In this document: positions 1 through 64,000 of the stretch, in pieces | Numbering within the stretch: position 1 is the stretch's first letter | Layout: every line of letters starts with the position of its first letter | Assembly: GCA_001442925.1 (NCBI GenBank) | Contig: LDXX01000003.1 | Span: 248,001-312,000, forward strand | Direction: 5' to 3' | DNA: 64,000 bases | Source of the DNA: Candidatus Kryptonium thompsonii | GTDB taxonomy: Bacteria > Bacteroidota > Ignavibacteria > Kryptoniales > Kryptoniaceae | Made by a program: the position numbers and the translations under genes | The notes under the pieces: model-generated | Databases searched by the model: none | The model's input: the letters and a program-made list of their open reading frames with translations, nothing else | What the model was told of the DNA's origin: nothing

Positions 1-108
1 GGAGTACGATGGCGCAGAGTTTTCAACTTTAATAAAATTTATAACTTGAGAATAAACTGTTAAGGGAAGAATAAGCAAGACGAGGATTGAAAATATGATG
101 GTTTTCAT
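1..108 (-). CDS. Secreted protein, N-terminal fragment cut by the window edge
   Basis: Reading leftwards from an ATG at 108 there are 36 open codons running off the window. The ATG is preceded by a strong Shine-Dalgarno sequence (AAAGGAGG, 6 bases upstream). The product starts MKTIIFSILVLLILPLTVYS and then Q, which is a typical Sec signal peptide (short positive N-terminus, hydrophobic core, S-Q cleavage). There is no lipobox cysteine, so it is likely periplasmic, outer-membrane or secreted rather than a lipoprotein. Nothing in 36 residues tells the function. It diverges from the tRNA-Ser/secA side. Confidence 0.75.
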   Translation of the reverse strand, partial: MKTIIFSILVLLILPLTVYSQVINFIKVENSAPSYS

Positions 109-166
109 TGTTTCCTCCTTTATTTGTTGTTTTTAAGAATTTTTCTTTTGCCATCACCAATCCGTC

Positions 167-195
167 TTATTACCCTTATCATTTCCAGGCTTCAA
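167..195 (-). promoter_or_regulatory. Possible promoter of the truncated secreted gene
   Basis: On the minus strand TTGAAG (195-190) and TAATAA (172-167) are separated by exactly 17 bases, about 60 bases upstream of the ATG at 108. The spacing is ideal but both hexamers are imperfect in an AT-rich background, so this is tentative. Confidence 0.35.
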
Positions 196-294
196 CTTGA
201 AGTTCATTGTTTGAAATTTTAACAGAGGCATATGGTGGCTGAAATTCTTTGCAATAACCTAAGAGATAAATAAAAAAAGTTATGATGAATTTTA

Positions 295-310
295 TGTGAT
301 TTTAATCACA
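295..310. promoter_or_regulatory. CRP/FNR-family type palindromic operator
   Basis: The 16 bases read TGTGA-N6-TCACA, the exact consensus arrangement bound by CRP in enterobacteria, with symmetry extended to seven-base arms (TGTGATT and AATCACA). It lies in the 313-base gap between the divergent secreted gene and the tRNA. The rest of that gap (109-421) shows only the two promoter candidates listed here and no coding signal. The centre is about 113 bases before the predicted tRNA start site and about 140 before that of the minus-strand gene, so the target is unclear. Confidence 0.5.
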
Positions 311-380
311 CGTCTAAATGTAATTACGAGAGCATCCCTTGATCTGTTCTGTTTCATTTTGCCTGTAAAGAAGTTTGGAG

Positions 381-409
381 TTGAATTTTTTGCTTAATTG
401 ATTTATATT
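381..409 (+). promoter_or_regulatory. Promoter of tRNA-Ser (possibly also secA)
   Basis: TTGAAT (381-386) and TATATT (404-409) are 17 bases apart. The expected start site, about 415-417, lies just before the mature tRNA 5' end at 422. This is a compact arrangement typical of tRNA promoters. No separate promoter is obvious between the tRNA and secA, so read-through into secA is possible. Confidence 0.6.
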
Positions 410-421
410 TTATTTGAAAAT

Positions 422-512
422 GGAGAGGTGGCCGAGTGGATGAAGGCGCACGCCTGGAGAGCGTGTAGCCCGCCAAAAAGCGGGCTCGTGGGTTCGAATC
501 CCACCCTCTCCG
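422..512 (+). tRNA. tRNA-Ser (GGA anticodon)
   Basis: A 91-base class II tRNA folds fully. The acceptor stem is GGAGAGG (422-428) with CCTCTCC (505-511), discriminator G512. The anticodon stem CACGC/GCGTG encloses the loop CTGGAGA, giving anticodon GGA, which reads UCC and UCU serine codons. A long variable arm (CCCGC/GCGGG around AAAAA) is the hallmark of tRNA-Ser or tRNA-Leu. The T arm is GTGGG-TTCGAAT-CCCAC. The 3' CCA is not encoded. Confidence 0.97.
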
Positions 513-609
513 CTCCTATAGCTCGGGGCTTTTTGTTTATAAGTGGGATTATTTTTATATTTTTAACTGAAAAATTATCAAAAACAATTTTGATTCAACA
601 TCACGGATT

Positions 610-3600
610 ATGCTTATAAAACTTTTGCGAAAGATTTTTCCAAGTAAGAATGAAAAGGATTTAAAAGCTCTGATCCCAATTGTCAACCGCATAAATGAAA
701 TTTATTCAACTCTTAATACATTAACTGATGCTGAATTAAGGGCAAAAACCGATGAGTTTAAAGCTAGGATAAAAGAACGAACAAAACATATTGAAGATAA
801 AATTAATGAACTTAAAGTTCGTGTTCGTGAAGATAAAGAATTAACTCGTGAAGAAAGGCTTGAGATTTACGATGAGATGGAAAAACTTGAGAAAGAATTG
901 TTCAGAGAAGAGCAAAAAGTTCTTGATGAAATTTTACCTGAAGCATATGCTGTTGTGAAGGAAACATGCAGGAGGTTGGTTGGAAAAAGTTGGGAGGTGA
1001 CGGGGCATAAAATTGTATGGGATATGGTCCCATTTGATGTGCAATTGATGGGCGCTGTTGTGCTTCATCAGGGGAAAATTGCTGAAATGGCGACGGGTGA
1101 AGGTAAAACACTTGTTGCAACGATGCCAGCTTATCTAAATGCCTTGACAGGGCGTGGTGTTCACATTGTAACAGTTAACGATTACCTTGCGCTTAGAGAT
1201 AGCCAGTGGATGGGAAAAATTTATGAGTTTCTTGGCTTAACAGTTGGATGTATTCAAAATTGGATGAACACTGAACAGAGAAAAGCTCAATACAATTGTG
1301 ACATCACTTATGGAACTAACAATGAGTTTGGCTTTGATTATCTGCGTGATAATATGGCGATTGACCCGAACGATATAGTTCAGCGTGGGCATTATTACGC
1401 CATCGTCGATGAGGTTGACTCTGTTTTAATCGATGAGGCGCGAACTCCGCTTATAATAAGTGGTCCCGTGCCTGAAACTGAGCATAAGTTTGACTGGATG
1501 AAGCCGAAGGTGGAAAGGCTTGTCACGGCACAGATCAATCTCGTCAGTAAAATAGTTGATGAAGCTGAAAAACTTTTAAACGAAGGTAAATTTGAAGAAG
1601 CTGGGGTTTTACTTCTGAAGGCACACAGGGGTGCACCAAAGCATAAAAAGTTGCGCAAAATCCTTGCTGAGCCAGAATATCAAAAACTATTGGTTGATAC
1701 GGAGCTTGAATTTCTCAAGGATCAAGGTGTCAGGATGCGTCAGCTTGATGAAGATTTATATTTCGTCGTTGATGAAAAAAATCATATAATTGATTTGACT
1801 GAGAAAGGGAGGGAATTTTTAAGTAGTCTTTCGCCTGAGGATAGGGAATTTTTCGTTTTGCCTGATCTTGGGACGGAGATAAGCATAATTGAAAATGACC
1901 CCTATCTCACACCAGCACAAAAGCAGAGAAAGAAAGAAGAGTTATACCGACTTTATTCTGAACGAGCGGACAAGGTTCACTCAATCCAGCAATTGCTCAG
2001 GGCTTATATAATGTTTGAAAAAGATGTTGATTACATTGTACAGGATGGAAAAGTTTTGATTGTTGATGAATTTACAGGTAGAGTTTTGCCTGGAAGGAGA
2101 TATTCAGAGGGGTTGCATCAGGCAATTGAAGCAAAAGAGGGAGTAAAAGTCGAACAGGATACCCAAACTCTTGCAACCATTACGATTCAAAATTATTTCA
2201 GGATGTATAAAAAGCTTGCAGGGATGACTGGTACAGCTGCGACGGAAGCTCAAGAGTTTTGGGAAATTTATAAACTTGATGTTGTGGTCATCCCAACGAA
2301 TAAACCATGCATAAGAATTGATTATGACGATGTGATTTATAGGACGAAAAGAGAGAAATATAACGCTGTAATTGACGAGATAGAGCGAATGCATAAAATT
2401 GGAAGACCTGTTCTCGTTGGGACGACAAGCGTTGAAGTCTCTGAGCTTTTAAGTAGAATGTTGAAGCGTCGTGGAATTCCGCATAATGTTTTAAATGCGA
2501 AACATCATCAAAGAGAGGCTGAAATCGTCGCCAACGCTGGACTTCGTGGGATGGTAACAATTGCAACAAACATGGCTGGGCGTGGTACGGATATTAAGCT
2601 TGGTCCTGGAGTTGCGGAACTTGGTGGTTTGCATGTAATTGGGACGGAAAGACATGAAGCACGAAGGATTGATTTACAGTTGAGAGGTCGTGCTGGAAGA
2701 CAAGGGGATCCAGGTTCATCCAGATTCTTTCTTTCCTTAGAAGATGACCTTCTACGTTTGTTTGGAAGTGAGAGGATCGCAAATATAATGCAACGGTTGG
2801 GATATAAAGAAGGTGAACCGATTCAACATCCGATGATAACAAAGAGCGTTGAGCGGGCGCAAAAAAAGGTTGAGCAAAATAACTTCGCCATAAGAAAAAG
2901 GTTACTTGAATACGACGATGTTTTAAACAAGCAGAGGGAAGTTGTTTATAGTTTGAGAAGACATGCACTTTTAGGAGAACGCCTTGAGGATGACCTTCTC
3001 GATATGTTAATTGACTACATCGAAGATACAGTTGAAAAATATTATGCTACCCTTGATTATCAAGGTTTGAAGGATGAGCTGATAAGGACACTTCTAATTG
3101 ATTTGAAAATTACTCCAGACGAGTTCGAAAAATTGGGGAAAGAAGGCCTAAAAGAAAAAATCTATGATGAAGCCTTTAAATTTTATACTCAGAAAAAAGA
3201 ACAGCTTGGTGAAGAATTGATGTTTGCCCTGATGAAGATGGCGATGCTTCAGGTGATAGATCAAAGATGGCAAGAACATTTGAGAGAGATGGATGAATTA
3301 AGGGAGGGAATTCATCTTCGTGCATATGCTCAAAAAGATCCACTTGTGGAGTACAAGACTGAAGCATTTGAGATGTTTATGGAGATGATGAGAAGGATAA
3401 GAAGTGGCGTCTTGAGCATAGTTTTCAGAATGTTTCCTGTTGTTCCTGATGAAGTCGTTGAAAGAAAACCCAGAAGACCGAGAAGAGAACAGCTCAATCT
3501 TGTGCATCAGGAGTCAATTGGTATGGGATTAAAAGTTATGGCTGGGGAGGCTGATGTTGCAACCGCTGTTAAGTCGGATGTTAAATTGAAGCCTGTAAAA

Positions 3601-3681
3601 GTTACACAAAAAGTTGGGCGCAACGATCCATGTCCATGTGGTAGCGGCAAAAAGTATAAACACTGCCACGGTAAAATATAG
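610..3681 (+). CDS. secA: Preprotein translocase ATPase SecA
   Basis: SecA is the ATP-driven motor that pushes unfolded preproteins through SecYEG at the inner membrane. The 1023-residue product shows the Walker A motif GEGKT (163-167), the DEVD box (267-270), a TGTAATEAQEFWEIY segment and TNMAGRGTDI of the second nucleotide-binding domain, then helical scaffold and wing domains. A C-terminal zinc-binding motif CPCGSGKKYKHCHG lies near 1008-1021; it normally binds SecB and phospholipid. A charged insertion after the DEVD box makes it longer than the E. coli protein, as is usual in Bacteroidota. The start has no clear Shine-Dalgarno site, but the N-terminus aligns with the family. It precedes porU by only 11 bases, linking Sec export to the type IX secretion genes. 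Confidence 0.97.
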   Translation: MLIKLLRKIFPSKNEKDLKALIPIVNRINEIYSTLNTLTDAELRAKTDEFKARIKERTKHIEDKINELKVRVREDKELTREERLEIYDEMEKLEKELFREEQKVLDEILPEAYAVVKETCRRLVGKSWEVTGHKIVWDMVPFDVQLMGAVVLHQGKIAEMATGEGKTLVATMPAYLNALTGRGVHIVTVNDYLALRDSQWMGKIYEFLGLTVGCIQNWMNTEQRKAQYNCDITYGTNNEFGFDYLRDNMAIDPNDIVQRGHYYAIVDEVDSVLIDEARTPLIISGPVPETEHKFDWMKPKVERLVTAQINLVSKIVDEAEKLLNEGKFEEAGVLLLKAHRGAPKHKKLRKILAEPEYQKLLVDTELEFLKDQGVRMRQLDEDLYFVVDEKNHIIDLTEKGREFLSSLSPEDREFFVLPDLGTEISIIENDPYLTPAQKQRKKEELYRLYSERADKVHSIQQLLRAYIMFEKDVDYIVQDGKVLIVDEFTGRVLPGRRYSEGLHQAIEAKEGVKVEQDTQTLATITIQNYFRMYKKLAGMTGTAATEAQEFWEIYKLDVVVIPTNKPCIRIDYDDVIYRTKREKYNAVIDEIERMHKIGRPVLVGTTSVEVSELLSRMLKRRGIPHNVLNAKHHQREAEIVANAGLRGMVTIATNMAGRGTDIKLGPGVAELGGLHVIGTERHEARRIDLQLRGRAGRQGDPGSSRFFLSLEDDLLRLFGSERIANIMQRLGYKEGEPIQHPMITKSVERAQKKVEQNNFAIRKRLLEYDDVLNKQREVVYSLRRHALLGERLEDDLLDMLIDYIEDTVEKYYATLDYQGLKDELIRTLLIDLKITPDEFEKLGKEGLKEKIYDEAFKFYTQKKEQLGEELMFALMKMAMLQVIDQRWQEHLREMDELREGIHLRAYAQKDPLVEYKTEAFEMFMEMMRRIRSGVLSIVFRMFPVVPDEVVERKPRRPRREQLNLVHQESIGMGLKVMAGEADVATAVKSDVKLKPVKVTQKVGRNDPCPCGSGKKYKHCHGKI

Positions 3682-3692
3682 CGGATGAAAAG

Positions 3693-6600
3693 ATGAGGGT
3701 TTTGAAATTCGTTTCTCTCTTCTTTTTCTTTTTTCATTTCGCCAGTGGGCAGATAGTCTTTAACTTAATTGACCACGGCTCTGCAAAGGAAATTGAAATT
3801 AAGATTGATAAACCTGAAATAAAAGAAGTTGAAATCGACGGGCGTAAATATTCAATCGTCTTTCTTAAAAACTATGAAAATGTTTCAATCCTGCCGAATT
3901 TTCTGCCTTATTACAGTTTTCTTTTATCAGCCACTCCAAATGTGAAAATTGAGCTCATTCATTATGAATTCGATGAAATCGATTTGAGTTCGCCGCTACC
4001 AAAATTTAAAGAAAGAAGTTTCCCAGATGGTGTAGAATTTAATGATGACTTTTCATTAGAGGAAAAAATTTATGACTTTGTTTATCTTGGCAAGCTTCGA
4101 GGGGTTGATGTTTTTAATCTCGTCGTTTTTCCTTTCAAAGTTTACGGTCAAAAGTTAGAATATCTTACAAAAGCAAAGTTCATTGTTTCTTCTGGAGTTA
4201 TTTCAAAGCTTGATGATAGAACAATTTTCGCATCTCCTAAGATAAACAGATTTGACATCAATTTTAATTTTAATCAAACGGCTGTTGAATTTGAGTATAA
4301 AATTTTTGTGAGGAAAGATGGAATTTATAAGATAACTTATGAAGATTTGAAAAGTGCTGGGATCGATCTCAAGGGGGTTCAAGCGTCAAAGTTGAGGATT
4401 AAAAACAATGGTCGTGAAATACCTATTTATGTTTATTCTGGGGGAGATGGGATCTTCAACGAAGGTGATTACATTGAGTTTTACGCTGAGCGTAGGAAGA
4501 ATAATTATTCAGGCGGGCGAGAAGATCTTTACAATGATCCGTTTACCGATGTAAATGTGTATTTTCTTGAGGTTGGTGAAAAGGATGGTTTAAGGTTAGC
4601 TGAGGAAACTGGGTTAAGGTTTTTTGAAAATTTTATCGACCTTCGTGGCGCTTCGTTTTATTCAACTATTCATTTTGAGAATGATGTCGCTTTTGAAAGA
4701 TTAAAGTATGTTGATCTCGATTTAACTTATGATGTCAGGGATCATTGGTTTTGGGCATTTCTTAATTCAAATCAACAAGTTGATTTTGATGTTCATATAC
4801 CTACGCCAGACCCGTTAAGTTTAGATAACATTAAAGTAAAAGCTGCCTTTCACGGGATAACATCAACCCCATCGCTTAATCCAGAGCATATAGCAAATGT
4901 TTTTATAAACAATCAGAGAATTTTAACAACCCAATGGAATGGTCAATCAATTAACATTGCATCTTCCGATGTTTCAGGTTATCTTGTTCCAAACAATATT
5001 TTAAAAAACGGGAGAAACAAGGTAACAGTCTTCAACGCCAGCGAAGGCAAAATCGCAAACACAACATTTGCTGTTAACTGGTTTGAGATAACCTACAGGC
5101 AACTTTATCAAGCGGACAACGACGAGATTAGATTTAGAATTCCGCCAGAATATACAAGTGGTTATTTTAGGTTTGAACTTTTTGGGTTTAAAAATCCCAA
5201 CATAAGCGTTTACAGAATCGGGACTTCAAAAATTTCAAATGTTGAGATCGTAAAGGTCAAAGATGAAGAACTCGGTGAAAATTATCATGCGATTTTCTAT
5301 GCCAATGTATTGTCGCAGGATGTGGAATTCATCGCAGTAAGTGAAAACGCAAAACTTAAACCAGATAGCATTGCAAAGGATTTAAAAACAAATTTAAAAA
5401 GCCTGGCTAATTCGTTCGATTATCTAATCATAACACATCCTTTGCTCTATGATAAAAGCAAAGATGTAAATAACGTTCAACATCCGTTGAACAAGCTTAA
5501 AAACTTGTATGAATCCAAAGGTTTAAGTGTAAAGATAATAACCGTTGACGATATTTACGATGAGTTTAACAATGGCATTAAAAGTCCTTACGCTATAAAA
5601 GAATTTTTGAAATATGCATATTTTAATTGGGTCAAGTCTCCAACCTATGTGCTTTTAGCTGGGGGTGCAGTTTATGATAATCGGCGTTATCCAAATTTTG
5701 ACTTGATCCCAACGATGTTTTACCAGTCCTATTTATACGGTGCAACATCTGCTGATATATGGTTTACATTTATTGATGGCGATGATTATCTGAGTGATGT
5801 TTTGCTGGGGCGATTGCCAGTTAGAGATAAACAAGAACTTGAAAATGTGGTTGATAAAATAATCTCTTTTTGGTCTCAAAAGCCCCAAAGTTGGAATAGA
5901 AATGTTTTGATGATAGCAGGAGAAGGAAGGGAATTTGAATCACAAACAGATTACCTTGTGATGAATGTTTTACCTAAGTATCTTAACATAAATCGCTTGT
6001 ATGTAATTGCTGGTTCGCCTTTTTCTGGTGGCACATCAAAACTTTTAAATTATTTTTCAGATGGGCAGTTGCTTATAAACTTTGTCGGTCACGGTGGTGG
6101 GGCTATATGGGCTGATAACGGTTTGCTTAAAAATGAGGATGTCCCCAAGTTGTCAAACAAAGATAGATATCCGTTCATCACAAGTATGACATGTTTTTCA
6201 GGGGCGTTTGAGTATCCATATAGAACTGCTATTGCTGCTAATCTCGTGATCGCAAAGGAAAAGGGAGCAATTGGAGCTATCGCTTCAAGTGGGCTTGGGT
6301 GGCTTTTAAACGATTATTTTATGGTTTTGAGCATTTTCCCTTATGCGTTTGACCCTAACAAAAGCATAGGTGAGATAATTGCGCTTGGCAAAGCAAGATA
6401 TTACTCAAATTACTTTTTCTGGCCACAAGCAAAAACGATGGTCTATCAATATAACTACATTGGAGATCCAGCTGTAAAATTGCCCTTCCCAGAAGATAAA
6501 ACGGTTGTTCAGGCTGAAAGAAAAATTCTCACTTCAAATGATTCATTAAGACTTCGGATCCAATCTCAAATTCAATCTGGTAATGCACTTGTCGCAATTG

Positions 6601-8516
6601 TGGATAGCTTGCATATATCAAAGCAGGAAATTTCTAAGACAATACAGGCGGGCAGACTCGATATATCTATAAAACCACCTGTAAGCTCTGGATTTGTCAA
6701 AGTTTTCATAACCGATGGACAGAAATCAGAATCTGGGTTTAGTTTATTCAAGACAAGTGGTGTTTTCATTGGTGATTATTCTTTTATTCCAGAAAAGCCA
6801 AGGGGTGGAGATAGTTTATCATTTTCTGGTCGAGTTGAAGTTGAAAATCAGAATAAACCTGACTCAGTGAAGTTTGTCATCTATAGATATAAAAGTCGAA
6901 ATGGAAAGTTTGATTTCTTGCTTGGGCGTGATACATTGTTGTGCAAAGAAACAGGGGGAAATCTTTATCTCTCGTCTAAAATTCCAGTTGTCTCAGGAAC
7001 GAAATACGTGTTTCATATGATCGCTTATTGGGGTGGGAGAGTTTTCAGCGGTGAATGGAGGGAGATAATAGTTGGGGGATTGCCTGATCCATCTTTTATT
7101 CCATATGAATTAAGCATGGTGCAAAGTTCAATTTATACGAAGAATTCAAATCTTAAATTTGTTGTGGATTCAACTGTAAAAGTTTTAACGAAGATTTATA
7201 ATCTCAGCGATGTCGATGCGAATGGCTTTAAGATAAAAATTTACTACGATCTTCCTAGGGATGAGAATTATTTGGTTGGGCAGGCGAGATTTTCGGTGCA
7301 AGGTAACTCGTCTATTGAAGTTGGGGTACCGCTTGAAAAGAATTTAAGCCTTGGGTTTTATAGAATTTATGCAGTAATTGAAGGTGATTCATTGTCGGGC
7401 GATGATATTGACTATTCAAATAATTTCGCTTACAATGAACTAAATTATAACTTTGTGAAGTTTGATTCCGACTCGATTTCAATTGCACAAAACATTTCTC
7501 TAAGAAGGACTTCACCATTAGTTTCAATTATTGGCTTTGAATACCCCACTAATTTTCAACTTATGATATCATCGAACAATTTTCATCCGTTAAAGCCTTT
7601 TGGTGAGCAAAAAGTTTTTATGGTTAAATATGATGCTTTTGGTAGCGATGGTGATGTTGATGTCTATGTAAAAATCGATCTTTCTGATTCCAACTTAAAT
7701 CGGAACAAAGAGAGAACAAAACTTTATCTTTACGATGAAAAATTGAGAAGTTTCAGGGTGAAGAACGGCGTTTTAAATGGAGAGTGGTTTTATGGCAGGC
7801 TTGATGAGTCTGGGATATATGTTCTTGGTTTTTCTATGGATTCGAAAGCTCCGATAATTGAGGTCACGGTTGAGGGTCAAAGTTTCAGGGACGGTGCCCA
7901 TGTTTCTGCAAACCCTGTTTTCAACATTTTGATTGAGGATGATGAGGGGGTTGATATTTCGAAGGAATCTTTGAGATTCAAAATCAATGGCAAGGATGTA
8001 GCTTATTCTGAAATTATAATTCCAGATACCATTGCAAATCCAAAAAGTTTATTTGTTAAGTTAAATCCAAAGTTGGCGGATGGAGAGCATTGGGCGAGTT
8101 TTTCTGCAAGGGATGTTAATGGAAATTGGTCTGAAGAGGTGAGGGTTTCGTTTAAAGTCGTTTCAAATTTTGATGTCAAGGTTTACGGCAATTTCCCTAA
8201 TCCATTTTCGGATAGAACATTTTTCGCTTATGAAATATTCGGTTTTCCTGTTGAAGAAGTTGAATTTAAAATTTACACCGTTGCTGGTAGGTTAATACGA
8301 AGTTTTAAATTTCCATCTGCAGAACCATCTGAAGTTTACGGTTTTCAAGTTGGTGGGACTGGTATTCCTACTGCGATTGGTTATCACGAGATATGGTGGG
8401 ATGGGACAGATAGAGATGGGAATGAGGTCGCAAATGGTGTTTATTTTTATAAATTCTCGGTAAAAAGAAATGGTAAAAATCAAAGTTACACTGGAAAAAT
8501 TGCAAGGGTGAGGTGA
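3693..8516 (+). CDS. porU: PorU-like type IX secretion sortase (peptidase C25)
   Basis: The product has a signal peptide (residues 1-19) and a long beta-rich N-terminal region. A gingipain-like C25 peptidase domain spans about 576-950. Catalytic residues are visible: His800 in FVGHGGG and Cys834 in MTCFSG. About 500 residues of beta-sandwich repeats follow, ending from about 1498 in a FlgD-like sorting domain (NFPNPFS at its start, WWDGTDRDGNEVANGVYFY near the end). In the type IX system PorU removes the C-terminal signals of cargo and attaches them to surface lipopolysaccharide. At 1607 residues it is well over the P. gingivalis PorU length (about 1150). Direct adjacency to a PorV gene supports the sortase role; a surface C25 protease is the alternative. 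Confidence 0.85.
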   Translation: MRVLKFVSLFFFFFHFASGQIVFNLIDHGSAKEIEIKIDKPEIKEVEIDGRKYSIVFLKNYENVSILPNFLPYYSFLLSATPNVKIELIHYEFDEIDLSSPLPKFKERSFPDGVEFNDDFSLEEKIYDFVYLGKLRGVDVFNLVVFPFKVYGQKLEYLTKAKFIVSSGVISKLDDRTIFASPKINRFDINFNFNQTAVEFEYKIFVRKDGIYKITYEDLKSAGIDLKGVQASKLRIKNNGREIPIYVYSGGDGIFNEGDYIEFYAERRKNNYSGGREDLYNDPFTDVNVYFLEVGEKDGLRLAEETGLRFFENFIDLRGASFYSTIHFENDVAFERLKYVDLDLTYDVRDHWFWAFLNSNQQVDFDVHIPTPDPLSLDNIKVKAAFHGITSTPSLNPEHIANVFINNQRILTTQWNGQSINIASSDVSGYLVPNNILKNGRNKVTVFNASEGKIANTTFAVNWFEITYRQLYQADNDEIRFRIPPEYTSGYFRFELFGFKNPNISVYRIGTSKISNVEIVKVKDEELGENYHAIFYANVLSQDVEFIAVSENAKLKPDSIAKDLKTNLKSLANSFDYLIITHPLLYDKSKDVNNVQHPLNKLKNLYESKGLSVKIITVDDIYDEFNNGIKSPYAIKEFLKYAYFNWVKSPTYVLLAGGAVYDNRRYPNFDLIPTMFYQSYLYGATSADIWFTFIDGDDYLSDVLLGRLPVRDKQELENVVDKIISFWSQKPQSWNRNVLMIAGEGREFESQTDYLVMNVLPKYLNINRLYVIAGSPFSGGTSKLLNYFSDGQLLINFVGHGGGAIWADNGLLKNEDVPKLSNKDRYPFITSMTCFSGAFEYPYRTAIAANLVIAKEKGAIGAIASSGLGWLLNDYFMVLSIFPYAFDPNKSIGEIIALGKARYYSNYFFWPQAKTMVYQYNYIGDPAVKLPFPEDKTVVQAERKILTSNDSLRLRIQSQIQSGNALVAIVDSLHISKQEISKTIQAGRLDISIKPPVSSGFVKVFITDGQKSESGFSLFKTSGVFIGDYSFIPEKPRGGDSLSFSGRVEVENQNKPDSVKFVIYRYKSRNGKFDFLLGRDTLLCKETGGNLYLSSKIPVVSGTKYVFHMIAYWGGRVFSGEWREIIVGGLPDPSFIPYELSMVQSSIYTKNSNLKFVVDSTVKVLTKIYNLSDVDANGFKIKIYYDLPRDENYLVGQARFSVQGNSSIEVGVPLEKNLSLGFYRIYAVIEGDSLSGDDIDYSNNFAYNELNYNFVKFDSDSISIAQNISLRRTSPLVSIIGFEYPTNFQLMISSNNFHPLKPFGEQKVFMVKYDAFGSDGDVDVYVKIDLSDSNLNRNKERTKLYLYDEKLRSFRVKNGVLNGEWFYGRLDESGIYVLGFSMDSKAPIIEVTVEGQSFRDGAHVSANPVFNILIEDDEGVDISKESLRFKINGKDVAYSEIIIPDTIANPKSLFVKLNPKLADGEHWASFSARDVNGNWSEEVRVSFKVVSNFDVKVYGNFPNPFSDRTFFAYEIFGFPVEEVEFKIYTVAGRLIRSFKFPSAEPSEVYGFQVGGTGIPTAIGYHEIWWDGTDRDGNEVANGVYFYKFSVKRNGKNQSYTGKIARVR

Positions 8517-8517
8517 T

Positions 8518-9546
8518 ATGAAGGTCAAGTTATTTTGGTTAATTTTTTCATTGTTAATTTTTTCGCTTGTTTATTCGGATAATTCAAAATATGCTGGTGA
8601 ATTTTTGAGGATTCCAGTTGGTGCAAGAGCCCTTGGGATGGGTGGAGCTTTTATAGCGATTGCAAACGATGGGTCTTCGTTTTATTATAATCCAGCTGGC
8701 GTTGCTATATCTGAGGATGGGCTTTTATCTTTCATGTATTCATCTCATTTTGGTGGAATTGCGGATCCGCTTGCTTCTTTCTTTCATTTCGGGTTTATAA
8801 AAAGTGTTCAAAAGGTTGGGTTTGCACTAAATTGGGTCAGGTTAAGCGTCGATAACATCCCTAACACGCCTGATTTTACGAACATTGAAACGCCAATAGA
8901 TAGAGAAAATCTTGTCAAAAACTATAACGGTGGAAGTTTTTTTAGCGATGTTGAAGATGCATTTTATTTTTCGTTTTCAAGGGAGTTTAAATTTAACATA
9001 AACTTCGGTTGGTCGAGATATAAAGTTCCAGTTTCACTGCCTGTTGGGATAAATTTTAAGTTGGTGAATCAAAAGCTTGGGTTTGAAAAGGGGACGGGAT
9101 TTGGATTTGATGCAGGTGTTATGTTTAGGTTCAGTATGGATGATTTTTTGCAAAGGGGAAATATGGGTGATGTTTCAATTTCGCTTGTTCTCAAAGATAT
9201 CGGGAAAACAAGAATTTCGTGGAGCACGAGGAGAGAACATTTTGTTGAATCGACATTGATGTTTGGTATTTCTTATACTTTGCCTGTTAATTTTATCAAT
9301 AGTAAAATTACTTTTGCATATGGAAGCCAAAATTCTTATCTTACAGATAAATTATACGGGATTGAGTATGGATACCGAGATTTGCTTTTTGTTCGTTTTG
9401 GGAAGAACATTGAAAATTTAACAATTGGTGCTGGTTTGAAGGTTGACTTTTTTATAGTTGATTATGTTTTTCTTTTGCATGATCTCGGTCCTGTTCACAG
9501 GGTTAGTGGTTCTTTAATAATTGACAAAATTTTGAAAAAATTATGA
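8518..9546 (+). CDS. porV: PorV-like type IX secretion outer-membrane barrel
   Basis: The 342-residue product has a signal peptide and then the PorV/PorQ signature, with GARALGMGGAFIAIANDGSS leading into YYNPAG. The remainder alternates short amphipathic strands as in a FadL-type beta-barrel. In the type IX system PorV carries cargo from the translocon to PorU at the outer membrane, so its placement one base after the porU-like stop codon is informative. It overlaps the next gene by four bases (ATGA), pointing to translational coupling. PorQ is a close alternative by sequence alone; the neighbour favours PorV. Confidence 0.85.
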   Translation: MKVKLFWLIFSLLIFSLVYSDNSKYAGEFLRIPVGARALGMGGAFIAIANDGSSFYYNPAGVAISEDGLLSFMYSSHFGGIADPLASFFHFGFIKSVQKVGFALNWVRLSVDNIPNTPDFTNIETPIDRENLVKNYNGGSFFSDVEDAFYFSFSREFKFNINFGWSRYKVPVSLPVGINFKLVNQKLGFEKGTGFGFDAGVMFRFSMDDFLQRGNMGDVSISLVLKDIGKTRISWSTRREHFVESTLMFGISYTLPVNFINSKITFAYGSQNSYLTDKLYGIEYGYRDLLFVRFGKNIENLTIGAGLKVDFFIVDYVFLLHDLGPVHRVSGSLIIDKILKKL

Positions 9547-10256
9547 AGTGGAAGATTCAAATAGTTTTTTTGATTTCTGCTGTACTTTTTTCGTGCGGTC
9601 CAAATCGTGAAAGTTTGCCAGCTCCAGATAGACCTAAAATTTATCCTGCGCCCGAACCTTTATCTGAATCTGACATTGGGAGTGGAGCTATTCCCGAGGT
9701 TGACGGGATAAAGATATTATGGGGCAAGGTTGCGAATTCATCTGGATACAAAATTTATCGTGGTGAGATGAAAGGGGACAAGATTGAGTTTGTATTTTAT
9801 TCTGATGTGAAGGCACAAGGGGGAGTATCAGATACATTTTTCATTGATAGAAATGTTGAATTTCGCAAGGTTTACTACTATTATGTTAGGGCATATAACC
9901 GTGATAATGTGGAAAGTCAACCATCGGATACGATCTCATTTGAACTATATTTTAAGCCAAGGTTGATTTCTCCAGGAAATAATTCTGAGGTTGGGGCAGA
10001 TACGCTTATTTTTAGATGGGATGATCCCAATGGTGGCGGTGATTTTGTGATAAGGGTTAAGAATGCTCAAACTGATAGTTTGATTTGGATTTATAGTTAT
10101 AGAAGTTTCAGCATTTTTTCGGTTAGATTTAATATTGATTCAAAAGCGAGAGAAAATCTTACACCTGGGCGTCAATATAAGTGGCGTGTTGACAGGGTTC
10201 AGTTTGGACAGAATGCTGGTTCGAAGTCGAATTGGGGTGTTTTTAATGTAAAGTAA
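9543..10256 (+). CDS. Fibronectin type III-like lipoprotein
   Basis: The 237-residue product has a lipoprotein signal (hydrophobic core, then LFSC with Cys at about residue 18), so it should be lipid-anchored. Residues about 48-135 look like one FnIII domain (VDGIKILWGKVANSSGYKIYR to YYYYVRAYNRDNVESQPSD) and about 138-235 like a second sandwich (LISPGNNSEVGADTLIFRW). FnIII domains bind proteins or glycans. It overlaps porV by four bases and sits upstream of an SLBB protein. A role as an accessory of the type IX machinery is my inference only. Confidence 0.7.
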   Translation: MKWKIQIVFLISAVLFSCGPNRESLPAPDRPKIYPAPEPLSESDIGSGAIPEVDGIKILWGKVANSSGYKIYRGEMKGDKIEFVFYSDVKAQGGVSDTFFIDRNVEFRKVYYYYVRAYNRDNVESQPSDTISFELYFKPRLISPGNNSEVGADTLIFRWDDPNGGGDFVIRVKNAQTDSLIWIYSYRSFSIFSVRFNIDSKARENLTPGRQYKWRVDRVQFGQNAGSKSNWGVFNVK

Positions 10257-10283
10257 AATAAATAACGGAGGTGAACTTAAATT

Positions 10284-10778
10284 ATGTTGAAAAAGGTAAT
10301 TTCGCTTTTGTTAATTTTCACTTCAATTTCGTTTGCTCAACTTTTTGAAAGCGGGACAAGAATTGTGACTGGTGGTGGCTCAAGTGCATATTATTTTGTT
10401 GGAAAGACTGGAGAACTTACAATTACGGTAAATCTTTGGGGATTTGTAAGGAACCCAGGCAGATATGAAGTCCCAAGCTCAACTGATTTAGTTCAGTTAA
10501 TTTCTTACGGCGGTGGTCCTTTAAAAGAGGCGAAATTGAAGGATGTCAAGATAATTCGCAATGTCCGTGAGGATTCAACCATTGTTGAAAAGGTTATAAA
10601 AATTAATGTTGAAAAAATCATCGAAGATGGTGAACCGAGCCCGATACTTTTGCCTGGTGATACTGTTGTAGTTCCAGGTGGTTCTATTGATGTAATTAAA
10701 GATATACTTGCAATTTTAAGGGACATTGGACTTGCAGCTGGTGGAATTGCAGCAATAATAAGTGTTTTCAGAAGATAA
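10284..10778 (+). CDS. Small SLBB-domain envelope protein
   Basis: A good ribosome binding site (GGAGGTGA) precedes the ATG. The 164-residue product has a signal peptide (about 1-18), one SLBB domain (about 47-135, with GFVRNPGRYEVPSSTDLVQL at its start and LLPGDTVVVPGG at its end) and a hydrophobic C-terminal helix ending FRR. SLBB domains occur in polysaccharide exporters such as Wza, which also carry a Poly_export domain; that domain is missing here. No Wzc or Wzx partner is nearby. It may bind surface glycans or bridge the envelope, in keeping with the type IX neighbours, but the function is unknown. Confidence 0.75.
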   Translation: MLKKVISLLLIFTSISFAQLFESGTRIVTGGGSSAYYFVGKTGELTITVNLWGFVRNPGRYEVPSSTDLVQLISYGGGPLKEAKLKDVKIIRNVREDSTIVEKVIKINVEKIIEDGEPSPILLPGDTVVVPGGSIDVIKDILAILRDIGLAAGGIAAIISVFRR

Positions 10779-10783
10779 AATAG

Positions 10784-11131
<348 letters not shown>

Positions 11132-11134
11132 AAG

Positions 11135-11163
11135 TTGAAACTTTCCCTTTAAATTATTAGATT
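11135..11163 (+). promoter_or_regulatory. Candidate promoter of parAB
   Basis: TTGAAA (11135-11140), 17 bases, TAGATT (11158-11163), in the only non-coding gap between glnB and parA. The start site would be about 35 bases before the parA ATG. Confidence 0.4.
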
Positions 11164-11203
11164 AAAAAGTGTTAATGATGAAAAAGTAAACACGAGATCA
11201 GGA

Positions 11204-12031
11204 ATGGGAAAGGTTATAGCGGTTGCGAACCAGAAAGGTGGGGTTGGGAAAACGACAACCGCCGTGAATGTTGCTGCATATCTGGCTACATTTGGTAAGT
11301 TAACGCTTTTAATTGATATCGATCCGCAGTCAAACGCTACAAGCTCCCTTGGAGTTGAACCTAATAGTGAAAAGACAATTTATGAGGTTTTGCTTGGTAA
11401 GATAAGCGCTAAAGATGCAATTGTTAGTTTTACTGATCCATATTTAAATCTTCTTGAGTTAATCCCAGCGAAAATAGAACTTGTTGGAAGTGAGTATGAA
11501 CTTATTGAATTTCAAGGGCGAGAGCGAATTCTTAGAGGAGCAATTGAAAGTTTGAGAAATAAGTATGATTATATTTTAATTGATTGTCCACCTTCGCTTG
11601 GTCTTTTAACTGTAAATGCTTTAACAGCTGCTGATTCTGTTTTAATTCCAGTCCAGTGTGAGTATTTGCCTCTTGAAGGTCTAGGGCAGCTTCTTAATAC
11701 AATTAAAATTGTCAAGGAGAGGTTAAATCCCAAACTTGATATTGAAGGTGTTTTGCTCACGATGTATGATTCAAGATTAAGATTGTCGAATGAAGTGGCT
11801 GATGAGATAAAAAGATATTTCAGGGATAGGGTTTTTGAGGCAAAAATTCCGAGAAATATAAAGCTGAGCGAAGCACCAAGCCATGGAAAACCAATTTTAC
11901 TTTACGATGCTAAATCACCTGGGGCAATTTCGTATGCGATGGTTGCGGAAGAAATAATAAGAAGAAATGAAAAAATAGAAAAATCCAAGGGAATTCAAAA
12001 ACAAGAAATGACAAAGAGCAATCATGGGTAA
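11204..12031 (+). CDS. parA: Chromosome partitioning ATPase ParA/Soj
   Basis: The deviant Walker A motif KGGVGKTT (residues 11-18) follows the N-terminal strand. Further motifs are LIDIDPQSNATSSLG and DYILIDCPPSLGLLTVNAL. At 275 residues with no N-terminal HTH it is the chromosomal Soj type, a dimerising nucleoid-bound ATPase that moves ParB-parS complexes. It overlaps parB by eight bases, which ties their translation together. Confidence 0.95.
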   Translation: MGKVIAVANQKGGVGKTTTAVNVAAYLATFGKLTLLIDIDPQSNATSSLGVEPNSEKTIYEVLLGKISAKDAIVSFTDPYLNLLELIPAKIELVGSEYELIEFQGRERILRGAIESLRNKYDYILIDCPPSLGLLTVNALTAADSVLIPVQCEYLPLEGLGQLLNTIKIVKERLNPKLDIEGVLLTMYDSRLRLSNEVADEIKRYFRDRVFEAKIPRNIKLSEAPSHGKPILLYDAKSPGAISYAMVAEEIIRRNEKIEKSKGIQKQEMTKSNHG

Positions 12032-12947
12032 GCAAAGGTTAGGTAGAGGCTTGGATGCTTTAATTCCGCGCTCTGCAACGCGTGAGATTAGTCTTGATTC
12101 GAAAGATTTACGCTTCGATGATGGACAATCTGTTGGCATCATCGCCAAAATTGAAATATCAAAAATAAAACCGAATCCATATCAACCGCGTGAAAACATT
12201 GATAAGGAATCGCTTGAGGAACTTAAACAATCGATAATTGAAAAGGGTGTAATTCAGCCCATAACAGTCAGAAGGTTGGTTGGGGGAATGTATCAACTTA
12301 TCGCGGGTGAAAGAAGGGTTAGGGCATCTGCGGAGGCGGGATTAACACATATCCCGGCTTATATAATTGAGGTTGAATCCGAGAAGGAACTTCTTGAACT
12401 GGCCTTGATTGAGAATATACAAAGAGAGAAGTTAAATCCAATTGAAATCGCAAAGGCATATCAAAGGTTGATCGAAGAGCTTGGCTACACGCAAGAGGAG
12501 ATAGCGAAGAAAATCGGTAAAGATAGAACAACGGTGGCAAACTTTATAAGATTGTTGAAGTTACCTGAGCAGATTCAGGAGAGTTTAAAGCGCGGGGAAA
12601 TAACAATGGGGCATGCTCGTGCTTTGATTAACCTTCCAAGCAGAAAGTTACAGGTGGAGATATGGAACAAGATTATAAAGCAAGGATGGTCTGTTAGAAA
12701 GGTTGAGAAAGAGGTCAGAGATTTGTTGAAAGATAAAGATTTAGAAGAGAAATCACCGAAGAAAAAATCGCACTCATCCGCTGGATTAAGAGATATTGAG
12801 TCAAAATTGAAAAAGATTTTCGGGACACAAGTAAGGATAAAACAGACTGGAAATAGTAAAGGTGAGATAGTTATCGAGTTTTATTCAAATGATGATTTTG
12901 AAAGATTGCTTGAACTTTTTGAGATAATAGAAAAACATTCTAAGTAA
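12024..12947 (+). CDS. parB: Chromosome partitioning protein ParB/Spo0J
   Basis: ParB binds parS sites near the origin and spreads along DNA using CTP. The 307-residue product shows the N-terminal ParA-stimulating segment ([13 protein letters not shown]), the NPYQPR motif, the CTP-binding boxes (IQPITVRR and AGERRVRAS), the HTH region ([22 protein letters not shown]) and a C-terminal dimerisation domain. I saw no parS palindrome (TGTTTCACGTGAAACA) in the window, though replication origins are often near parAB. Confidence 0.95.
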
Positions 12948-12951
12948 AGTT

Positions 12952-13413
12952 ATGAAGTTAACATTCTTGACTTTGGTTTTTATTTTGCTTTTATTTTCTC
13001 TAACAATATCGGGAGGAAAAGTGGAAAAAAAGGTTGTCTATACCGAGAAAGCTCCAAAACCCATAGGTCCTTACAGTCAAGCAATTATTGCTGGCGATTT
13101 TATCTTCACTGCGGGTCAAATACCAATTGATCCAAAAACTAATCAAGTAGTTCAAGGAGACATAAAGGAACAAACAAGGCAAGTTTTTGAAAATTTAAAG
13201 GCAATTCTTGAAGAGGCAGGAGCTACCTTTGATGATGTTGTGAAGGTTACCGTTTATATGAAGGATTTGAGCGAGTTTCCAGCGATGAACGAGGTTTATT
13301 CTGAATATTTTAAAAGTTCTCCACCAGCGAGAACAACAGTTGAAGTTTCGCGTCTGCCAAGGGATGTCAAAATAGAAATCGATTTAATAGCTGTGAAGAA
13401 GCAAGTAAAATGA
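12952..13413 (+). CDS. RidA-family enamine/imine deaminase with a signal peptide
   Basis: Residues about 29-150 match the RidA/YjgF fold over its whole length: [27 protein letters not shown] and [13 protein letters not shown]. The catalytic Arg (Arg127, equivalent to Arg105 of E. coli RidA) and the partner acidic residue Glu142 are present. An extra N-terminus of about 20 residues is strongly hydrophobic ([20 protein letters not shown]), so the enzyme appears exported to the periplasm. Most RidA proteins are cytosolic and hydrolyse reactive 2-aminoacrylate. It lies four bases after parB and overlaps the following gene. Confidence 0.88.
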
Positions 13414-13877
13414 AGGTAAGAATTTTAGCTTTAATTTTGCTTATAACATCTGCTGGGGTTTCTCAAACCGATACGCTTAAGAATTTAAATTTGAAATCGC
13501 CAACAAAAGCAATGTTGATGAGCGCAGTTCTCCCAGGGCTTGGTCAGTTTTATAATAAGTCGTATTGGAAAATTCCAATCATCTATGGGCTCGCTGGTTA
13601 TTTCGTATATGAGATAAAGCAGAACGATAAAAGTTACAGATATTATCGTGGACTTTTCAGTGAAAGTGTCAAAATTTCGGGAGGGGATTACAGATATAAA
13701 AGATTGAGGGATTTTTACAGAGATCAGCGGGATTTGTTTGGGATTTATCTTTTTGTGCTTTACCTTGCGAACATAGTTGATGCTTATGTTGACGCCCATC
13801 TTTATAACTTTGATGTCAGTGATAATCTCTCGATTCAAATTTTGCCTGGAAAAGTGAAATTTAACTATAGATTTTAA
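13410..13877 (+). CDS. DUF5683 membrane protein
   Basis: The 155-residue product has a signal peptide, then [31 protein letters not shown], the hallmark of the DUF5683 family common in Bacteroidota, followed by hydrophobic segments near 58-70 and 110-125. The family is repeatedly found downstream of parAB in Bacteroidota (recalled knowledge), which the present order repeats. Function unknown. It overlaps the RidA gene by four bases. Confidence 0.8.
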
Positions 13878-13878
13878 A

Positions 13879-14727
13879 ATGCGTTTTCTCTTGTTGCTTT
13901 TCTTTTCTTTTTCTATTTTGTTTTCTCAAACCCAAATCAAGAGTGAGTTTCTTTTTAAGTTTGGCAGTTTAAATAACCCGCGCGGGATTTCAATAAGCCC
14001 TGCGGGTGAGATTTACATTGCTGACACGGGTAATAATTCAATTAAGAAATTTTCAAAGAATGGGCAACTAATCCGCGAAGTTACAGGTTATGGATGGGGG
14101 GAACTTGAATTTGATCAGCCTTATGATGTGGATGCATCGGGAGGAATTTCAATCTATGTCGCTGATTATAACAACCATAGGGTTCAAAGATTTGATAAAA
14201 ATTTAAATTATGTCGCTACTTTGCAAGGTGGTTCGGATAGGGTTGATTTCTTCGGCTTCCCTAAGTCTGTGGCTTTTTCAAAGTTTGGGGATCTTTTCAT
14301 CATTGATGAGGAGAACTTAAGGTGTGTAAAAATTAACAAGTTTAATAAACTTGAAAAAACATTTGGAGGTGTCGAGGCGGGTCAAGGGCGACTTGTAAAT
14401 CCAATTCAAATTGCAATTGTAAATCAAAGTTTAATTGCTGTGCTCGACGGGAATTATATCCTGATATATGATTACTATGGAAATTTCTTGAGGGAATTTG
14501 GAAGTGAGTATCTTAAAAATCCAACTGGTTTATTTGCTGATTCATTGATTTATGTTGCTGATGGGAGCGATGTTTTTATTTTCAGTCCTGAAGGTAAGTT
14601 TTTAGGTAAGATTTTAGTTGATGAGAGAGTTTACGACATCGCCAGGCAGGGTCCTTTTCTTTATTGTCTTACTGAGGGAGAAGTTTTGGTTTATAAATTG
14701 ATATTTTCAAAAGATGAAAAAGATTGA
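13879..14727 (+). CDS. Exported NHL-repeat beta-propeller protein
   Basis: The 282-residue product has a signal peptide (about 1-17, ending FSQT) and repeats of the NHL pattern: LNNPRGISISPAGEIYIADT, FDQPYDVDASGGISIYVADY, FFGFPKSVAFSKFGDLFIID, LVNPIQIAI and LKNPTGLFADSLIYVADG. About five to six blades are visible, enough for a closed propeller. Such proteins serve as periplasmic or surface binding scaffolds. It overlaps the next gene, a glycosyltransferase, by 14 bases. No catalytic motif is seen. Confidence 0.8.
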   Translation: MRFLLLLFFSFSILFSQTQIKSEFLFKFGSLNNPRGISISPAGEIYIADTGNNSIKKFSKNGQLIREVTGYGWGELEFDQPYDVDASGGISIYVADYNNHRVQRFDKNLNYVATLQGGSDRVDFFGFPKSVAFSKFGDLFIIDEENLRCVKINKFNKLEKTFGGVEAGQGRLVNPIQIAIVNQSLIAVLDGNYILIYDYYGNFLREFGSEYLKNPTGLFADSLIYVADGSDVFIFSPEGKFLGKILVDERVYDIARQGPFLYCLTEGEVLVYKLIFSKDEKD

Positions 14728-15916
14728 TGTCGTCATAATTCCTTATAACGATTTTTTGAAGGGGGAGAGATTTGGGTTTAGAGCCAGGGATCAGCATTTA
14801 TTTCTTGAAATTGCAAAGGATGAAAGAGTTAACAAAGTTATCATTGTTGAACGTCCACGCTCAATCGTTAGTTTCCTGCTGTTGTCAAAGTTGGGGGTTT
14901 GCAGTGGGAAAAAATTAAACAAGAATATGCGCAGGGTTGGAGAAAAGTTTTTTCTTTTTGAATTTTTCACGCTGGGCTTGGAGCAAGTAAAGTTAAAACA
15001 TTTATGGTTTGACAAGATTTATGGGAGTTTACAATTTGTTGAAAAGTTTCGAGATGCGTTGAGGCAAATTGAATTAGGTGATTTTATAGCATTGTCATTT
15101 AACCCATTTGCGAATAAATTCGTAGACATGATAAAGCCTAAATTTTTTGTATTTGATGTTATGGATAACTTTTGCTTTCATCCTGAGTTTGTTGCTTTTA
15201 AAAATTACATCTGCAGTAGTTTTGAATGGGTCTCATCAAACTCGGATTTAATTTTTTGTGTAAACGAGGAATTAAAAAATTTCTTTCTCAAAAATTATCC
15301 GCTCTCGGCTGAAAAAATTTTCGTCCTGCCAAATGGAGTGGATGAAAAACTTATAGCCAGTGGCTTTGTTCCCGATGATATTAGAAAAATTAAAAGACCA
15401 AGGATTGGATATGTTGGGGTTATTTCGGATAGGATTGATTTTGAACTTGTTGAATATGTCGCTCGTGAAAGAAAATTTTACAACTTTATTTTCATTGGTG
15501 GGAAATACGGTGATGTTGCGAGACAGATTAAGAGGTTGAGAAATTTTGAAAACATTTATTTCCTTGGAGATAAGCATTACAGTAAGGTCGCCGATTACAT
15601 TTTCTCTTTGGATGTTTGCATGGTTCCCCACAAAGTCAACGAGTTTACGCTTTCAAACGATCCGATGAAAATTTATGAATATCTTTACTTTGGAAAGCCC
15701 GTTGTTTCAACCAAGATAGGCATTCAAGATGAAATTAAAGATCATATCTTTATTGCCGATGATAAAGGTGAATTTTTGCTACTTCTTGACAGGGCTGTTT
15801 CTTTGGCTGGGGATGCGATGTTTGTAAATTTACAAAGCAAAGCAGTGAAACCGAGTATGTTTTGGAGTGGAAGGGCGAAGCTTATGCTTGATAAGATTTT
15901 TTCACTTTTCTGTTAA
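14714..15916 (+). CDS. Glycosyltransferase, GT4-like
   Basis: The 400-residue product has the GT-B double Rossmann layout. The acceptor half contains FDVMDNFCFHP and FCVNEELKNFF; the nucleotide-sugar half starts near 220 with RPRIGYVGVISDRIDFELV and contains the E-x7-E type motif region DPMKIYEYLYFGKPVVSTKIG. The family transfers sugars from nucleotide donors to lipids, glycans or proteins in the cytoplasm. The acceptor cannot be told. There is no other glycan gene beside it, only the overlapping NHL protein upstream. Confidence 0.82.
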   Translation: MKKIDVVIIPYNDFLKGERFGFRARDQHLFLEIAKDERVNKVIIVERPRSIVSFLLLSKLGVCSGKKLNKNMRRVGEKFFLFEFFTLGLEQVKLKHLWFDKIYGSLQFVEKFRDALRQIELGDFIALSFNPFANKFVDMIKPKFFVFDVMDNFCFHPEFVAFKNYICSSFEWVSSNSDLIFCVNEELKNFFLKNYPLSAEKIFVLPNGVDEKLIASGFVPDDIRKIKRPRIGYVGVISDRIDFELVEYVARERKFYNFIFIGGKYGDVARQIKRLRNFENIYFLGDKHYSKVADYIFSLDVCMVPHKVNEFTLSNDPMKIYEYLYFGKPVVSTKIGIQDEIKDHIFIADDKGEFLLLLDRAVSLAGDAMFVNLQSKAVKPSMFWSGRAKLMLDKIFSLFC

Positions 15917-15923
15917 TTTTTTC

Positions 15924-15952
15924 TTGACATTTAACGAGAAATTTGTTATTAT
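15924..15952 (+). promoter_or_regulatory. Strong promoter of the small XRE regulator
   Basis: A perfect TTGACA (15924-15929) is followed after exactly 17 bases by TATTAT (15947-15952). The start site would be near 15959, about 35 bases before the ATG, and the leader carries AAGGAGGT. This is the best promoter and ribosome-site combination in the window. Confidence 0.75.
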
Positions 15953-15994
15953 ATAAATGAAAGGAAATTGCAAATTTGAGTTAAGGAGGTAGAA

Positions 15995-16186
15995 ATGAAG
16001 AAATTAACGCCAACAGACATCAAGGTAATGCTCTTGAAAAAGGGCATCAAGCAGAAAGAGCTTGCGGAGAAATTGGGTGTCACGGAGTCTTATGTTTCCC
16101 AGATAATCAAGGGCAAAAGGGTTGCAAAGAAATATCGTGATAAGTTGCTTGAGCTTATACAGAAGGGGCTGCCGAAGAAAAAGTAA
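15995..16186 (+). CDS. Small XRE-family DNA-binding protein
   Basis: The 63-residue product is almost entirely one Cro/CI-type helix-turn-helix: KQKELAEKLGVTESYVSQII at about 20-39, then a basic tail (KKYRDKLLELIQKGLPKKK). There is no sensor or dimerisation domain. It has its own near-consensus promoter and a perfect Shine-Dalgarno site (AAGGAGGT, 6 bases before the ATG), so it should be highly expressed. No phage or toxin gene is next to it; the closest downstream gene encodes an ATP-grasp enzyme, 28 bases on. Confidence 0.85.
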   Translation: MKKLTPTDIKVMLLKKGIKQKELAEKLGVTESYVSQIIKGKRVAKKYRDKLLELIQKGLPKKK

Positions 16187-16214
16187 TTTTTGTGTGGATG
16201 GTATTTAAAATAGC

Positions 16215-17126
16215 ATGAGCTATTTTTATGATCTTGGCATTGCGTGGGAATGGGAGTATGATTTTGATTTTGTTAATTTGATACTTCAAAGGTGTAAGGA
16301 GAAACAGCTTAAAGTTTGTGGTATCACCCCTGAGAATTTAAGTGAAATTTTTAACGCTGTAAAAAGAGGGGATATAAATTTTCTTGCCTATTTTGACAGG
16401 GCTTCAGATGTCAACGAGAGCTTCGCAGATTTAAACCTTCTAATTGAAAGTTTGGGGGTTAGAGTTATAAACCGATATGGTGATATGATTCGTGCTTCGG
16501 ATAAGGCGACCATGCATCTTGAACTTTTAAATGCTGGTGTTTCACTTCCATACACGCTTATCCTTCCACCTTTCGATGAATCACCTGATATTAAAATCGA
16601 CGGTGAGATTTTAAACAAAATTAAAATTCCATTTATTGTTAAACCTTCATCCGAGACGGGTGGTGGGATTGGGGTTAAGATTGGTTATTCAATTGATGAT
16701 ATAATTGAAGCCAGAAAGGAGTTTCCATATGATAAATATCTTATTCAGGAGATAATCCAGCCTGTTTATATTGATGGGAGGAAAGCTTGGTTTAGGGTTT
16801 TTTATGCTTTTGGAAAAGTGTTAATTTGTTGGTGGGATAATGAAATTAAAATATATGAGAAACTGAAGTCGGAGGAGCTTGAGAAATATGAGCTTGGTGG
16901 AATTGAGGATGTAATGCGAAAAATTTACAGTGTTTGTAAGCTTGATTTTTTCTCAAGTGAGGTAGCTTTAGCAGTCAAGGATGGCAAGCGCAAGTTTATT
17001 TCAGTTGATTATGTGAATGAGATTCCCGATATGAGGTTGAAGTCGAAGGCTATTGATGGGGTTCCAGATGAAGTTGTCGAAATGATTGCGGGGGAATTTG
17101 CTGAGTTTGTTGCTAATTTAAAATGA
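16215..17126 (+). CDS. ATP-grasp-fold enzyme of unknown substrate
   Basis: The 303-residue product shows ATP-grasp hallmarks: a pre-grasp N-terminal half, the segment DKATMHLELLNAGVSLPYTL that introduces the fold (as in RimK and D-Ala-D-Ala ligases), the glycine-rich loop IVKPSSETGGGIGVKI, the adenine-contact strand YLIQEIIQP, and a C-terminal VDYVNEIPDMR, where the metal-binding Asp/Glu/Asn normally lie. These enzymes join a carboxylate to an amine or thiol through an acyl phosphate. The second metal-binding element is not fully clear, and the substrate cannot be named. Confidence 0.72.
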   Translation: MSYFYDLGIAWEWEYDFDFVNLILQRCKEKQLKVCGITPENLSEIFNAVKRGDINFLAYFDRASDVNESFADLNLLIESLGVRVINRYGDMIRASDKATMHLELLNAGVSLPYTLILPPFDESPDIKIDGEILNKIKIPFIVKPSSETGGGIGVKIGYSIDDIIEARKEFPYDKYLIQEIIQPVYIDGRKAWFRVFYAFGKVLICWWDNEIKIYEKLKSEELEKYELGGIEDVMRKIYSVCKLDFFSSEVALAVKDGKRKFISVDYVNEIPDMRLKSKAIDGVPDEVVEMIAGEFAEFVANLK

Positions 17127-17177
17127 GGGTGAATTTTTTTAAATTAAAGCGAAAAGAAACAAAGATTTTTTGTAAAA

Positions 17178-18884
17178 ATGCTTCGCAGTTTATATGTCAA
17201 AAATTACGCTTTGATTGATGAGGTTGAAGTTGAATTTAAAAGTGGGTTGAACATAATAACTGGGGAGACGGGCGCTGGGAAGTCAATTTTAATTGATGCT
17301 CTTAGTTTGATCCTTGGTGAGAGGGCAAGCAGTGAAGTTGTGCGTAAAGGTGCGGATAAAGCTATAGTTGAGGGTGTTTTTTATGTCAGTGGAAATAAAA
17401 AAATCAAGAAGATTCTTGAAGATAATGGGATCGAATTCTCTGATGAGTTGATTTTAAGGCGTGAGGTTTCAGCGAAGGGACAAAGTCGATGCTTTGCAAA
17501 CGATACTCCGATATCTCTTGCCGTCATGAAAGAAATTGGAAATCATCTGGTTGACCTTCATGGTCAGCATGAGCATCAATCTCTTTTGAGGGTTGAGACG
17601 CATATTGAGCTTCTTGATGATTTTGGCGGCTTGATTGGAATGGTTGAGGAATTTAGAAATGAAATTCGAAAGCTTGAAAGTCTTTATAGACAGCGCGATG
17701 AATTGATGCAGAAGGAAAAATTATTAAAGGAGAAAAAAGAACTTTATGAGTTTCAACTTAGGGAAATTGAAACGATAAACCCACAAGTTGGGGAGATCGA
17801 TGAACTTGAAAGTGAATTAAAATTACTTGAGAACGCTGAGAAATTGTATGAAGCGACATCTCAACTTTATTCTTTGCTTTACGGTTCTGAAAGATCGATT
17901 CACGATATGCTTGTTGTGATAAGAAATCAGCTTGAGGACCTAGCGACGATTGATAAAAGATTTCAACCTTATGTTGAAGAAGCAAGGTCAGCGCAGGCTA
18001 TAGTTGATGAGATAACGAACTTTATACAGAGTTACAATTCAAGGATCGAATTCAATCCAGAGCGACTTGAATTCATACGGGAGCGGTTGCATGCGTTAAA
18101 TAGATTGAAGAAGAAATATGGTGGAACGATTGAAAGTGTGATTGAGTATAGAGATAAGATAAAGCGTGAGTTTGAACTTGCGGAAAACTTCGAGGAGGAA
18201 ATCAAGAAGATAGAGAAGAGGATAGAGGAGCAGATCAAAATTTGTTCTGAGATTGGGGAGAGGTTATCATCAAAGAGGCGTGATGTTGCTGAGACTGTAA
18301 GCGCTGCAATTGTTGGGACTTTGGCTGAACTTGGCATTGAAAACGCACAGTTTGAGGTTAAGATTGAAAATCGTCCCAAAAGGGAGGGAAGATGTTATGT
18401 TAGACTTGGGAATGAAAGTTACGAGGTGACAAACCGTGGCATTGATTTTGTTGAGTTTTATATCTCAACAAACATCGGGGAAGATCCAAAGCCGCTTGTA
18501 AAGGTTGCATCTGGCGGTGAGGTTTCAAGGATAATGCTTGCCTTAAAGAGCGTGCTTGCAAAATCAGAGCGTTTGCCGTTGCTTGTATTTGACGAAATTG
18601 ATACTGGGATAAGTGGGAGAATTGCACAGAAAGTGGGACAAAGTTTAAAGAATCTTTCCAAGTATCATCAAATAATTGTAATTACACACCTTCCGCAGAT
18701 AGCAAGCTTAGCTGATACCCATTTTGTGGTTGAGAAAGTCATTCAAGATGGGAGAGCGGTCACGAAGATAAGAGAACTTGGGATTGAGGAAAGGATAAAA
18801 GAGATCGCAAAACTTATGAGCGGTGAAGAGGTGACACAAGCATCAATTGAAAGCGCCAAGGAGTTGATGGGGTTAAAGAAGTGA
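17178..18884 (+). CDS. recN: DNA repair protein RecN
   Basis: RecN is an SMC-like ATPase in double-strand break repair. The 568-residue product has an N-terminal Walker A (ITGETGAGKSILIDAL), the DLHGQHEHQSLL motif, a central coiled coil interrupted near its middle, and the C-terminal half with the ABC signature VASGGEVSRIMLALK and Walker B LLVFDEIDTGISG. Length and order match the family. Confidence 0.96.
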   Translation: MLRSLYVKNYALIDEVEVEFKSGLNIITGETGAGKSILIDALSLILGERASSEVVRKGADKAIVEGVFYVSGNKKIKKILEDNGIEFSDELILRREVSAKGQSRCFANDTPISLAVMKEIGNHLVDLHGQHEHQSLLRVETHIELLDDFGGLIGMVEEFRNEIRKLESLYRQRDELMQKEKLLKEKKELYEFQLREIETINPQVGEIDELESELKLLENAEKLYEATSQLYSLLYGSERSIHDMLVVIRNQLEDLATIDKRFQPYVEEARSAQAIVDEITNFIQSYNSRIEFNPERLEFIRERLHALNRLKKKYGGTIESVIEYRDKIKREFELAENFEEEIKKIEKRIEEQIKICSEIGERLSSKRRDVAETVSAAIVGTLAELGIENAQFEVKIENRPKREGRCYVRLGNESYEVTNRGIDFVEFYISTNIGEDPKPLVKVASGGEVSRIMLALKSVLAKSERLPLLVFDEIDTGISGRIAQKVGQSLKNLSKYHQIIVITHLPQIASLADTHFVVEKVIQDGRAVTKIRELGIEERIKEIAKLMSGEEVTQASIESAKELMGLKK

Positions 18885-18909
18885 AATTAAAATAAATTTA
18901 AGGCTGAAA

Positions 18910-20376
18910 ATGGCATTAAAAGTTTACAACTCTCTTACAAGGCGAAAAGAAGAGTTTAAACCTGAAATTGAAGGTTTCGTTCGAATGTATGTCTGCGGAC
19001 CGACGGTTTATGCGCATTCGCACCTTGGGCATGCGAAAAGCTATGTCTCCTTCGATGTCATCGTTAGATATTTGAGATATCTTGGCTATAAAGTTAGATA
19101 TGTTCAAAATATAACCGATGTCGGACACTTGACTGATAACGCAGACCAAGGCGAGGATAAAATCATAGCTCAAGCAAGAAAGGAAAGGCTTGAGCCGATG
19201 GAGCTTGTTGAAATTTATATGAGAAGTTACTTTGAGGATATGGATAGGCTTGGAAATTTAAGGCCTGATATTTCCCCACGAGCGACTGGACATATTCCGG
19301 AGCAAATTGAACTTGTTGAAATTTTGCTTAATAAAGGTTATGCGTATGAGGTAAATGGCTCCGTTTATTTTGATGTGTTGAAATTTCCAGAATATGGAAA
19401 ATTATCCGGAAAGAAAATTGAAGATTTAATCGCGGGTGCAAGGGTTGAGGTTAGAAGTGAGAAGAAAAATCCGTTTGATTTCGCACTTTGGAAGAGAGCT
19501 GAGCCTGGGCATATAATGAAATGGAGAAGTCCGTGGGGCATTGGATATCCGGGTTGGCATATTGAATGCTCTGCGATGAGCATGAAATATCTTGGCGAAA
19601 CATTTGACATACATGGGGGTGGAATTGAGAACCAGTTCCCGCATCATGAATCTGAAATCGCACAAAGCGAAGCAGCGACCGGAAGACCGTTCGTCAGATA
19701 CTGGCTTCACAACAATATGGTCACCGTCAATGGGGTCAAGATGAGCAAATCGCTTGGGAATGTCATAACTTTAAAAGATGCTTTTAAAAAGTATCATCCA
19801 CTTGTGATAAGATTTTTCATTTTGTCAAGTCATTATCGCAGTCCGGTTGATTATAGTGATGAGGCGCTTGACGCAGCAAGCAAAGGGCTTGAAAAACTTC
19901 ATAATACTGTTAAATTGTTAAGATATGAAATTTCAAAATCTCAGCAAGGCAAAAAACATGAAATCAATCTTGAGGAATATAAGCGCAGATTCATTGAAGC
20001 TATGGATGATGATTTTAACACACCAGTTGCCATTTCGGTATTGTTTGATCTTTCAAGGGAGGTAAATCAAATTTTGAATTCTTCAGAAGTTCACTCATCC
20101 GAATCTTTGAAAGAGATAGATGAATTTTATAAAGAATTTGGTGGGAAAATTCTCGGTTTGATTCCAGATGAGTTTGAGGAGAGGAAATCCACTTCGGGGA
20201 TAGAATCTCAATTAATAGAGCTCCTGCTTAAGATAAGGGCTAAGGCGCGGGCTGATAAAAATTGGGAACTTGCGGACTGGGTCAGAAGTGAGTTAAAAAA
20301 TCTTGGCATCATCCTTGAAGACAGAAAGGATGGCACGACAGTATGGCGATTTGCTGAAAGGGTAGAAACTTTGTGA
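18910..20376 (+). CDS. cysS: Cysteinyl-tRNA synthetase
   Basis: This class I aminoacyl-tRNA synthetase charges tRNA-Cys. The 488-residue product carries the HIGH-type motif HLGH (about 36-39) after VCGPTVYAHS, the zinc-site region with Cys28, WHIECSAMSMKYLG and FPHHESEIAQSEA, and the KMSKS loop VKMSKSLGNV. The DALR-type anticodon-stem domain fills the C-terminus. The 70-base gap to the following RND operon shows no clear promoter. Confidence 0.97.
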   Translation: MALKVYNSLTRRKEEFKPEIEGFVRMYVCGPTVYAHSHLGHAKSYVSFDVIVRYLRYLGYKVRYVQNITDVGHLTDNADQGEDKIIAQARKERLEPMELVEIYMRSYFEDMDRLGNLRPDISPRATGHIPEQIELVEILLNKGYAYEVNGSVYFDVLKFPEYGKLSGKKIEDLIAGARVEVRSEKKNPFDFALWKRAEPGHIMKWRSPWGIGYPGWHIECSAMSMKYLGETFDIHGGGIENQFPHHESEIAQSEAATGRPFVRYWLHNNMVTVNGVKMSKSLGNVITLKDAFKKYHPLVIRFFILSSHYRSPVDYSDEALDAASKGLEKLHNTVKLLRYEISKSQQGKKHEINLEEYKRRFIEAMDDDFNTPVAISVLFDLSREVNQILNSSEVHSSESLKEIDEFYKEFGGKILGLIPDEFEERKSTSGIESQLIELLLKIRAKARADKNWELADWVRSELKNLGIILEDRKDGTTVWRFAERVETL

Positions 20377-20448
20377 TGGACTTTGTGTTGTAAATTATCG
20401 AAGGGCTTGGGGTATTTCTGAGCCAAAATAAAGAGGGCTATTTTTGTA

Positions 20449-23400
20449 ATGTCCCTGACCGAGATTTCAATTAATCGCCCCGTCACAGTGGCGATGTTTT
20501 TTATCGGAGTCGCTGTGCTTGGTTCAATTGCTTTATTTTACATGAGCGTTGATTTTCTCCCACCCATACAAATTCCGGAGCTTCTCGTTCAAACCCTATA
20601 TCCTGGGGCTTCTTCTGAAGAAGTGGAAAAGCAGGTGACGGAGCCAATTGAATCAATCCTTGGGACGGTTGGAGGTGTTAAAAAAGTTACATCAATTTCG
20701 CGCGAGGGGCTTTCGCTTGTTCGTTTGCAGTTTTACTGGGGCACTGATATCGATTATGCAATGCTTGAGGTAAGGGAAAAACTTGACGCTGTAAGACAAT
20801 CTCTCCCAGAGGAGGCTGGAAGGCCTACGATTGTTAAAATTGATCCTTCGTCTGAGTCAATAATAACCATTGCCTTAACTTATTCGGATAGAGATGTATC
20901 GGAGAGCGGAATCGCGAATTTGAAAGAGTTCGCGGAAGCTCTTGTGAAAAGACGGCTTGAACAAATTGAAGGGGTTTCCCAAGCGGTTGTGGCTGGAGGA
21001 TATAGCAGGGAAATTTTAGTTGTGGTTGATGTTGAAAAGATGAAATCGTTTAATTTAACCTTTGATGATATTGCAAATGCGTTAAAAAGTTCAAATATGA
21101 GCATCGCTGGTGGGACGATAAAACAGGGGAATCTCAGATACCCGTTCCGTGTCGCATCTGAATTCCAAAGCTTGAAGGATATTGAAAGTGTTGTTATTAG
21201 GAAAGGTCAAGGTGCTGGCGTTCGCTTATCCGAGGTCGCAAAAGTTGTTGAAGGTTTTTCAGAAAGGCAGGGATTGACGAGATTGAATGGGAGCGAGGCA
21301 ATTTTAATTTTTGTGAAAAAGGAAGCACTTGCAAATACGATAAAGGTAAGCGAGAAAGTATCCAAAGTTGTATCCGAACTTATTAGAGATTATCCAGAAG
21401 TTAAAATGGAGATAGTTTTCGATCAGGCGGAATTTATAAAGAAGTCAATTTCCGATATTGAGCAGGCAATTTTCTGGGGCGCTTTGCTTGCTTTCCTCGT
21501 CCTTTTCCTGTTCCTGCGCGATTGGAGATATCCGATGATAATTGGAATGGTTACTCCATTTTCAATCCTTGCAACGGTTGTGATGATGTATATTACGGGT
21601 GTAAATTTCAACATAATTTCGCTTACAGGTCTTGCGCTTGGCATCGGGATGATCGGAGACAACGCGGTGATCATAGTTGAGAATTTCACGAGATTGAGGG
21701 AGCAGGGGCTAAGTGTTAAAGATGCGGTTTTAAAAGGTGCGAGGGAGATAAATCTTGCTGTTTCAGCGGCGACATTTACAAATGTTGCCATATTTTTGCC
21801 TGTCGTCCTTGTCAAAGGGATCGCTCAAAAGTTTTTCCTTGATATGGGGCTTACAATGACTTTTTCGCTTATATCTTCACTTGTTGTCGCAGTGATGCTC
21901 GTCCCATCTCTTCTTTCAAGATTAAAGGACAAAAAAGAGAAATCAGACATTGAGAAAAATCCCTTCATCAAAGCCTATGAAAAATTCATGGCTTTATATT
22001 TATCTTCTTTAAGATGGATGTTGAGGAACAGGGGAATGGTTTTGGCTGTGACGACAGTTTTAACTTTGATCTCGCTTTTGATAGCATTTCTCATCAAGGC
22101 TGAACAAGCCCCGGATATTGATCAGAGCAGATTCACAATAGAGATAAATATGCCTTACGGCTCGACGCTTGAAGTTATCTCAAATGTTGCCGGTATGATT
22201 GAAAAGGAGTTGTTAAGCATAAATGAAATTCAAGCGGTTGTTTCGGATCTCGGTATATCTTCACAGGAGGACTATTTTAGCATTTTGTTTGCAAGTTTAA
22301 ACAAGGGTAAAATTTATGTAAAGATAAAGCCCGAGTATAAGGTTGATGATGTTATGGATAAGGTTCGTTCTTATTTTGAGAGAAGTGGTTTAATTAAAAC
22401 TTTAAGTTCGCTCGGCGCTGAAGTTTCGTTTCAGAGGAGAAGCACAACATTTGAGAGGATCCTTCAAACTACAGAAGATGATATCGCCATAAAAATTGCT
22501 GGTAAAGGATTTGCAAGCTCATCGTTTGATTCATTGCTTTTCATCGCAAAAGATATAGTTGAAAAAATTAAAAACATCCCAAAGGTAACCGATTTAAGGA
22601 CCATCCCCGGTCCGGGCAATCCGCAGGTGAGAATACTTGTTGATAAATCCGCCATTGAAAAATATGATCTAAATAGTTCTGATATCGTTTCTGAGGTGGC
22701 GGGTTATTTGAGAGGGAAAGTTGCCACTTATATAAGCAGGTTTAACGAGCAAATTCCGATTCGCATCATCTCGGATAAATCAAGGGATGAGGACGCCTTA
22801 TTTTCGCTTTTAAATTACAGTTTAAAAGCTAACAATTCAAAAAGTTCTTCGTTAGTTCCTATTCAATCTGTTGTAAAAATAGAAAAGGGACAAGGGTTGA
22901 ACGAAATTTATCATGAAAATGGGAACAGGGTAGCTCTTGTAGTTGCAAATTCAAGAGGTGGGAATATTTTTGCGATAAATAATCAAATAAGCGATGCGAT
23001 CAAAGATATCGAGTTAAGGTATCAAAACATTTCAATTAAAATTGGCGGGAAGATTGAGGAAATTTACGAGTCATATAGAGGGCTTTTGATCATAATTTTG
23101 CTTTCAATTTTCATAGTTTATATGATACTCGCTTCTGAGTATGAATCGATCGTTTATCCATTTGTCATTTTATTGACAAGTCCGCTTGCGCTTGTTGGAG
23201 CTTTCATAGCCATGTATCTTGCAGGGCAAAGTTATAATGTGATGTCAATAGTTGGGCTTGTTATAATGCTTGGTGCTATAGATAACGATGCGGTGATCGC
23301 TGTTGACCTTATAATATTAAACCGAAGGGATGGGATGCCGCTTGAGGATTCCATAATTGATGGGATGAGGAAAAGGTTCAGGCCGATCGTGATGACAACG

Positions 23401-23577
23401 CTCACAACTATACTCGGCATCATTCCACTTATCGTTGGTTTTGGAAAAGGGCTTGAGCTTGCGGTTGCGATAAGTTATCCCATAATCGGGGGTTTGATTG
23501 CATCGACTATTTTCACACTTTTTATAATTCCCGTCGTTTATACCTATTTTGATAAGTTTTCTCTAAAAGGAAGGTAG
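20449..23577 (+). CDS. RND efflux permease (HAE-type), first of two
   Basis: The 1042-residue product has the duplicated RND layout: a TM helix at the N-terminus, a large periplasmic porter/docking region, six TM helices, then a repeat of the same. The family start MSLTEISINRPVTVAMFFIG is present. The TM4 charge motif reads GIGMIGDNAVIIVEN, and the TM10 motif reads GAIDNDAVIAVD where AcrB has its Lys. The proton relay therefore differs from AcrB, as in many non-enterobacterial members. Such pumps export drugs, lipids or metals from periplasm or membrane. A second permease and an adaptor follow, so it probably forms a heteromeric pump like MdtBC. Confidence 0.9.
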   Translation: MSLTEISINRPVTVAMFFIGVAVLGSIALFYMSVDFLPPIQIPELLVQTLYPGASSEEVEKQVTEPIESILGTVGGVKKVTSISREGLSLVRLQFYWGTDIDYAMLEVREKLDAVRQSLPEEAGRPTIVKIDPSSESIITIALTYSDRDVSESGIANLKEFAEALVKRRLEQIEGVSQAVVAGGYSREILVVVDVEKMKSFNLTFDDIANALKSSNMSIAGGTIKQGNLRYPFRVASEFQSLKDIESVVIRKGQGAGVRLSEVAKVVEGFSERQGLTRLNGSEAILIFVKKEALANTIKVSEKVSKVVSELIRDYPEVKMEIVFDQAEFIKKSISDIEQAIFWGALLAFLVLFLFLRDWRYPMIIGMVTPFSILATVVMMYITGVNFNIISLTGLALGIGMIGDNAVIIVENFTRLREQGLSVKDAVLKGAREINLAVSAATFTNVAIFLPVVLVKGIAQKFFLDMGLTMTFSLISSLVVAVMLVPSLLSRLKDKKEKSDIEKNPFIKAYEKFMALYLSSLRWMLRNRGMVLAVTTVLTLISLLIAFLIKAEQAPDIDQSRFTIEINMPYGSTLEVISNVAGMIEKELLSINEIQAVVSDLGISSQEDYFSILFASLNKGKIYVKIKPEYKVDDVMDKVRSYFERSGLIKTLSSLGAEVSFQRRSTTFERILQTTEDDIAIKIAGKGFASSSFDSLLFIAKDIVEKIKNIPKVTDLRTIPGPGNPQVRILVDKSAIEKYDLNSSDIVSEVAGYLRGKVATYISRFNEQIPIRIISDKSRDEDALFSLLNYSLKANNSKSSSLVPIQSVVKIEKGQGLNEIYHENGNRVALVVANSRGGNIFAINNQISDAIKDIELRYQNISIKIGGKIEEIYESYRGLLIIILLSIFIVYMILASEYESIVYPFVILLTSPLALVGAFIAMYLAGQSYNVMSIVGLVIMLGAIDNDAVIAVDLIILNRRDGMPLEDSIIDGMRKRFRPIVMTTLTTILGIIPLIVGFGKGLELAVAISYPIIGGLIASTIFTLFIIPVVYTYFDKFSLKGR

Positions 23578-23591
23578 GTCTTTGGATTGTC

Positions 23592-26500
23592 ATGCTTGAG
23601 AAAATTTTAAAAAGGCCGGTCACCGTTTTAATGTTTTATTTTACGCTTTTAATTTTAATGCTTTTTTCGCTCACTCAACTTGCGATTGAGATAACCCCGG
23701 AGATTGATTTCCCGAAGCTTTATGTTGTCGCAAACTGGCGTGGTGTTTCAGCGGAACTGGTTGAAAGGTTTATCACCACAAAGATTGAAGAGGTCGCGGT
23801 AACTGTTGCGGGTGTGAAGAAAGTTTCATCGAGAACACGGGAGGGAAATTCGTGGGTTGAAATTGAGTTTCAGAAAAATGTTGATATTGATTTTGCAAGA
23901 CTTGAACTATCCGAAAAGCTCGCGTCTGTTTATAGAACTTTTCCTGAGGGAGCTGAGTATCCGCAGATTCAAAAGTATGTCCCTTCGGAATTTCAGGAAC
24001 TTCAAGGATTTATGAGCTTGAGCATTTATGGTGATGCTGAAATCACAAAAATTCAAAAGATAGTTGATGAGATAATTAAACCTTCGCTTTTGGGGATAAA
24101 GGGGATCGCGAATGTAAGGGTGCTTGGCGGAGTTAAAAGGGAGATTTTGATAAATGTGGATGAAGAAAAATTAAAAAATTTCGGCGTCAGCATCTATGAG
24201 CTTATAAAAGCATTGAACGAATATCAAATCTATAGCCTTGCTGGTTATGTTGATGAGGGAAAGATCAGGCATTTCATTTATACTGGAAATTATTTCAAGG
24301 ATGTCGATGAAATTAAAAATATCAAAATCAGCAATGGGCAGGGGATTTATGTAAAGCTTTCTGATTTCGCAAATGTTGTTGACACAATATCGGAACCCAA
24401 CAGCTATTCAAGGATAAACGGGATGCCTTTTCTAACGGTTGAGATTGATAAGGAGCCGGGGGTAAATATGATAAAAGTTGCAAACTTAGTTGATGAAAAA
24501 ATTAACGAGTTAAAAGATTTAATAAATTCCAGATATGGCTTAAAAATTGAGATCGAGAAGGTTTACGATAGAAGCAAAAATATAAAAATGGAAATAAGGG
24601 AGCTTGCAAATAAAGCTTTAATCTCCGCTGGATTTATTGTTTTGATTCTCATCCTGTTCCTGCGTAATGTTGTTTCATCATTTATTGTCTTCCTTTCTGT
24701 TATTTTTTCAATCTCGGGTGTGATTGTGTTCTTATATGCTTCTGGGATTGGGCTTAACATAATGACTCTTTCAGCGTTGGCTTTATCTTTCGGGATAGTG
24801 ATCGACAATTCAATTGTAATTTTTGAAAACATCCAGAGATATTTTGAGGAGCGGAGAAAATTTGATATTGAAGTCATCCTTACGGCGGTTGATGAGATGA
24901 AATTGCCCGTCGTCGCAGCTTCACTTACAACTGTTGGTGCACTTGTCCCTGTTTTCTTGCTTCCCGAAAATTTGAAGCCGTATTTTGTTCAGTTCGCTAT
25001 CACAGCTGGTTTTGTTGTTATTTTTTCTCTCTTGGTCTCATTGACCTTTATTCCGATCGTTTCGCTTAAAGTTTTGAACAGGGTTAAGCCAAAGAAAGAA
25101 ATGAGGATTTTAGGGTTCATCTCGGGTGTTTACGCAAAAATTTTACGCTGGAATTTGCGCCATAAATGGTTTGTTTTTTCTTTGGTTGTTTTGCTTTTTG
25201 GATTACCTGTGTGGATGTTGCCAGAAAAAATTGAGGTAAATGAGGAAAAAGTTAGTTTCGAAATTTTTGGGAGAAAAATTTCGCTTGTTGGGATCGCAGA
25301 GCTTTACAATAAAATCTTTTCAAGCAAATTTTATGTCACCGCGAAACCTTATATTGACCATATACTTGGAGGGACATCACATCTTTTCTTCAAGTATGTC
25401 TATAAGGGCGAGCTATGGAGGTGGGGTACCGAGACATATATAGTAGTTGATATAAGAGCTCCCCAAGGCACGGAGATTTCAAGAATTGATGAGTTTGTCA
25501 GAAAAATTGAAAAGCAATTAGGAAAAAATCTTAGCCACATAGAAAAGTTCACATCTTTGATCTCAAATAGATATGCTACTATAAGAGTTGATTTCAATGA
25601 TAAGGTTGCGATGACTTCAATACCTTACATAATTAAGGAGAATTTAATCTCGTTATGTGCGCAGACAAGCGGATTCACGGTATCCGTTTATGGATTTGGT
25701 CCCGGATTTTACTCCGGTGGGGTGATTATCCCAAGCTTTTCAATCCAAATTCTTGGCTATAATTATGATGTTGTAAAACAAATAGCACAAAACATAGCTG
25801 AAATCGTCTCGCAAAATCCAAGGGTTTCGGATATTGAACTTGACAGGGTGCCGTGGATGTCAAAGGAATACGAGGTTGTCGCTTCAGTTGATAGAGAAAA
25901 ATTAAGCAAATATGGGATTAACCTTGGGGAGTTAATTTATTTCATCGCGGGGAAATTAAGAATGTCGGTTGAAAATTTAAATATGAAGATAGAAAATCAA
26001 AATGTTAAATTGAAAATCACTGTTTCAAAATCGGGAGATACGGATACCGGGGTTGATGTGAGGGAACTTTTGGAATCAAACTTTGTAACGAGAGATAGAA
26101 GTGTAAAGTTGGCGGATATTTTAAAGGTTGAGTTTGTTCCAACGATGCCGGAGATACGGCGTGAAAATCAACAATATACAAGATATATAACCTTTAACTA
26201 CAAAGGTCCTTATAACTACGGAAGTAAATTCACGGATGCAGTTATAAAAAGCGTTAAAGTTCCACCTGGGTATGAGGTGAAGAGAGTTGAACGTTTACTC
26301 TTTTTATTTGGTGAAAGGGAGAAAATACCGTTGATATTAATTGCGATTGTTTCCGTCTGTCTTGTTTTCATGATCACTGCTTCGCTTTATGAATCTTTCA
26401 GGAAGCCGTTCGTCATCATATTATCTGTTCCGATGTCTTTGATAGGTTTATTTGCTGTGTTTTATCTTTTTGATGTTAACTTCGGCAGGGGTGGATATGC

Positions 26501-26822
26501 AGGGCTTATACTTTTGATAGGTCTATCGGTTAACAATGGGGTAATTCTTGTTGATAAAATTGCAAATTCAATTTCAAAATCGGGTGTTAAAATCCAGGAT
26601 TCAATCTATGATGATATTCTCATATCAGCTTCTTTCAGCAGGGTGAGGTCAATTTTGATAACGAATTTTACGACGATAGCTGGGTTTGCACCGTTTATTT
26701 TTACGAAGAATATATATTCGCTTTGGTATCCGTTTGCAGTTGCTGTTTCAGGTGGACTTTTGTTTTCAATATTAATTGTTCTTTTAGTCACCCCCGTATT
26801 TTATAAAATTATTGTCAAATAA
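23592..26822 (+). CDS. RND efflux permease (HAE-type), second of two
   Basis: The 1076-residue product has the RND start MLEKILKRPVTVLMFYFTLL, the TM4 motif ALSFGIVIDNSIVIFEN and the TM10 motif GLSVNNGVILVDKI. It is diverged from the first permease. An extra hydrophobic, weakly conserved insertion sits near residues 530-600 (LPEKIEVNEEKVSFEIFGRK onward). It starts 14 bases after the first permease gene, so both should come from one mRNA. Two unequal permeases with one adaptor suggest a 2:1 or mixed trimer, by comparison with MdtBC. The substrate is unknown. Confidence 0.88.
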   Translation: MLEKILKRPVTVLMFYFTLLILMLFSLTQLAIEITPEIDFPKLYVVANWRGVSAELVERFITTKIEEVAVTVAGVKKVSSRTREGNSWVEIEFQKNVDIDFARLELSEKLASVYRTFPEGAEYPQIQKYVPSEFQELQGFMSLSIYGDAEITKIQKIVDEIIKPSLLGIKGIANVRVLGGVKREILINVDEEKLKNFGVSIYELIKALNEYQIYSLAGYVDEGKIRHFIYTGNYFKDVDEIKNIKISNGQGIYVKLSDFANVVDTISEPNSYSRINGMPFLTVEIDKEPGVNMIKVANLVDEKINELKDLINSRYGLKIEIEKVYDRSKNIKMEIRELANKALISAGFIVLILILFLRNVVSSFIVFLSVIFSISGVIVFLYASGIGLNIMTLSALALSFGIVIDNSIVIFENIQRYFEERRKFDIEVILTAVDEMKLPVVAASLTTVGALVPVFLLPENLKPYFVQFAITAGFVVIFSLLVSLTFIPIVSLKVLNRVKPKKEMRILGFISGVYAKILRWNLRHKWFVFSLVVLLFGLPVWMLPEKIEVNEEKVSFEIFGRKISLVGIAELYNKIFSSKFYVTAKPYIDHILGGTSHLFFKYVYKGELWRWGTETYIVVDIRAPQGTEISRIDEFVRKIEKQLGKNLSHIEKFTSLISNRYATIRVDFNDKVAMTSIPYIIKENLISLCAQTSGFTVSVYGFGPGFYSGGVIIPSFSIQILGYNYDVVKQIAQNIAEIVSQNPRVSDIELDRVPWMSKEYEVVASVDREKLSKYGINLGELIYFIAGKLRMSVENLNMKIENQNVKLKITVSKSGDTDTGVDVRELLESNFVTRDRSVKLADILKVEFVPTMPEIRRENQQYTRYITFNYKGPYNYGSKFTDAVIKSVKVPPGYEVKRVERLLFLFGEREKIPLILIAIVSVCLVFMITASLYESFRKPFVIILSVPMSLIGLFAVFYLFDVNFGRGGYAGLILLIGLSVNNGVILVDKIANSISKSGVKIQDSIYDDILISASFSRVRSILITNFTTIAGFAPFIFTKNIYSLWYPFAVAVSGGLLFSILIVLLVTPVFYKIIVK

Positions 26823-26837
26823 ATTGAGGTGTTAAAT

Positions 26838-28082
26838 ATGGTGGGAAAGATTGCGTTTAAAAAGTTTTTTATCTTCGCTGGCATTTTCGTAATTCTTGGT
26901 GCCATTTTAATTTTGGGGTTAATTTTATCTGGAGATGATGACAAGGAAACCACAGCATTAAAAGAAGTAGAAACGGGAGAGATATTTTTCCCTGTTAAAA
27001 TCGATGTCGCAAGGAAAGGCGATCTCATACAGTTGATAAGCGCAAGTGCTCTGGCGAAACCAGCTTGTGAGATCGACATAATCCCAAGGGTTGGTGGCCA
27101 AATTGTCAACTTAAATGCCTACAATGGTAAGTTCGTTAAAGAGGGAGAACTAATTTTAAAGATTGATGATACGGAGTTTAAGATAGCCTTAAAACAGGCG
27201 GAGCATAATTTGCTTGATGCGAGAGTTGAATATAATCTTATGAAATCCGGCATCGTCCCAGGGGGTGGGAATCCGGAAAGATTTAAAAGGGAAATTGATA
27301 GTTTAAGGGTTATTTACGAAGATATGAGGAAAAAATTTGAAGCGGGGCAGATAAGCGAGGTGGAAATTGAAAGAGTTAAAAGAGATTACGAGGCTTTGCT
27401 TGTTTATAGCGATGTGAACAGAGAAGATGTAATCGCAAATAAAAGCGGTTTAAATAGAGCCTTGGTTGAGTATGAGAAAGCAAAATTAAATTTAAGCTAT
27501 ACAGAAATAAAAGCTCCCTTCTCTGGATACATAGCGGATTGTGAGTTGACCCCCGGGGATTACATCACAGCTGGGCAAAAATGTATGAAGCTTGTTGATA
27601 TATCAAAAATCAGGGTGATCTGTGAGTTGACAGAAATGCAAATGGCAAGGATTAATCTTGGAAATATAGCTGAGGTTGAATTCGTCGCTTATCCTGGGGA
27701 AGTTTTCAAAGGAAGAGTTGTAGAGATAAACCCTTACATTGATATTAAAAGACGGCTTGGAAAAGTTGTAATAGAGATTGAAAATCCTGAACATAAAATA
27801 AAACCTGGCATGTTTGGAAGTGTGAGAATCCAGGGTGAAGTTTATAAAAATATCTTGCTTGTTCCAAGGCGGGCAGTTATTATGCGTGATGATAAACCAG
27901 TTGTGTTTGTTTACCAAAGCAACGGCGAAGATCAAGGGCTTTCTAAATGGTTCTATGTTGAACTTGGTCGTGAAAATGAGCAATTTTATGAGATAAAAAG
28001 TGGAATAAATCCTGGAGATACGATAATCGTTGAGGGAAACTATAACCTTGCGCATGATTCAAAGGTTAAAATCGTAAGGTGA
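26838..28082 (+). CDS. RND efflux periplasmic adaptor (membrane fusion protein)
   Basis: The ATG at 26838 is chosen because GAGGTG lies 6 bases upstream; a GTG at 26829 would overlap that site. The 414-residue protein has an N-terminal TM anchor (about 8-30), a split biotinyl-lipoyl domain (PRVGGQIVNLNAYNGKFVKEGELILKID and YTEIKAPFSGYIADCELTPGDYI), a helical hairpin between them, a beta-barrel and a membrane-proximal domain (VPRRAVI...VFVYQ). It would link the two permeases to an outer-membrane channel. No TolC-type gene is in the operon. Confidence 0.9.
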   Translation: MVGKIAFKKFFIFAGIFVILGAILILGLILSGDDDKETTALKEVETGEIFFPVKIDVARKGDLIQLISASALAKPACEIDIIPRVGGQIVNLNAYNGKFVKEGELILKIDDTEFKIALKQAEHNLLDARVEYNLMKSGIVPGGGNPERFKREIDSLRVIYEDMRKKFEAGQISEVEIERVKRDYEALLVYSDVNREDVIANKSGLNRALVEYEKAKLNLSYTEIKAPFSGYIADCELTPGDYITAGQKCMKLVDISKIRVICELTEMQMARINLGNIAEVEFVAYPGEVFKGRVVEINPYIDIKRRLGKVVIEIENPEHKIKPGMFGSVRIQGEVYKNILLVPRRAVIMRDDKPVVFVYQSNGEDQGLSKWFYVELGRENEQFYEIKSGINPGDTIIVEGNYNLAHDSKVKIVR

Positions 28083-28104
28083 AAACCAAATTGGGGGGAT
28101 GATT

Positions 28105-28512
28105 ATGCTTCTTAATAAAAGAAATCTTGAAAACTTTATTCGGGGGAATATCTCAAAGCAAAATTTTTGTGTAAGTGAAGTTGCTGATTATTTCGATGTT
28201 TCAGTCTCGTATCTATATGATTTCATCGCTGAAAATTACGGGACAACTTTACATAAACTTATTGAGACATACCGTCTTGAAAAGGCGATAAGGTTGATTT
28301 CGGAGGGGGTTAATTTCAAAAATGTTTGTAAAGAGTGTGGTTATTACAGAATTAGAACATTTAGAGGGGCTTTTAAAAGGAGATTGGGGATTTCGCCATT
28401 GGAGTTTAAGAGGATGCTGGATGAGAACTTTGAATTTAAAGAGAAATTGGTTCGGAATTATTTGGGAATTTTATGGGATGGGGTGAGGGGTTGGTGTGAT
28501 GATAAAGTGTAA
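28105..28512 (+). CDS. AraC-type transcriptional regulator, DNA-binding domain only
   Basis: The 135-residue product consists of a tandem HTH of the AraC/XylS type: first HTH about 20-45 (CVSEVADYFDVSVSYLYDFI), then YRLEKAIRLISEGVNFKNVC and the second HTH GYYRIRTFRGAFKRRLGISPLEFKRM. No sensory domain is attached. The ATG at 28105 has a G-rich ribosome site seven bases upstream; an in-frame ATG at 28099 abuts it. The stop codon overlaps the first of four 13-bp repeats at the next promoter. It may regulate that promoter, the efflux operon upstream, or both. Confidence 0.82.
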   Translation: MLLNKRNLENFIRGNISKQNFCVSEVADYFDVSVSYLYDFIAENYGTTLHKLIETYRLEKAIRLISEGVNFKNVCKECGYYRIRTFRGAFKRRLGISPLEFKRMLDENFEFKEKLVRNYLGILWDGVRGWCDDKV

Positions 28513-28562
28513 AAATTTTCCGTAAAAAATTTCCGCAAAAATTTTCCGTAAAAACTTTCCCC
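28511..28562 (+). repeat. Four 13-bp tandem repeats in front of a promoter
   Basis: Exactly four consecutive 13-base units are present: AAAAATTTTCCGT, AAAAAATTTCCGC, AAAAATTTTCCGT and AAAAACTTTCCCC. Units 1 and 3 are identical. The array ends five bases before the -35 box of the promoter at 28568. Single copies of the core GTAAAAATTTTC recur before the two related promoters at 30896-30907 and 33205-33216. This placement suits an activator array, plausibly for the adjacent AraC-type protein. Confidence 0.8.
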
Positions 28563-28567
28563 TTTTC

Positions 28568-28596
28568 TTGACAAAAAGATTTTGATGATTTAAATT
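28568..28596 (+). promoter_or_regulatory. Promoter of the MauE-thioredoxin and peptide genes
   Basis: TTGACA (28568-28573), 17 bases, TAAATT (28591-28596). The spacer and -10 (AAAAGATTTTnATGATT then TAAATT) are nearly copied at 30913-30941 and, with one -35 change, at 33222-33250. Confidence 0.7.
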
Positions 28597-28628
28597 CTTG
28601 GGTGAGAAAAATAATTTAGTTTTGATTT

Positions 28629-29534
28629 ATGACTGTTAAGTTGATTTCAATTTTAAGGGTAATAATTGGACTTGTTTTCGTTGTTTCGGGATTTGGGAAG
28701 TTAATTGATATTAATGAGTTTGCTAATATCGTTAGATCTTACGGATTTTTCCCCAATTTTTTAGTATTTTCATTTTCAATTTCGCTGTCACTTTTTGAGA
28801 TTTTACTTGGGATGATGTTTTTGTTAAAAATGTGGGTTAGGTTTGTTAGTGTGGCTTTATTATTGTTTTCAATTCTTTTCTTTTTTGCTTTGATATATGG
28901 TTTTTATTATTTGGGGCTTGATGAGTGTGGTTGCTTTGGAAGTATTTTAAGTATTAGCGATAGATTTGCTAATTTGTTGAAGTCAGTTATCTTAATTGTT
29001 TCAATTAGTTTATACATTTTGATTGAGAGGTTATATTCTTTCAAATTCTTTTTTAAATTTCTTGTTTTTGTTCTTTTATTTTCAAGTTTGTTAATTTTAG
29101 CTTTTGCATACGGTGGCCATGTTGATTATGGTGAAATTGATTTAAGTTTTTTAGGTGGTCAAATTGACAATGATAGTTATTATCTCTTGATAATTTTTTC
29201 ACCCCTTGATTGTCATAGTTGTTTAAGTTCAATGGTTCCTGTTTGGAACGAGATAGATAGTGTTTATAGGGATGTAAAGGTTTTAGGTATTGCTTATTCT
29301 AAGGATGAGAGATTAGTTAATTATGTGCTGGATATATACCGTTTTAAGTTTGAGGTGAGGAGGTTTGATAATGTTCCTATAGATTTTATGGTGACACCTG
29401 TTGAGATTTTGGTTGATGGTTTTGGCAAGGTTTATTATAGGGTTGAGGGGGTAAAACCGACTAAAGTCCATGTGAGGCAGTTAATAACTGCGATAAACAA
29501 AATTTCAAAACAAAAAGAAGGAGGTAAAACATGA
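28629..29534 (+). CDS. MauE/DoxX-like membrane protein fused to a thioredoxin-like domain
   Basis: The 301-residue product begins with four hydrophobic helices (about 5-25, 45-66, 70-95, 113-132) carrying the MauE-type motif CGCFG (Cys100, Cys102). A fifth helix (about 142-161) leads to a C-terminal thioredoxin-like domain with a CxxC pair (Cys195, Cys198 in DCHSC) and a late VTPVEILVDGFGKV strand with the cis-Pro type Thr-Pro. By analogy with MauE/MauD and with VKOR-DsbA fusions it should pass electrons or disulfides across the inner membrane. The next gene, overlapping by four bases, encodes a peptide with four cysteines, an obvious candidate substrate. Confidence 0.78.
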   Translation: MTVKLISILRVIIGLVFVVSGFGKLIDINEFANIVRSYGFFPNFLVFSFSISLSLFEILLGMMFLLKMWVRFVSVALLLFSILFFFALIYGFYYLGLDECGCFGSILSISDRFANLLKSVILIVSISLYILIERLYSFKFFFKFLVFVLLFSSLLILAFAYGGHVDYGEIDLSFLGGQIDNDSYYLLIIFSPLDCHSCLSSMVPVWNEIDSVYRDVKVLGIAYSKDERLVNYVLDIYRFKFEVRRFDNVPIDFMVTPVEILVDGFGKVYYRVEGVKPTKVHVRQLITAINKISKQKEGGKT

Positions 29535-29734
29535 GTAGGGTCAAGTCAATTGTCAAATTAATTGTTTTAGCTTTAGTATTAATTGTTGCGGTCATGGTTG
29601 GTTATACAAAAATCTCATTCGGTGAGGAACCAAGTGATCAATATTGTGCTACTTACAATCTACAGGATCCGCGTATTTGTTATGATAAGCCACTTAACTG
29701 TATGTGTGAGATCGTAGTCCCGCCGCCGAAATAA
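29531..29734 (+). CDS. Small exported cysteine-rich peptide
   Basis: The 67-residue product has a strong ribosome site (AAGGAGGT, 6 bases before the ATG). It has a basic start, a hydrophobic helix at about 8-25 and a possible cleavage site after SFG (residue 31). The mature part of about 36 residues has four cysteines (39, 50, 57, 59) and ends in three prolines. It resembles in layout the NVEALA-type peptides of Bacteroides, which have a similar leader and conserved cysteines and lie next to propeller genes. I see no clear NVEALA motif, so family membership is not claimed. A strong terminator follows directly. Confidence 0.75.
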   Translation: MSRVKSIVKLIVLALVLIVAVMVGYTKISFGEEPSDQYCATYNLQDPRICYDKPLNCMCEIVVPPPK

Positions 29735-29740
29735 TAAAAA

Positions 29741-29772
29741 GCAGGGAGTGGAAGCTCCCTGCTTTTGTTTTT
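29741..29772 (+). terminator. Rho-independent terminator after the peptide gene
   Basis: An eight-base perfect stem (GCAGGGAG, loop TGGAAG, CTCCCTGC) is followed by TTTTGTTTTT. It lies between the peptide gene and the first propeller gene. No good promoter is visible in the 45 bases before that propeller gene, so expression downstream probably depends on partial read-through. Confidence 0.9.
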
Positions 29773-29817
29773 AATTACCCAAACCAAATTATACAAAATA
29801 AGTGGATTGAATTTTGG

Positions 29818-30888
29818 ATGAAAAAAATATTGCTTTTTTTATGCCTTTTATTAGTTTCGTGTGGGAAAAATGAAAAACTTAATGTTTACAGTTTTATTTT
29901 AGATAAAAAGCTTGTCAAGATTGAAAGGAAAGGGGAGATAAGGATTAAGGAGACGAAAGATAATTTCATTGGCATAATTTTCGACATTGAGGTTTATAAC
30001 GAATGGTTAGTGAATCTTGATATGGTACAGTCGAAGGTTCAGTTTATAAACGTAAGGGATGGGTCTATTGAGAGAAGTTTTGGGAGAAAGGGTATGGGTC
30101 CTGGTGAGATGGTGGATCCATCAGGTTTTACAATAAGTGAGGATGGGAAAATTTTCATTTATGATAATGGGGTGAGAAAAATTTTATGCTTTAACATAGA
30201 TGGTGAATTTTTGTATTCATTTGCTTTCCCATCCGATTTAAGTGCAGGTGATAATCTTAAGGTAAGGGATGGGAAGCTATATATTAGTCTTCTTGAGCTC
30301 AGGTATGCTAATCCATCTGAGATATGGAAATCACGAACGATAGGTGTTTTTGATTTAAAAGGGAATTTGCTCAACTTGTGTGGCATGCATGATGAAATTA
30401 AAAAAACATTTACATATGGAGCTGAGATATGGTTTGATTTTGATAGGTTTAGTAATTTGTATTCTATCGATAGGGGTACATATCGTATTTACAAGTATGA
30501 CAAAAACTACAAGTTGATCAAGGTATTTGGTGTTCAAGGCAAATTTAGATTGCCCAAGGAGGACATACCCTGGAATTTACCTCCCCAAGAGATAGTCAAA
30601 AGGTTGATGAGAAGTTCCGGAACAAGGTCACTGATCGTTTCTGGGGATTATGTATATCATCAATTTTCTGATCTAACTGAGAAAGCTGTGAGAGAAAGGA
30701 ATCCTTTATACAGCAAAAATTATTTAAAGTTGTATGATCTTGATGGTAATTATATTCCATCGGACATTGAGTTGCCTGGGATATTGCTTGATGTTGATGA
30801 TGAGGGGAGACTTTACATATATGAGAGTGATGAGCCTGGGAATAGGGTAATAGGTATTTATGAGTTGAAAGTTGTTGATAAAGGTTAA
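29818..30888 (+). CDS. Six-bladed beta-propeller lipoprotein, copy 1
   Basis: The 356-residue product has a lipoprotein signal (CLLLVSCGKN, Cys at about residue 16). Propeller blades follow: FIGIIFDIEVYNEWLVNLDM, SFGRKGMGPGEMVDPSGFTI, DGKIFIYDNGVRKILCFNID, FSNLYSIDRGTYRIYKYDKN and VDDEGRLYIYE. The GPGEM/DPSG stretch is typical of the 6-bladed (DUF5128-like) family of Bacteroidota. It is expected to sit in the periplasm or outer membrane as a binding scaffold. It is almost identical to the gene at 32127; the proteins differ at residue 4 (Ile/Val) and 338 (Asp/Asn). Confidence 0.82.
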   Translation: MKKILLFLCLLLVSCGKNEKLNVYSFILDKKLVKIERKGEIRIKETKDNFIGIIFDIEVYNEWLVNLDMVQSKVQFINVRDGSIERSFGRKGMGPGEMVDPSGFTISEDGKIFIYDNGVRKILCFNIDGEFLYSFAFPSDLSAGDNLKVRDGKLYISLLELRYANPSEIWKSRTIGVFDLKGNLLNLCGMHDEIKKTFTYGAEIWFDFDRFSNLYSIDRGTYRIYKYDKNYKLIKVFGVQGKFRLPKEDIPWNLPPQEIVKRLMRSSGTRSLIVSGDYVYHQFSDLTEKAVRERNPLYSKNYLKLYDLDGNYIPSDIELPGILLDVDDEGRLYIYESDEPGNRVIGIYELKVVDKG

Positions 30889-30941
30889 TTGCGATGTAAA
30901 AATTTTCTTTGCTTGACAAAAAGATTTTTATGATTTAAATT
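29829..30941 (+). repeat. Long direct repeat, copy A (propeller gene plus downstream promoter)
   Basis: This segment matches 32138-33250 at a constant offset of 2309 bases with no insertion or deletion that I could find. Substitutions are few and clustered: around 30494-30517, around 30809-30850, and in the promoter tail after 30890. The flank before 29829 is much less similar. This mosaic fits a tandem duplication homogenised by gene conversion. Confidence 0.88.
30913..30941 (+). promoter_or_regulatory. Promoter of the second propeller gene
   Basis: TTGACA (30913-30918), 17 bases, TAAATT (30936-30941), preceded five bases upstream by the shared motif GTAAAAATTTTC (30896-30907). It lies inside the long repeat and matches the promoter at 28568-28596. 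Confidence 0.7.
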
Positions 30942-30971
30942 TTCAGGTGAGAAAATATAGGAAAGATAAAT

Positions 30972-32054
30972 ATGCGTGCTAAAACTTGGTTAGCTTTTTT
31001 GATCTTGGGGTTAGCTGTTAGTTTTATTTATCCATTTTTAGCGGGAAGCTTTGATAACAATTATCAAAAAAATGTTCTAACTTTTCAAGTAAATAAGTAT
31101 TGCAGGGAGCAGAAGATAAAGAGTAGAATTTTCAAGAATGTGGATGTAAAAAGGATATTTAGAACCAGTGATTCTCTTTTCTCACCGATTAAGTTAAAGT
31201 TAGATAAGAGAAATTCGTATCTTTATGTGCTTGATATAGGGGATTTAAGGATAAAAAAGTTTTCTTTATCTGGGAAATTTATCAGATCATATGGTAGGGG
31301 AAAAGGTAAAGGTCCTGGTGAGTTCTTAAACCCTGTAAGTTTTGTTGTTGACGACAATTTAAGAATATGGGTTAGCGACCCATACACTGGAATTATAACA
31401 GTAATTGGAGATGATAATTCGATCAAGCGAAGTTTTAGACCTAAAAATATATCTGCGGAAATCTGTTTGGCAAAGGGAAAAGTTGTATTAAGTCGTACAA
31501 TCAACACTGAGTATTTATTTGATGTTTATGATATGTCAGGTAATTATTTATATTCATTAGGCGAGAAAATTTTCCCTGTAAATTCTAAGTCACCTGAATT
31601 TCTTTTTGGATTTCCTTTAATTGCTGGAATAGAGGATATAGATTTTGATCACAAGTTTTTATATTGTACATTCGAGAGATTAAATTGTTTTCTTGCGATT
31701 GACATTGAAAAAGGGACATTGAAATATTTAATGAAGACCATCGATGATATCAAATTGCCGGAAATTAAAGTTATAGAGACAAAAAGTGGACCTATATATA
31801 AGGTTGGGGAAGATAAAGAATTCCCATCTTTGGCTATGAACTTGGTTGGGGATAAGATATACATAACAAGTGGTAAGAATTTTTCAGTTGATGATAATAC
31901 GACCTTTGTTGATGTTTATTCATCTGAAAGTGGCGAGTATTTATATTCATTTAAGATTCCCGAGAAATTTAAACAGGGGGGATATTTTGACGGTAGATAT
32001 TACTACGGTGTCGGGGACACTTCAATTTCAAAGTGGGAGGTAATATTTAGGTGA
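30972..32054 (+). CDS. Divergent six-bladed beta-propeller protein, membrane anchored
   Basis: The 360-residue product begins with a hydrophobic signal or anchor (about 7-26), without a lipobox cysteine. The blade pattern of its neighbours is kept: RIFRTSDSLFSPIKLKLDKR, IKKFSLSGKFIRSYGRGKGK then GPGEFLNPVSFVVDD, IWVSDPYTGIITVIGDD and YLYSFKIPEKF. It belongs to the same family as the flanking genes but is clearly diverged, so it is an older paralogue between two young copies. A single cysteine near residue 38 and others within blades show no motif. Function unknown. Confidence 0.78.
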   Translation: MRAKTWLAFLILGLAVSFIYPFLAGSFDNNYQKNVLTFQVNKYCREQKIKSRIFKNVDVKRIFRTSDSLFSPIKLKLDKRNSYLYVLDIGDLRIKKFSLSGKFIRSYGRGKGKGPGEFLNPVSFVVDDNLRIWVSDPYTGIITVIGDDNSIKRSFRPKNISAEICLAKGKVVLSRTINTEYLFDVYDMSGNYLYSLGEKIFPVNSKSPEFLFGFPLIAGIEDIDFDHKFLYCTFERLNCFLAIDIEKGTLKYLMKTIDDIKLPEIKVIETKSGPIYKVGEDKEFPSLAMNLVGDKIYITSGKNFSVDDNTTFVDVYSSESGEYLYSFKIPEKFKQGGYFDGRYYYGVGDTSISKWEVIFR

Positions 32055-32126
32055 GAAAAATAAGAAAACTTAGAATGATGGTTTCCCGCATTTTTAATTA
32101 CACAAATAAAGTGGGCTGGATTTGGA

Positions 32127-33197
32127 ATGAAGAAGGTATTGCTTTTTTTATGCCTTTTATTAGTTTCGTGTGGGAAAAATGAAAAACTTAATGTTTACAG
32201 TTTTATTTTAGATAAAAAGCTTGTCAAGATTGAAAGGAAAGGGGAGATAAGGATTAAGGAGACGAAAGATAATTTCATTGGCATAATTTTCGACATTGAG
32301 GTTTATAACGAATGGTTAGTGAATCTTGATATGGTACAGTCGAAGGTTCAGTTTATAAACGTAAGGGATGGGTCTATTGAGAGAAGTTTTGGGAGAAAGG
32401 GTATGGGTCCTGGTGAGATGGTGGATCCATCAGGTTTTACAATAAGTGAGGATGGGAAAATTTTCATTTATGATAATGGGGTGAGAAAAATTTTATGCTT
32501 TAACATAGATGGTGAATTTTTGTATTCATTTGCTTTCCCATCCGATTTAAGTGCAGGTGATAATCTTAAGGTAAGGGATGGGAAGCTATATATTAGTCTT
32601 CTTGAGCTCAGGTATGCTAATCCATCTGAGATATGGAAATCACGAACGATAGGTGTTTTTGATTTAAAAGGGAATTTGCTCAACTTGTGTGGCATGCATG
32701 ATGAAATTAAAAAAACATTTACATATGGAGCTGAGATATGGTTTGATTTTGATAGGTTTAGTAATTTGTATTCTATCGATAGGGGTACATATCGTATTTA
32801 CAAATATGACAAGAACTACAAATTGATTAAGGTATTTGGTGTTCAAGGCAAATTTAGATTGCCCAAGGAGGACATACCCTGGAATTTACCTCCCCAAGAG
32901 ATAGTCAAAAGGTTGATGAGAAGTTCCGGAACAAGGTCACTGATCGTTTCTGGGGATTATGTATATCATCAATTTTCTGATCTAACTGAGAAAGCTGTGA
33001 GAGAAAGGAATCCTTTATACAGCAAAAATTATTTAAAGTTGTATGATCTTGATGGTAATTATATTCCATCGGACATTGAGTTGCCTGGGATATTGCTTGA
33101 TGTTGATGATGAGGGGAGGCTTTACATATATGAGAGCAACGAGCCTGGGAACAGGGTTATAGGTATTTATGAGTTGAAAGTTGTTGATAAAGGTTAA
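32127..33197 (+). CDS. Six-bladed beta-propeller lipoprotein, copy 2
   Basis: The protein equals copy 1 (29818) except Val4 for Ile and Asn338 for Asp. The lipoprotein signal and all blades are intact, so both copies should be functional. Silent changes outnumber amino-acid changes, which points to purifying selection or recent conversion. The 72-base gap to the gene before it has no promoter match, so it is probably read with that gene. Homologous recombination between the copies would delete the divergent gene between them. Confidence 0.82.
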   Translation: MKKVLLFLCLLLVSCGKNEKLNVYSFILDKKLVKIERKGEIRIKETKDNFIGIIFDIEVYNEWLVNLDMVQSKVQFINVRDGSIERSFGRKGMGPGEMVDPSGFTISEDGKIFIYDNGVRKILCFNIDGEFLYSFAFPSDLSAGDNLKVRDGKLYISLLELRYANPSEIWKSRTIGVFDLKGNLLNLCGMHDEIKKTFTYGAEIWFDFDRFSNLYSIDRGTYRIYKYDKNYKLIKVFGVQGKFRLPKEDIPWNLPPQEIVKRLMRSSGTRSLIVSGDYVYHQFSDLTEKAVRERNPLYSKNYLKLYDLDGNYIPSDIELPGILLDVDDEGRLYIYESNEPGNRVIGIYELKVVDKG

Positions 33198-33250
33198 TTG
33201 TGATGTAAAAATTTTCTTTGCTTGATAAAGAAACTTTTATGATTTAAATT
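32138..33250 (+). repeat. Long direct repeat, copy B (propeller gene plus downstream promoter)
   Basis: Partner of 29829-30941 at an offset of 2309 bases. The -35 box of its terminal promoter has changed from TTGACA to TTGATA, and the spacer carries further changes, while the coding part is nearly invariant. Confidence 0.88.
33222..33250 (+). promoter_or_regulatory. Promoter of the outer-membrane barrel gene
   Basis: TTGATA (33222-33227), 17 bases, TAAATT (33245-33250), preceded by GTAAAAATTTTC (33205-33216). It is the third member of the promoter family, and its position supports the start codon at 33285 over an in-frame GTG at 33255, which would lie at or before the transcription start. 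Confidence 0.65.
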
Positions 33251-33284
33251 TTTAGTGAAAATTCAAAACCTAAGGGGAATATCT

Positions 33285-33935
33285 ATGAGAAGAGTAATTT
33301 ATTTAGCGCTTTTGGTCTTCATCCTTCAAAGTGTTTCCCAGGCTCAATCTGATATTTGGGTTGAACTTAATGCGGGGGTTTCTTCAGTTTCTGAATCAAA
33401 TTCAGCAAATTCAATCTTGCGTTACTGGGATGGCGGTTGGAAAGTGGGTGGAGCTGTTTCATATGTTGTCTCACAAGATATTCAGTTGGTAGCAAGTGTG
33501 GGTTATAGTCGTTTAAGATATAGTGGGAAAGGACCAACTTTAGCTATTCCTGATGTAGTTGGTTTTCGCATGAGCATAACTGGTGATGCTTCCCATATTT
33601 ACGAAGCTTCCATTGGGACTCGATTATTTATGTCTCATTGTTTTGTAAAACCATTTATATCTATTCGGGGCGGAATTCAATATACACGAGTTGGGGAAAT
33701 CCGTATCACCACATGGATGGAACAGAACCCGCAGAACACATTGACTACCCGTGTTTATAGTTCATCTGGGACAAGTTTTTCAAAACCATTTGCTTTCGTT
33801 GGATTTGGAGTTGGCGCTCCAATTAATTCGTCTGTAAATGTTTTGTTAGAAGGTGCATTCACGCTGACATTTGATGGACTTCAGCCGTATTATTTAATAT
33901 CTTCAATATTTGCAACCTTACAACTTAATCTTTAA
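33285..33935 (+). CDS. Outer-membrane beta-barrel protein, about eight strands
   Basis: The ATG at 33285 has AAGGGG eight bases upstream and begins a clean signal peptide (MRRVIYLALLVFILQSVSQAQ). The 216-residue protein is then built of alternating strands (WKVGGAVSYVV, IQLVASVGYSRLRYSG, YEASIGTRLFM, PFISIRGGIQYTRVG, FAFVGFGVGAPI, NVLLEGAFTLTF) and ends with ATLQLNL, a plausible barrel-insertion end. This is the small porin-like fold of OmpX/OmpA N-domains. It shares its promoter motif with the propeller and peptide genes, so it may be the outer-membrane part of that set. The 242-base gap that follows holds no recognisable gene. Confidence 0.72.
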   Translation: MRRVIYLALLVFILQSVSQAQSDIWVELNAGVSSVSESNSANSILRYWDGGWKVGGAVSYVVSQDIQLVASVGYSRLRYSGKGPTLAIPDVVGFRMSITGDASHIYEASIGTRLFMSHCFVKPFISIRGGIQYTRVGEIRITTWMEQNPQNTLTTRVYSSSGTSFSKPFAFVGFGVGAPINSSVNVLLEGAFTLTFDGLQPYYLISSIFATLQLNL

Positions 33936-34177
33936 GATTATCAAGCTTACAGCAACCAATGGCAAGAAAATGTTAGGAAATTTGGCGATAAAAGTTCACC
34001 TTGAGGAGATAACTGGCGATTATCCCGCCTTTACGAACTAATTCCTGATATCGGGAGTCAAAGAAAACGAAAATTTACAATCTAACGCCATTTGTTTATT
34101 CGCTTATCTTTGATTATTTTATCATTGAAAAACTTGCATATCTGAAAAAGTTTAAAAATAAAAAAGTTCCTGTGTCA

Positions 34178-35182
34178 ATGATTAAATTCACCGAAGAAAG
34201 ACTTTTACAACTGTTCAAAAACTTTGAAAACAAGAAGATCGCTGTAGTTGGTGATGTTATGCTTGACAGGTATATTTGGGGAGCGGTAAATAGAATTTCG
34301 CCTGAGGCACCAGTTCCAGTGATTGAGGTTGAGGGAGAAGACTCAAAGCTTGGGGGAGCAGGGAATGTAGCAAACAATATAAAATCACTTGGCGCATTCC
34401 CATTGCTAATTGGTGTTGTCGGTGATGATAGAGAGGGAGAGATTTTATTTGATATTATGAAATCCGAAGGTTTTAATACAGGAGGCATCATAGTTGATAA
34501 AACCAGACCAACTACGGTGAAAACAAGGGTGATAGCACATAATCAACATGTCGTTAGAATCGATAGAGAATCAAGGGAACCGATAAACTACACGATACAA
34601 GAAAGAATAAAAGAGATAATCCTTCAACATGTGCATGAAATAAAGGCGATAATAATAGAAGATTACAATAAAGGGGTTATCGTTAGGAATTTAATTCATG
34701 ATTTGATTGATATTGCGAACAGGTATGGAATTGTAATAACTGTGGATCCAAAGTTTGAGAATTTCTTTGAATTTAAAAATGTGACCGTTTTCAAACCGAA
34801 CAGAAAAGAGGTTGAGGATGTACTTGGCAGAAAACTTGATTCTGAGGAGAAGGTGATTGAGGCTGGTAAGATAATCCTTGAGAGGTTAAAGTGCAAATAT
34901 CTTCTTTTGACAAGGGGTGAGAAAGGAATGACGCTTTTCAGCAAGGATGGTGACATAAAGCATATACCAACAAAGGCGAGGAAAGTTGCGGATGTATCAG
35001 GTGCTGGTGATACCGTTATATCGACAATAACAGTTGCTCTTGCCAGCGGTGCTGATATAATTGAATCAGCGGCGCTTGCGAACTACGCTGCTGGAATAGT
35101 TGTTGAAGAGGTTGGCGTTGTCCCTGTTGATAAGGAGAAACTTTTCAAAGCAGCTCTTCTTGATTCAAGAGGTGAATGGTGA
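34178..35182 (+). CDS. rfaE1: Heptose-7-phosphate kinase RfaE1
   Basis: This PfkB-family kinase phosphorylates D-glycero-beta-D-manno-heptose 7-phosphate at C1 for LPS inner-core synthesis. The 334-residue product shows the GGAGNVANNIKSLGA loop, HVVRIDRES, a central IIEDYNKGVI, FKPNRKEVEDVLG and the PfkB signature VSGAGDTVISTITVALASG. It corresponds to the N-terminal half of E. coli HldE. ATG 34178 is chosen; a GTG at 34172 would add two residues. It ends as TGATG into the adenylyltransferase gene. Confidence 0.93.
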   Translation: MIKFTEERLLQLFKNFENKKIAVVGDVMLDRYIWGAVNRISPEAPVPVIEVEGEDSKLGGAGNVANNIKSLGAFPLLIGVVGDDREGEILFDIMKSEGFNTGGIIVDKTRPTTVKTRVIAHNQHVVRIDRESREPINYTIQERIKEIILQHVHEIKAIIIEDYNKGVIVRNLIHDLIDIANRYGIVITVDPKFENFFEFKNVTVFKPNRKEVEDVLGRKLDSEEKVIEAGKIILERLKCKYLLLTRGEKGMTLFSKDGDIKHIPTKARKVADVSGAGDTVISTITVALASGADIIESAALANYAAGIVVEEVGVVPVDKEKLFKAALLDSRGEW

Positions 35183-35664
35183 TGGGGAAGGTTGTAAATA
35201 TCAACGAAATCGTTCAGATAGTGAAGGAACTCAAAAGCGAAGGTAAGAAAGTCGTCTTTACAAATGGTTGTTTTGACATCTTGCATAGAGGACATGTTGA
35301 ATACCTTGCGAAAGCGAAGGAGCTTGGAGATGTTTTAATTGTTGGATTGAATAGTGATTCGTCTGTTAAGCAAATAAAAGGCGATGGTAGACCGATAGTC
35401 TCACAAGAAGATAGAGCATTTATACTTTCAAATCTTGCTTTTGTCGATTATGTTGTGATTTTTGATGAACCAACGCCATATGAGTTAATTTCTAAAATTA
35501 TCCCTGATGTCCTTGTCAAAGGGAATGATTGGGCGATTGAAGATGTTGTTGGAAGAGACATTGTCGAGGCAAATGGAGGTCGTGTGGTTCTGGTGGAATT
35601 GACCCCGAATAGATCGACTACAAATATAATTAAAACCATCCTTGAAAGATTCTGCGGGCGATGA
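35176..35664 (+). CDS. rfaE2: Heptose-1-phosphate adenylyltransferase RfaE2
   Basis: The 162-residue product matches the C-terminal half of HldE: FTNGCFDILHRGHVEYLAKAKELGD contains the HxGH nucleotidyltransferase motif, and VKGNDW...VGRDIVEANGGRVVLVELTPNRSTT completes the family signature. It makes ADP-D-glycero-beta-D-manno-heptose with ATP. An in-frame ATG at 35182 forms TGATG with the kinase stop and is an equally plausible start. Kinase and transferase are separate genes here, not fused. Confidence 0.93.
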   Translation: MVMGKVVNINEIVQIVKELKSEGKKVVFTNGCFDILHRGHVEYLAKAKELGDVLIVGLNSDSSVKQIKGDGRPIVSQEDRAFILSNLAFVDYVVIFDEPTPYELISKIIPDVLVKGNDWAIEDVVGRDIVEANGGRVVLVELTPNRSTTNIIKTILERFCGR

Positions 35665-38600
35665 GAAAATTATTTAAAAAGTTTTTGAAGTTAGCTTTCT
35701 ATTCATTCTCTTTTTTCCTTATAGTTGTCTCGATAATTTTGATCATTTCGCAGACCGAGAAATTTAGGCTTTTCCTACACGATAAAGTTGAAGCTGAATT
35801 AAGAAAAACTCTTGGTGAAGAAATTTATCTTGGGAAGTTTTATGGCAATATATTCACAGGATTTGGGGTTGATGGATTTTATGTTGGGTTTGAGGGCAAA
35901 ACTTTTGTTAAGGCATTAAGCGTTGAGTTAAAGTATAATCCGATGGGTTTGATAAAGGGGGGATATTCTTTTCGTGAAATAATTCTTTACAAACCTGAGG
36001 TTTATCTGATAAGGGGAAAAGATGGAAAATGGAATTTCGAGAGGATTTTGAAACCGAGGGAGAAAAGAGAAGAGACGAAATTTTTCTTTTCGTGCGATAG
36101 GCTTGTGATTGATGACGGTAAATTTGTCTTGGTTGATTCTTTAAGTCGGGGGAAAAGCAAGCTTGCAGATAGTTTGAATTGCATCGATTATCATAATTTT
36201 ATCGTCCACGACATCAATGCTGTTTTCAGCGGAAGTTATTCTTCCGATAGAATTAATTTGAGGAAGATAAAGTTATCTTTTGTGGTCGATGATGATAAAT
36301 TTAATGCGCAGATAGATGGGAAAATTTATGCTGATAAACATAAATTTGAAGCTGATGATTTTGAGATCATAACGGGCGGTAGCAAGGTTAAATTTAGCTT
36401 TTCGGCTGAGACGAGAGATAACATATTCAGACTGAACAGGGACAATGTTGAAGGGGTTTATGTGAATGTTTCACTTTTTGCTGATAGTTTTAGCTTTGGT
36501 GAATTGACACGGTTTATCCCGCATGTATATTTTCTCTCTGGTTCGCCCATGATTAAGGTTGAGGCTGAAGGAACCTTGAAAAATTTGAAGGTTAGAAGGA
36601 TAGAGGCTAAAGTTTATAACTCTGATATTTATGTCAGCGGGGAACTTAAAAACATATTAAGGTTTTCGGATTTTTTGATCGATGCGTATATCAATTCAAA
36701 AATTAACATTTCTGACATAAGCAAGTTTATATCGCTTGTTAAACTTCCGAAGTTTGGAGTAGATCAAGTTGAAGTTGAGGGGCGATATCGTGGACATCCA
36801 CTTAAATTTGCTTCGGATGTCAATTTAAAGTATGTAAATGCCGTAATAGGTTTGGGTGGGACGCTTGATCTAAAGGATGGTTTTGTGTATGATTTAAAGT
36901 TTAATGTCTCAGGGTTAAATCCATCTGATGTTTTGAATCGGGGGGATTTGAGCGGTTCGATTAGTTTTTCGGGTATTTTAAAGGGGAAAGGAGTTAGGTT
37001 TGAAACGATGGAAGCGAGGTCAAACATTGATTTTGAAGAATCTGTTGTAAGCAAGGTTTTAATTCCGAAGTCAAATTTTTGGCTTGAAGTTAAGGGTGGA
37101 GAACTTAACGGTAGCTTTGTTTCGCTTACCGAAGGATTGAGGGGAGTTATTGATTTAAATTTGAAAAAAACAGGGGAAGAAAAGTTTCTGTTAAGTTTAA
37201 GTGGTTCTTTAACGGATCTTGATCTTTCACAAGTTAGAATTGATAAACCGCATTTTCTTAAAAGTCATATTTCAGGCGATTTTAACGCAAGGTTTAGCTT
37301 TGGGGAAGTTAGCGCAATGGAATTATTTGCTCAGTTGAATCCGTCTATTTTTGGGAATTACAAGATAAGTCGTTTGAGATTGAATGCGCATTATTCTGGA
37401 AATCGCGAAGAGAAAAGTCTCATCGTTCAATCCAATATGTTTGATTTAAACCTTGATGGTAAATTTAATTTTGCTGATCTTGGAAACTCGCTTACGCGTA
37501 TGTTCGGGGTTGTAAGTCAAGATGTTTATGATAAGTTGAACTTTTCTGAAGGCAAAGGGGTTGATTTTTCCGTGATTAAAAATCCTGTTTATCTTGAGTA
37601 TAGGATAAAATTTAAGAACTTAACACCAATTTCACTTTTTTCACTCGGTCGTCTCTTTCAGGCAACTGGAAGTTTAAATGGGGTTTTCCTTGCTGATTCG
37701 CAAGGATTTTATTTTTACAGTAGTTCAGAATTAAAACAGATGAGATATATAAACTATGAAAAAGGCAGAGTTGACACATTTAAGAGCGATAGGTTTAAAG
37801 GGGAGATCGAACTAAGTTATAAGGATCAGTTGAGGTTTAAACTACGGAGTGAATTGAGCGATTTTACTTCGGATGGTTTCAAGATTGATAAGGTTGGATT
37901 GAGTCTCAATTACGATGAACCAGAGCTATATGCTGAAATTTTTGCGAGTGGGGAGAAGTGGGATTTCGAAGCTGTTTCAATCGCGCAGTTCAGTCGCGAG
38001 GTGAATAGGTTAATTTTAAAAGAGTTTAATGGGAGAGTTTATGGTAATAAAATTTCAATTGCTGATGAGATAGAAATTTTTCAAAGCAAAAGCGGAGTTG
38101 TGATTAATCCATCTTCTTTTGTTTTCAATGATCAAAAAATTTACATTGGTGGGTTTATTGATAAGCAAACTCAGCAGTTGCGCATGTGGGGTGAAAATTT
38201 GGAACTTGATAGACTTATAAAAGGAAAATTTTTTTCTGGCAAGGTTGAATTTTCATTCTTTATCTATGGAGCTCATGATAAACCCAATTCAAATATTGAA
38301 ATTTTCGTGAAAGATCTCAGATACAAAAATGCGGATCTCGGAGTGCTTGAATGTTTTGGGAAGATTGAAGATGACCTTGTAAAGTTGAATATATCACTTA
38401 TAGTAAGCGCAGGTGAGGTGAATTATAACGCGATGGATGTTGTTCTTTCTTCTCCAGCGTGGTTTAATCCAACCGTAAGATCAAAATACCGTGAGCCATA
38501 TGTCGCGGGCAAGGTAAAGCTCTTTAGGTTTCCGATCGCTGTGCTGGAGCCACTTTTGGAGGGGATTTCAGATTTGAAAGGTGATATAACGGCTGAGATT

Positions 38601-40043
38601 GATTTAGGTGGAACCTTTGATAAGCCGAGTTTTAAGGGCAACTTTTCACTTCAAAATTGTATTTTCAAATTTGATCCAAACGGAAAGTATTATCTTGTTT
38701 ACGGCGTGGGCAAGATTGATTCAAATGCCATCTATGTTGAGGATTTGAATTTATGGAACAATCCTGATGATTATAGTGGTGGAGAGGTCAGGGTTAATGG
38801 TAAGATTTATTTTGGTGGTGGATATTCAATATCAAAGGGAGATTTTAACATCACTGGCAAATTGCTTGTTATGGATAAAGAGGGTTTTGGAACCACGGGA
38901 CTTTATGGGCGCGTGATTGCTCAGACTGGTGAAAATGGGTTAAGTTTAAAAATTGACACTACTGGATTTTATCTCAATGGTGAAATTTTCCTTTCAGATG
39001 TTGATGTTAATTATTTCCCGAAGCAATCTATCAGCGCTCGTCAAGGAACTGGATTTGAATATGTCTATGTTAGCCCAGTTGATACTGTAAAAGAAGAAAG
39101 CACCGCTGAGGAACTTGTGCATTTGAACCTTCCTGTTAAAGTGAACGAGATTCAAAACGAAGGTGTAAAAAAGCAAAGTATTTTTTCGAAGTTCAATTAT
39201 GACTTAAAAATCTACACTTTAAATAACGCAAAAATTAACATTCTTCTTAATACTCAAACTGGGGAAGAATTTTTCGCTGAGTTTTCTGGGAACCTAAACC
39301 TTAGAAGTTACTCTGGCTTGATGGTTGCACACGGTGTGGTTGATGTACTTGACAGGTCTTACTATAACTTTTTCAAACGATTTAATGCAAAAGGTAAGAT
39401 AAAATTTGTTGAGGACCTTAAAAATCCGGAACTTGATATAACAGCAACATATACGGGAACTCATACAGTTTTAACGGATACTTTGAGTTCTGGGAAAGTT
39501 GAGAATGTTTTGATTGAACTTCTCATAAGCGGGACGTTGTCAAAACCAGTCGTTAAAATACAGATGTATATTGATGGTGAGGATTATCAGAAGGTTTATC
39601 CGCATGGTGAGGTGGAATCTGATGCAATTTCATTCCTTGTAACTGGAAGATTCAAAGATGAACTTAGCAGAAGTGAGGCTAGTTTGTTTACTGAAAATCT
39701 TTGGTCGTCAACGGGTGCTGGACTTTTGAGCGGTGTGGTTTCAGGGGTTGTGACGGATGTTTTAAGGGATGTGCTTGGTGGAGTTGTGACGGCTGCGGAA
39801 TTTGGTTATTATTCTGGATTTAAAGGTTTGAGGATAACAGGAAATATAGGTGGGGCTGTAGTTCAGATTGGTGGAGATATTTTTACCGACATCTCAAAAT
39901 CGGTCGTCATCGTTCAATATCCATTATTTAAAAAGTTTCTCGGAGGAAACTTAACAATTGAATATCAGAGAAAACCGGTTCAATTTTATCAGGAAAAAGA
40001 AATTTTAAACAAATTGGGGCTCTATTATAGGATAAGGCTATGA
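35661..40043 (+). CDS. TamB-like translocation/lipid transport protein
   Basis: The 1460-residue product has an N-terminal membrane anchor (about 13-31), an AsmA-like region (LRKTLGEEIYLGKFYGNIFTG and KALSVELKYNPMGLIKGGY, then YKPEVYLIRGKDGKWNFE), about 1000 residues of repetitive beta-strands, and a C-terminal TamB domain (LDITATYTGTHTVL, VLIELLISGTLSKPVVKI, SDAISFLVTGRFKDE, LTIEYQRKP). Such proteins form a long groove across the periplasm that moves phospholipids or assists outer-membrane protein assembly. No TamA/BamA gene is adjacent. It overlaps both rfaE2 and rnr by four bases. Confidence 0.87.
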   Translation: MRKLFKKFLKLAFYSFSFFLIVVSIILIISQTEKFRLFLHDKVEAELRKTLGEEIYLGKFYGNIFTGFGVDGFYVGFEGKTFVKALSVELKYNPMGLIKGGYSFREIILYKPEVYLIRGKDGKWNFERILKPREKREETKFFFSCDRLVIDDGKFVLVDSLSRGKSKLADSLNCIDYHNFIVHDINAVFSGSYSSDRINLRKIKLSFVVDDDKFNAQIDGKIYADKHKFEADDFEIITGGSKVKFSFSAETRDNIFRLNRDNVEGVYVNVSLFADSFSFGELTRFIPHVYFLSGSPMIKVEAEGTLKNLKVRRIEAKVYNSDIYVSGELKNILRFSDFLIDAYINSKINISDISKFISLVKLPKFGVDQVEVEGRYRGHPLKFASDVNLKYVNAVIGLGGTLDLKDGFVYDLKFNVSGLNPSDVLNRGDLSGSISFSGILKGKGVRFETMEARSNIDFEESVVSKVLIPKSNFWLEVKGGELNGSFVSLTEGLRGVIDLNLKKTGEEKFLLSLSGSLTDLDLSQVRIDKPHFLKSHISGDFNARFSFGEVSAMELFAQLNPSIFGNYKISRLRLNAHYSGNREEKSLIVQSNMFDLNLDGKFNFADLGNSLTRMFGVVSQDVYDKLNFSEGKGVDFSVIKNPVYLEYRIKFKNLTPISLFSLGRLFQATGSLNGVFLADSQGFYFYSSSELKQMRYINYEKGRVDTFKSDRFKGEIELSYKDQLRFKLRSELSDFTSDGFKIDKVGLSLNYDEPELYAEIFASGEKWDFEAVSIAQFSREVNRLILKEFNGRVYGNKISIADEIEIFQSKSGVVINPSSFVFNDQKIYIGGFIDKQTQQLRMWGENLELDRLIKGKFFSGKVEFSFFIYGAHDKPNSNIEIFVKDLRYKNADLGVLECFGKIEDDLVKLNISLIVSAGEVNYNAMDVVLSSPAWFNPTVRSKYREPYVAGKVKLFRFPIAVLEPLLEGISDLKGDITAEIDLGGTFDKPSFKGNFSLQNCIFKFDPNGKYYLVYGVGKIDSNAIYVEDLNLWNNPDDYSGGEVRVNGKIYFGGGYSISKGDFNITGKLLVMDKEGFGTTGLYGRVIAQTGENGLSLKIDTTGFYLNGEIFLSDVDVNYFPKQSISARQGTGFEYVYVSPVDTVKEESTAEELVHLNLPVKVNEIQNEGVKKQSIFSKFNYDLKIYTLNNAKINILLNTQTGEEFFAEFSGNLNLRSYSGLMVAHGVVDVLDRSYYNFFKRFNAKGKIKFVEDLKNPELDITATYTGTHTVLTDTLSSGKVENVLIELLISGTLSKPVVKIQMYIDGEDYQKVYPHGEVESDAISFLVTGRFKDELSRSEASLFTENLWSSTGAGLLSGVVSGVVTDVLRDVLGGVVTAAEFGYYSGFKGLRITGNIGGAVVQIGGDIFTDISKSVVIVQYPLFKKFLGGNLTIEYQRKPVQFYQEKEILNKLGLYYRIRL

Positions 40044-42196
40044 AAGAAGAGGTAGAAATTTCAAAGATCAAAGAGAGGATCTTAAAATTTTTAAAGAAAA
40101 GATCCAAACGGTCGTTTCGTTTAAAAGAAATAGCTAGGAAACTTGGTTTGATGGAGGAGTATGAAATGGATGTTATTAGGCGAGTTTTAATGGAGATGGT
40201 CGAGCGTGGCGAGGTCATTAAGCTTCCAAGAAATAAATACAAATTTAAACCGAATCCCAAAATTCTTGTTGGGCGATTGACCGTGAATCCGAACGGTTAT
40301 GGATTTGTGGAGGTGGAAAATGAAGACAGCCAGATAAAAGAAATTTTTATTCCCCCTAGGTTTATCCATACTGCGATTGATGGAGATAAAGTTGCTGTTT
40401 CAATTGTGGGGAAAGGGAAGGGTGAACTTGCAGAAGGCGAGATAGTTGATATAATTGAGCGTGGGAGAAAGATTATAACAGGGGTTCTTTCAAAAAGAAA
40501 GGGAATTTATTTTGTCGTTCCGGATGACAAACGCTTGATCCATGATTTTTATATCGATGAGAAAAATGTGAAAAAATTTAATGCACGACCTGGTGATAAA
40601 GTTGCAATTGAGCTTGTTGATTGGATAGATGAAAGGTTCGCTCCTGAAGGTAGGATAGTTGAAGTGCTTGGCCAAGCTGGGGAAAACGATGCGGAGATTT
40701 TGGCGATCGCAAGAAGTTATAATTTCCCAACGCGATTTCCCGATGAGGTTCTTGAAGAAGCAGAGGAGATTCCGGACGAAATCCCAAGTTCGGAATATGC
40801 AAAGAGACTTGATCTTAGAAATTTAATTTGTTTCACGATTGACCCCGAGGATGCGAAAGATTTTGACGATGCCGTTTCGCTTGAGATTTTACCAGATGGA
40901 AAATATAAGCTTGGTGTTCATATTGCGGATGTTAGTTATTATGTTAAGGAGGGAAGCGAGATCGATCTTGAAGCGCTGAAGCGTGGAACGAGCGTTTATT
41001 TGGTTGATAGGGTGATACCGATGTTGCCCGAGAAGTTGTCAAACAATGTTTGCAGCTTAAATCCAAATGTCGATCGCCTTGCTTATTCTGTCTTTATGAT
41101 TGTCAATTCAAAGGGAGTTGTTGAAAAATATTCTTTTCATAAAAGCATTATAAGAAGTAAGCGAAGGTTCACTTATGAAGAGGTCCAGAAGATAATTGAG
41201 ACTGGTGAAGGTGATTACGCTGATATAATTTTAGAAATGCATAAGTTGAGCAAAATTTTGTTAAAGAAGCGACTTCGTGAGGGGAGTCTCGATTTTGAAA
41301 CACCCGAGGTTAAATTTAAACTCGATGAAGATGGAAAACCGATCGAAATAATAAAAAAGGTTCGACTTGATAGCCACAGGTTGATAGAGGAGTTTATGCT
41401 GCTTGCGAATCAGACGGTAGCGAAGCATATCGGAAAGATGAGCAAGAAAAATCGCGAATATCCGTTTATTTATAGAGTTCATGATTTGCCCGACCCAGCG
41501 AAGTTGAAAAGCCTTGCGGAGTTTGTGAGGAAACTTGGGTTTAAGTTCGAGGTTGATTCAAAGCCCCTTTCAAAATCAATTCAAAAATTGCTCGCGCAAG
41601 TTAAAGATACGGAGTATGAATATCTTGTGAATGACATCGCGATAAGGTCAATGGCAAAGGCAATTTATTCTGAAAAAAACATCGGACATTTCGGGCTCGG
41701 TTTTAAGTATTATACTCATTTTACTTCTCCGATAAGAAGATATCCTGATCTTGTCGTTCATCGTCTTCTTTATGAGTATACAGAAAAAGGTGTGGATGAT
41801 AAAAGATTAAGGGAGATCGCGCAGAAACTTCCACAGATTTGCAAACATTCATCGGAGATGGAGATAAGAGCAATGGAGGTGGAGAGGGAATCGATCAAAT
41901 TGAAGCAAGTTGAATATATGAAGGACCATATCGGTAAAGTATTTGATGGCATAATCTCTGGGGTTGTTGAATTCGGTTTATTCGTGGAGATACAAGATAT
42001 ACTCGTTGAGGGGCTTGTTAAAGTTAGAGACTTAACGGATGATTATTACATTTACGATGAAAATCAGTATGCATTGATAGGTAAATATACGAAAAAAGTA
42101 TATAGGCTTGGGGATAAGGTTAAGGTTAGAGTTGTAAGGGTTGATGAAAGTTCAAGGGAAATTGATTTTGTTCTTATTGGGAAAATATCCAGATAA
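40040..42196 (+). CDS. rnr: Ribonuclease R
   Basis: This 3'-5' exoribonuclease degrades structured RNA. The 718-residue product has an N-terminal winged helix (SFRLKEIARKLGLMEEYEMD), cold-shock domains (PNGYGFVEVENEDSQIKEIFIPP), the RNB catalytic domain with its acidic cluster in ICFTIDPEDAKDFDDAVSLE, the HFTSPIRRYPDLVVHRLL motif, and a C-terminal S1 domain (GKVFDGIISGVVEFGLFVEI). It lacks the long basic tail of E. coli RNase R. The four-base overlap with the TamB-like gene suggests one transcript. Confidence 0.95.
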   Translation: MKEEVEISKIKERILKFLKKRSKRSFRLKEIARKLGLMEEYEMDVIRRVLMEMVERGEVIKLPRNKYKFKPNPKILVGRLTVNPNGYGFVEVENEDSQIKEIFIPPRFIHTAIDGDKVAVSIVGKGKGELAEGEIVDIIERGRKIITGVLSKRKGIYFVVPDDKRLIHDFYIDEKNVKKFNARPGDKVAIELVDWIDERFAPEGRIVEVLGQAGENDAEILAIARSYNFPTRFPDEVLEEAEEIPDEIPSSEYAKRLDLRNLICFTIDPEDAKDFDDAVSLEILPDGKYKLGVHIADVSYYVKEGSEIDLEALKRGTSVYLVDRVIPMLPEKLSNNVCSLNPNVDRLAYSVFMIVNSKGVVEKYSFHKSIIRSKRRFTYEEVQKIIETGEGDYADIILEMHKLSKILLKKRLREGSLDFETPEVKFKLDEDGKPIEIIKKVRLDSHRLIEEFMLLANQTVAKHIGKMSKKNREYPFIYRVHDLPDPAKLKSLAEFVRKLGFKFEVDSKPLSKSIQKLLAQVKDTEYEYLVNDIAIRSMAKAIYSEKNIGHFGLGFKYYTHFTSPIRRYPDLVVHRLLYEYTEKGVDDKRLREIAQKLPQICKHSSEMEIRAMEVERESIKLKQVEYMKDHIGKVFDGIISGVVEFGLFVEIQDILVEGLVKVRDLTDDYYIYDENQYALIGKYTKKVYRLGDKVKVRVVRVDESSREIDFVLIGKISR

Positions 42197-42202
42197 ATTT
42201 TA

Positions 42203-42961
42203 ATGTCTAAGATTTACATCGGGACATCAGGTTATTACTATAGGCATTGGATCGGGCGTTTTTATCCGGAGAAATTACATCGGGGAAAGTGGCTCGAATA
42301 TTATTCAAAAGTTTTTAATACTGTTGAGCTTAACACAACATTTTACCATCTGCCAAGGGCTAAAACGATTGAGGGATGGATAAAAAATACAAGTGTTAAC
42401 TTTTTGTTTTCCGTTAAAGTTCATCAAAGCATAACTCATATCAAGAGGTTGAAAGATGTGAGAAGTGATTTTTACGGATTTATGAAAGTGATAAAGCCAT
42501 TGAGAGTTTACAATCGAATTGGTTGCATACTTCATCAATTTCCACCGACGCTTGAATATGATCCTTCACTCTTAAAAGAGTACATTGATCTGCTTCCCAA
42601 GGGATACAGACATGTTTTTGAGTTTAGAAATCCTGTATTTTTTAATGATACCATTTTTATGATTCTAAAGGAAAATAAAATTGCCCTTTGCATTTCACAT
42701 ATGAGAGGAGTTCTCGCTCCACCTATTGCAACAGCTGATTTCGTTTATTTAAGGTTTCATGGTCCTAAGGAAAGATATAGGTCGGTTTACAGTCAAGAGC
42801 AGATAGAAGAGTTTGCGAGATTAATATGGAATTTTTTGTTGGAAGATAAAGTTGTTTTTGCTTATTTTAATAACGATTTCAACGCATATGCTATTGAAAA
42901 CGCTATAGCTTTAAGAGAAAGCGTTTCAAAACTTATCAATACAAAACAAAATCAAGGTTAA
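42203..42961 (+). CDS. DUF72 family protein (YecE-like)
   Basis: The 252-residue product has the family pattern from its first residues: IYIGTSGYYYRHWIGRFYP, FNTVELNTTFYHLPRAKTIEGW, FLFSVKVHQSITH, LGCILHQFPP-type strand, YRHVFEFRNPVFF, FVYLRFHGP and VVFAYFNNDFNAYAIENA. The fold is a TIM-like barrel; a biochemical function is not established, with suggestions of nuclease or sugar-related activity. It starts six bases after rnr. Confidence 0.9.
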   Translation: MSKIYIGTSGYYYRHWIGRFYPEKLHRGKWLEYYSKVFNTVELNTTFYHLPRAKTIEGWIKNTSVNFLFSVKVHQSITHIKRLKDVRSDFYGFMKVIKPLRVYNRIGCILHQFPPTLEYDPSLLKEYIDLLPKGYRHVFEFRNPVFFNDTIFMILKENKIALCISHMRGVLAPPIATADFVYLRFHGPKERYRSVYSQEQIEEFARLIWNFLLEDKVVFAYFNNDFNAYAIENAIALRESVSKLINTKQNQG

Positions 42962-42964
42962 AAA

Positions 42965-44635
42965 ATGAGAACACTTAAAGTTATACTTTTAAGTTCGCTT
43001 ATAACTTTAATGGCTTTTTCTCAGATCACAGTTACAAATTTTCTCACGGATGATGCTAAGAGGGCTATGGATTACATCACGGAGGATTACATAAGGGCAA
43101 ATGTTCAGTTTTTAGCGCATGATTTGCTTGAAGGCAGAGGGACAGGTTCAAGAGGTGAGCTTCTGGCAGCGACATATATAGCGACACAGTTCAAACTTCT
43201 TGGACTTGAACCTGGTGGGGATAATGGTTCATATTTTCAAAAGGTTCCACTTTCAGGTGTGAGAACTTTCCCGGATAAAGAAATGGTTGTCAAAGGCAAA
43301 GGTAAAACGATAAAATTCAAATATTACGACGAATTTATTGCAGTTTCTGGTGTCAAAAAAGATTTTGTCTCAATAAAGGATGCCGAAGTTGTGTTCGTTG
43401 GCTATGGAATAGTTGCGCCGGAGCAGAATTGGGATGATTATAAGGGCGTTGATGTTTCTGGAAAGATATTGTTAATGTTAAATGACGATCCACCAGCAAC
43501 CCCTGAGGAGCCAAATCTTTTTGGTGGAAAGGCGAGGACTTATTATGGAAGGTGGACTTATAAATATGAAATTGCTGCAAAGAAGGGAGCTCTTGGTGCC
43601 ATAATAATTCATACAACTCCATCCGCTGGTTATGGCTGGAATGTTGTGCAGAGCTCATGGACAGGGGAAGAGTTTGATCTTGCGAATAACACTGATCCGA
43701 AAGTTTTACTTAAAGGTTGGCTTACTGAGGATGCCACAAGAAAGATGCTTGCCCTTGTGGGGCAAAATCTTGATGAGCTTGTGAAGATGGCACAAACTCG
43801 AAATTTTAAACCTATCGATCTTGGTTTAAAAATTTCATTGAATATGCGTGTAAAATTTAGAGAACTTGTTTCTCAAAATGTCATAGGTATTTTACGCGGT
43901 GGTGATGAGAAATTGAAAGATGAATACATTGTCATAACATCGCATCACGATCATCTTGGGATTGGCAAACCGATTAATGGTGATTCAATTTATAATGGAG
44001 CTCTTGATAATGCTTCGGGTGTGTCCGCTTTGCTTTCAATTGCCAAAGCATTTTCTGAGTTGAAGGTTAAACCGCGCAGATCTGTTATGTTCATAGCTTT
44101 GACAGCTGAGGAAGCGGGGCTTTTGGGATCGAAATATTTCGCTCAAAATCCAACCGTTCCGCTTGCCAAGTTCGTTGCAAACTTAAATGTTGATGGGATA
44201 AACATATGGGGAAGAACAAAGGATGTTGTTTTAATTGGGATGGAAAAGAGCACGCTTGGAGAAATAATAAGTGAGATTGCAAATAGATATCAAGGTAGGT
44301 ATGTAAAGCCAGATCAATTCCCAGAGCTTGGTATGTTTTACAGATCGGATCAATTTAATTTTGCAAAGGTAGGAATTCCAGCGATATACTTTGATAATGG
44401 TGTTGAATATATCGGAAAACCAGAAGATTATGGAAAAAAGGTTGTTGAGGAATATATTGCGAAACATTATCATCAGCCAAGCGATGAGTATAACGATTCG
44501 TGGGCTCTTGATGGTGCCGTTGAAGATGCAAAACTTGTCTTTATGACTGCTTATTATCTTGCTAATTCCGATGAAAAGCCAGAGTGGAAACCAGATAGTG
44601 AATTTAGATTGATAAGAGAACAAATGAAAAAATAA
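42965..44635 (+). CDS. Exported M28 family metallopeptidase
   Basis: The 556-residue product has a signal peptide (about 1-19, MAFSQ), a PA-like insertion (DAEVVFVGYGIVAPEQNWDDYKGVDVSGKIL) and a zinc aminopeptidase domain. Metal ligands are visible in order: His in TSHHDHLG, Asp in GALDNASG, the Glu pair in TAEEAG, Asp in LNVDGI, and His in KHYHQPSDEY. It therefore looks catalytically complete and should remove N-terminal residues from peptides in the periplasm or outside the cell. A strong terminator follows. Confidence 0.92.
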   Translation: MRTLKVILLSSLITLMAFSQITVTNFLTDDAKRAMDYITEDYIRANVQFLAHDLLEGRGTGSRGELLAATYIATQFKLLGLEPGGDNGSYFQKVPLSGVRTFPDKEMVVKGKGKTIKFKYYDEFIAVSGVKKDFVSIKDAEVVFVGYGIVAPEQNWDDYKGVDVSGKILLMLNDDPPATPEEPNLFGGKARTYYGRWTYKYEIAAKKGALGAIIIHTTPSAGYGWNVVQSSWTGEEFDLANNTDPKVLLKGWLTEDATRKMLALVGQNLDELVKMAQTRNFKPIDLGLKISLNMRVKFRELVSQNVIGILRGGDEKLKDEYIVITSHHDHLGIGKPINGDSIYNGALDNASGVSALLSIAKAFSELKVKPRRSVMFIALTAEEAGLLGSKYFAQNPTVPLAKFVANLNVDGINIWGRTKDVVLIGMEKSTLGEIISEIANRYQGRYVKPDQFPELGMFYRSDQFNFAKVGIPAIYFDNGVEYIGKPEDYGKKVVEEYIAKHYHQPSDEYNDSWALDGAVEDAKLVFMTAYYLANSDEKPEWKPDSEFRLIREQMKK

Positions 44636-44640
44636 AATTT

Positions 44641-44667
44641 AAAGGGACGCTTTTGCGTCCCTTTTGT
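44641..44667 (+). terminator. Rho-independent terminator after the M28 peptidase gene
   Basis: A ten-base perfect stem (AAAGGGACGC, loop TTTT, GCGTCCCTTT) ends in TTGTT. It closes the transcript that runs from the rfaE1 region. Confidence 0.88.
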
Positions 44668-44702
44668 TATTTGAAATATGTTAAACGAAATCGTGGTTGA
44701 GT

Positions 44703-45599
44703 GTGAAAAATTATATTGAGTATATTATTTTCAAGTTTTTTGTTTTCCTTACAAATCTTTTACCTTTCAAAGTTTCTCAAAGATTGGGGAAGGCTTTCGG
44801 GATCTTCGCATATTATTTTATTCCGTACAGAAAAAAAGTTGCCCTTGAAAACTTGCGGAAGGCGTTTCCAGAGAAAGATGAAAAAGTGCTTAAACAGATT
44901 TTAAAGATGACTTATGTTAATCTAGCTATAACATTTTTTGAATTTATGAGTTTTCCCAAGCTGAAAGCAGATGACCTCAAAAAAATAGCAAGGTTTGAAA
45001 ATTTAAATTATGTGTACGAAGGATTGAGCAAGGGTCGTGGTTTAATTTTAATGTCGGGACATTTCGGAAATTGGGAGTTAAACGCAGTTGTCACCAGTTT
45101 AGAAATTGGAAAACCTTTGAGCATTATTGTTAAAACTCAGCGAAATAGGCTTGTGGATAAAGAAATAAATAAATGGAGATGCTGGTTTGGTAATAAGGTC
45201 ATACCGATGGAAAGAGCATTTCGTGAGTCGCTGAAGATTTTATCTGAAGGAGGGATAATCGCACTTCTTGCGGATCAGAGCGCGCCGAAGGAGGGGCTTT
45301 ATGTTAATTTCTTGGGGAGACCAGCTTCAACATTTGCAGGTCCGGCACTTATGTCTCTAAGAACTGGTGCGCCGATTGTGATGGGTTTTGCTGTAAGGGA
45401 TAAAAATTACAATTATCGAATTATCTTTGAGAAGGTTGATTTTACACCATCTGGTAATGAAAGCGAGGATATTTTTAATCTTACACAAATTCATACATCA
45501 CTGCTTGAGAAATATGTTCACCTTTATCCCGATCACTGGCTTTGGTTTCATAGGCGATGGAAGCATACACCAACGCATAATTTAAGCCCAAAGCGATGA
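44703..45599 (+). CDS. Lipid A acyltransferase (LpxL/HtrB family)
   Basis: The enzyme adds a secondary acyl chain to Kdo-lipid A precursors at the inner membrane. The 298-residue product has an N-terminal TM helix, then YRKKVALENLRKAFPEK, the catalytic H-x4-E motif GHFGNWE (His120, Glu125), GIIALLADQSAPKEGLYVNFLG, the TGAPIVMGFA segment and the C-terminal HPDHWLWFHRRWK type motif. GTG at 44703 is preferred; an in-frame TTG lies at 44697. It overlaps the heptosyltransferase gene by four bases, consistent with an LPS operon. Confidence 0.9.
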   Translation: MKNYIEYIIFKFFVFLTNLLPFKVSQRLGKAFGIFAYYFIPYRKKVALENLRKAFPEKDEKVLKQILKMTYVNLAITFFEFMSFPKLKADDLKKIARFENLNYVYEGLSKGRGLILMSGHFGNWELNAVVTSLEIGKPLSIIVKTQRNRLVDKEINKWRCWFGNKVIPMERAFRESLKILSEGGIIALLADQSAPKEGLYVNFLGRPASTFAGPALMSLRTGAPIVMGFAVRDKNYNYRIIFEKVDFTPSGNESEDIFNLTQIHTSLLEKYVHLYPDHWLWFHRRWKHTPTHNLSPKR

Positions 45600-46633
45600 T
45601 GAACATTTTGAATTGGAAAAGAATTTTGATAATTCAAACCGCATTCATCGGCGATGTCGTCCTTGCTCTTCCATTGTTGCAAGTTTTAAGAAAAAATTTC
45701 CCGTCTGCAAAAATTGATTTTATGCTTATACCAAGGACCGCTGAACTTTTGAAAAATCATCCAGATGTAAATGATGTAATAATTTTTGATAAAAAGGGAA
45801 AGGACAAAGGATTGATGGGGATAATTAAAATGGTTAAGCTCGTATCTCAAAGAAACTATGATGCTGTGTTCATCCCGCATCGCCATTTTAGAAGTGCAAT
45901 TATACCTTTCCTTGCTGGGATAAAGATACGCGTTGGGTTTGACAAGAGCGTTTTTAAATTTCTTTACACCCATGTAGTTAAATATAAACAGATCCACGAA
46001 ATAGAAAGAAATCTTTCTCTGCTCGAACCGTTTGGGATAAAGTTTCAGGTGAAGGAGCTCCCAAACCTTTATCCATCTGAGTATGAGAGAGATTACATTG
46101 ATAGGTTTATTTCAAATGTGAATTCGAAATTGATCTGCATAGCTCCGGGTTCTGTTTGGGCAACTAAAAGATGGTTAAAGGAGAGGTTCGCTGAGCTTGT
46201 GAAATTGTTGATAGAAGACGGCTTCGTGGTTGCGCTTGTTGGTGGGGTGGAAGATTTTGAACTTTGTGAAGAGATAAAAAATATGATCTCTTCTGAAAAT
46301 GTTTTTAACTTTTGTGGGAAGTTGAGTTTACTTCAATCTGCGGAGCTACTTCGTCGTTCCATACTTTTGGTCTCAAATGATTCCGCTCCGATGCACATTG
46401 CTGTGGCGATGCGCACCCCTGTGGTGGCTATTTTTGGCTCGACTATTCCAGAATTTGGTTTCTACCCGTATGGCGAAAAGGATAAAATTGTGCAGGTTGA
46501 AAATCTTTATTGTAGACCTTGTGGGATTCACGGGAGGAAGAAATGCCCTGAAGGACATTTTAAATGCATGAAGTTAATTGAAACGGAAAAAGTTTATTCG
46601 GCAGTTAAATCGGTAATCCAATCGCTTCAATGA
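45596..46633 (+). CDS. waaF: LPS heptosyltransferase, GT9 family
   Basis: The 345-residue product has the GT9 start RILIIQTAFIGDVVLALPLLQVLRK and the donor-site motif VSNDSAPMHIAVAMRTPVVAIFGST near 260-285, which contact ADP-heptose. A cluster of four cysteines near the C-terminus (YCRPCGIHGRKKCPEGHFKCM) resembles that of WaaF-type enzymes. It adds heptose to the LPS inner core; waaF rather than waaC is my best choice. Its last 29 bases overlap the convergent kdtA gene. Confidence 0.88.
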   Translation: MMNILNWKRILIIQTAFIGDVVLALPLLQVLRKNFPSAKIDFMLIPRTAELLKNHPDVNDVIIFDKKGKDKGLMGIIKMVKLVSQRNYDAVFIPHRHFRSAIIPFLAGIKIRVGFDKSVFKFLYTHVVKYKQIHEIERNLSLLEPFGIKFQVKELPNLYPSEYERDYIDRFISNVNSKLICIAPGSVWATKRWLKERFAELVKLLIEDGFVVALVGGVEDFELCEEIKNMISSENVFNFCGKLSLLQSAELLRRSILLVSNDSAPMHIAVAMRTPVVAIFGSTIPEFGFYPYGEKDKIVQVENLYCRPCGIHGRKKCPEGHFKCMKLIETEKVYSAVKSVIQSLQ

Positions 46634-47912
46634 TTTTTTCAGTTGCGCCAAGATTTAATTTGACAAGTTCATAAGATTTTTTCCCAGCTTCTGTTTTCAA
46701 ATTTTCATCCGAGAGAAGTTTGCGCAGAATTTTATAAAATTCCTTTTCATTTTTTACGATAAATCCACCACCAATTTGGGCAAGTTTTTGAGCTTCAGGA
46801 GAATTGTTAATTTTGGGACCATAAATCACGGGGATGCCATAAGTTGCCGGTTCAAGCACATTGTGAATTCCTTGTTTAAAACTTCCGCCTACATATGCTA
46901 CATCAGCATAGGAGTAAAGCGTCATTAGATGTCCAACTGAATCAACGATGATAACTTTCTCATCTGAATATTTTTCAATTTTTGAAAATCTTATATAACT
47001 TGTTTTGCTCTCAAGTTCTTTCTCAATTCTTTCTATGTTTTGCTCTGTTGGCTCGTGGGGCACTAAGATTGTTAAAATTTCAGGTTGATATTTTTGAATT
47101 TTTATAATTGCTGGAATTATGACATCTTCATCTTCTCTCCAACTGCTTCCGACGACAAAAATCTTTTTTCTGACTCCGTCTTTTGTTTTTGTCACATTTT
47201 CAGGGATAATTCTTTTTTTCAAAGCTTCTTGGCTTCTTGAAAAGACTTGGTCATATCTTGTGTCTCCAGTTGTTAAAATTTTAGGATTTTTAAGATTTAA
47301 TTTTTGAATATTTTTTTCGTCATCCTTTGAAATCAAAAAGATGTGATCAAAAAGTTCATATATCGTGCTATAGAAAAATCTTCTCAAAAAAGTTAATTTC
47401 TCTTCGTTTACAATGGTGTTCGCAAGGCAAAGTGTGAAATTGTTCTTCTTCGCCATATAAAGATGGTTTGGCCATATATCGTATTTCATTAGAAAAACGA
47501 AAGTCTTGTTTGATTTTATCAAATTTATAAATCTTTTCGCATTAAAGATTGAATCAAAAGGAATGTAGGAGATGACATCAGCAAGTGCATAATTTTTTGA
47601 GTGCTCATATCCAGATGGGGAGAAAAAAGTTACTATTATATTCGGATTTACTTTTTCTTTAATTTTTGCAATTATTGGTTTCGCTTGCTCGAATTCGCCA
47701 AGTGAGGAGGAATGAAACCAAAATATTGGCTTTTGGGGGTTGAATTTTTCTTTAATTTTTATCTCAAGGTTTTGGAAAAGTTTCTTCCTTCCTTCTATCC
47801 CTTTTTTAACTTTTTTGTTAAAAAGACCAAGTATATGAAAAAGCACAAAAAGAAATGGGACGAAGATTAAGTTGTAAAGTGTTAAAATTAAAATAACTTT
47901 TGCTTTTTTCAT
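46605..47912 (-). CDS. waaA: Kdo transferase (GT30)
   Basis: The enzyme moves Kdo from CMP-Kdo to lipid A precursor. The 435-residue product has an N-terminal TM helix (about 5-25), the signature PIFWFHSSSLGEFEQAKPII where the family has its catalytic Glu, ITFFSPSGYE-type strand, YIPFDSIFNAKRFINLIK, KYDIWPNHLYMAKKNN, and the C-terminal AYVGGSFKQGIHNVLEPATYGIPVIYGPK. It is 12 bases downstream of the EnvC-like gene. Confidence 0.94.
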   Translation of the reverse strand: MKKAKVILILTLYNLIFVPFLFVLFHILGLFNKKVKKGIEGRKKLFQNLEIKIKEKFNPQKPIFWFHSSSLGEFEQAKPIIAKIKEKVNPNIIVTFFSPSGYEHSKNYALADVISYIPFDSIFNAKRFINLIKSNKTFVFLMKYDIWPNHLYMAKKNNFTLCLANTIVNEEKLTFLRRFFYSTIYELFDHIFLISKDDEKNIQKLNLKNPKILTTGDTRYDQVFSRSQEALKKRIIPENVTKTKDGVRKKIFVVGSSWREDEDVIIPAIIKIQKYQPEILTILVPHEPTEQNIERIEKELESKTSYIRFSKIEKYSDEKVIIVDSVGHLMTLYSYADVAYVGGSFKQGIHNVLEPATYGIPVIYGPKINNSPEAQKLAQIGGGFIVKNEKEFYKILRKLLSDENLKTEAGKKSYELVKLNLGATEKIIEAIGLPI

Positions 47913-47924
47913 TCCGTTGGGGTT

Positions 47925-49106
47925 TTATTTTTTGGAGAGCCATAATTCAGGATTTTGTTGTTGTCTTTCATACCATATTTCGAAGTGGACGATTGAACCT
48001 TCAAATGAATCACCGCTTCTTCCGATTACCTGTCCAGCTTTTACAGTTTCACCCTCATTTACAAGTATATCCGATAAATTTGCATAGACTGTTCTAAAAC
48101 CACCGTCATGCGTTAATATGATCAGATTTTCAAAGCTTGGCAACCAAAAGATTTTTGAGACAACGCCATCTGCCACCGCTTTAACGGGACTGTTTTCTGG
48201 GACAGCGATATCTACACCATAATTCAATGTGACTGTTTTTAAGATAGGGTGCACTTGCTCACCGAAACGATTTACAATTGTGCCATTGTCAACTGGCCAT
48301 GGGAGTTTCCCTCTTAATTTAGCGAAGTTCCCCTCAACTTTTGGTACTTCAATCTTTGGTTCTCTTTTTTCCTTCATTTTCCTTAGTTTTTCTTCCTCAA
48401 TCAGCTTTGCGATCACAGTTTCAAGCTCCTTAACTGCTTTTTTCCTTCTTTCAAGCTGGGCTTGGAAGTTCTGTTTACTTTTTCGGATCTTTTCAAGCAG
48501 TTCCCTTTTTTCTTTTATGCTGGCGAGAAGATTAAGTTCCTCCTTTTCTTTTTCAGCTAATAATTCCCTTTGCTTTGAAAGAAAGATTTCAAGTTCATTT
48601 TTTTGCTCTTTAAGTTTGGTTTGCATTGCGTAGATTGAATCGATCGTTCTCTTTCTATGTTCTGAAAATTTTTTAAGGTAAACTGTCCTCGTTAACATTT
48701 GATTAATTGAGCTTGCTGTTAAAATTAATTCAAGATCGTGGGTCCTGCCCCGTTTGTAAAATGCTCTCACATAATTCGCATATTGTTCTTTCAAACTTTT
48801 AATCTCGTTTTCTGAGTTCAAAATTTCTTCTTTTAGTTGCTTTATTCTCTGGTCATTTTCATTAACCTGTTGTTTTAGCTCGGAAATTAACCTTCTTAAA
48901 AGATTGTCTTTCTTCTCGTAGTCATCGATTAACTCAAGCGTTATTTTTTCTTCTTTTTGAGCTTGCTTGATTTTATTTTCAAAAATTTCAATTTCTCTGC
49001 GTAAGCGATTTAATTCTTCTCGCTTTTGCTTTATTTTATCCTGTGAGATCAAATTTGAACTCATCAGCAAGATTAACATGAGATTCACAATCCATATTCT
49101 TCCCAT
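47925..49106 (-). CDS. EnvC-like murein hydrolase activator with degenerate LytM domain
   Basis: The 393-residue product has a signal peptide (about 1-21), a long coiled coil (about 22-255, heavy in Lys and Glu) and a C-terminal LytM/M23 domain. The zinc-site residues are partly lost: the first His of the HxGxD motif is Asn (LNYGVDIAVP), the YAHL His is Asn (VYANLSDI), and only the last His of HxH remains (IVHFEIW). As in E. coli EnvC, this suggests an activator of amidases, acting at septal peptidoglycan, rather than an enzyme. It overlaps the ubiD-like gene by 22 bases. Confidence 0.85.
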   Translation of the reverse strand: MGRIWIVNLMLILLMSSNLISQDKIKQKREELNRLRREIEIFENKIKQAQKEEKITLELIDDYEKKDNLLRRLISELKQQVNENDQRIKQLKEEILNSENEIKSLKEQYANYVRAFYKRGRTHDLELILTASSINQMLTRTVYLKKFSEHRKRTIDSIYAMQTKLKEQKNELEIFLSKQRELLAEKEKEELNLLASIKEKRELLEKIRKSKQNFQAQLERRKKAVKELETVIAKLIEEEKLRKMKEKREPKIEVPKVEGNFAKLRGKLPWPVDNGTIVNRFGEQVHPILKTVTLNYGVDIAVPENSPVKAVADGVVSKIFWLPSFENLIILTHDGGFRTVYANLSDILVNEGETVKAGQVIGRSGDSFEGSIVHFEIWYERQQQNPELWLSKK

Positions 49107-50899
49107 CGCTGTGTGACCCTTTCTTTAATTTGTTCATCCATTTTTATGATCTCAAGCCACGGTTTGAAATGTCCTTCCTCTTGAAATTTTCGGGTGCAAT
49201 CAATCGCCATTCGTGTGCCAAAGTTTGGCATAACACGATAATTTAAACTTCTTTCATCAAAAAATATATCTCTTTCAGGGTCAAACCTTGTGAACAAACC
49301 CCATATAAGTTCAGTTTTGTCATGGATGTTAATTTCTTCATCTACGATGAACATTATTCTAACTTTTTTGTCAGTATCAAGTTTCCAAATTTCATTTGCG
49401 ATTTCTCTGGCTTTGAATGGTTTATCTTTTTTAATTTTGACGACAAGTATGCCATCCACAGGGCGCAGTTCATCAATGATTTCACCCTTTCCTTTTAATT
49501 CAGGCAATGTGATTTTCTCAATTTCAAAGGGCTTTCGTTCTTTCTTTGGAGTTGCGTCAATGCCAAGTTTTGAACCGTGATCTGTCAACGGACCTGCAAC
49601 ATCAAGCGTATCCGTGTGGGCATCTCTTATAAAAATTAGATCCTGTGAAAAGTCGACCCATTTTAAAACCTCAATTGCAACCGATTCCAAATCCTTTGGA
49701 TTTATCGTTTTATCGACGGCTATTAAAACTTTTGTCAGGGAAAGCTGTCCCAATCCCCAAATGCCCATCATCGCTTTGACTGCTTGCCTTGGGAAATAGC
49801 TTTCAACGGATATTACCCCGAGGTTGTGAAAACCTGCTTCAATGCTCAGATGCATTTGAACTATTTCTGGAAGTTGCATCTTTATAATTGGGAAGAAAAT
49901 CTCAGAAATTGCTTTACCTATCCATGCATCTTCCATCGGCGGTTTTCCAACAATGGTCGCAGGATAGATCGCATCTTTTCTATATGTTATAGCTGTGACA
50001 TGTAAAACTGGGAATGGTTCAGAAAGTGAATAATAGCCGAAATGATCTCCAAATGGTCCTTCAATCCTTCGCTCATTTGGGTACGCATATCCTTCAATTA
50101 CGAACTCAGCATCTGCTGGCACAAGCATGGGGATTGTTTTAGCTTTGACAAGTCGAATTTTTTCACCAAGTAAATAAGAAGCGAACATTAGTTCGTCAAA
50201 GTTTGGAGGAAGTGGAGTTATCGCAGAAAAAATAAGCGCTGGATGACCACCAATTGCAATTGCGACTGGTAAAGGTTTGTTAAGTTTTTCCGCTTTCCAG
50301 TAATGGTATGCTCCTGTTTTATGGCTTTGCCAGTGTAGCCCAGCTGTTTTCTCATCATAGATTTGAATTCTATACATCCCAACATTTCTCTTTCCAGTTT
50401 CGGGATCGTGGGTTATGACAAGTGGGAGCGTTATAAATTTCCCACCATCCTTAGGCCAGCATTTCAGAGCGGGGATTTCAAAAAGATTTGGATTTAAATT
50501 CACAATCTCTTGAACGGGTGCGGTTTTGACAACTTTGGGTTTTAGCGATTCGAAAAGTTTGAATATATATTTTCTGTTTTTGAGGAAGTTTTTCGGAGAT
50601 GGTTTTTCTGTAAGAAATTGAACAAGCCATTCAAATGTTTCTGTGGGTTCATTTCCTATGGCAAGTTTTACTCTTTCATAAGTTCCAAACAAATTCATAA
50701 CGACAGGGAATTTGCTACCATCAACATTTTTGAAAAGGATTGCGGGTCCACCTGACTTTACGACTCTATCTGCAATTTCTGTGATTTCAAGTTCTGTTGA
50801 AACTTCGGCGTGAATTTCTTTAATCTCGCCTTCTTCTTTTAAAAGTTTTATAAATGTTCTTAAATCGCTGGGCAATATTGTAAAGTTTTTATTTTGCAA
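49085..50899 (-). CDS. UbiD-family decarboxylase
   Basis: UbiD enzymes decarboxylate aromatic or unsaturated acids with prenylated FMN. The 604-residue product shows PVVMNLFGTYERVKLAIG, NVGMYRIQIYDEKTAGLHWQ (the prFMN/metal contact region), the EGPFGDHFGYYSL segment containing a catalytic Glu, and FVVDEEINIHD-type C-terminal motif (IMFIVDEEINIHDKTELIWG). The length above 600 fits the menaquinone-linked subgroup. No ubiX is nearby, so prFMN supply must come from elsewhere. The exact substrate is uncertain. Confidence 0.88.
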   Translation of the reverse strand: MQNKNFTILPSDLRTFIKLLKEEGEIKEIHAEVSTELEITEIADRVVKSGGPAILFKNVDGSKFPVVMNLFGTYERVKLAIGNEPTETFEWLVQFLTEKPSPKNFLKNRKYIFKLFESLKPKVVKTAPVQEIVNLNPNLFEIPALKCWPKDGGKFITLPLVITHDPETGKRNVGMYRIQIYDEKTAGLHWQSHKTGAYHYWKAEKLNKPLPVAIAIGGHPALIFSAITPLPPNFDELMFASYLLGEKIRLVKAKTIPMLVPADAEFVIEGYAYPNERRIEGPFGDHFGYYSLSEPFPVLHVTAITYRKDAIYPATIVGKPPMEDAWIGKAISEIFFPIIKMQLPEIVQMHLSIEAGFHNLGVISVESYFPRQAVKAMMGIWGLGQLSLTKVLIAVDKTINPKDLESVAIEVLKWVDFSQDLIFIRDAHTDTLDVAGPLTDHGSKLGIDATPKKERKPFEIEKITLPELKGKGEIIDELRPVDGILVVKIKKDKPFKAREIANEIWKLDTDKKVRIMFIVDEEINIHDKTELIWGLFTRFDPERDIFFDERSLNYRVMPNFGTRMAIDCTRKFQEEGHFKPWLEIIKMDEQIKERVTQRWEEYGL

Positions 50900-50957
50900 A
50901 AAATTTTAGTATAATTTAAAAAAATTAGGATGGGCTTGCAAACAAAAATGATCTTTT

Positions 50958-52043
50958 ATGGGTGTTGCATTGTTAACAGGTTTTCCGGGGTTTATCGGGA
51001 CGAGGTTAATCAAAAAGTTATTTTCATACAGACCAGATATTGAGAAATTTTACCTTCTTGTACAAGAGAAGTACCTTCCATTAGCATATCAAACTATAAG
51101 TAAAATTCAAGAGGAATTTCCAGTTTCTGCTAAGGGGCTTGAGATTATAAAAGGTGATATAACTTTGCCGAATCTTGGAATTGAAGAATTGGAAAAAGTT
51201 AAAAACAATGTAACGGAGTGTTTCCATCTTGCAGCTGTATATGACCTTGCGGTTTCTTTTGAGTTTGGGTATAAGGTAAATGTCAAGGGAACTGAAAATG
51301 TTGTAAAGTTTCTTCTTAATTGCCCTAATCTTAAACGCTTTCATTATGTTAGCACTGCTTATGTTTCCGGTTGGGCGACGGGGGTTTACACAGAGGATGA
51401 TTTTGATCGGGGGCAAGATTTTAAAAATTTTTATGAACAGACGAAATTTCTCGCCGAGAAGGTTGTGAGAGAGTATATGGGACAGGTTCCGACTACAATT
51501 TATAGACCCGGGATCGTCGTTGGTGATTCAGTTAAGGGTGAAACTGCCAAGTTTGATGGACCTTACTATGTGATTTTACTTATGCTTAAACTTCCCAACC
51601 ACTCTCCATTTCCAAAGGTTGGCTCAGGTGAAGCTGAAGTGAATATTGTACCAGTTGACTATGTTGTTGATTCAATTTGTTATTTAAGCCGTTTCGACGA
51701 AACGGTGGGTGGGGTATTTCATTTAACGGATCCGAAACCACATAAGGTTTTTGAGCTTGTTCAAATCTTTGCCGAGCGACTTGGAAAGAAATTTAATTAT
51801 TTTCAAATTTCGCCACAGCAGTTGAAGAAACTTATGAGCCCGAAAATTATTCAAAAAATCGTTGGGATGCCAGTGCAGTTGATCGACTATTTTGATCATC
51901 AAGTGCATTATGATTGTAGCAAGGCGACTTCAATATTGAGTCGTGGTTATATTGAATGTCCCGACTTGCTTGAGTATGTTGATGTTATGATCAGGTTTGT
52001 TTTAGAAAATAGGAAGAAAGTAGCAAAGCATGGGTTAAGTTGA
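50958..52043 (+). CDS. Extended SDR reductase (male-sterility/thioester reductase type)
   Basis: The 361-residue product starts with the Rossmann motif LLTGFPGFIGTRL (TGxxGxxG), has FHLAAVYDLAVSFEFGYKVNVKGTENV, and the catalytic YxxxK as YEQTK following VSTAYVSGWATG. The NAD(P)-binding domain resembles those of fatty acyl-CoA and carboxylic acid reductases. It may reduce an acyl thioester or modify a sugar nucleotide; I cannot decide. It is divergent from the ubiD gene. A TATAAT at 50910-50915 is present upstream but lacks a matched -35. Confidence 0.8.
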   Translation: MGVALLTGFPGFIGTRLIKKLFSYRPDIEKFYLLVQEKYLPLAYQTISKIQEEFPVSAKGLEIIKGDITLPNLGIEELEKVKNNVTECFHLAAVYDLAVSFEFGYKVNVKGTENVVKFLLNCPNLKRFHYVSTAYVSGWATGVYTEDDFDRGQDFKNFYEQTKFLAEKVVREYMGQVPTTIYRPGIVVGDSVKGETAKFDGPYYVILLMLKLPNHSPFPKVGSGEAEVNIVPVDYVVDSICYLSRFDETVGGVFHLTDPKPHKVFELVQIFAERLGKKFNYFQISPQQLKKLMSPKIIQKIVGMPVQLIDYFDHQVHYDCSKATSILSRGYIECPDLLEYVDVMIRFVLENRKKVAKHGLS

Positions 52044-52119
52044 GAAAGTTTTGGGCATGCGGGTTTCACATTGTTAATTTTAAATCCAAACAAAAATTAA
52101 AAACAAAATCTGAAAAAGA

Positions 52120-53520
52120 ATGGCAAAGATAAAATTTGGAACTGATGGATGGAGGGACATAATCGCACAAAACTTTACATTTGAAAATTTAACTAAAGTA
52201 GCAATTGCAACCGCAAAATTTTATAAAAAACATAAAAAGATAAAAAACGGCATCGTAATTGGTTACGACACAAGATTTCTTTCAAAAGAGTTCGCAGAAC
52301 ATGTTGCAACTGTGATAGCAAATTTCGGGGTTAAGGTTTTATTATCGGATGGGTATTGCCCAACGCCTGCGGTTTCGCTTGCCATTCCAAAATTTAACTG
52401 TGCTGGTGGTGTGGTGATTACAGCAAGTCATAATCCTTACAAATATAATGGTTATAAGCTAAAAGCTGACTATGGAGGTCCTGAGGAAGTTGAAAACATT
52501 GCGAAAGTTGAAAAGGAAGCTAATAAGCTTTTTAAATCAGAGCTTGAAAAAGTGAAAAAGTCATTTGAACAATTAAAAGAGAAGGGATTGATTGAGGTTG
52601 TTAATTTAAGGAAAATTTATATTGATGACCTTAAGACAAAGATTGATGTGGAAGCAATAAAAAATTCGGGTTTAAAAATAGTTCATGATGCGATGTATGG
52701 AGCTGGACAGAAAATTTTAACGGAGATAATACCTTCAGCCACTGTAATACATAATGAGTTTAATCCATCTTTTGGTGGGATTAGCCCTGAGCCGATTGCA
52801 AAAAATCTTGGTGAATTAATTAAACTTGTCCCTGAGAAGGGTTTTGATGTTGGGCTTGCAACCGATGGGGATGCGGATAGAATTGGAGCAGTTGACGAGA
52901 AAGGTAATTTCGTCGACCCGCAAAGGGTGTTTGCGATTTTGCTCAAATATTTTTACGAGGACAAAGGCTTAAGAGGGGATGTTGTGAAAACTGTTTCAGT
53001 TGGATTGATGGTTGATAAACTTGCACAAAAGTACGGCTTAAAAGTTTACGAGCTTCCTGTTGGTTTTAAACATGTTGCAACGCTTATGATAACCAAAGAT
53101 ATAATGATCGGTGGAGAGGAAAGTGGTGGAATAGGGGTTAAAACTCATATACCTGAGAGAGATGGGCTATTCCTTGGGCTGACAATCTGCGAGATGATGG
53201 TTAAAAGAGGGAAGAAACTTTCGGAGATTGTTGAAGAACTATTTGCTGAAATTGGTCCGCATTTCTATAAGAGAGTTGACTTACATACGACAGAATCACA
53301 CAAGCAAAAAGTTTTGGGCAAGCTTAAAAAAGGATTAAAGGAAATTGCTGGTTATAAAGTTAACAATGTGTTGACAATTGATGGATTTAAATTTTTCTTT
53401 GATAATGGTTGGCTTTTGGTTAGAGCTTCTGGAACCGAACCATTGTTAAGGTTTTATTGTGAAGCTGATGACCCCGAGAAAGTTGATAAAGTTCTTGATT
53501 GGATAGTTAATCTAAAATAA
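52120..53520 (+). CDS. Phosphoglucomutase/phosphomannomutase family protein
   Basis: This alpha-D-phosphohexomutase of 466 residues carries KFGTDGWRDIIAQ (substrate phosphate region), the phosphoserine loop VVITASHNPYKYNGYK, the metal-binding loop ATDGDADRIGAVD, the sugar-binding loop IGGEESGGIG and the C-terminal phosphate-binding loop RASGTEPLLRFYCEA. It interconverts hexose 1- and 6-phosphates (or glucosamine phosphate); specificity cannot be fixed. It ends three bases before a bidirectional terminator. Confidence 0.93.
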   Translation: MAKIKFGTDGWRDIIAQNFTFENLTKVAIATAKFYKKHKKIKNGIVIGYDTRFLSKEFAEHVATVIANFGVKVLLSDGYCPTPAVSLAIPKFNCAGGVVITASHNPYKYNGYKLKADYGGPEEVENIAKVEKEANKLFKSELEKVKKSFEQLKEKGLIEVVNLRKIYIDDLKTKIDVEAIKNSGLKIVHDAMYGAGQKILTEIIPSATVIHNEFNPSFGGISPEPIAKNLGELIKLVPEKGFDVGLATDGDADRIGAVDEKGNFVDPQRVFAILLKYFYEDKGLRGDVVKTVSVGLMVDKLAQKYGLKVYELPVGFKHVATLMITKDIMIGGEESGGIGVKTHIPERDGLFLGLTICEMMVKRGKKLSEIVEELFAEIGPHFYKRVDLHTTESHKQKVLGKLKKGLKEIAGYKVNNVLTIDGFKFFFDNGWLLVRASGTEPLLRFYCEADDPEKVDKVLDWIVNLK

Positions 53521-53526
53521 AAAGAA

Positions 53527-53551
53527 AAACCCCGACCTAAGGTCGGGGTTT
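53527..53551. terminator. Bidirectional terminator between convergent transcripts
   Basis: An 11-base perfect stem (AAACCCCGACC and GGTCGGGGTTT) with a three-base loop TAA serves pgm on the plus strand (followed by AATTTT) and the rpsU operon on the minus strand (followed by TTCTTTTTATTTT). The stop codon of the small minus-strand gene lies on the stem edge. Confidence 0.92.
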
Positions 53552-53684
53552 AATTTTGCGGTGTTTGCGCTTGCTCTTGCTGTTTCATCTGAGCAAGCAT
53601 CTCTCTTAGCTTACGCATCTTTTCTTTTCTCTTCTTTTCCTTCTTTCTGTGCTTTTTTAATACCTGCTTTTTCTTCTTATTCAC
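53550..53684 (-). CDS. Very basic 44-residue protein downstream of rpsU
   Basis: A GTG at 53684, three bases after AGAAGG, opens 44 codons ending at the terminator. The product is Lys/Arg-rich (KKKKQVLKKHRKKEKKRKEK over residues 3-22), then an amphipathic helix (MRKLREMLAQMKQQEQAQ). A stop codon lies just upstream in frame, so the gene cannot be longer. Its place 26 bases after rpsU and before a terminator argues for a real cistron, perhaps a ribosome- or RNA-associated peptide. I do not recognise a named family. Confidence 0.55.
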   Translation of the reverse strand: MNKKKKQVLKKHRKKEKKRKEKMRKLREMLAQMKQQEQAQTPQN

Positions 53685-53710
53685 CGCCTTCTAAAAGATT
53701 TTGTTTAAGA

Positions 53711-53905
53711 TTACATTTGCTCCATCATCATTCTCTGGGCTCTACGAATTGCCTTAGCTCTTTTCATTTTCTTTTTAACGGAGGGCGGAGTGTAGAAAGT
53801 CCTACGCTTGAATTCCCGCAGGATTCCTGCCTGCTCGTACTTCTTTTTGAATCTTTTTAATGCTTTGTCAAGTGATTCACCTTCCTGAATTATTATTCCT
53901 ACCAA
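53711..53905 (-). CDS. rpsU: Ribosomal protein bS21
   Basis: Small-subunit protein S21, 64 residues with the chosen start. The sequence contains IIQEGESLDKALKRFKKKYEQAG and RRTFYTPPSVKKKMKRAKAIR, as in the family. TTG at 53905 is preferred over an in-frame GTG at 53914. A strong Shine-Dalgarno sequence (GAGGTGAT, 53917-53910) lies four bases before the TTG but overlaps the GTG, and S21 proteins start with a short M-V/I lead. Confidence 0.93.
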   Translation of the reverse strand: MVGIIIQEGESLDKALKRFKKKYEQAGILREFKRRTFYTPPSVKKKMKRAKAIRRAQRMMMEQM

Positions 53906-53923
53906 TTTTATCACCTCGCTTTT

Positions 53924-54289
53924 TTATTGTTTAAAGTTTTCAACAAGTTTTTTAGGTCCGAGTTTCTCAAATTCAACGATAATTATGCTATAGCCACTTG
54001 ATGATATTTCTTTCTTCTTAACCTTTCCATAATCTTGCCATTCTGCATGATAAATTGTTTCACCAATTTCATATGTTTCGCTCGCTGAATAAATCCTATA
54101 ATTTCCTTGTGAGTTTGTATTCGCTTGTAGATTTAATTCCTCAATCGAGACAAGGGTGACATGTTTGCACCTTTGACATGCGTACCAAAATTTGCTGTCA
54201 GGTTCAGCCTCAAAATTTCCTCTAAACTTGAACTTTTGCCTATCTCCACAGTAATCACAGACTCGCTCTATTTGCTTAGGAATTTTCAT
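53924..54289 (-). CDS. Zinc-ribbon protein with a small Tudor-like C-terminal domain
   Basis: The 121-residue product has two CxxC pairs (Cys11/14 and Cys38/41) that should bind one zinc. From about residue 73 a small beta-barrel follows ([18 protein letters not shown], then [18 protein letters not shown]). That part resembles the KOW/Tudor-like C-terminal domain of PcrA/UvrD, which contacts RNA polymerase, and the CarD fold. It is the first gene of the rpsU transcript with its own promoter. A transcription- or translation-linked role is inferred; no named family is recognised. Confidence 0.72.
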
Positions 54290-54324
54290 TTTTGAAAAAT
54301 TTTTGTAGTTTGTGTATCTGTAAA

Positions 54325-54353
54325 AATATAAAAAAAATTTACAAATATATCAA
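54325..54353 (-). promoter_or_regulatory. Promoter of the zinc-ribbon/rpsU operon
   Basis: On the minus strand TTGATA (54353-54348) and TATATT (54330-54325) are 17 bases apart, with a T-rich spacer. The start site would be about 30 bases before the ATG at 54289. Confidence 0.6.
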
Positions 54354-54397
54354 GATTTTTTCACTATACTAGGACGATTCCTTCAAAAGTGCTGAAA

Positions 54398-54970
54398 TTA
54401 GCCCTTTTTCTGGACCACTCTTTCGAGATATTTCATCGTTTCAACATCAACTCTTATAATCTCCCCCTCCTTGATGAACTGTGGCACGAGTATTTCCATG
54501 CCATTTTCAAGTGTAGCGCTTTTCATCGTATTGTCTTGCGCTTCCTTGACGCCTGAACCTGTTAAGATAACTTTAAGATCAACTGTCTTCGGTGTTCTTA
54601 CGCTTATTGGTTGATCCCCAAGAAATTCAACATCGACTTTCATCCCTTCCTTTAAAAACTTTGCAAAATTACCAAGCGATTCCTTAGGTACCCCAACTTG
54701 TTCGTAGGTTTGAGGATCCATGAAGTAATACAAATCGCCGTCGTTGTAAATATATTCCATCGGTTTTCTTATCAGTTCAATATCTTCTACTTTTTCATCG
54801 GTTCTAAATCTTCTTTCGGTATAATGTCCTGTTGAAAGATTTAAAAGTCGGGCTGACACAAAACCTTGCATCTGTCCACTTCCAGCGTGAACTTTTGCTT
54901 CGATCACTTTGAAGATGGTACCCTCAATTCTTAACGCCATTCCTTCCCTAATTTCCGTTGCAAGAACCAT
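54398..54970 (-). CDS. efp: Elongation factor P
   Basis: EF-P helps ribosomes through polyproline stretches. The 190-residue product has the KOW-like domain I, then YNDGDLYYFMDPQTYEQVG and GQPISV...P in domain II, and the C-terminal domain with ATLENGMEILVPQFIKEGEIIRVD. The ATG at 54970 is preferred because GGAGGTG (54983-54977) lies six bases before it and a promoter -10 box falls inside any longer reading frame. The loop normally carrying the modified Lys/Arg reads HAGSGQMQ (28-35) with neither residue. Confidence 0.95.
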   Translation of the reverse strand: MVLATEIREGMALRIEGTIFKVIEAKVHAGSGQMQGFVSARLLNLSTGHYTERRFRTDEKVEDIELIRKPMEYIYNDGDLYYFMDPQTYEQVGVPKESLGNFAKFLKEGMKVDVEFLGDQPISVRTPKTVDLKVILTGSGVKEAQDNTMKSATLENGMEILVPQFIKEGEIIRVDVETMKYLERVVQKKG

Positions 54971-55015
54971 GGTTTTCACCTCCATAATTATTTTTGCCTG
55001 AGGGTCTTCTTTAAA

Positions 55016-55044
55016 AATATAGTTTAGCATAACTTTATTTGCAA
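55016..55044 (-). promoter_or_regulatory. Promoter of efp
   Basis: Minus strand: TTGCAA (55044-55039), 17 bases, TATATT (55021-55016). The predicted start near 55009 leaves a leader of about 40 bases that includes the strong ribosome site. Confidence 0.55.
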
Positions 55045-55099
55045 ATAGAAAGATGCTTAGTTAACTTTTGTAAAAAAATACCTGAGAGAAAATTTTAAG

Positions 55100-56293
55100 A
55101 TGATAAGAATCTTAACAGCTGGTGAATCGCACGGTCAAGCACTTGTCGGGATTGTTGAGGGAATCCCGGCGGGACTTGGAATAAGTGCTGAGTATATAAA
55201 CTTTCATCTTAGAAGAAGACAGATGGGATATGGTCGTGGTGGAAGGATGAGAATTGAAAGTGATAAAGTAGAGATTATATCTGGTGTTAGGTTTGGTAAA
55301 ACAATTGGAAGCCCGATTGCTTTAATAGTTCGAAATAAGGATTGGGAAAACTGGAAGGAAAAAATGTCCGTTGAAGGAATTGCCAAGAGTGAGGAAATTG
55401 AAAAAGTAACAGTGCCACGACCGGGGCATGCTGATTTCGCAGGGTATTTTAAATATGGTTTTGATGACATAAGAAATGTAATTGAGCGTGCAAGCGCAAG
55501 GGAGACAGCAATTAGAGTAGCATGTTCTTCAGTGGCAAGAAAATTGCTTGAAGAGCTTGGGATTTATATCGGGAGCCATGTAATTCAGATTGGATACATT
55601 GGATATGAAGATAGGGAAAAGCTTGAGAGGAAAATTCGAAGATTGATCTGCAAGCCCAAGGGAGCGCTTGAATTAAGTTTATTGGCTGATAAGTCCGAAG
55701 TAAGGTGCATTGACAAAGCTGTCGAGGAGAAAATGAAAGATATGATAAAGGAGGCGATGAAAAACGGAGATACAGTTGGTGGTATCTTTGAAGTGATTGT
55801 TACGGGATTGCCAGTTGGGCTTGGAAGCTATGTTCAGTGGGACAGGAGACTTGATGGCTTATTAGCGCAGGCAATTATGTCAATTCAAGCGGTAAAGGGG
55901 GTTGAGATAGGTCCAGCGTTTGAAAATGCAAAAAAATTTGGTTCGGAAGTTCATGATGAAATTTTTGTAAGGAATGGGAAAATTTATTGTAGGACAAACC
56001 GTGCTGGTGGAATTGAAGGTGGGATGACAAATGGGCAGCCAATAGTGTTAAGGGCAGCGATGAAACCAATTTCGACGGTTGTAAAGGGTTTATCAAGCGT
56101 TGATTTGAAAACATTAAAACCAGTAAGGTCAAGATATGAGCGTTCCGATTTCTGCGCAGTTCCATCTGCAAGTGTGATTGCCGAATCTGTAATTGCCCCT
56201 GTTATCGCAAATGCTGTACTTGAAAAATTTGGTGGTGATAGTTTGAAAGAACTGAAGAAAAATTTTAAAAACGCATTTTTTACAGCGTGGTGA
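55100..56293 (+). CDS. aroC: Chorismate synthase
   Basis: The enzyme makes chorismate from 5-enolpyruvylshikimate 3-phosphate using reduced FMN. The 397-residue product opens [25 protein letters not shown]. It has the GRGGRMRIE loop, [31 protein letters not shown] and a C-terminal motif ([20 protein letters not shown]). All three family signatures are intact. No other aro gene is next to it. Confidence 0.97.
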
Positions 56294-56298
56294 TTTTC

Positions 56299-56327
56299 TT
56301 GATAAAGTTTTAAAATTTTTTTAAAAT
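56299..56327 (+). promoter_or_regulatory. Promoter of the FAH/aminotransferase/GT39 genes
   Basis: TTGATA (56299-56304), 17 bases, TAAAAT (56322-56327), in the 65-base gap after aroC. The start site would be about 25 bases before the ATG at 56359. Confidence 0.5.
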
Positions 56328-56358
56328 TTGAAAAAGTTAAAAATAAAAACCGTGAAAT

Positions 56359-57273
56359 ATGAAGATACTTTCACTTCGCACAGAGAAGGAAAATTTTATC
56401 GGGATTATCTACGATGAGAGCGGAAGAATTTTGAATTTAACCGATGCTCTCCCTCTTTACCAAAAATTGAAAAATAAGATTGACGATTTCCCGTATATCA
56501 AAACGGTAACTGAACTTTTCCGAGAGCAGTTATTTAACATTGATCTTTTCAAAAGAGTTATTGATTTTGTTGAGAAACATAATTTAATGGAATATCTTTT
56601 CGTTAAGGAATCTGTAAGATATAATGCGCCTGTTGAGTTTCCGCCAAAATTTATATGTCTTGGGCGAAATTATGAAGAACACGCAAGGGAATTCGGTTCT
56701 CCAGCGCCTGTAGAAGAACCGATTATTTTTGCAAAGAGTAGCACCGCTGTAGTTGGGCATTTGGAAACTATTTATATCCCAACAGATATTGGAAGGATTG
56801 ATCACGAGGTTGAGCTTGCAGTTGTTATAGGGAAGAAAGGGAAAAGAATCAAGAAAGAAAATGCTTGGAGCTATATTGCTGGATATACAATTGTTGTTGA
56901 TGTCACTGCAAGGGAGCTTCAAAGGAAAGATATTCAAGCTCAGCATCCATGGTTTAGATCAAAAAGTTTAGATTATTTTGCCCCTATGGGACCATGGATT
57001 GTGACTGCGGATGAAATTCAAACGCCTGTGGAGCTTGATTTAAAGTTGTGGGTTAATGATGAACTCAGACAGAACTCAAACACAAGGAATATGATTTTTG
57101 ATATTCCTTCAATAGTTGAATCAATTAGTAAGTATATAACGCTTTACCCTGGAGATGTAATTTCAACTGGAACTCCTGAAGGGGTAGGACCAATTAAGCC
57201 TGGGGACAAAATAACTGCGTGGATTCAAGGCATAGGTGAACTTGTAAATTATGTTGAAGCCGAGGTAGATTAA
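56359..57273 (+). CDS. Fumarylacetoacetate hydrolase family protein
   Basis: The 304-residue product has the FAH core: FICLGRNYEEHAREFG, EEPIIFAKSSTAVVG, IDHEVELAVVIGKKGKRI (metal-binding Glu residues), GYTIVVDVTARELQ, KSLDYFAPMGPWIVTADE and GDVISTGTPEGVGPIKPGD. Members hydrolyse or isomerise carbon-carbon bonds in 2-oxo acids from aromatic catabolism, or decarboxylate oxaloacetate. The precise substrate is open. It starts a group with the aminotransferase 23 bases on. Confidence 0.9.
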   Translation: MKILSLRTEKENFIGIIYDESGRILNLTDALPLYQKLKNKIDDFPYIKTVTELFREQLFNIDLFKRVIDFVEKHNLMEYLFVKESVRYNAPVEFPPKFICLGRNYEEHAREFGSPAPVEEPIIFAKSSTAVVGHLETIYIPTDIGRIDHEVELAVVIGKKGKRIKKENAWSYIAGYTIVVDVTARELQRKDIQAQHPWFRSKSLDYFAPMGPWIVTADEIQTPVELDLKLWVNDELRQNSNTRNMIFDIPSIVESISKYITLYPGDVISTGTPEGVGPIKPGDKITAWIQGIGELVNYVEAEVD

Positions 57274-57296
57274 AAAAATTAACATTTTAAAGATTT

Positions 57297-58583
57297 ATGC
57301 GAAGAAAGGAATTTTTAAAATCAATGGCATTTTTAACATTTGGAGCACTTTTCCCAAATTCAAAAAAGTTAGATTACATAAGCATTGAGAATTTTAAAGA
57401 AAAAATTTCAAGTTTTAATTCAAGTGATCCCAAGTTTTGGAAGTTAATTCGTGATCAATTCCCAATTCCGAAAGATTTTACCTACCTTAACACAGGTGGT
57501 CTTGGCTCATCTCCCTTCGTTGTAGCTCATAAAGTGAAAGAGGAAACGGATATCCTTGACAAATATCCGACGCCAAATCATGATCTTGAAAAGTGGTGGA
57601 AGGTTAAGGAAAAATGTGCGGATATCTTCGGTTGCGATAAGGAGGAAATTGCTCTTGTAAGCTGTGCTACCGAGGGAATTAACATTGTTGTAAATGGTTT
57701 GCCTTTGAAGAAAGGCGATGAAGTTATCTTGACGACACATGAACACGCAGCGGGAAATATACCTTTGTTGAACCGAGCTAAAAGAGATGGGATTGTTTTA
57801 AAAACCTTTGAACCTGACGCAAAAAATTGGGTTGGAAATCTTGAAAGGCTTGAAAAGTTAATAACTAAAAGAACAAGGCTTATTTTCGTAAGCCATATAA
57901 CCTGTACCACGGGACAGCGTCTCCCTGAGAGAGAGATTTGTAAGCTTGCGAAAGATAAAGGATTATGGGTTTTCCTTGACGGGGCTCAGGTTCCCGGGAT
58001 GATGCCTGTGGATGTTCGTGAATATGGTTGCGATTTTTATACGACAAGCGGACATAAATGGCTTCTTGGTCCAAAGAGAACGGGAATTCTTTATGTTAAG
58101 AAGGAAAATCTCGAACTCGTTCAACCTCTTACAGTTGGGGGGTATTCCGATGCTGGATATAGCGTGGAGAAAAATGAGTTGAAATTTCAGCCTTCTGCGC
58201 AGAGATTTGAATACGGGACACAAAACCCAGCTCTGTTTTTTGGACTTGAAACAGCTATTGATTTTTTAAATGCCATTGGAATTGATAAGGTATGGGAGCA
58301 CGATAGAGCTCTTGCCGAGGCTTTTTATCAAGAGCTTATTAAGATTGCAAATGTTGAAGTTTTATCTCCAGAGGAGGAGAACTTTAGAACCGCAATGATA
58401 ACATTCAGAATGAAAAATATAACCTATGACAAAATTGTTTCATATTTAATGGAAAAAAGAATAAGGGTTAGACCAGTTACTGAGGGAAATTTAATGGCTG
58501 TCAGGGTTTCCTTCCATGTTTATAACAATGAAATGGATGTTGCGAAAATTTTAAGTGAGATTAAAAATCTTGCTCAGTCATGA
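57297..58583 (+). CDS. Class V aminotransferase-like PLP enzyme with possible Tat signal
   Basis: The 428-residue product is of the isopenicillin epimerase/cysteine desulfurase-like type. The PLP lysine is in TTSGHKWLLGPKRTG, and CATEGINIVVNGLPL, LTTHEHAAGNIPLL, SHITCTTGQRLPE and VFLDGAQVPGM are typical. The N-terminus begins MRRKEFLKSMAFLTFGALF: arginines followed by FLK and a hydrophobic stretch, close to a twin-arginine signal. The family is usually cytosolic, so export would be unusual. Reaction and substrate are unknown. Confidence 0.82.
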   Translation: MRRKEFLKSMAFLTFGALFPNSKKLDYISIENFKEKISSFNSSDPKFWKLIRDQFPIPKDFTYLNTGGLGSSPFVVAHKVKEETDILDKYPTPNHDLEKWWKVKEKCADIFGCDKEEIALVSCATEGINIVVNGLPLKKGDEVILTTHEHAAGNIPLLNRAKRDGIVLKTFEPDAKNWVGNLERLEKLITKRTRLIFVSHITCTTGQRLPEREICKLAKDKGLWVFLDGAQVPGMMPVDVREYGCDFYTTSGHKWLLGPKRTGILYVKKENLELVQPLTVGGYSDAGYSVEKNELKFQPSAQRFEYGTQNPALFFGLETAIDFLNAIGIDKVWEHDRALAEAFYQELIKIANVEVLSPEEENFRTAMITFRMKNITYDKIVSYLMEKRIRVRPVTEGNLMAVRVSFHVYNNEMDVAKILSEIKNLAQS

Positions 58584-60029
58584 ATGAGATCAAATGTTTT
58601 TATCTTTATTCTTGCGTTGAGTTTATTTTTAAGGATTTTTTTGCTTGATTTTGAAAGTTTGTGGCTTGATGAAGGTTCCTCAATTAAGTTTGCGAAGTTG
58701 AGCATACCTGAATTGATCAAGGCGTCCCAAGCCGATGGAAATCCACCACTTTATTATCTCATCTTACATTTTTGGATAAAAATTTTTGGCGATTCTGAAT
58801 TCTCGTTTCGTTTCCCATCGGTTATATTTGGTGTGCTCATTGTGATAGCTGTATACCAATTTTGTCTCGAGTTCTGGAGCAGGGAAGTAGCCATCTTTTC
58901 CTCGTTTATGACGGGAATTTCGGTCTTTCAAATTTTTTATTCGCAGGAAGCAAGGATGTATGCTTTGCTTTGTTTGCTCTCTCTTGTCTCGTTTTTTTAT
59001 TTTGTCAAGATCTTAAAGCAAGGTAAATTCAAACACTATGTTTTTTACACTTTTACAAATATTCTTTTGCTTTACACGCATCTTTACGCTTTCTTTACAA
59101 TCTTTGCTCAACTTATTTTCGTGGCATTTCAAGAGGGAAAGAAGTTAAAGGTTTTTCTTCTCTCCTTGTTTATTTCTTTCCTGTTCTTTATACCGAGATT
59201 TTTAATTGTGTTAAAGCAAGCCAATGAAATTTTGATTTCAGGCGAATTTTGGTTGCCGAGACCTGATTTTATTGATTTTTTGAAAACCCTGATTCAATTT
59301 GCTGGGGCAACATATCCAATGCCAAGGGATGAGTTTGGAAATGTGATTTTGGGTAGGTTTATAATTGAGTATTCAAATTCCGCTATTTTACTCTTTATTA
59401 TGCTTGCAATGATCGTGTTCTCAATTTTTAATTTTAAAGAGTTTAGCCATGAGAAGAGAAAAATTTATTTAATTTTTTGGTTATGGTTCATTATCCCAAT
59501 TTTAGTCCCGTTTGCGTTGTCCCAATTTTTGACTCCTTTTTACTTTACGAGATATGCAATTGCTTCATCTATTGCGTTTTATTGTCTCGCTTCAATTGGA
59601 TTTGAAAATTATAACGGTAGATTTAGAAAATACATTGTGTATATCTTTTTGCTTCTCTCTGTTGTAAATCTCGGATGGTACTATGGCAAAACAAATAAGG
59701 AAGAATGGAGGGAGGCAGTTAAATTTGTTGAGGAGAGAGCAAGGGGTGGGGATTTGATCATAGCGAACAAATATGTTTTTTACTACTATTCAAAAAAAGA
59801 TGATGTTGTGAAAATTAAGCTTCCTGATGTTTCGGAGCAAAATAAAAATGTGTTAATCGACGAATTGAATAGTTTATCGCAAAAATATAAAAGGATTTGG
59901 TTTGTTTCTTCACATCAACCTAAGCTTGAAGATATAGTGGTTAAGGTTTTAAGTAATTCAATGTCGCTTGCCATGAAGAAAAAGTTTCTTGGGATAGAGA
60001 TTTTCCTTTTTGAGGAAATAAAAAGGTAA
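58584..60029 (+). CDS. GT39-type membrane glycosyltransferase
   Basis: The 481-residue product has about ten TM helices. The GT-C signature is present in the first loop (LWLDEGSSIKFA, Asp29-Glu30), followed by DGNPPLYYLILHFWIKIFGDSEFSFRFPS and a second loop with FYSQEARMYALLCLLSLVS. Such enzymes use polyprenyl-phosphate sugars to glycosylate proteins or lipid A on the periplasmic side. The ATG follows the preceding stop codon directly (TGAATG). The substrate is unknown. Confidence 0.85.
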   Translation: MRSNVFIFILALSLFLRIFLLDFESLWLDEGSSIKFAKLSIPELIKASQADGNPPLYYLILHFWIKIFGDSEFSFRFPSVIFGVLIVIAVYQFCLEFWSREVAIFSSFMTGISVFQIFYSQEARMYALLCLLSLVSFFYFVKILKQGKFKHYVFYTFTNILLLYTHLYAFFTIFAQLIFVAFQEGKKLKVFLLSLFISFLFFIPRFLIVLKQANEILISGEFWLPRPDFIDFLKTLIQFAGATYPMPRDEFGNVILGRFIIEYSNSAILLFIMLAMIVFSIFNFKEFSHEKRKIYLIFWLWFIIPILVPFALSQFLTPFYFTRYAIASSIAFYCLASIGFENYNGRFRKYIVYIFLLLSVVNLGWYYGKTNKEEWREAVKFVEERARGGDLIIANKYVFYYYSKKDDVVKIKLPDVSEQNKNVLIDELNSLSQKYKRIWFVSSHQPKLEDIVVKVLSNSMSLAMKKKFLGIEIFLFEEIKR

Positions 60030-60032
60030 ACT

Positions 60033-61355
60033 TCATCTGTCAAGAATTTTATCTTCAAGTCGCATGTAGCCTCGGATCAAATGGCTTATTCCAAATCTAA
60101 TTGGTTCAGGTGGCCAGGGGATCGTTTTGCGGTTTACGAAAAATATCTCAGTCAATTCAGATTTTCGTTCGAGAAGCAATTCGGCAAGCAATTTCCCATT
60201 TAGGATTGTGAGTGATACACCATGTCCGACACAACCGAGGCTGTAATAAGCTCTATCGTCTCCAATTTTTCCAATTGCTGGTGCCATATCAATCGGAACA
60301 GAAACGGGTCCACCCCATTGGTGTGTAAATTTTACATCTTTTAAAACGGGGAAAACTTTCTTTACATAATCTTTTAGCTCATTGAAAATTCTTTCATTTT
60401 CATCGTAATTCATTTTTCTCCCAAAGCCAACGCTAACATCACCGCCTCCCATGAGTAATCTGTTATCTTTCGTTAATCTATAGTAATGAACCAGATTTCG
60501 TGCGTCTTCGATCCCTTGTCTATTTTTCCAACCAACTTCGTTAAAAAATTCTTCACCAAGTGGTTCTGTTAAAACGATATAGGTGAAAGCTGGAACTTGT
60601 TTTCTTCTTAATTGAGGAAAAAGATGAGAGAATGCGTTTGTAGCAAATAAAATCTTTTCAGCTGTTAAAATTCCGTTGTTTGTTTTTATGGTGAAATGAG
60701 TTTTATGGCGATTTACTTCATTTACAGGGGAATATTCGAAAATCTTTACGCCAAGGTCGAGATTTAATTTTCTTATTCCCCACGCAAGTTTTGCTGGATT
60801 AAGCAAAACGCATCTTAGCTCCCACCAAGCTCCGAGATAGAGGGGACTGTTGACTTCCTTTCTAACTTGTTCTTGTGAAATCCACTCTATTCCTTCAATC
60901 CCAAGGGAGCGCATAAGGTTTATTTCGTGCTGAATTCTTTTCACATATGCCTTTGATGTTGCGACCCTTAAAAATCCAGGTCTTTCATAGTCGCAGTCAA
61001 TTTTATTTGATGTTATAAACTCTGAAAGATAATCAACCGCTGTTTCCATATAGTGATGTGCTTGAACTGCTTTTTCTTTGCCAAATCTTATCGCGGTTAA
61101 ACTGAAAGTTAAGCCGAAAAGTGTCATCCCGAAGCCCGCGTTTCTTCCGCTCGCACCATAACCACAGATCTGGTTTTCAACTATTGCGACATCAATTGAG
61201 GGATCAATTTTTTTAATGTGATATGCTGTTGAAAGCCCTGTGAAACCACCGCCGATTATCGCTATGTCAGTTTTTACATCTCCTTTTAGTTCAGGTTGTG
61301 GTTCAAATTCGCCGGCTGTTTCAAGCCAAAAACTTTTTCTTCTGAAGTTTTCCAT
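60033..61355 (-). CDS. FAD-dependent oxidoreductase of the DAO family
   Basis: The 440-residue product has the dinucleotide motif IAIIGGGFTGLSTAYHI (GGGFTG at 35-40), the ENQICGYGASGRNAGFGM flavin segment, a substrate domain, and the C-terminal YYSLGCVGHGVSLTILNGKLLAELLL. It resembles PuuB-type gamma-glutamylputrescine oxidases and glycine/sarcosine oxidases, which oxidise amines with release of peroxide. It is 13 bases after the MBL gene on the same strand. Confidence 0.88.
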   Translation of the reverse strand: MENFRRKSFWLETAGEFEPQPELKGDVKTDIAIIGGGFTGLSTAYHIKKIDPSIDVAIVENQICGYGASGRNAGFGMTLFGLTFSLTAIRFGKEKAVQAHHYMETAVDYLSEFITSNKIDCDYERPGFLRVATSKAYVKRIQHEINLMRSLGIEGIEWISQEQVRKEVNSPLYLGAWWELRCVLLNPAKLAWGIRKLNLDLGVKIFEYSPVNEVNRHKTHFTIKTNNGILTAEKILFATNAFSHLFPQLRRKQVPAFTYIVLTEPLGEEFFNEVGWKNRQGIEDARNLVHYYRLTKDNRLLMGGGDVSVGFGRKMNYDENERIFNELKDYVKKVFPVLKDVKFTHQWGGPVSVPIDMAPAIGKIGDDRAYYSLGCVGHGVSLTILNGKLLAELLLERKSELTEIFFVNRKTIPWPPEPIRFGISHLIRGYMRLEDKILDR

Positions 61356-61368
61356 TTTTTCAGCATTT

Positions 61369-62763
61369 TTAAATTTCGAATGTTTCCCCTCTTTGAGGAA
61401 TAATTACATTTTCAAACCCAATTTCTTTGAGAGCATCAGCAAGTTTAATCGATTGCTCCTCTTCACCGTGAACAACAAAAATTCCTTTTACATGTTTTCT
61501 ATCAATATGGCTTATATAACCGATTAGTTCATTTCTATCTGCATGAGCGCTTAAGGCATCCATTGAGATAACTTCAGCGTTAACCGTGTATTCATCTCCA
61601 AAAATTTTAACTTTTTTAACCCCATCTTTTAGTTTCCTTCCAAGTGTATTTTCAGCCATATATCCGACGATTAAAATTATGTTTCGGGGGTTTTCAATAT
61701 TGTTCGCAAGGTGATGAAGAATTCTGCCGGTTTCACACATACCTGAGGCGGAAATGATTATACATGGTTTTTCATATTTGTTTAACTTTTTAGATTCCTC
61801 AACTTCAGTTATGTAATGAAGCATTGAAAAATTGAATGGATCTTTACCGTTTAAAAGAAATTTTCTCATTTCGTCATCGAAACATTCCGGGTGAAGCCGA
61901 TAAATTTCTGTGGCGTTGACAGCAAGAGGGCTATCAATAAAGATTGGAATTTTAGGTATTTTATTGGCGCCAACAAGTTTATGAAGTATGTAAATCAACA
62001 CTTGGGTTCTGTCAACGCTAAATGCAGGGATTATGATTTTGCCATTTCGATCGTAAGATTTTATCACGATTTCAGCAATTTTTTGTTCAACGGATTCGAT
62101 CTCCTCGTGGATTGTCCCACCGTATGTGCTTTCCGTTATCAGAAAATCGACATTTCCAATTAATTCGGGGTTTTTTAAAATTGGTCTGTAAGGTCTTCCG
62201 AGATCTCCGGTGAATGCGAGGCGAATTTTTGTCCCATTTTCTTTTATGTTAAGAACAGTTATAGCTGATCCCAAAAGATGACCTGCATCATAAAAAATTA
62301 AATTAATCCCGGTGGCTATTTCAATTTCTTTTCTATATGGAAGTCCAACAAAATGTTCGAGGGCGCGAACTGCATCACTGGCTGTGTATAAAGGCTCGAT
62401 TAAAGGCTCACCTTTTTTCTTTAATTTTTTATTCAGATATTCTGCGTCTTTTTCGTGTATATGTCCGCTATCAATTAGCATTATGCTTGCTAAGTCGCGG
62501 GTGGCGGAAGTTGAAAAGATTTTTCCAGAAAATCCCTTTTTAACAATCTGAGGTATGTTCCCGCTATGGTCGATATGTGCATGGGATAAAATTATAAAAT
62601 CAATTTCTTTCGGATCAAAAGGGAAATTTTCATTTATTTCTCTAGCTTTGGCTCTTCTACCTTGATAAAGGCCACAATCAAGCAAAAACTTTACCCCATT
62701 GGCATGGATGAGATGCATTGAACCCGTTACGGTTCTTACTGCACCAATGAATTGAATTTCCAT
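61369..62763 (-). CDS. MBL-fold beta-CASP ribonuclease-like protein
   Basis: The 464-residue product has the metal-binding motif SHAHIDHSG (HxHxDH at 61-66), the beta-CASP segment (FLITESTYGG, PAFSVDRTQVLIYIL), the SASGMCETGRILHHL motif and HADRNELIGYI...FVVHGEEEQS near the C-terminus. This is the CPSF73-like architecture found in bacteria and archaea, lacking KH domains. It probably cleaves or trims RNA. It begins two bases after the DUF4835 gene on the minus strand. Confidence 0.9.
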   Translation of the reverse strand: MEIQFIGAVRTVTGSMHLIHANGVKFLLDCGLYQGRRAKAREINENFPFDPKEIDFIILSHAHIDHSGNIPQIVKKGFSGKIFSTSATRDLASIMLIDSGHIHEKDAEYLNKKLKKKGEPLIEPLYTASDAVRALEHFVGLPYRKEIEIATGINLIFYDAGHLLGSAITVLNIKENGTKIRLAFTGDLGRPYRPILKNPELIGNVDFLITESTYGGTIHEEIESVEQKIAEIVIKSYDRNGKIIIPAFSVDRTQVLIYILHKLVGANKIPKIPIFIDSPLAVNATEIYRLHPECFDDEMRKFLLNGKDPFNFSMLHYITEVEESKKLNKYEKPCIIISASGMCETGRILHHLANNIENPRNIILIVGYMAENTLGRKLKDGVKKVKIFGDEYTVNAEVISMDALSAHADRNELIGYISHIDRKHVKGIFVVHGEEEQSIKLADALKEIGFENVIIPQRGETFEI

Positions 62764-62765
62764 CT

Positions 62766-63659
62766 TTAGTCTTTCATGTATTCCAGATAGGTTGATTGAT
62801 GGGATGGATCAGCAAGGACTAATTTTTTAAAAATCGCTTCTTTATTTTTTGCATGTTTTAAGATTTCGGCAAGTTCCATATACTTAGCATCGAAGAAAAG
62901 TTTTACAAGCGTAGATGTCGGATTTTCACTCTTTATTTTTATCAAAACGTCAAGCGCTGAATCAATTGTTGCGATGGCATCTTCAGGTTGTTTTTGAAAC
63001 AGGTCAAGTCCATTGTAGTGATAATCGTACATCATTTTTCTAAAACTAGCGTATTTTGAGTTGAGTAGTTCATCTATCAAATTAAATCTACTGTAACCCG
63101 AAGTAACTTTTTGCCATCCCCTTGAATATCTTGAAGATTGAGCATTTGTACAAATTCTGAAGGCTTTTTCAAAGAATTCAGTTCCACCAAACGGTTCATA
63201 TGTATCAAAATCATAACCAATGACGATATACATGTAAAAGTCAATCAAACTTAACAGCGGGTCGAAGCGAAATTCGTCGTGATATAACGGTGCATTTTTA
63301 TCGTAGAAGAACTCAACTTTATCATCGAAGATTCTCAAAACAGCTGTGCTTTTATCTGAATTATAAATTTTTCTTTGTGAACCAATAAAAATTTGAGCTT
63401 GGTAATTATTTCCACTTGCGGATGTGAAAAAAATATTTAAGGTGCATTGAATTTTTTCATCACCGAGATCAACATTCGTCCATTTGTAAGTGTTAATGTA
63501 GCGTTGAATTTTTTCGGCGAAGTCGGATAAATCGGATTTGTTTTGTGGTGGGAGTTGTTCAAAATTAACCGTAACTTTACATTCAATTTCCTGTGCAAGT
63601 AAACTCTGGATAGAAAGAAAAGATAAAAGGAGAAAAAGAGGGAAAAATTTTATCATCAT
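62766..63659 (-). CDS. DUF4835 family exported protein
   Basis: The 297-residue product has a signal peptide (about 1-22) and the pattern ECKVTVNFEQLPPQNKSDLSDFAEKIQRYINTYKWTN...DEKIQCTLNIFFTS, then PLYHDEFRFDPLLSLIDFYMYIVIGYDFDTYEPFGGTEFFEKA, the hallmark of the DUF4835 family found across Bacteroidota. NCBI-type annotation sometimes names the family PorD, linking it to type IX secretion (recalled, not checked). It overlaps the TPR gene by four bases. Confidence 0.88.
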   Translation of the reverse strand: MMIKFFPLFLLLSFLSIQSLLAQEIECKVTVNFEQLPPQNKSDLSDFAEKIQRYINTYKWTNVDLGDEKIQCTLNIFFTSASGNNYQAQIFIGSQRKIYNSDKSTAVLRIFDDKVEFFYDKNAPLYHDEFRFDPLLSLIDFYMYIVIGYDFDTYEPFGGTEFFEKAFRICTNAQSSRYSRGWQKVTSGYSRFNLIDELLNSKYASFRKMMYDYHYNGLDLFQKQPEDAIATIDSALDVLIKIKSENPTSTLVKLFFDAKYMELAEILKHAKNKEAIFKKLVLADPSHQSTYLEYMKD

Positions 63660-64000
63660 GGGGCTTTATCTTTTATCTTTTCCAAAAGTTCTTTCGCTTC
63701 CGCTCTAAATTGGGGGTCATCTTCATCTTCTGTTGGAAGTTCTGCAATTTTCGCAAGGTGTTCTTTTGCTTTTTTGTAATTTTTAACTTCGATATAAGCC
63801 TTTGCTGCATCGAGGCGATACATTATGAATGTTGGTCTTAAGCTTATTGCCTTTTCAAAATTTTTTATCGCATCATCGTAATTTGCCCAGCCAAGTCCCA
63901 AGGGAGCGCGGAACAATTTTGGTTTTTCGCACAACTTTGCATGTGTTCTTCCAAGAACATAATAAGCAACGCTATTGTTCGGGTCAAGCTGAATTGCCTT
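63656..64000 (-). CDS. TPR-repeat protein, C-terminal part cut by the window edge
   Basis: The reading frame is open from the window edge (115 codons, KAIQLDPNNSVAYYVLGRTH first), so the true start lies outside. Two or three TPR motifs are visible: one at the edge, one at ANYDDAIKNFEKAISLRPTFIMY, and one at NYKKAKEHLAKIAELP. TPRs bind partner proteins. Overlap with the DUF4835 gene (ATGA) suggests a joint envelope role. Confidence 0.82.
   Translation of the reverse strand, partial: KAIQLDPNNSVAYYVLGRTHAKLCEKPKLFRAPLGLGWANYDDAIKNFEKAISLRPTFIMYRLDAAKAYIEVKNYKKAKEHLAKIAELPTEDEDDPQFRAEAKELLEKIKDKAP

Follow-up and report, generated by a model that had tools for sequence, protein, structure and literature searches.

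The window, a 64,000-nucleotide stretch of the Candidatus Kryptonium thompsonii genome, contains an island of 13.7 kb (Table 1; boundaries approximate). It codes for two RND permeases and their periplasmic adaptor, a small regulator of the AraC type, a fusion of MauE to thioredoxin, an exported peptide with four cysteines, three propellers and a putative barrel protein. The island is larger than the unit named in an initial annotation of this DNA: every element listed there for 28105-33935 lies where it was placed, but the unit starts at 20449 with the first permease gene, upstream of the AraC gene, and includes the RND and adaptor genes (order RND1-RND2-MFP). In the congener G002, the cysS match (to window position 20367) and the rfaE1 match (from 34090) lie ~20 bases apart by blastn, and the block is cleanly missing. 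Within the genus, the island is present or absent as a block. MauE was not found in the congener G003 or in G005 within the stretches examined, which stop at contig ends.

Table 1. Features of the island, in window coordinates
Feature	Position	Strand	Evidence or remark
Whole island	20368..34089	.	between cysS and rfaE1 here; missing in congener G002 (blastn)
RND permease 1, 1042 aa	20449..23577	+	NCBIfam NF033617 5e-180; first gene of block missing in G002
RND permease 2, 1076 aa	23592..26822	+	NCBIfam NF033617 3.5e-130
RND periplasmic adaptor (MFP), 417 aa	26829..28082	+	TIGR01730 1.1e-58, above cut-off
Small AraC-type regulator, DNA-binding domain only, 137 aa	28099..28512	+	PF12833 6.8e-15
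Three tandem 13-bp iterons TTTTCCGYAAAAA, candidate AraC operator	28516..28554	+	upstream of promoter 1
Promoter 1 (TTGACA-17-TAAATT)	28568..28596	+	motif search; conserved in G003, G005
MauE-thioredoxin fusion, 301 aa	28629..29534	+	PF07291 2e-18
Exported four-cysteine peptide, 67 aa	29531..29734	+	overlaps MauE-thioredoxin stop codon by 4 nt
Intrinsic-terminator-like hairpin	29737..29766	+	13 pairs, T tail; between peptide and propeller 1
Propeller 1, predicted lipoprotein (LVSC lipobox)	29818..30888	+	PF17170 2.4e-10
Promoter 2	30913..30941	+	within duplicated unit
Propeller 2, 360 aa, no lipobox	30972..32054	+	PF17170 5.4e-5
Propeller 3, near-identical copy of propeller 1	32127..33197	+	1058/1071 nt identical, two amino-acid changes
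Promoter 3	33222..33250	+	within duplicated unit
Possible outer-membrane barrel protein, 226 aa	33255..33935	+	PF13505 1e-4

The permeases and adaptor have the family matches expected of RND tripartite efflux, and no outer-membrane channel gene for it was seen within the island. RND permease 1 scores under the curated cut-off of NF033617 for the drug-efflux subfamily. The adaptor has a close ortholog in G003, G005 and G006 and none in G001, G002 and G004. RND genes also adjoin the system at L044, L051, L117, L120, L125, L127, L146, L199 and L200. The AraC-type regulator announced in the initial annotation is confirmed by its PF12833 match, and similar small AraC genes adjoin the system at L044, L046, L081, L119, L124, L145, L146, L199 and L200.

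Three promoters with the same upstream motif had been proposed to tie the segment together. The motif TTGAYAAARANAYTTTNATGATTTAAATT, allowing up to three mismatches, has exactly three occurrences across the 2.59-Mb genome, each at this locus, and a whole-genome search with its reversed pattern as a control returned zero occurrences. The motif is thus locus-specific, but promoters 2 and 3, spaced 2309 apart, are not independent because both sit in a duplicated unit. A general sigma-70-like scan gave 34 hits against 26.6 +/- 5.4 in shuffles, which is not above expectation, so only the genome-wide motif search counts. Promoter 1 is also conserved upstream of a MauE remnant in G001, and an iteron array similar to that of the window lies upstream of the cassette promoter in G003 and G005. 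By count alone, the iterons of the window do not reach significance; it is their tandem arrangement and conservation that carry the argument.

The fusion protein belongs to the MauE family (PF07291, 67.4 bits against a cut-off of 27) and carries a CGCFG motif at residues 100-104, invariant in A1, and a C195-x-x-C198 pair. Its AlphaFold model shows five transmembrane helices followed by a thioredoxin fold, for which the PDB matches are ResA/TlpA/CcmG-like. The peptide, present as initially annotated, has one hydrophobic segment followed by four cysteines and contains no tryptophan. The three proteins predicted to be six-bladed propellers all exceed the PF17170 (DUF5128 / 6-bladed propeller) cut-off of 22.9 bits, with scores of 40.6, 23.0 and 40.8, propeller 2 barely so. 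The best PDB matches of the propeller model are 3s9j (DUF4221), NHL domains and 4raa. Propellers 1 and 3 stem from a recent duplication, and propeller 2 has its closest relative in G003 (L160:5214-6314). A gene does lie where a barrel protein had been called, but its score of 23.0 bits is under the gathering cut-off of 28.7, so that the barrel identity is plausible rather than certain, and G003 has no barrel gene between propeller and rfaE1. The proposal that all parts form one system is supported for the MauE-thioredoxin, peptide, propellers and AraC regulator, while the barrel protein is probably accessory and not a core part.

MauE, one or more exported cysteine-rich peptides, a propeller and a membrane-anchored CxxC thioredoxin almost certainly constitute a recurring, conserved module, which many genomes of the class carry and which is also found in a second one. 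When 20 test loci were picked by MauE score alone and compared with 23 control MauE loci, a propeller was present at 18 of the former and none of the latter (Fisher 3e-10), and a cysteine-rich exported peptide at 17 and two, respectively (Fisher 4e-7). A membrane-anchored CxxC thioredoxin is encoded at all 25 system loci examined vs 3/19 controls. The AraC, MauE, peptide, propeller and RND genes all occur together in two genomes of another class. A conserved neighbourhood in related genomes was the test set by the initial annotation, and this recurrence supplies it. The limit of the system is marked by MauE loci without it (L126, L130, L201-L204 and L210). The fusion of MauE to thioredoxin is just one arrangement, because most relatives encode the thioredoxin separately; a second fusion adjoining a peptide is found at L205:7745-8695. 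Used alone, the fusion was rejected as a marker of the system, as full-length relatives in other genera (L040-L043) lack both peptide and propeller genes in their vicinity.

The peptides themselves are diverse, and no system peptide has a family match in Pfam or NCBIfam. Because the window peptide as a query yielded nothing convincing among 60 relatives, its relatives were reached through neighbouring genes; the related peptides contain 2-10 cysteines each. Many precursors join a conserved leader to a core that is unrelated: identity within a genome is 59% for leaders and 27% for cores, the latter equal to that of shuffled cores (29 +/- 7%). A leader profile finds strong matches in 14 of 391 genomes, and at most of these loci a propeller gene lies no more than 1.5 kb away. 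The peptide of the window belongs to a short type that lacks this leader; its core bears only a weak resemblance to others (best p 0.003-0.015 compared with shuffles, over several comparisons). One peptide's match to BSMAP (2e-4) was judged to be chance.

The exported cysteine number is even in 42 of 45 system peptides. Together with the universal CxxC thioredoxin, this fits the earlier suggestion that the fused oxidoreductase sets the disulfides, and disulfide maturation of the peptide is probably the role of this part of the cassette. VKOR is encoded elsewhere in the genome, and MauE-thioredoxin may therefore not be the sole disulfide route; it may also act in thiol reduction instead of disulfide formation.

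Peptides and propellers vary together. Between genomes, the similarity of cores and that of propellers are correlated (p 0.0055). Of eight pairs with related cores, seven have neighbouring propellers that form the best-scoring of all combinations, and in one pair they share the top rank. For example, the same-genus peptide at L146 and a peptide of G276 have a common core (Z 14.7), and the propellers adjoining them score 0.30 vs 0.03-0.06 for other pairs. This co-variation is consistent with the idea, put forward earlier, of propellers that bind the peptide, and the propeller is probably its specific partner. Neighbouring thioredoxins also co-vary with the peptides, however, so the peptide-propeller pattern may reflect inheritance of the cassette rather than binding.

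Several other explanations could account for parts of this pattern. In a metal-handling role, the peptides would be bufferin-like metallophores or metal buffers exported by the RND pump, with a DoxX/MauE-type protein keeping their thiols reduced. Cysteine-rich exported peptides beside DoxX-family membrane proteins are indeed the pattern of the MNIO/DUF2063/DoxX clusters that encode bufferins (PMC12452194). RND1 and the adaptor do give matches to the CusA/CzcA and CzcB models, although under those cut-offs, and multidrug-type models outscore the metal subfamily for RND1. Every large ORF of the island (20449-33935) has an assignment, with no MNIO (DUF692) gene among them, the HvfX model reaches 14.9 bits against a cut-off of 80, and cores that are unrelated within a genome fit poorly with one conserved metal site, which makes metal handling unlikely. 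The mau operon (MauB, MauE, MauD and MauA) offers another comparison, comprising a propeller, MauE, a MauD-like membrane thioredoxin and a disulfide- and cysteine-rich small exported protein. The island parallels it in gene content and probably in maturation logic, and its matched peptide and propeller types could form a stable two-subunit protein like methylamine dehydrogenase (MADH), an envelope enzyme or binding protein with MauE and thioredoxin as maturation factors. MauE is considered to act on small-subunit disulfides (PMC7794033, citing van der Palen 1997). Yet none of the 45 peptides matches the MADH small-subunit family (MauA), and no propeller matches the large-subunit family, only DUF5128, TolB_like and NHL; the propellers are six-bladed and NHL-like, and the peptides vary widely. 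A TTQ enzyme is ruled out for the window peptide by its lack of tryptophan, and a TTQ-type cofactor is excluded for most peptides because just 7/45 have at least two tryptophans. Nor do the variability of the cores and the occurrence of extra, lone propellers point to an enzyme, and a two-subunit protein appears improbable.

Surface propellers may alternatively be capture proteins like BtuG, which binds cobalamin, the peptides serving as lids, carriers or anchors in nutrient uptake or adhesion. The predicted lipoprotein nature of propeller 1 and the possible barrel protein downstream would suit this role, but the barrel gene is not conserved, and no TonB-dependent receptor was noticed in the cassettes (an incidental observation, outside any targeted search). 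BtuG is matched by the propeller model among many propellers and is not its best structural match, and a capture role seems quite unlikely. AraC, RND and propeller genes are individually common, and their meeting in one genome could be a chance neighbourhood of unrelated envelope genes; this is refuted by the conservation of the neighbourhood, and its recurrence in many genomes (Fisher p ~3e-10), presence or absence as a block and locus-unique promoter make it extremely improbable.

Among described systems, NVEALA peptides (PF14055) occur near propellers (PF17170) in Bacteroides, a parallel drawn in the initial annotation. The system peptides share with them small size, one hydrophobic segment, a cysteine-rich tail and proximity to DUF5128-type propellers, but none matches PF14055, which has only two sub-cut-off matches in 148 genomes of the phylum, and the parallel does not hold at the family level. 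The nearest known system is the set of MauE-associated, cysteine-rich candidate RiPP clusters in Streptomyces from decRiPPter (PMC7794033), where MauE lies beside a cysteine-rich precursor gene, one family also has MauD, and the precursor is proposed as the MauE target. The precursors there have at least 8 cysteines; the window peptide has four and its relatives 2-10. The passages on MauE in that paper mention no propeller, RND pump, leader common to precursors or cognate pairing. No published description of this gene set was found, including in the NVEALA, DUF6520/DUF5128 and Ignavibacteria peptide literature.

The best explanation, to which we assign a probability of about 0.6, would be an envelope pathway devoted to small exported peptides rich in cysteine. 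The AraC protein would act via the iterons at promoter 1, and Sec would carry the peptide out of the cytoplasm. Thiol exchange with the thioredoxin domain in the periplasm and with the CGC pair of MauE would then contribute to setting the peptide's disulfides (two for the peptide of the window), and the folded product would be recognised by its cognate lipoprotein propeller. Release could occur by the RND-adaptor pump, with an ABC exporter at other loci. RND genes are present at only part of the system loci, ABC or Wzy_C genes occurring at others, and RND export of the peptide has somewhat less than an even chance. The genetic pattern is one of a variable core, a matched partner and extra partner copies. 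The most likely role of the secreted, variable peptides, proposed only tentatively, would lie in antagonism or kin recognition; the propeller would then bind the producer's own peptide, as an immunity protein or a receptor. More speculative still is the full scheme of pre-pro-mature peptides (signal, conserved pro-region and variable disulfide core) with a MauE-thioredoxin relay, an efflux pump and a co-inherited propeller as immunity protein or receptor, which would represent a previously undescribed family with conotoxin-style diversification in interbacterial antagonism or kin recognition.

If the dedicated pathway exists, mostly uncultured bacteria would hold a large hidden repertoire of disulfide-bonded peptides, the widespread DUF5128-type propellers would gain a testable ligand, and MauE would turn out to serve peptide folding in general instead of being specialised in amine oxidation. 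Matched pairs of peptide and propeller lend themselves to direct tests in vitro. As a separate observation on the regulatory DNA, the iterons and the strong terminator-like hairpin listed in Table 1 are additions to the initial annotation.

A MauE gene, an exported Cys-rich peptide and a propeller recur together well beyond the window. With a MauE profile built from six genes and searched in 391 genomes of the class, 20 test regions were picked from the top of the list by MauE score only; profiles were built from loci already known to bear the module, none of which is among these 20, and ORFs were picked mechanically. A propeller lies within 6 kb on the same strand in 18/20 test regions and a short exported Cys-rich ORF, by the same measure, in 17/20, against 0/23 and 2/23 controls around other MauE relatives, a rough comparison because the control set includes loci of other phyla and four without a MauE match in our own scan. 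The linkage proposed in the initial annotation is therefore conserved. A membrane-anchored CxxC protein accompanies 25/25 system loci versus 3/19 controls. The cassette is also repeated inside single genomes (nine MauE matches in G095), and AraC, MauE, peptides, propellers and RND permeases occur together in two genomes of another class of the same phylum. A second MauE-thioredoxin fusion, adjoining a peptide, is found in G288 (locus L205).

At the window locus (genome of 2.59 Mb, 18 contigs), the genes lie where they had been placed, and Pfam backs the AraC, MauE and three DUF5128-type propellers. Pfam returns no match for the thioredoxin half of the fusion or for the peptide, and one under the gathering score for the barrel gene. 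The predicted fusion structure (mean pLDDT 68, C terminus weak) contains a thioredoxin fold and five membrane helices; among solved structures it comes closest to ResA, TlpA and CcmG-type proteins, with no match below E 0.001. Loop charges read off the sequence suggest that the CGCFG and CxxC motifs are both periplasmic. The propeller model (pLDDT 78) resembles a DUF4221 protein, NHL domains and other propellers. Elsewhere in the genome, a VKOR gene provides a second candidate disulfide-forming enzyme.

The initial annotation grouped these genes correctly but drew the unit too short, as it also includes two RND permease genes and an adaptor gene that precede the AraC gene. In the congener G002, cysS adjoins rfaE1, and blastn alignment breaks at window positions 20367 and 34090 with ~20 bases between in G002, so that a single block of 13.7 kb, reaching from RND1 to beyond the barrel gene, is either there or missing as a whole. 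The adaptor has a close ortholog in G003, G005 and G006 and none in G001, G002 or G004. G003 retains RND-adaptor-AraC at one contig end and, beside rfaE1 at a second, propellers, thioredoxins and a five-Cys peptide, while G005 retains RND-adaptor-AraC-peptide-propeller-thioredoxin. The G006 version is decayed, and in G001 the MauE gene, neighboured by an ABC transporter and a propeller, reads as two overlapping frames, possibly an assembly error. Many compared genomes are MAGs, and gaps at contig ends are thus to be expected.

The claim of three promoters sharing a motif holds, with a qualification. The three sites are the only ones in the genome, with none elsewhere at ≤3 mismatches; since the pattern derives from these sites, their zero mismatches mean little and the absence elsewhere is the result. 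However, copies 2 and 3 lie inside the propeller 1/3 duplication, whose near-identity suggests very recent copying or gene conversion. The motif also occurs in G003, G005 and G001, and three 13-bp repeats upstream of promoter 1 have counterparts in G003 and G005. A terminator-like hairpin 3' of the peptide gene would favour peptide over propeller.

Pfam and NCBIfam recognise no family among 45 system peptides, apart from isolated weak matches. Exported cysteines are even in number in 42/45 (binomial 4e-10, optimistic because the peptides are related). Many share the leader '...LF..LMF.N[IL][KQ]IA...GDI.LFGLKISLF..S.YA', which has strong matches in only 14/391 genomes; nearly all readable match loci have an adjoining propeller, MauE or thioredoxin gene, although most had entered the profile (independent: G288, G372, G042, G068 C422 and G221 C139). 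Between paralogs within one genome, leaders are 59% identical and cores no closer than shuffled cores, which, judged from sequence, is the layout of putative precursor peptides whose cores have diversified. The peptide in the window belongs to a shorter type that lacks the pro-region.

Core and propeller similarity correlate between genomes (46 peptide-propeller neighbours; Mantel rho 0.10, p 0.0055), a signal carried by the strongest core matches. There are eight such related-core pairs, not all independent as two rest on one common propeller pair. For seven of them the adjoining propellers outscore every other propeller combination of the two genomes, and for the eighth they tie for the top; normalised scores are 0.23-0.46 over a background near 0.05. 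The core GTCC....STC...VV....YY...GPC is common to G005, which is of the window's genus, and G276, of another family (Z 14.7), and their adjoining propellers score 0.30 versus 0.03-0.06 for other pairs. Thioredoxins of the same cassettes match too, so that it is the cassette as a whole that is inherited as a unit. Binding of the peptide by the propeller is the natural interpretation of this pattern, which does not prove it.

Cysteine parity, the thioredoxin and the disulfide-related function attributed to MauE for methylamine dehydrogenase (PMC7794033) suggest that peptide disulfides would be set via thioredoxin and MauE. Genetic linkage points to possible export by the RND pump.

RND pumps in general can take periplasmic substrates, a property that would also favour such export. 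Peptides serving antagonism or recognition would fit the variability of the cores, the matched partners, the extra propellers that stand alone and the patchy, decaying distribution. Propellers are in surplus, three per one peptide in the window and four in L160 (from G003). A role as receptor, carrier or enzyme may apply instead.

Several genes near related cassettes merit mention. Wzy_C/TPR proteins within several peptide cassettes could glycosylate peptide or propeller. LuxR-type regulators replace the small AraC beside cassettes in G095, and the first of two permeases in L045 is weakly similar to the darobactin exporter DarB.

Coordinates of the duplication and of neighbouring genes (L, loci of compared genomes; G000:C3, contig of the window)
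Feature	Position	Remarks
Propeller + promoter duplication	29787-30955 and 32096-33264 (window)	1058/1071 coding bases identical, two amino-acid changes
VKOR gene	G000:C3:239080-239460	~9 kb ahead of window start
Wzy_C O-antigen-ligase + TPR proteins	L118:8264-10081, L114:5872-7776, L120:8728-10554, L124:7032-8858	~600 aa; PF04932 about 1e-22
LuxR-type (GerE) regulator and very similar second copy	L113:7625-8587 and 15755-16714 (G095)	adjoin MauE-peptide-propeller cassettes
Two ADOP/MacB-like permeases	L045:11840-16814	adjoin MauE-peptide-propeller cassette
69-aa Cys-rich ORF	L209:556-765 (G199)	double-glycine-type leader (..MVQITGG KIAC..), like class II bacteriocin precursor; near MauE gene outside system clade
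Possible bufferin-type operon	L043:16108-18711 (G054)	consecutive Cys-containing, DUF692-like, DUF2063-like and DoxX-like ORFs, assigned by eye
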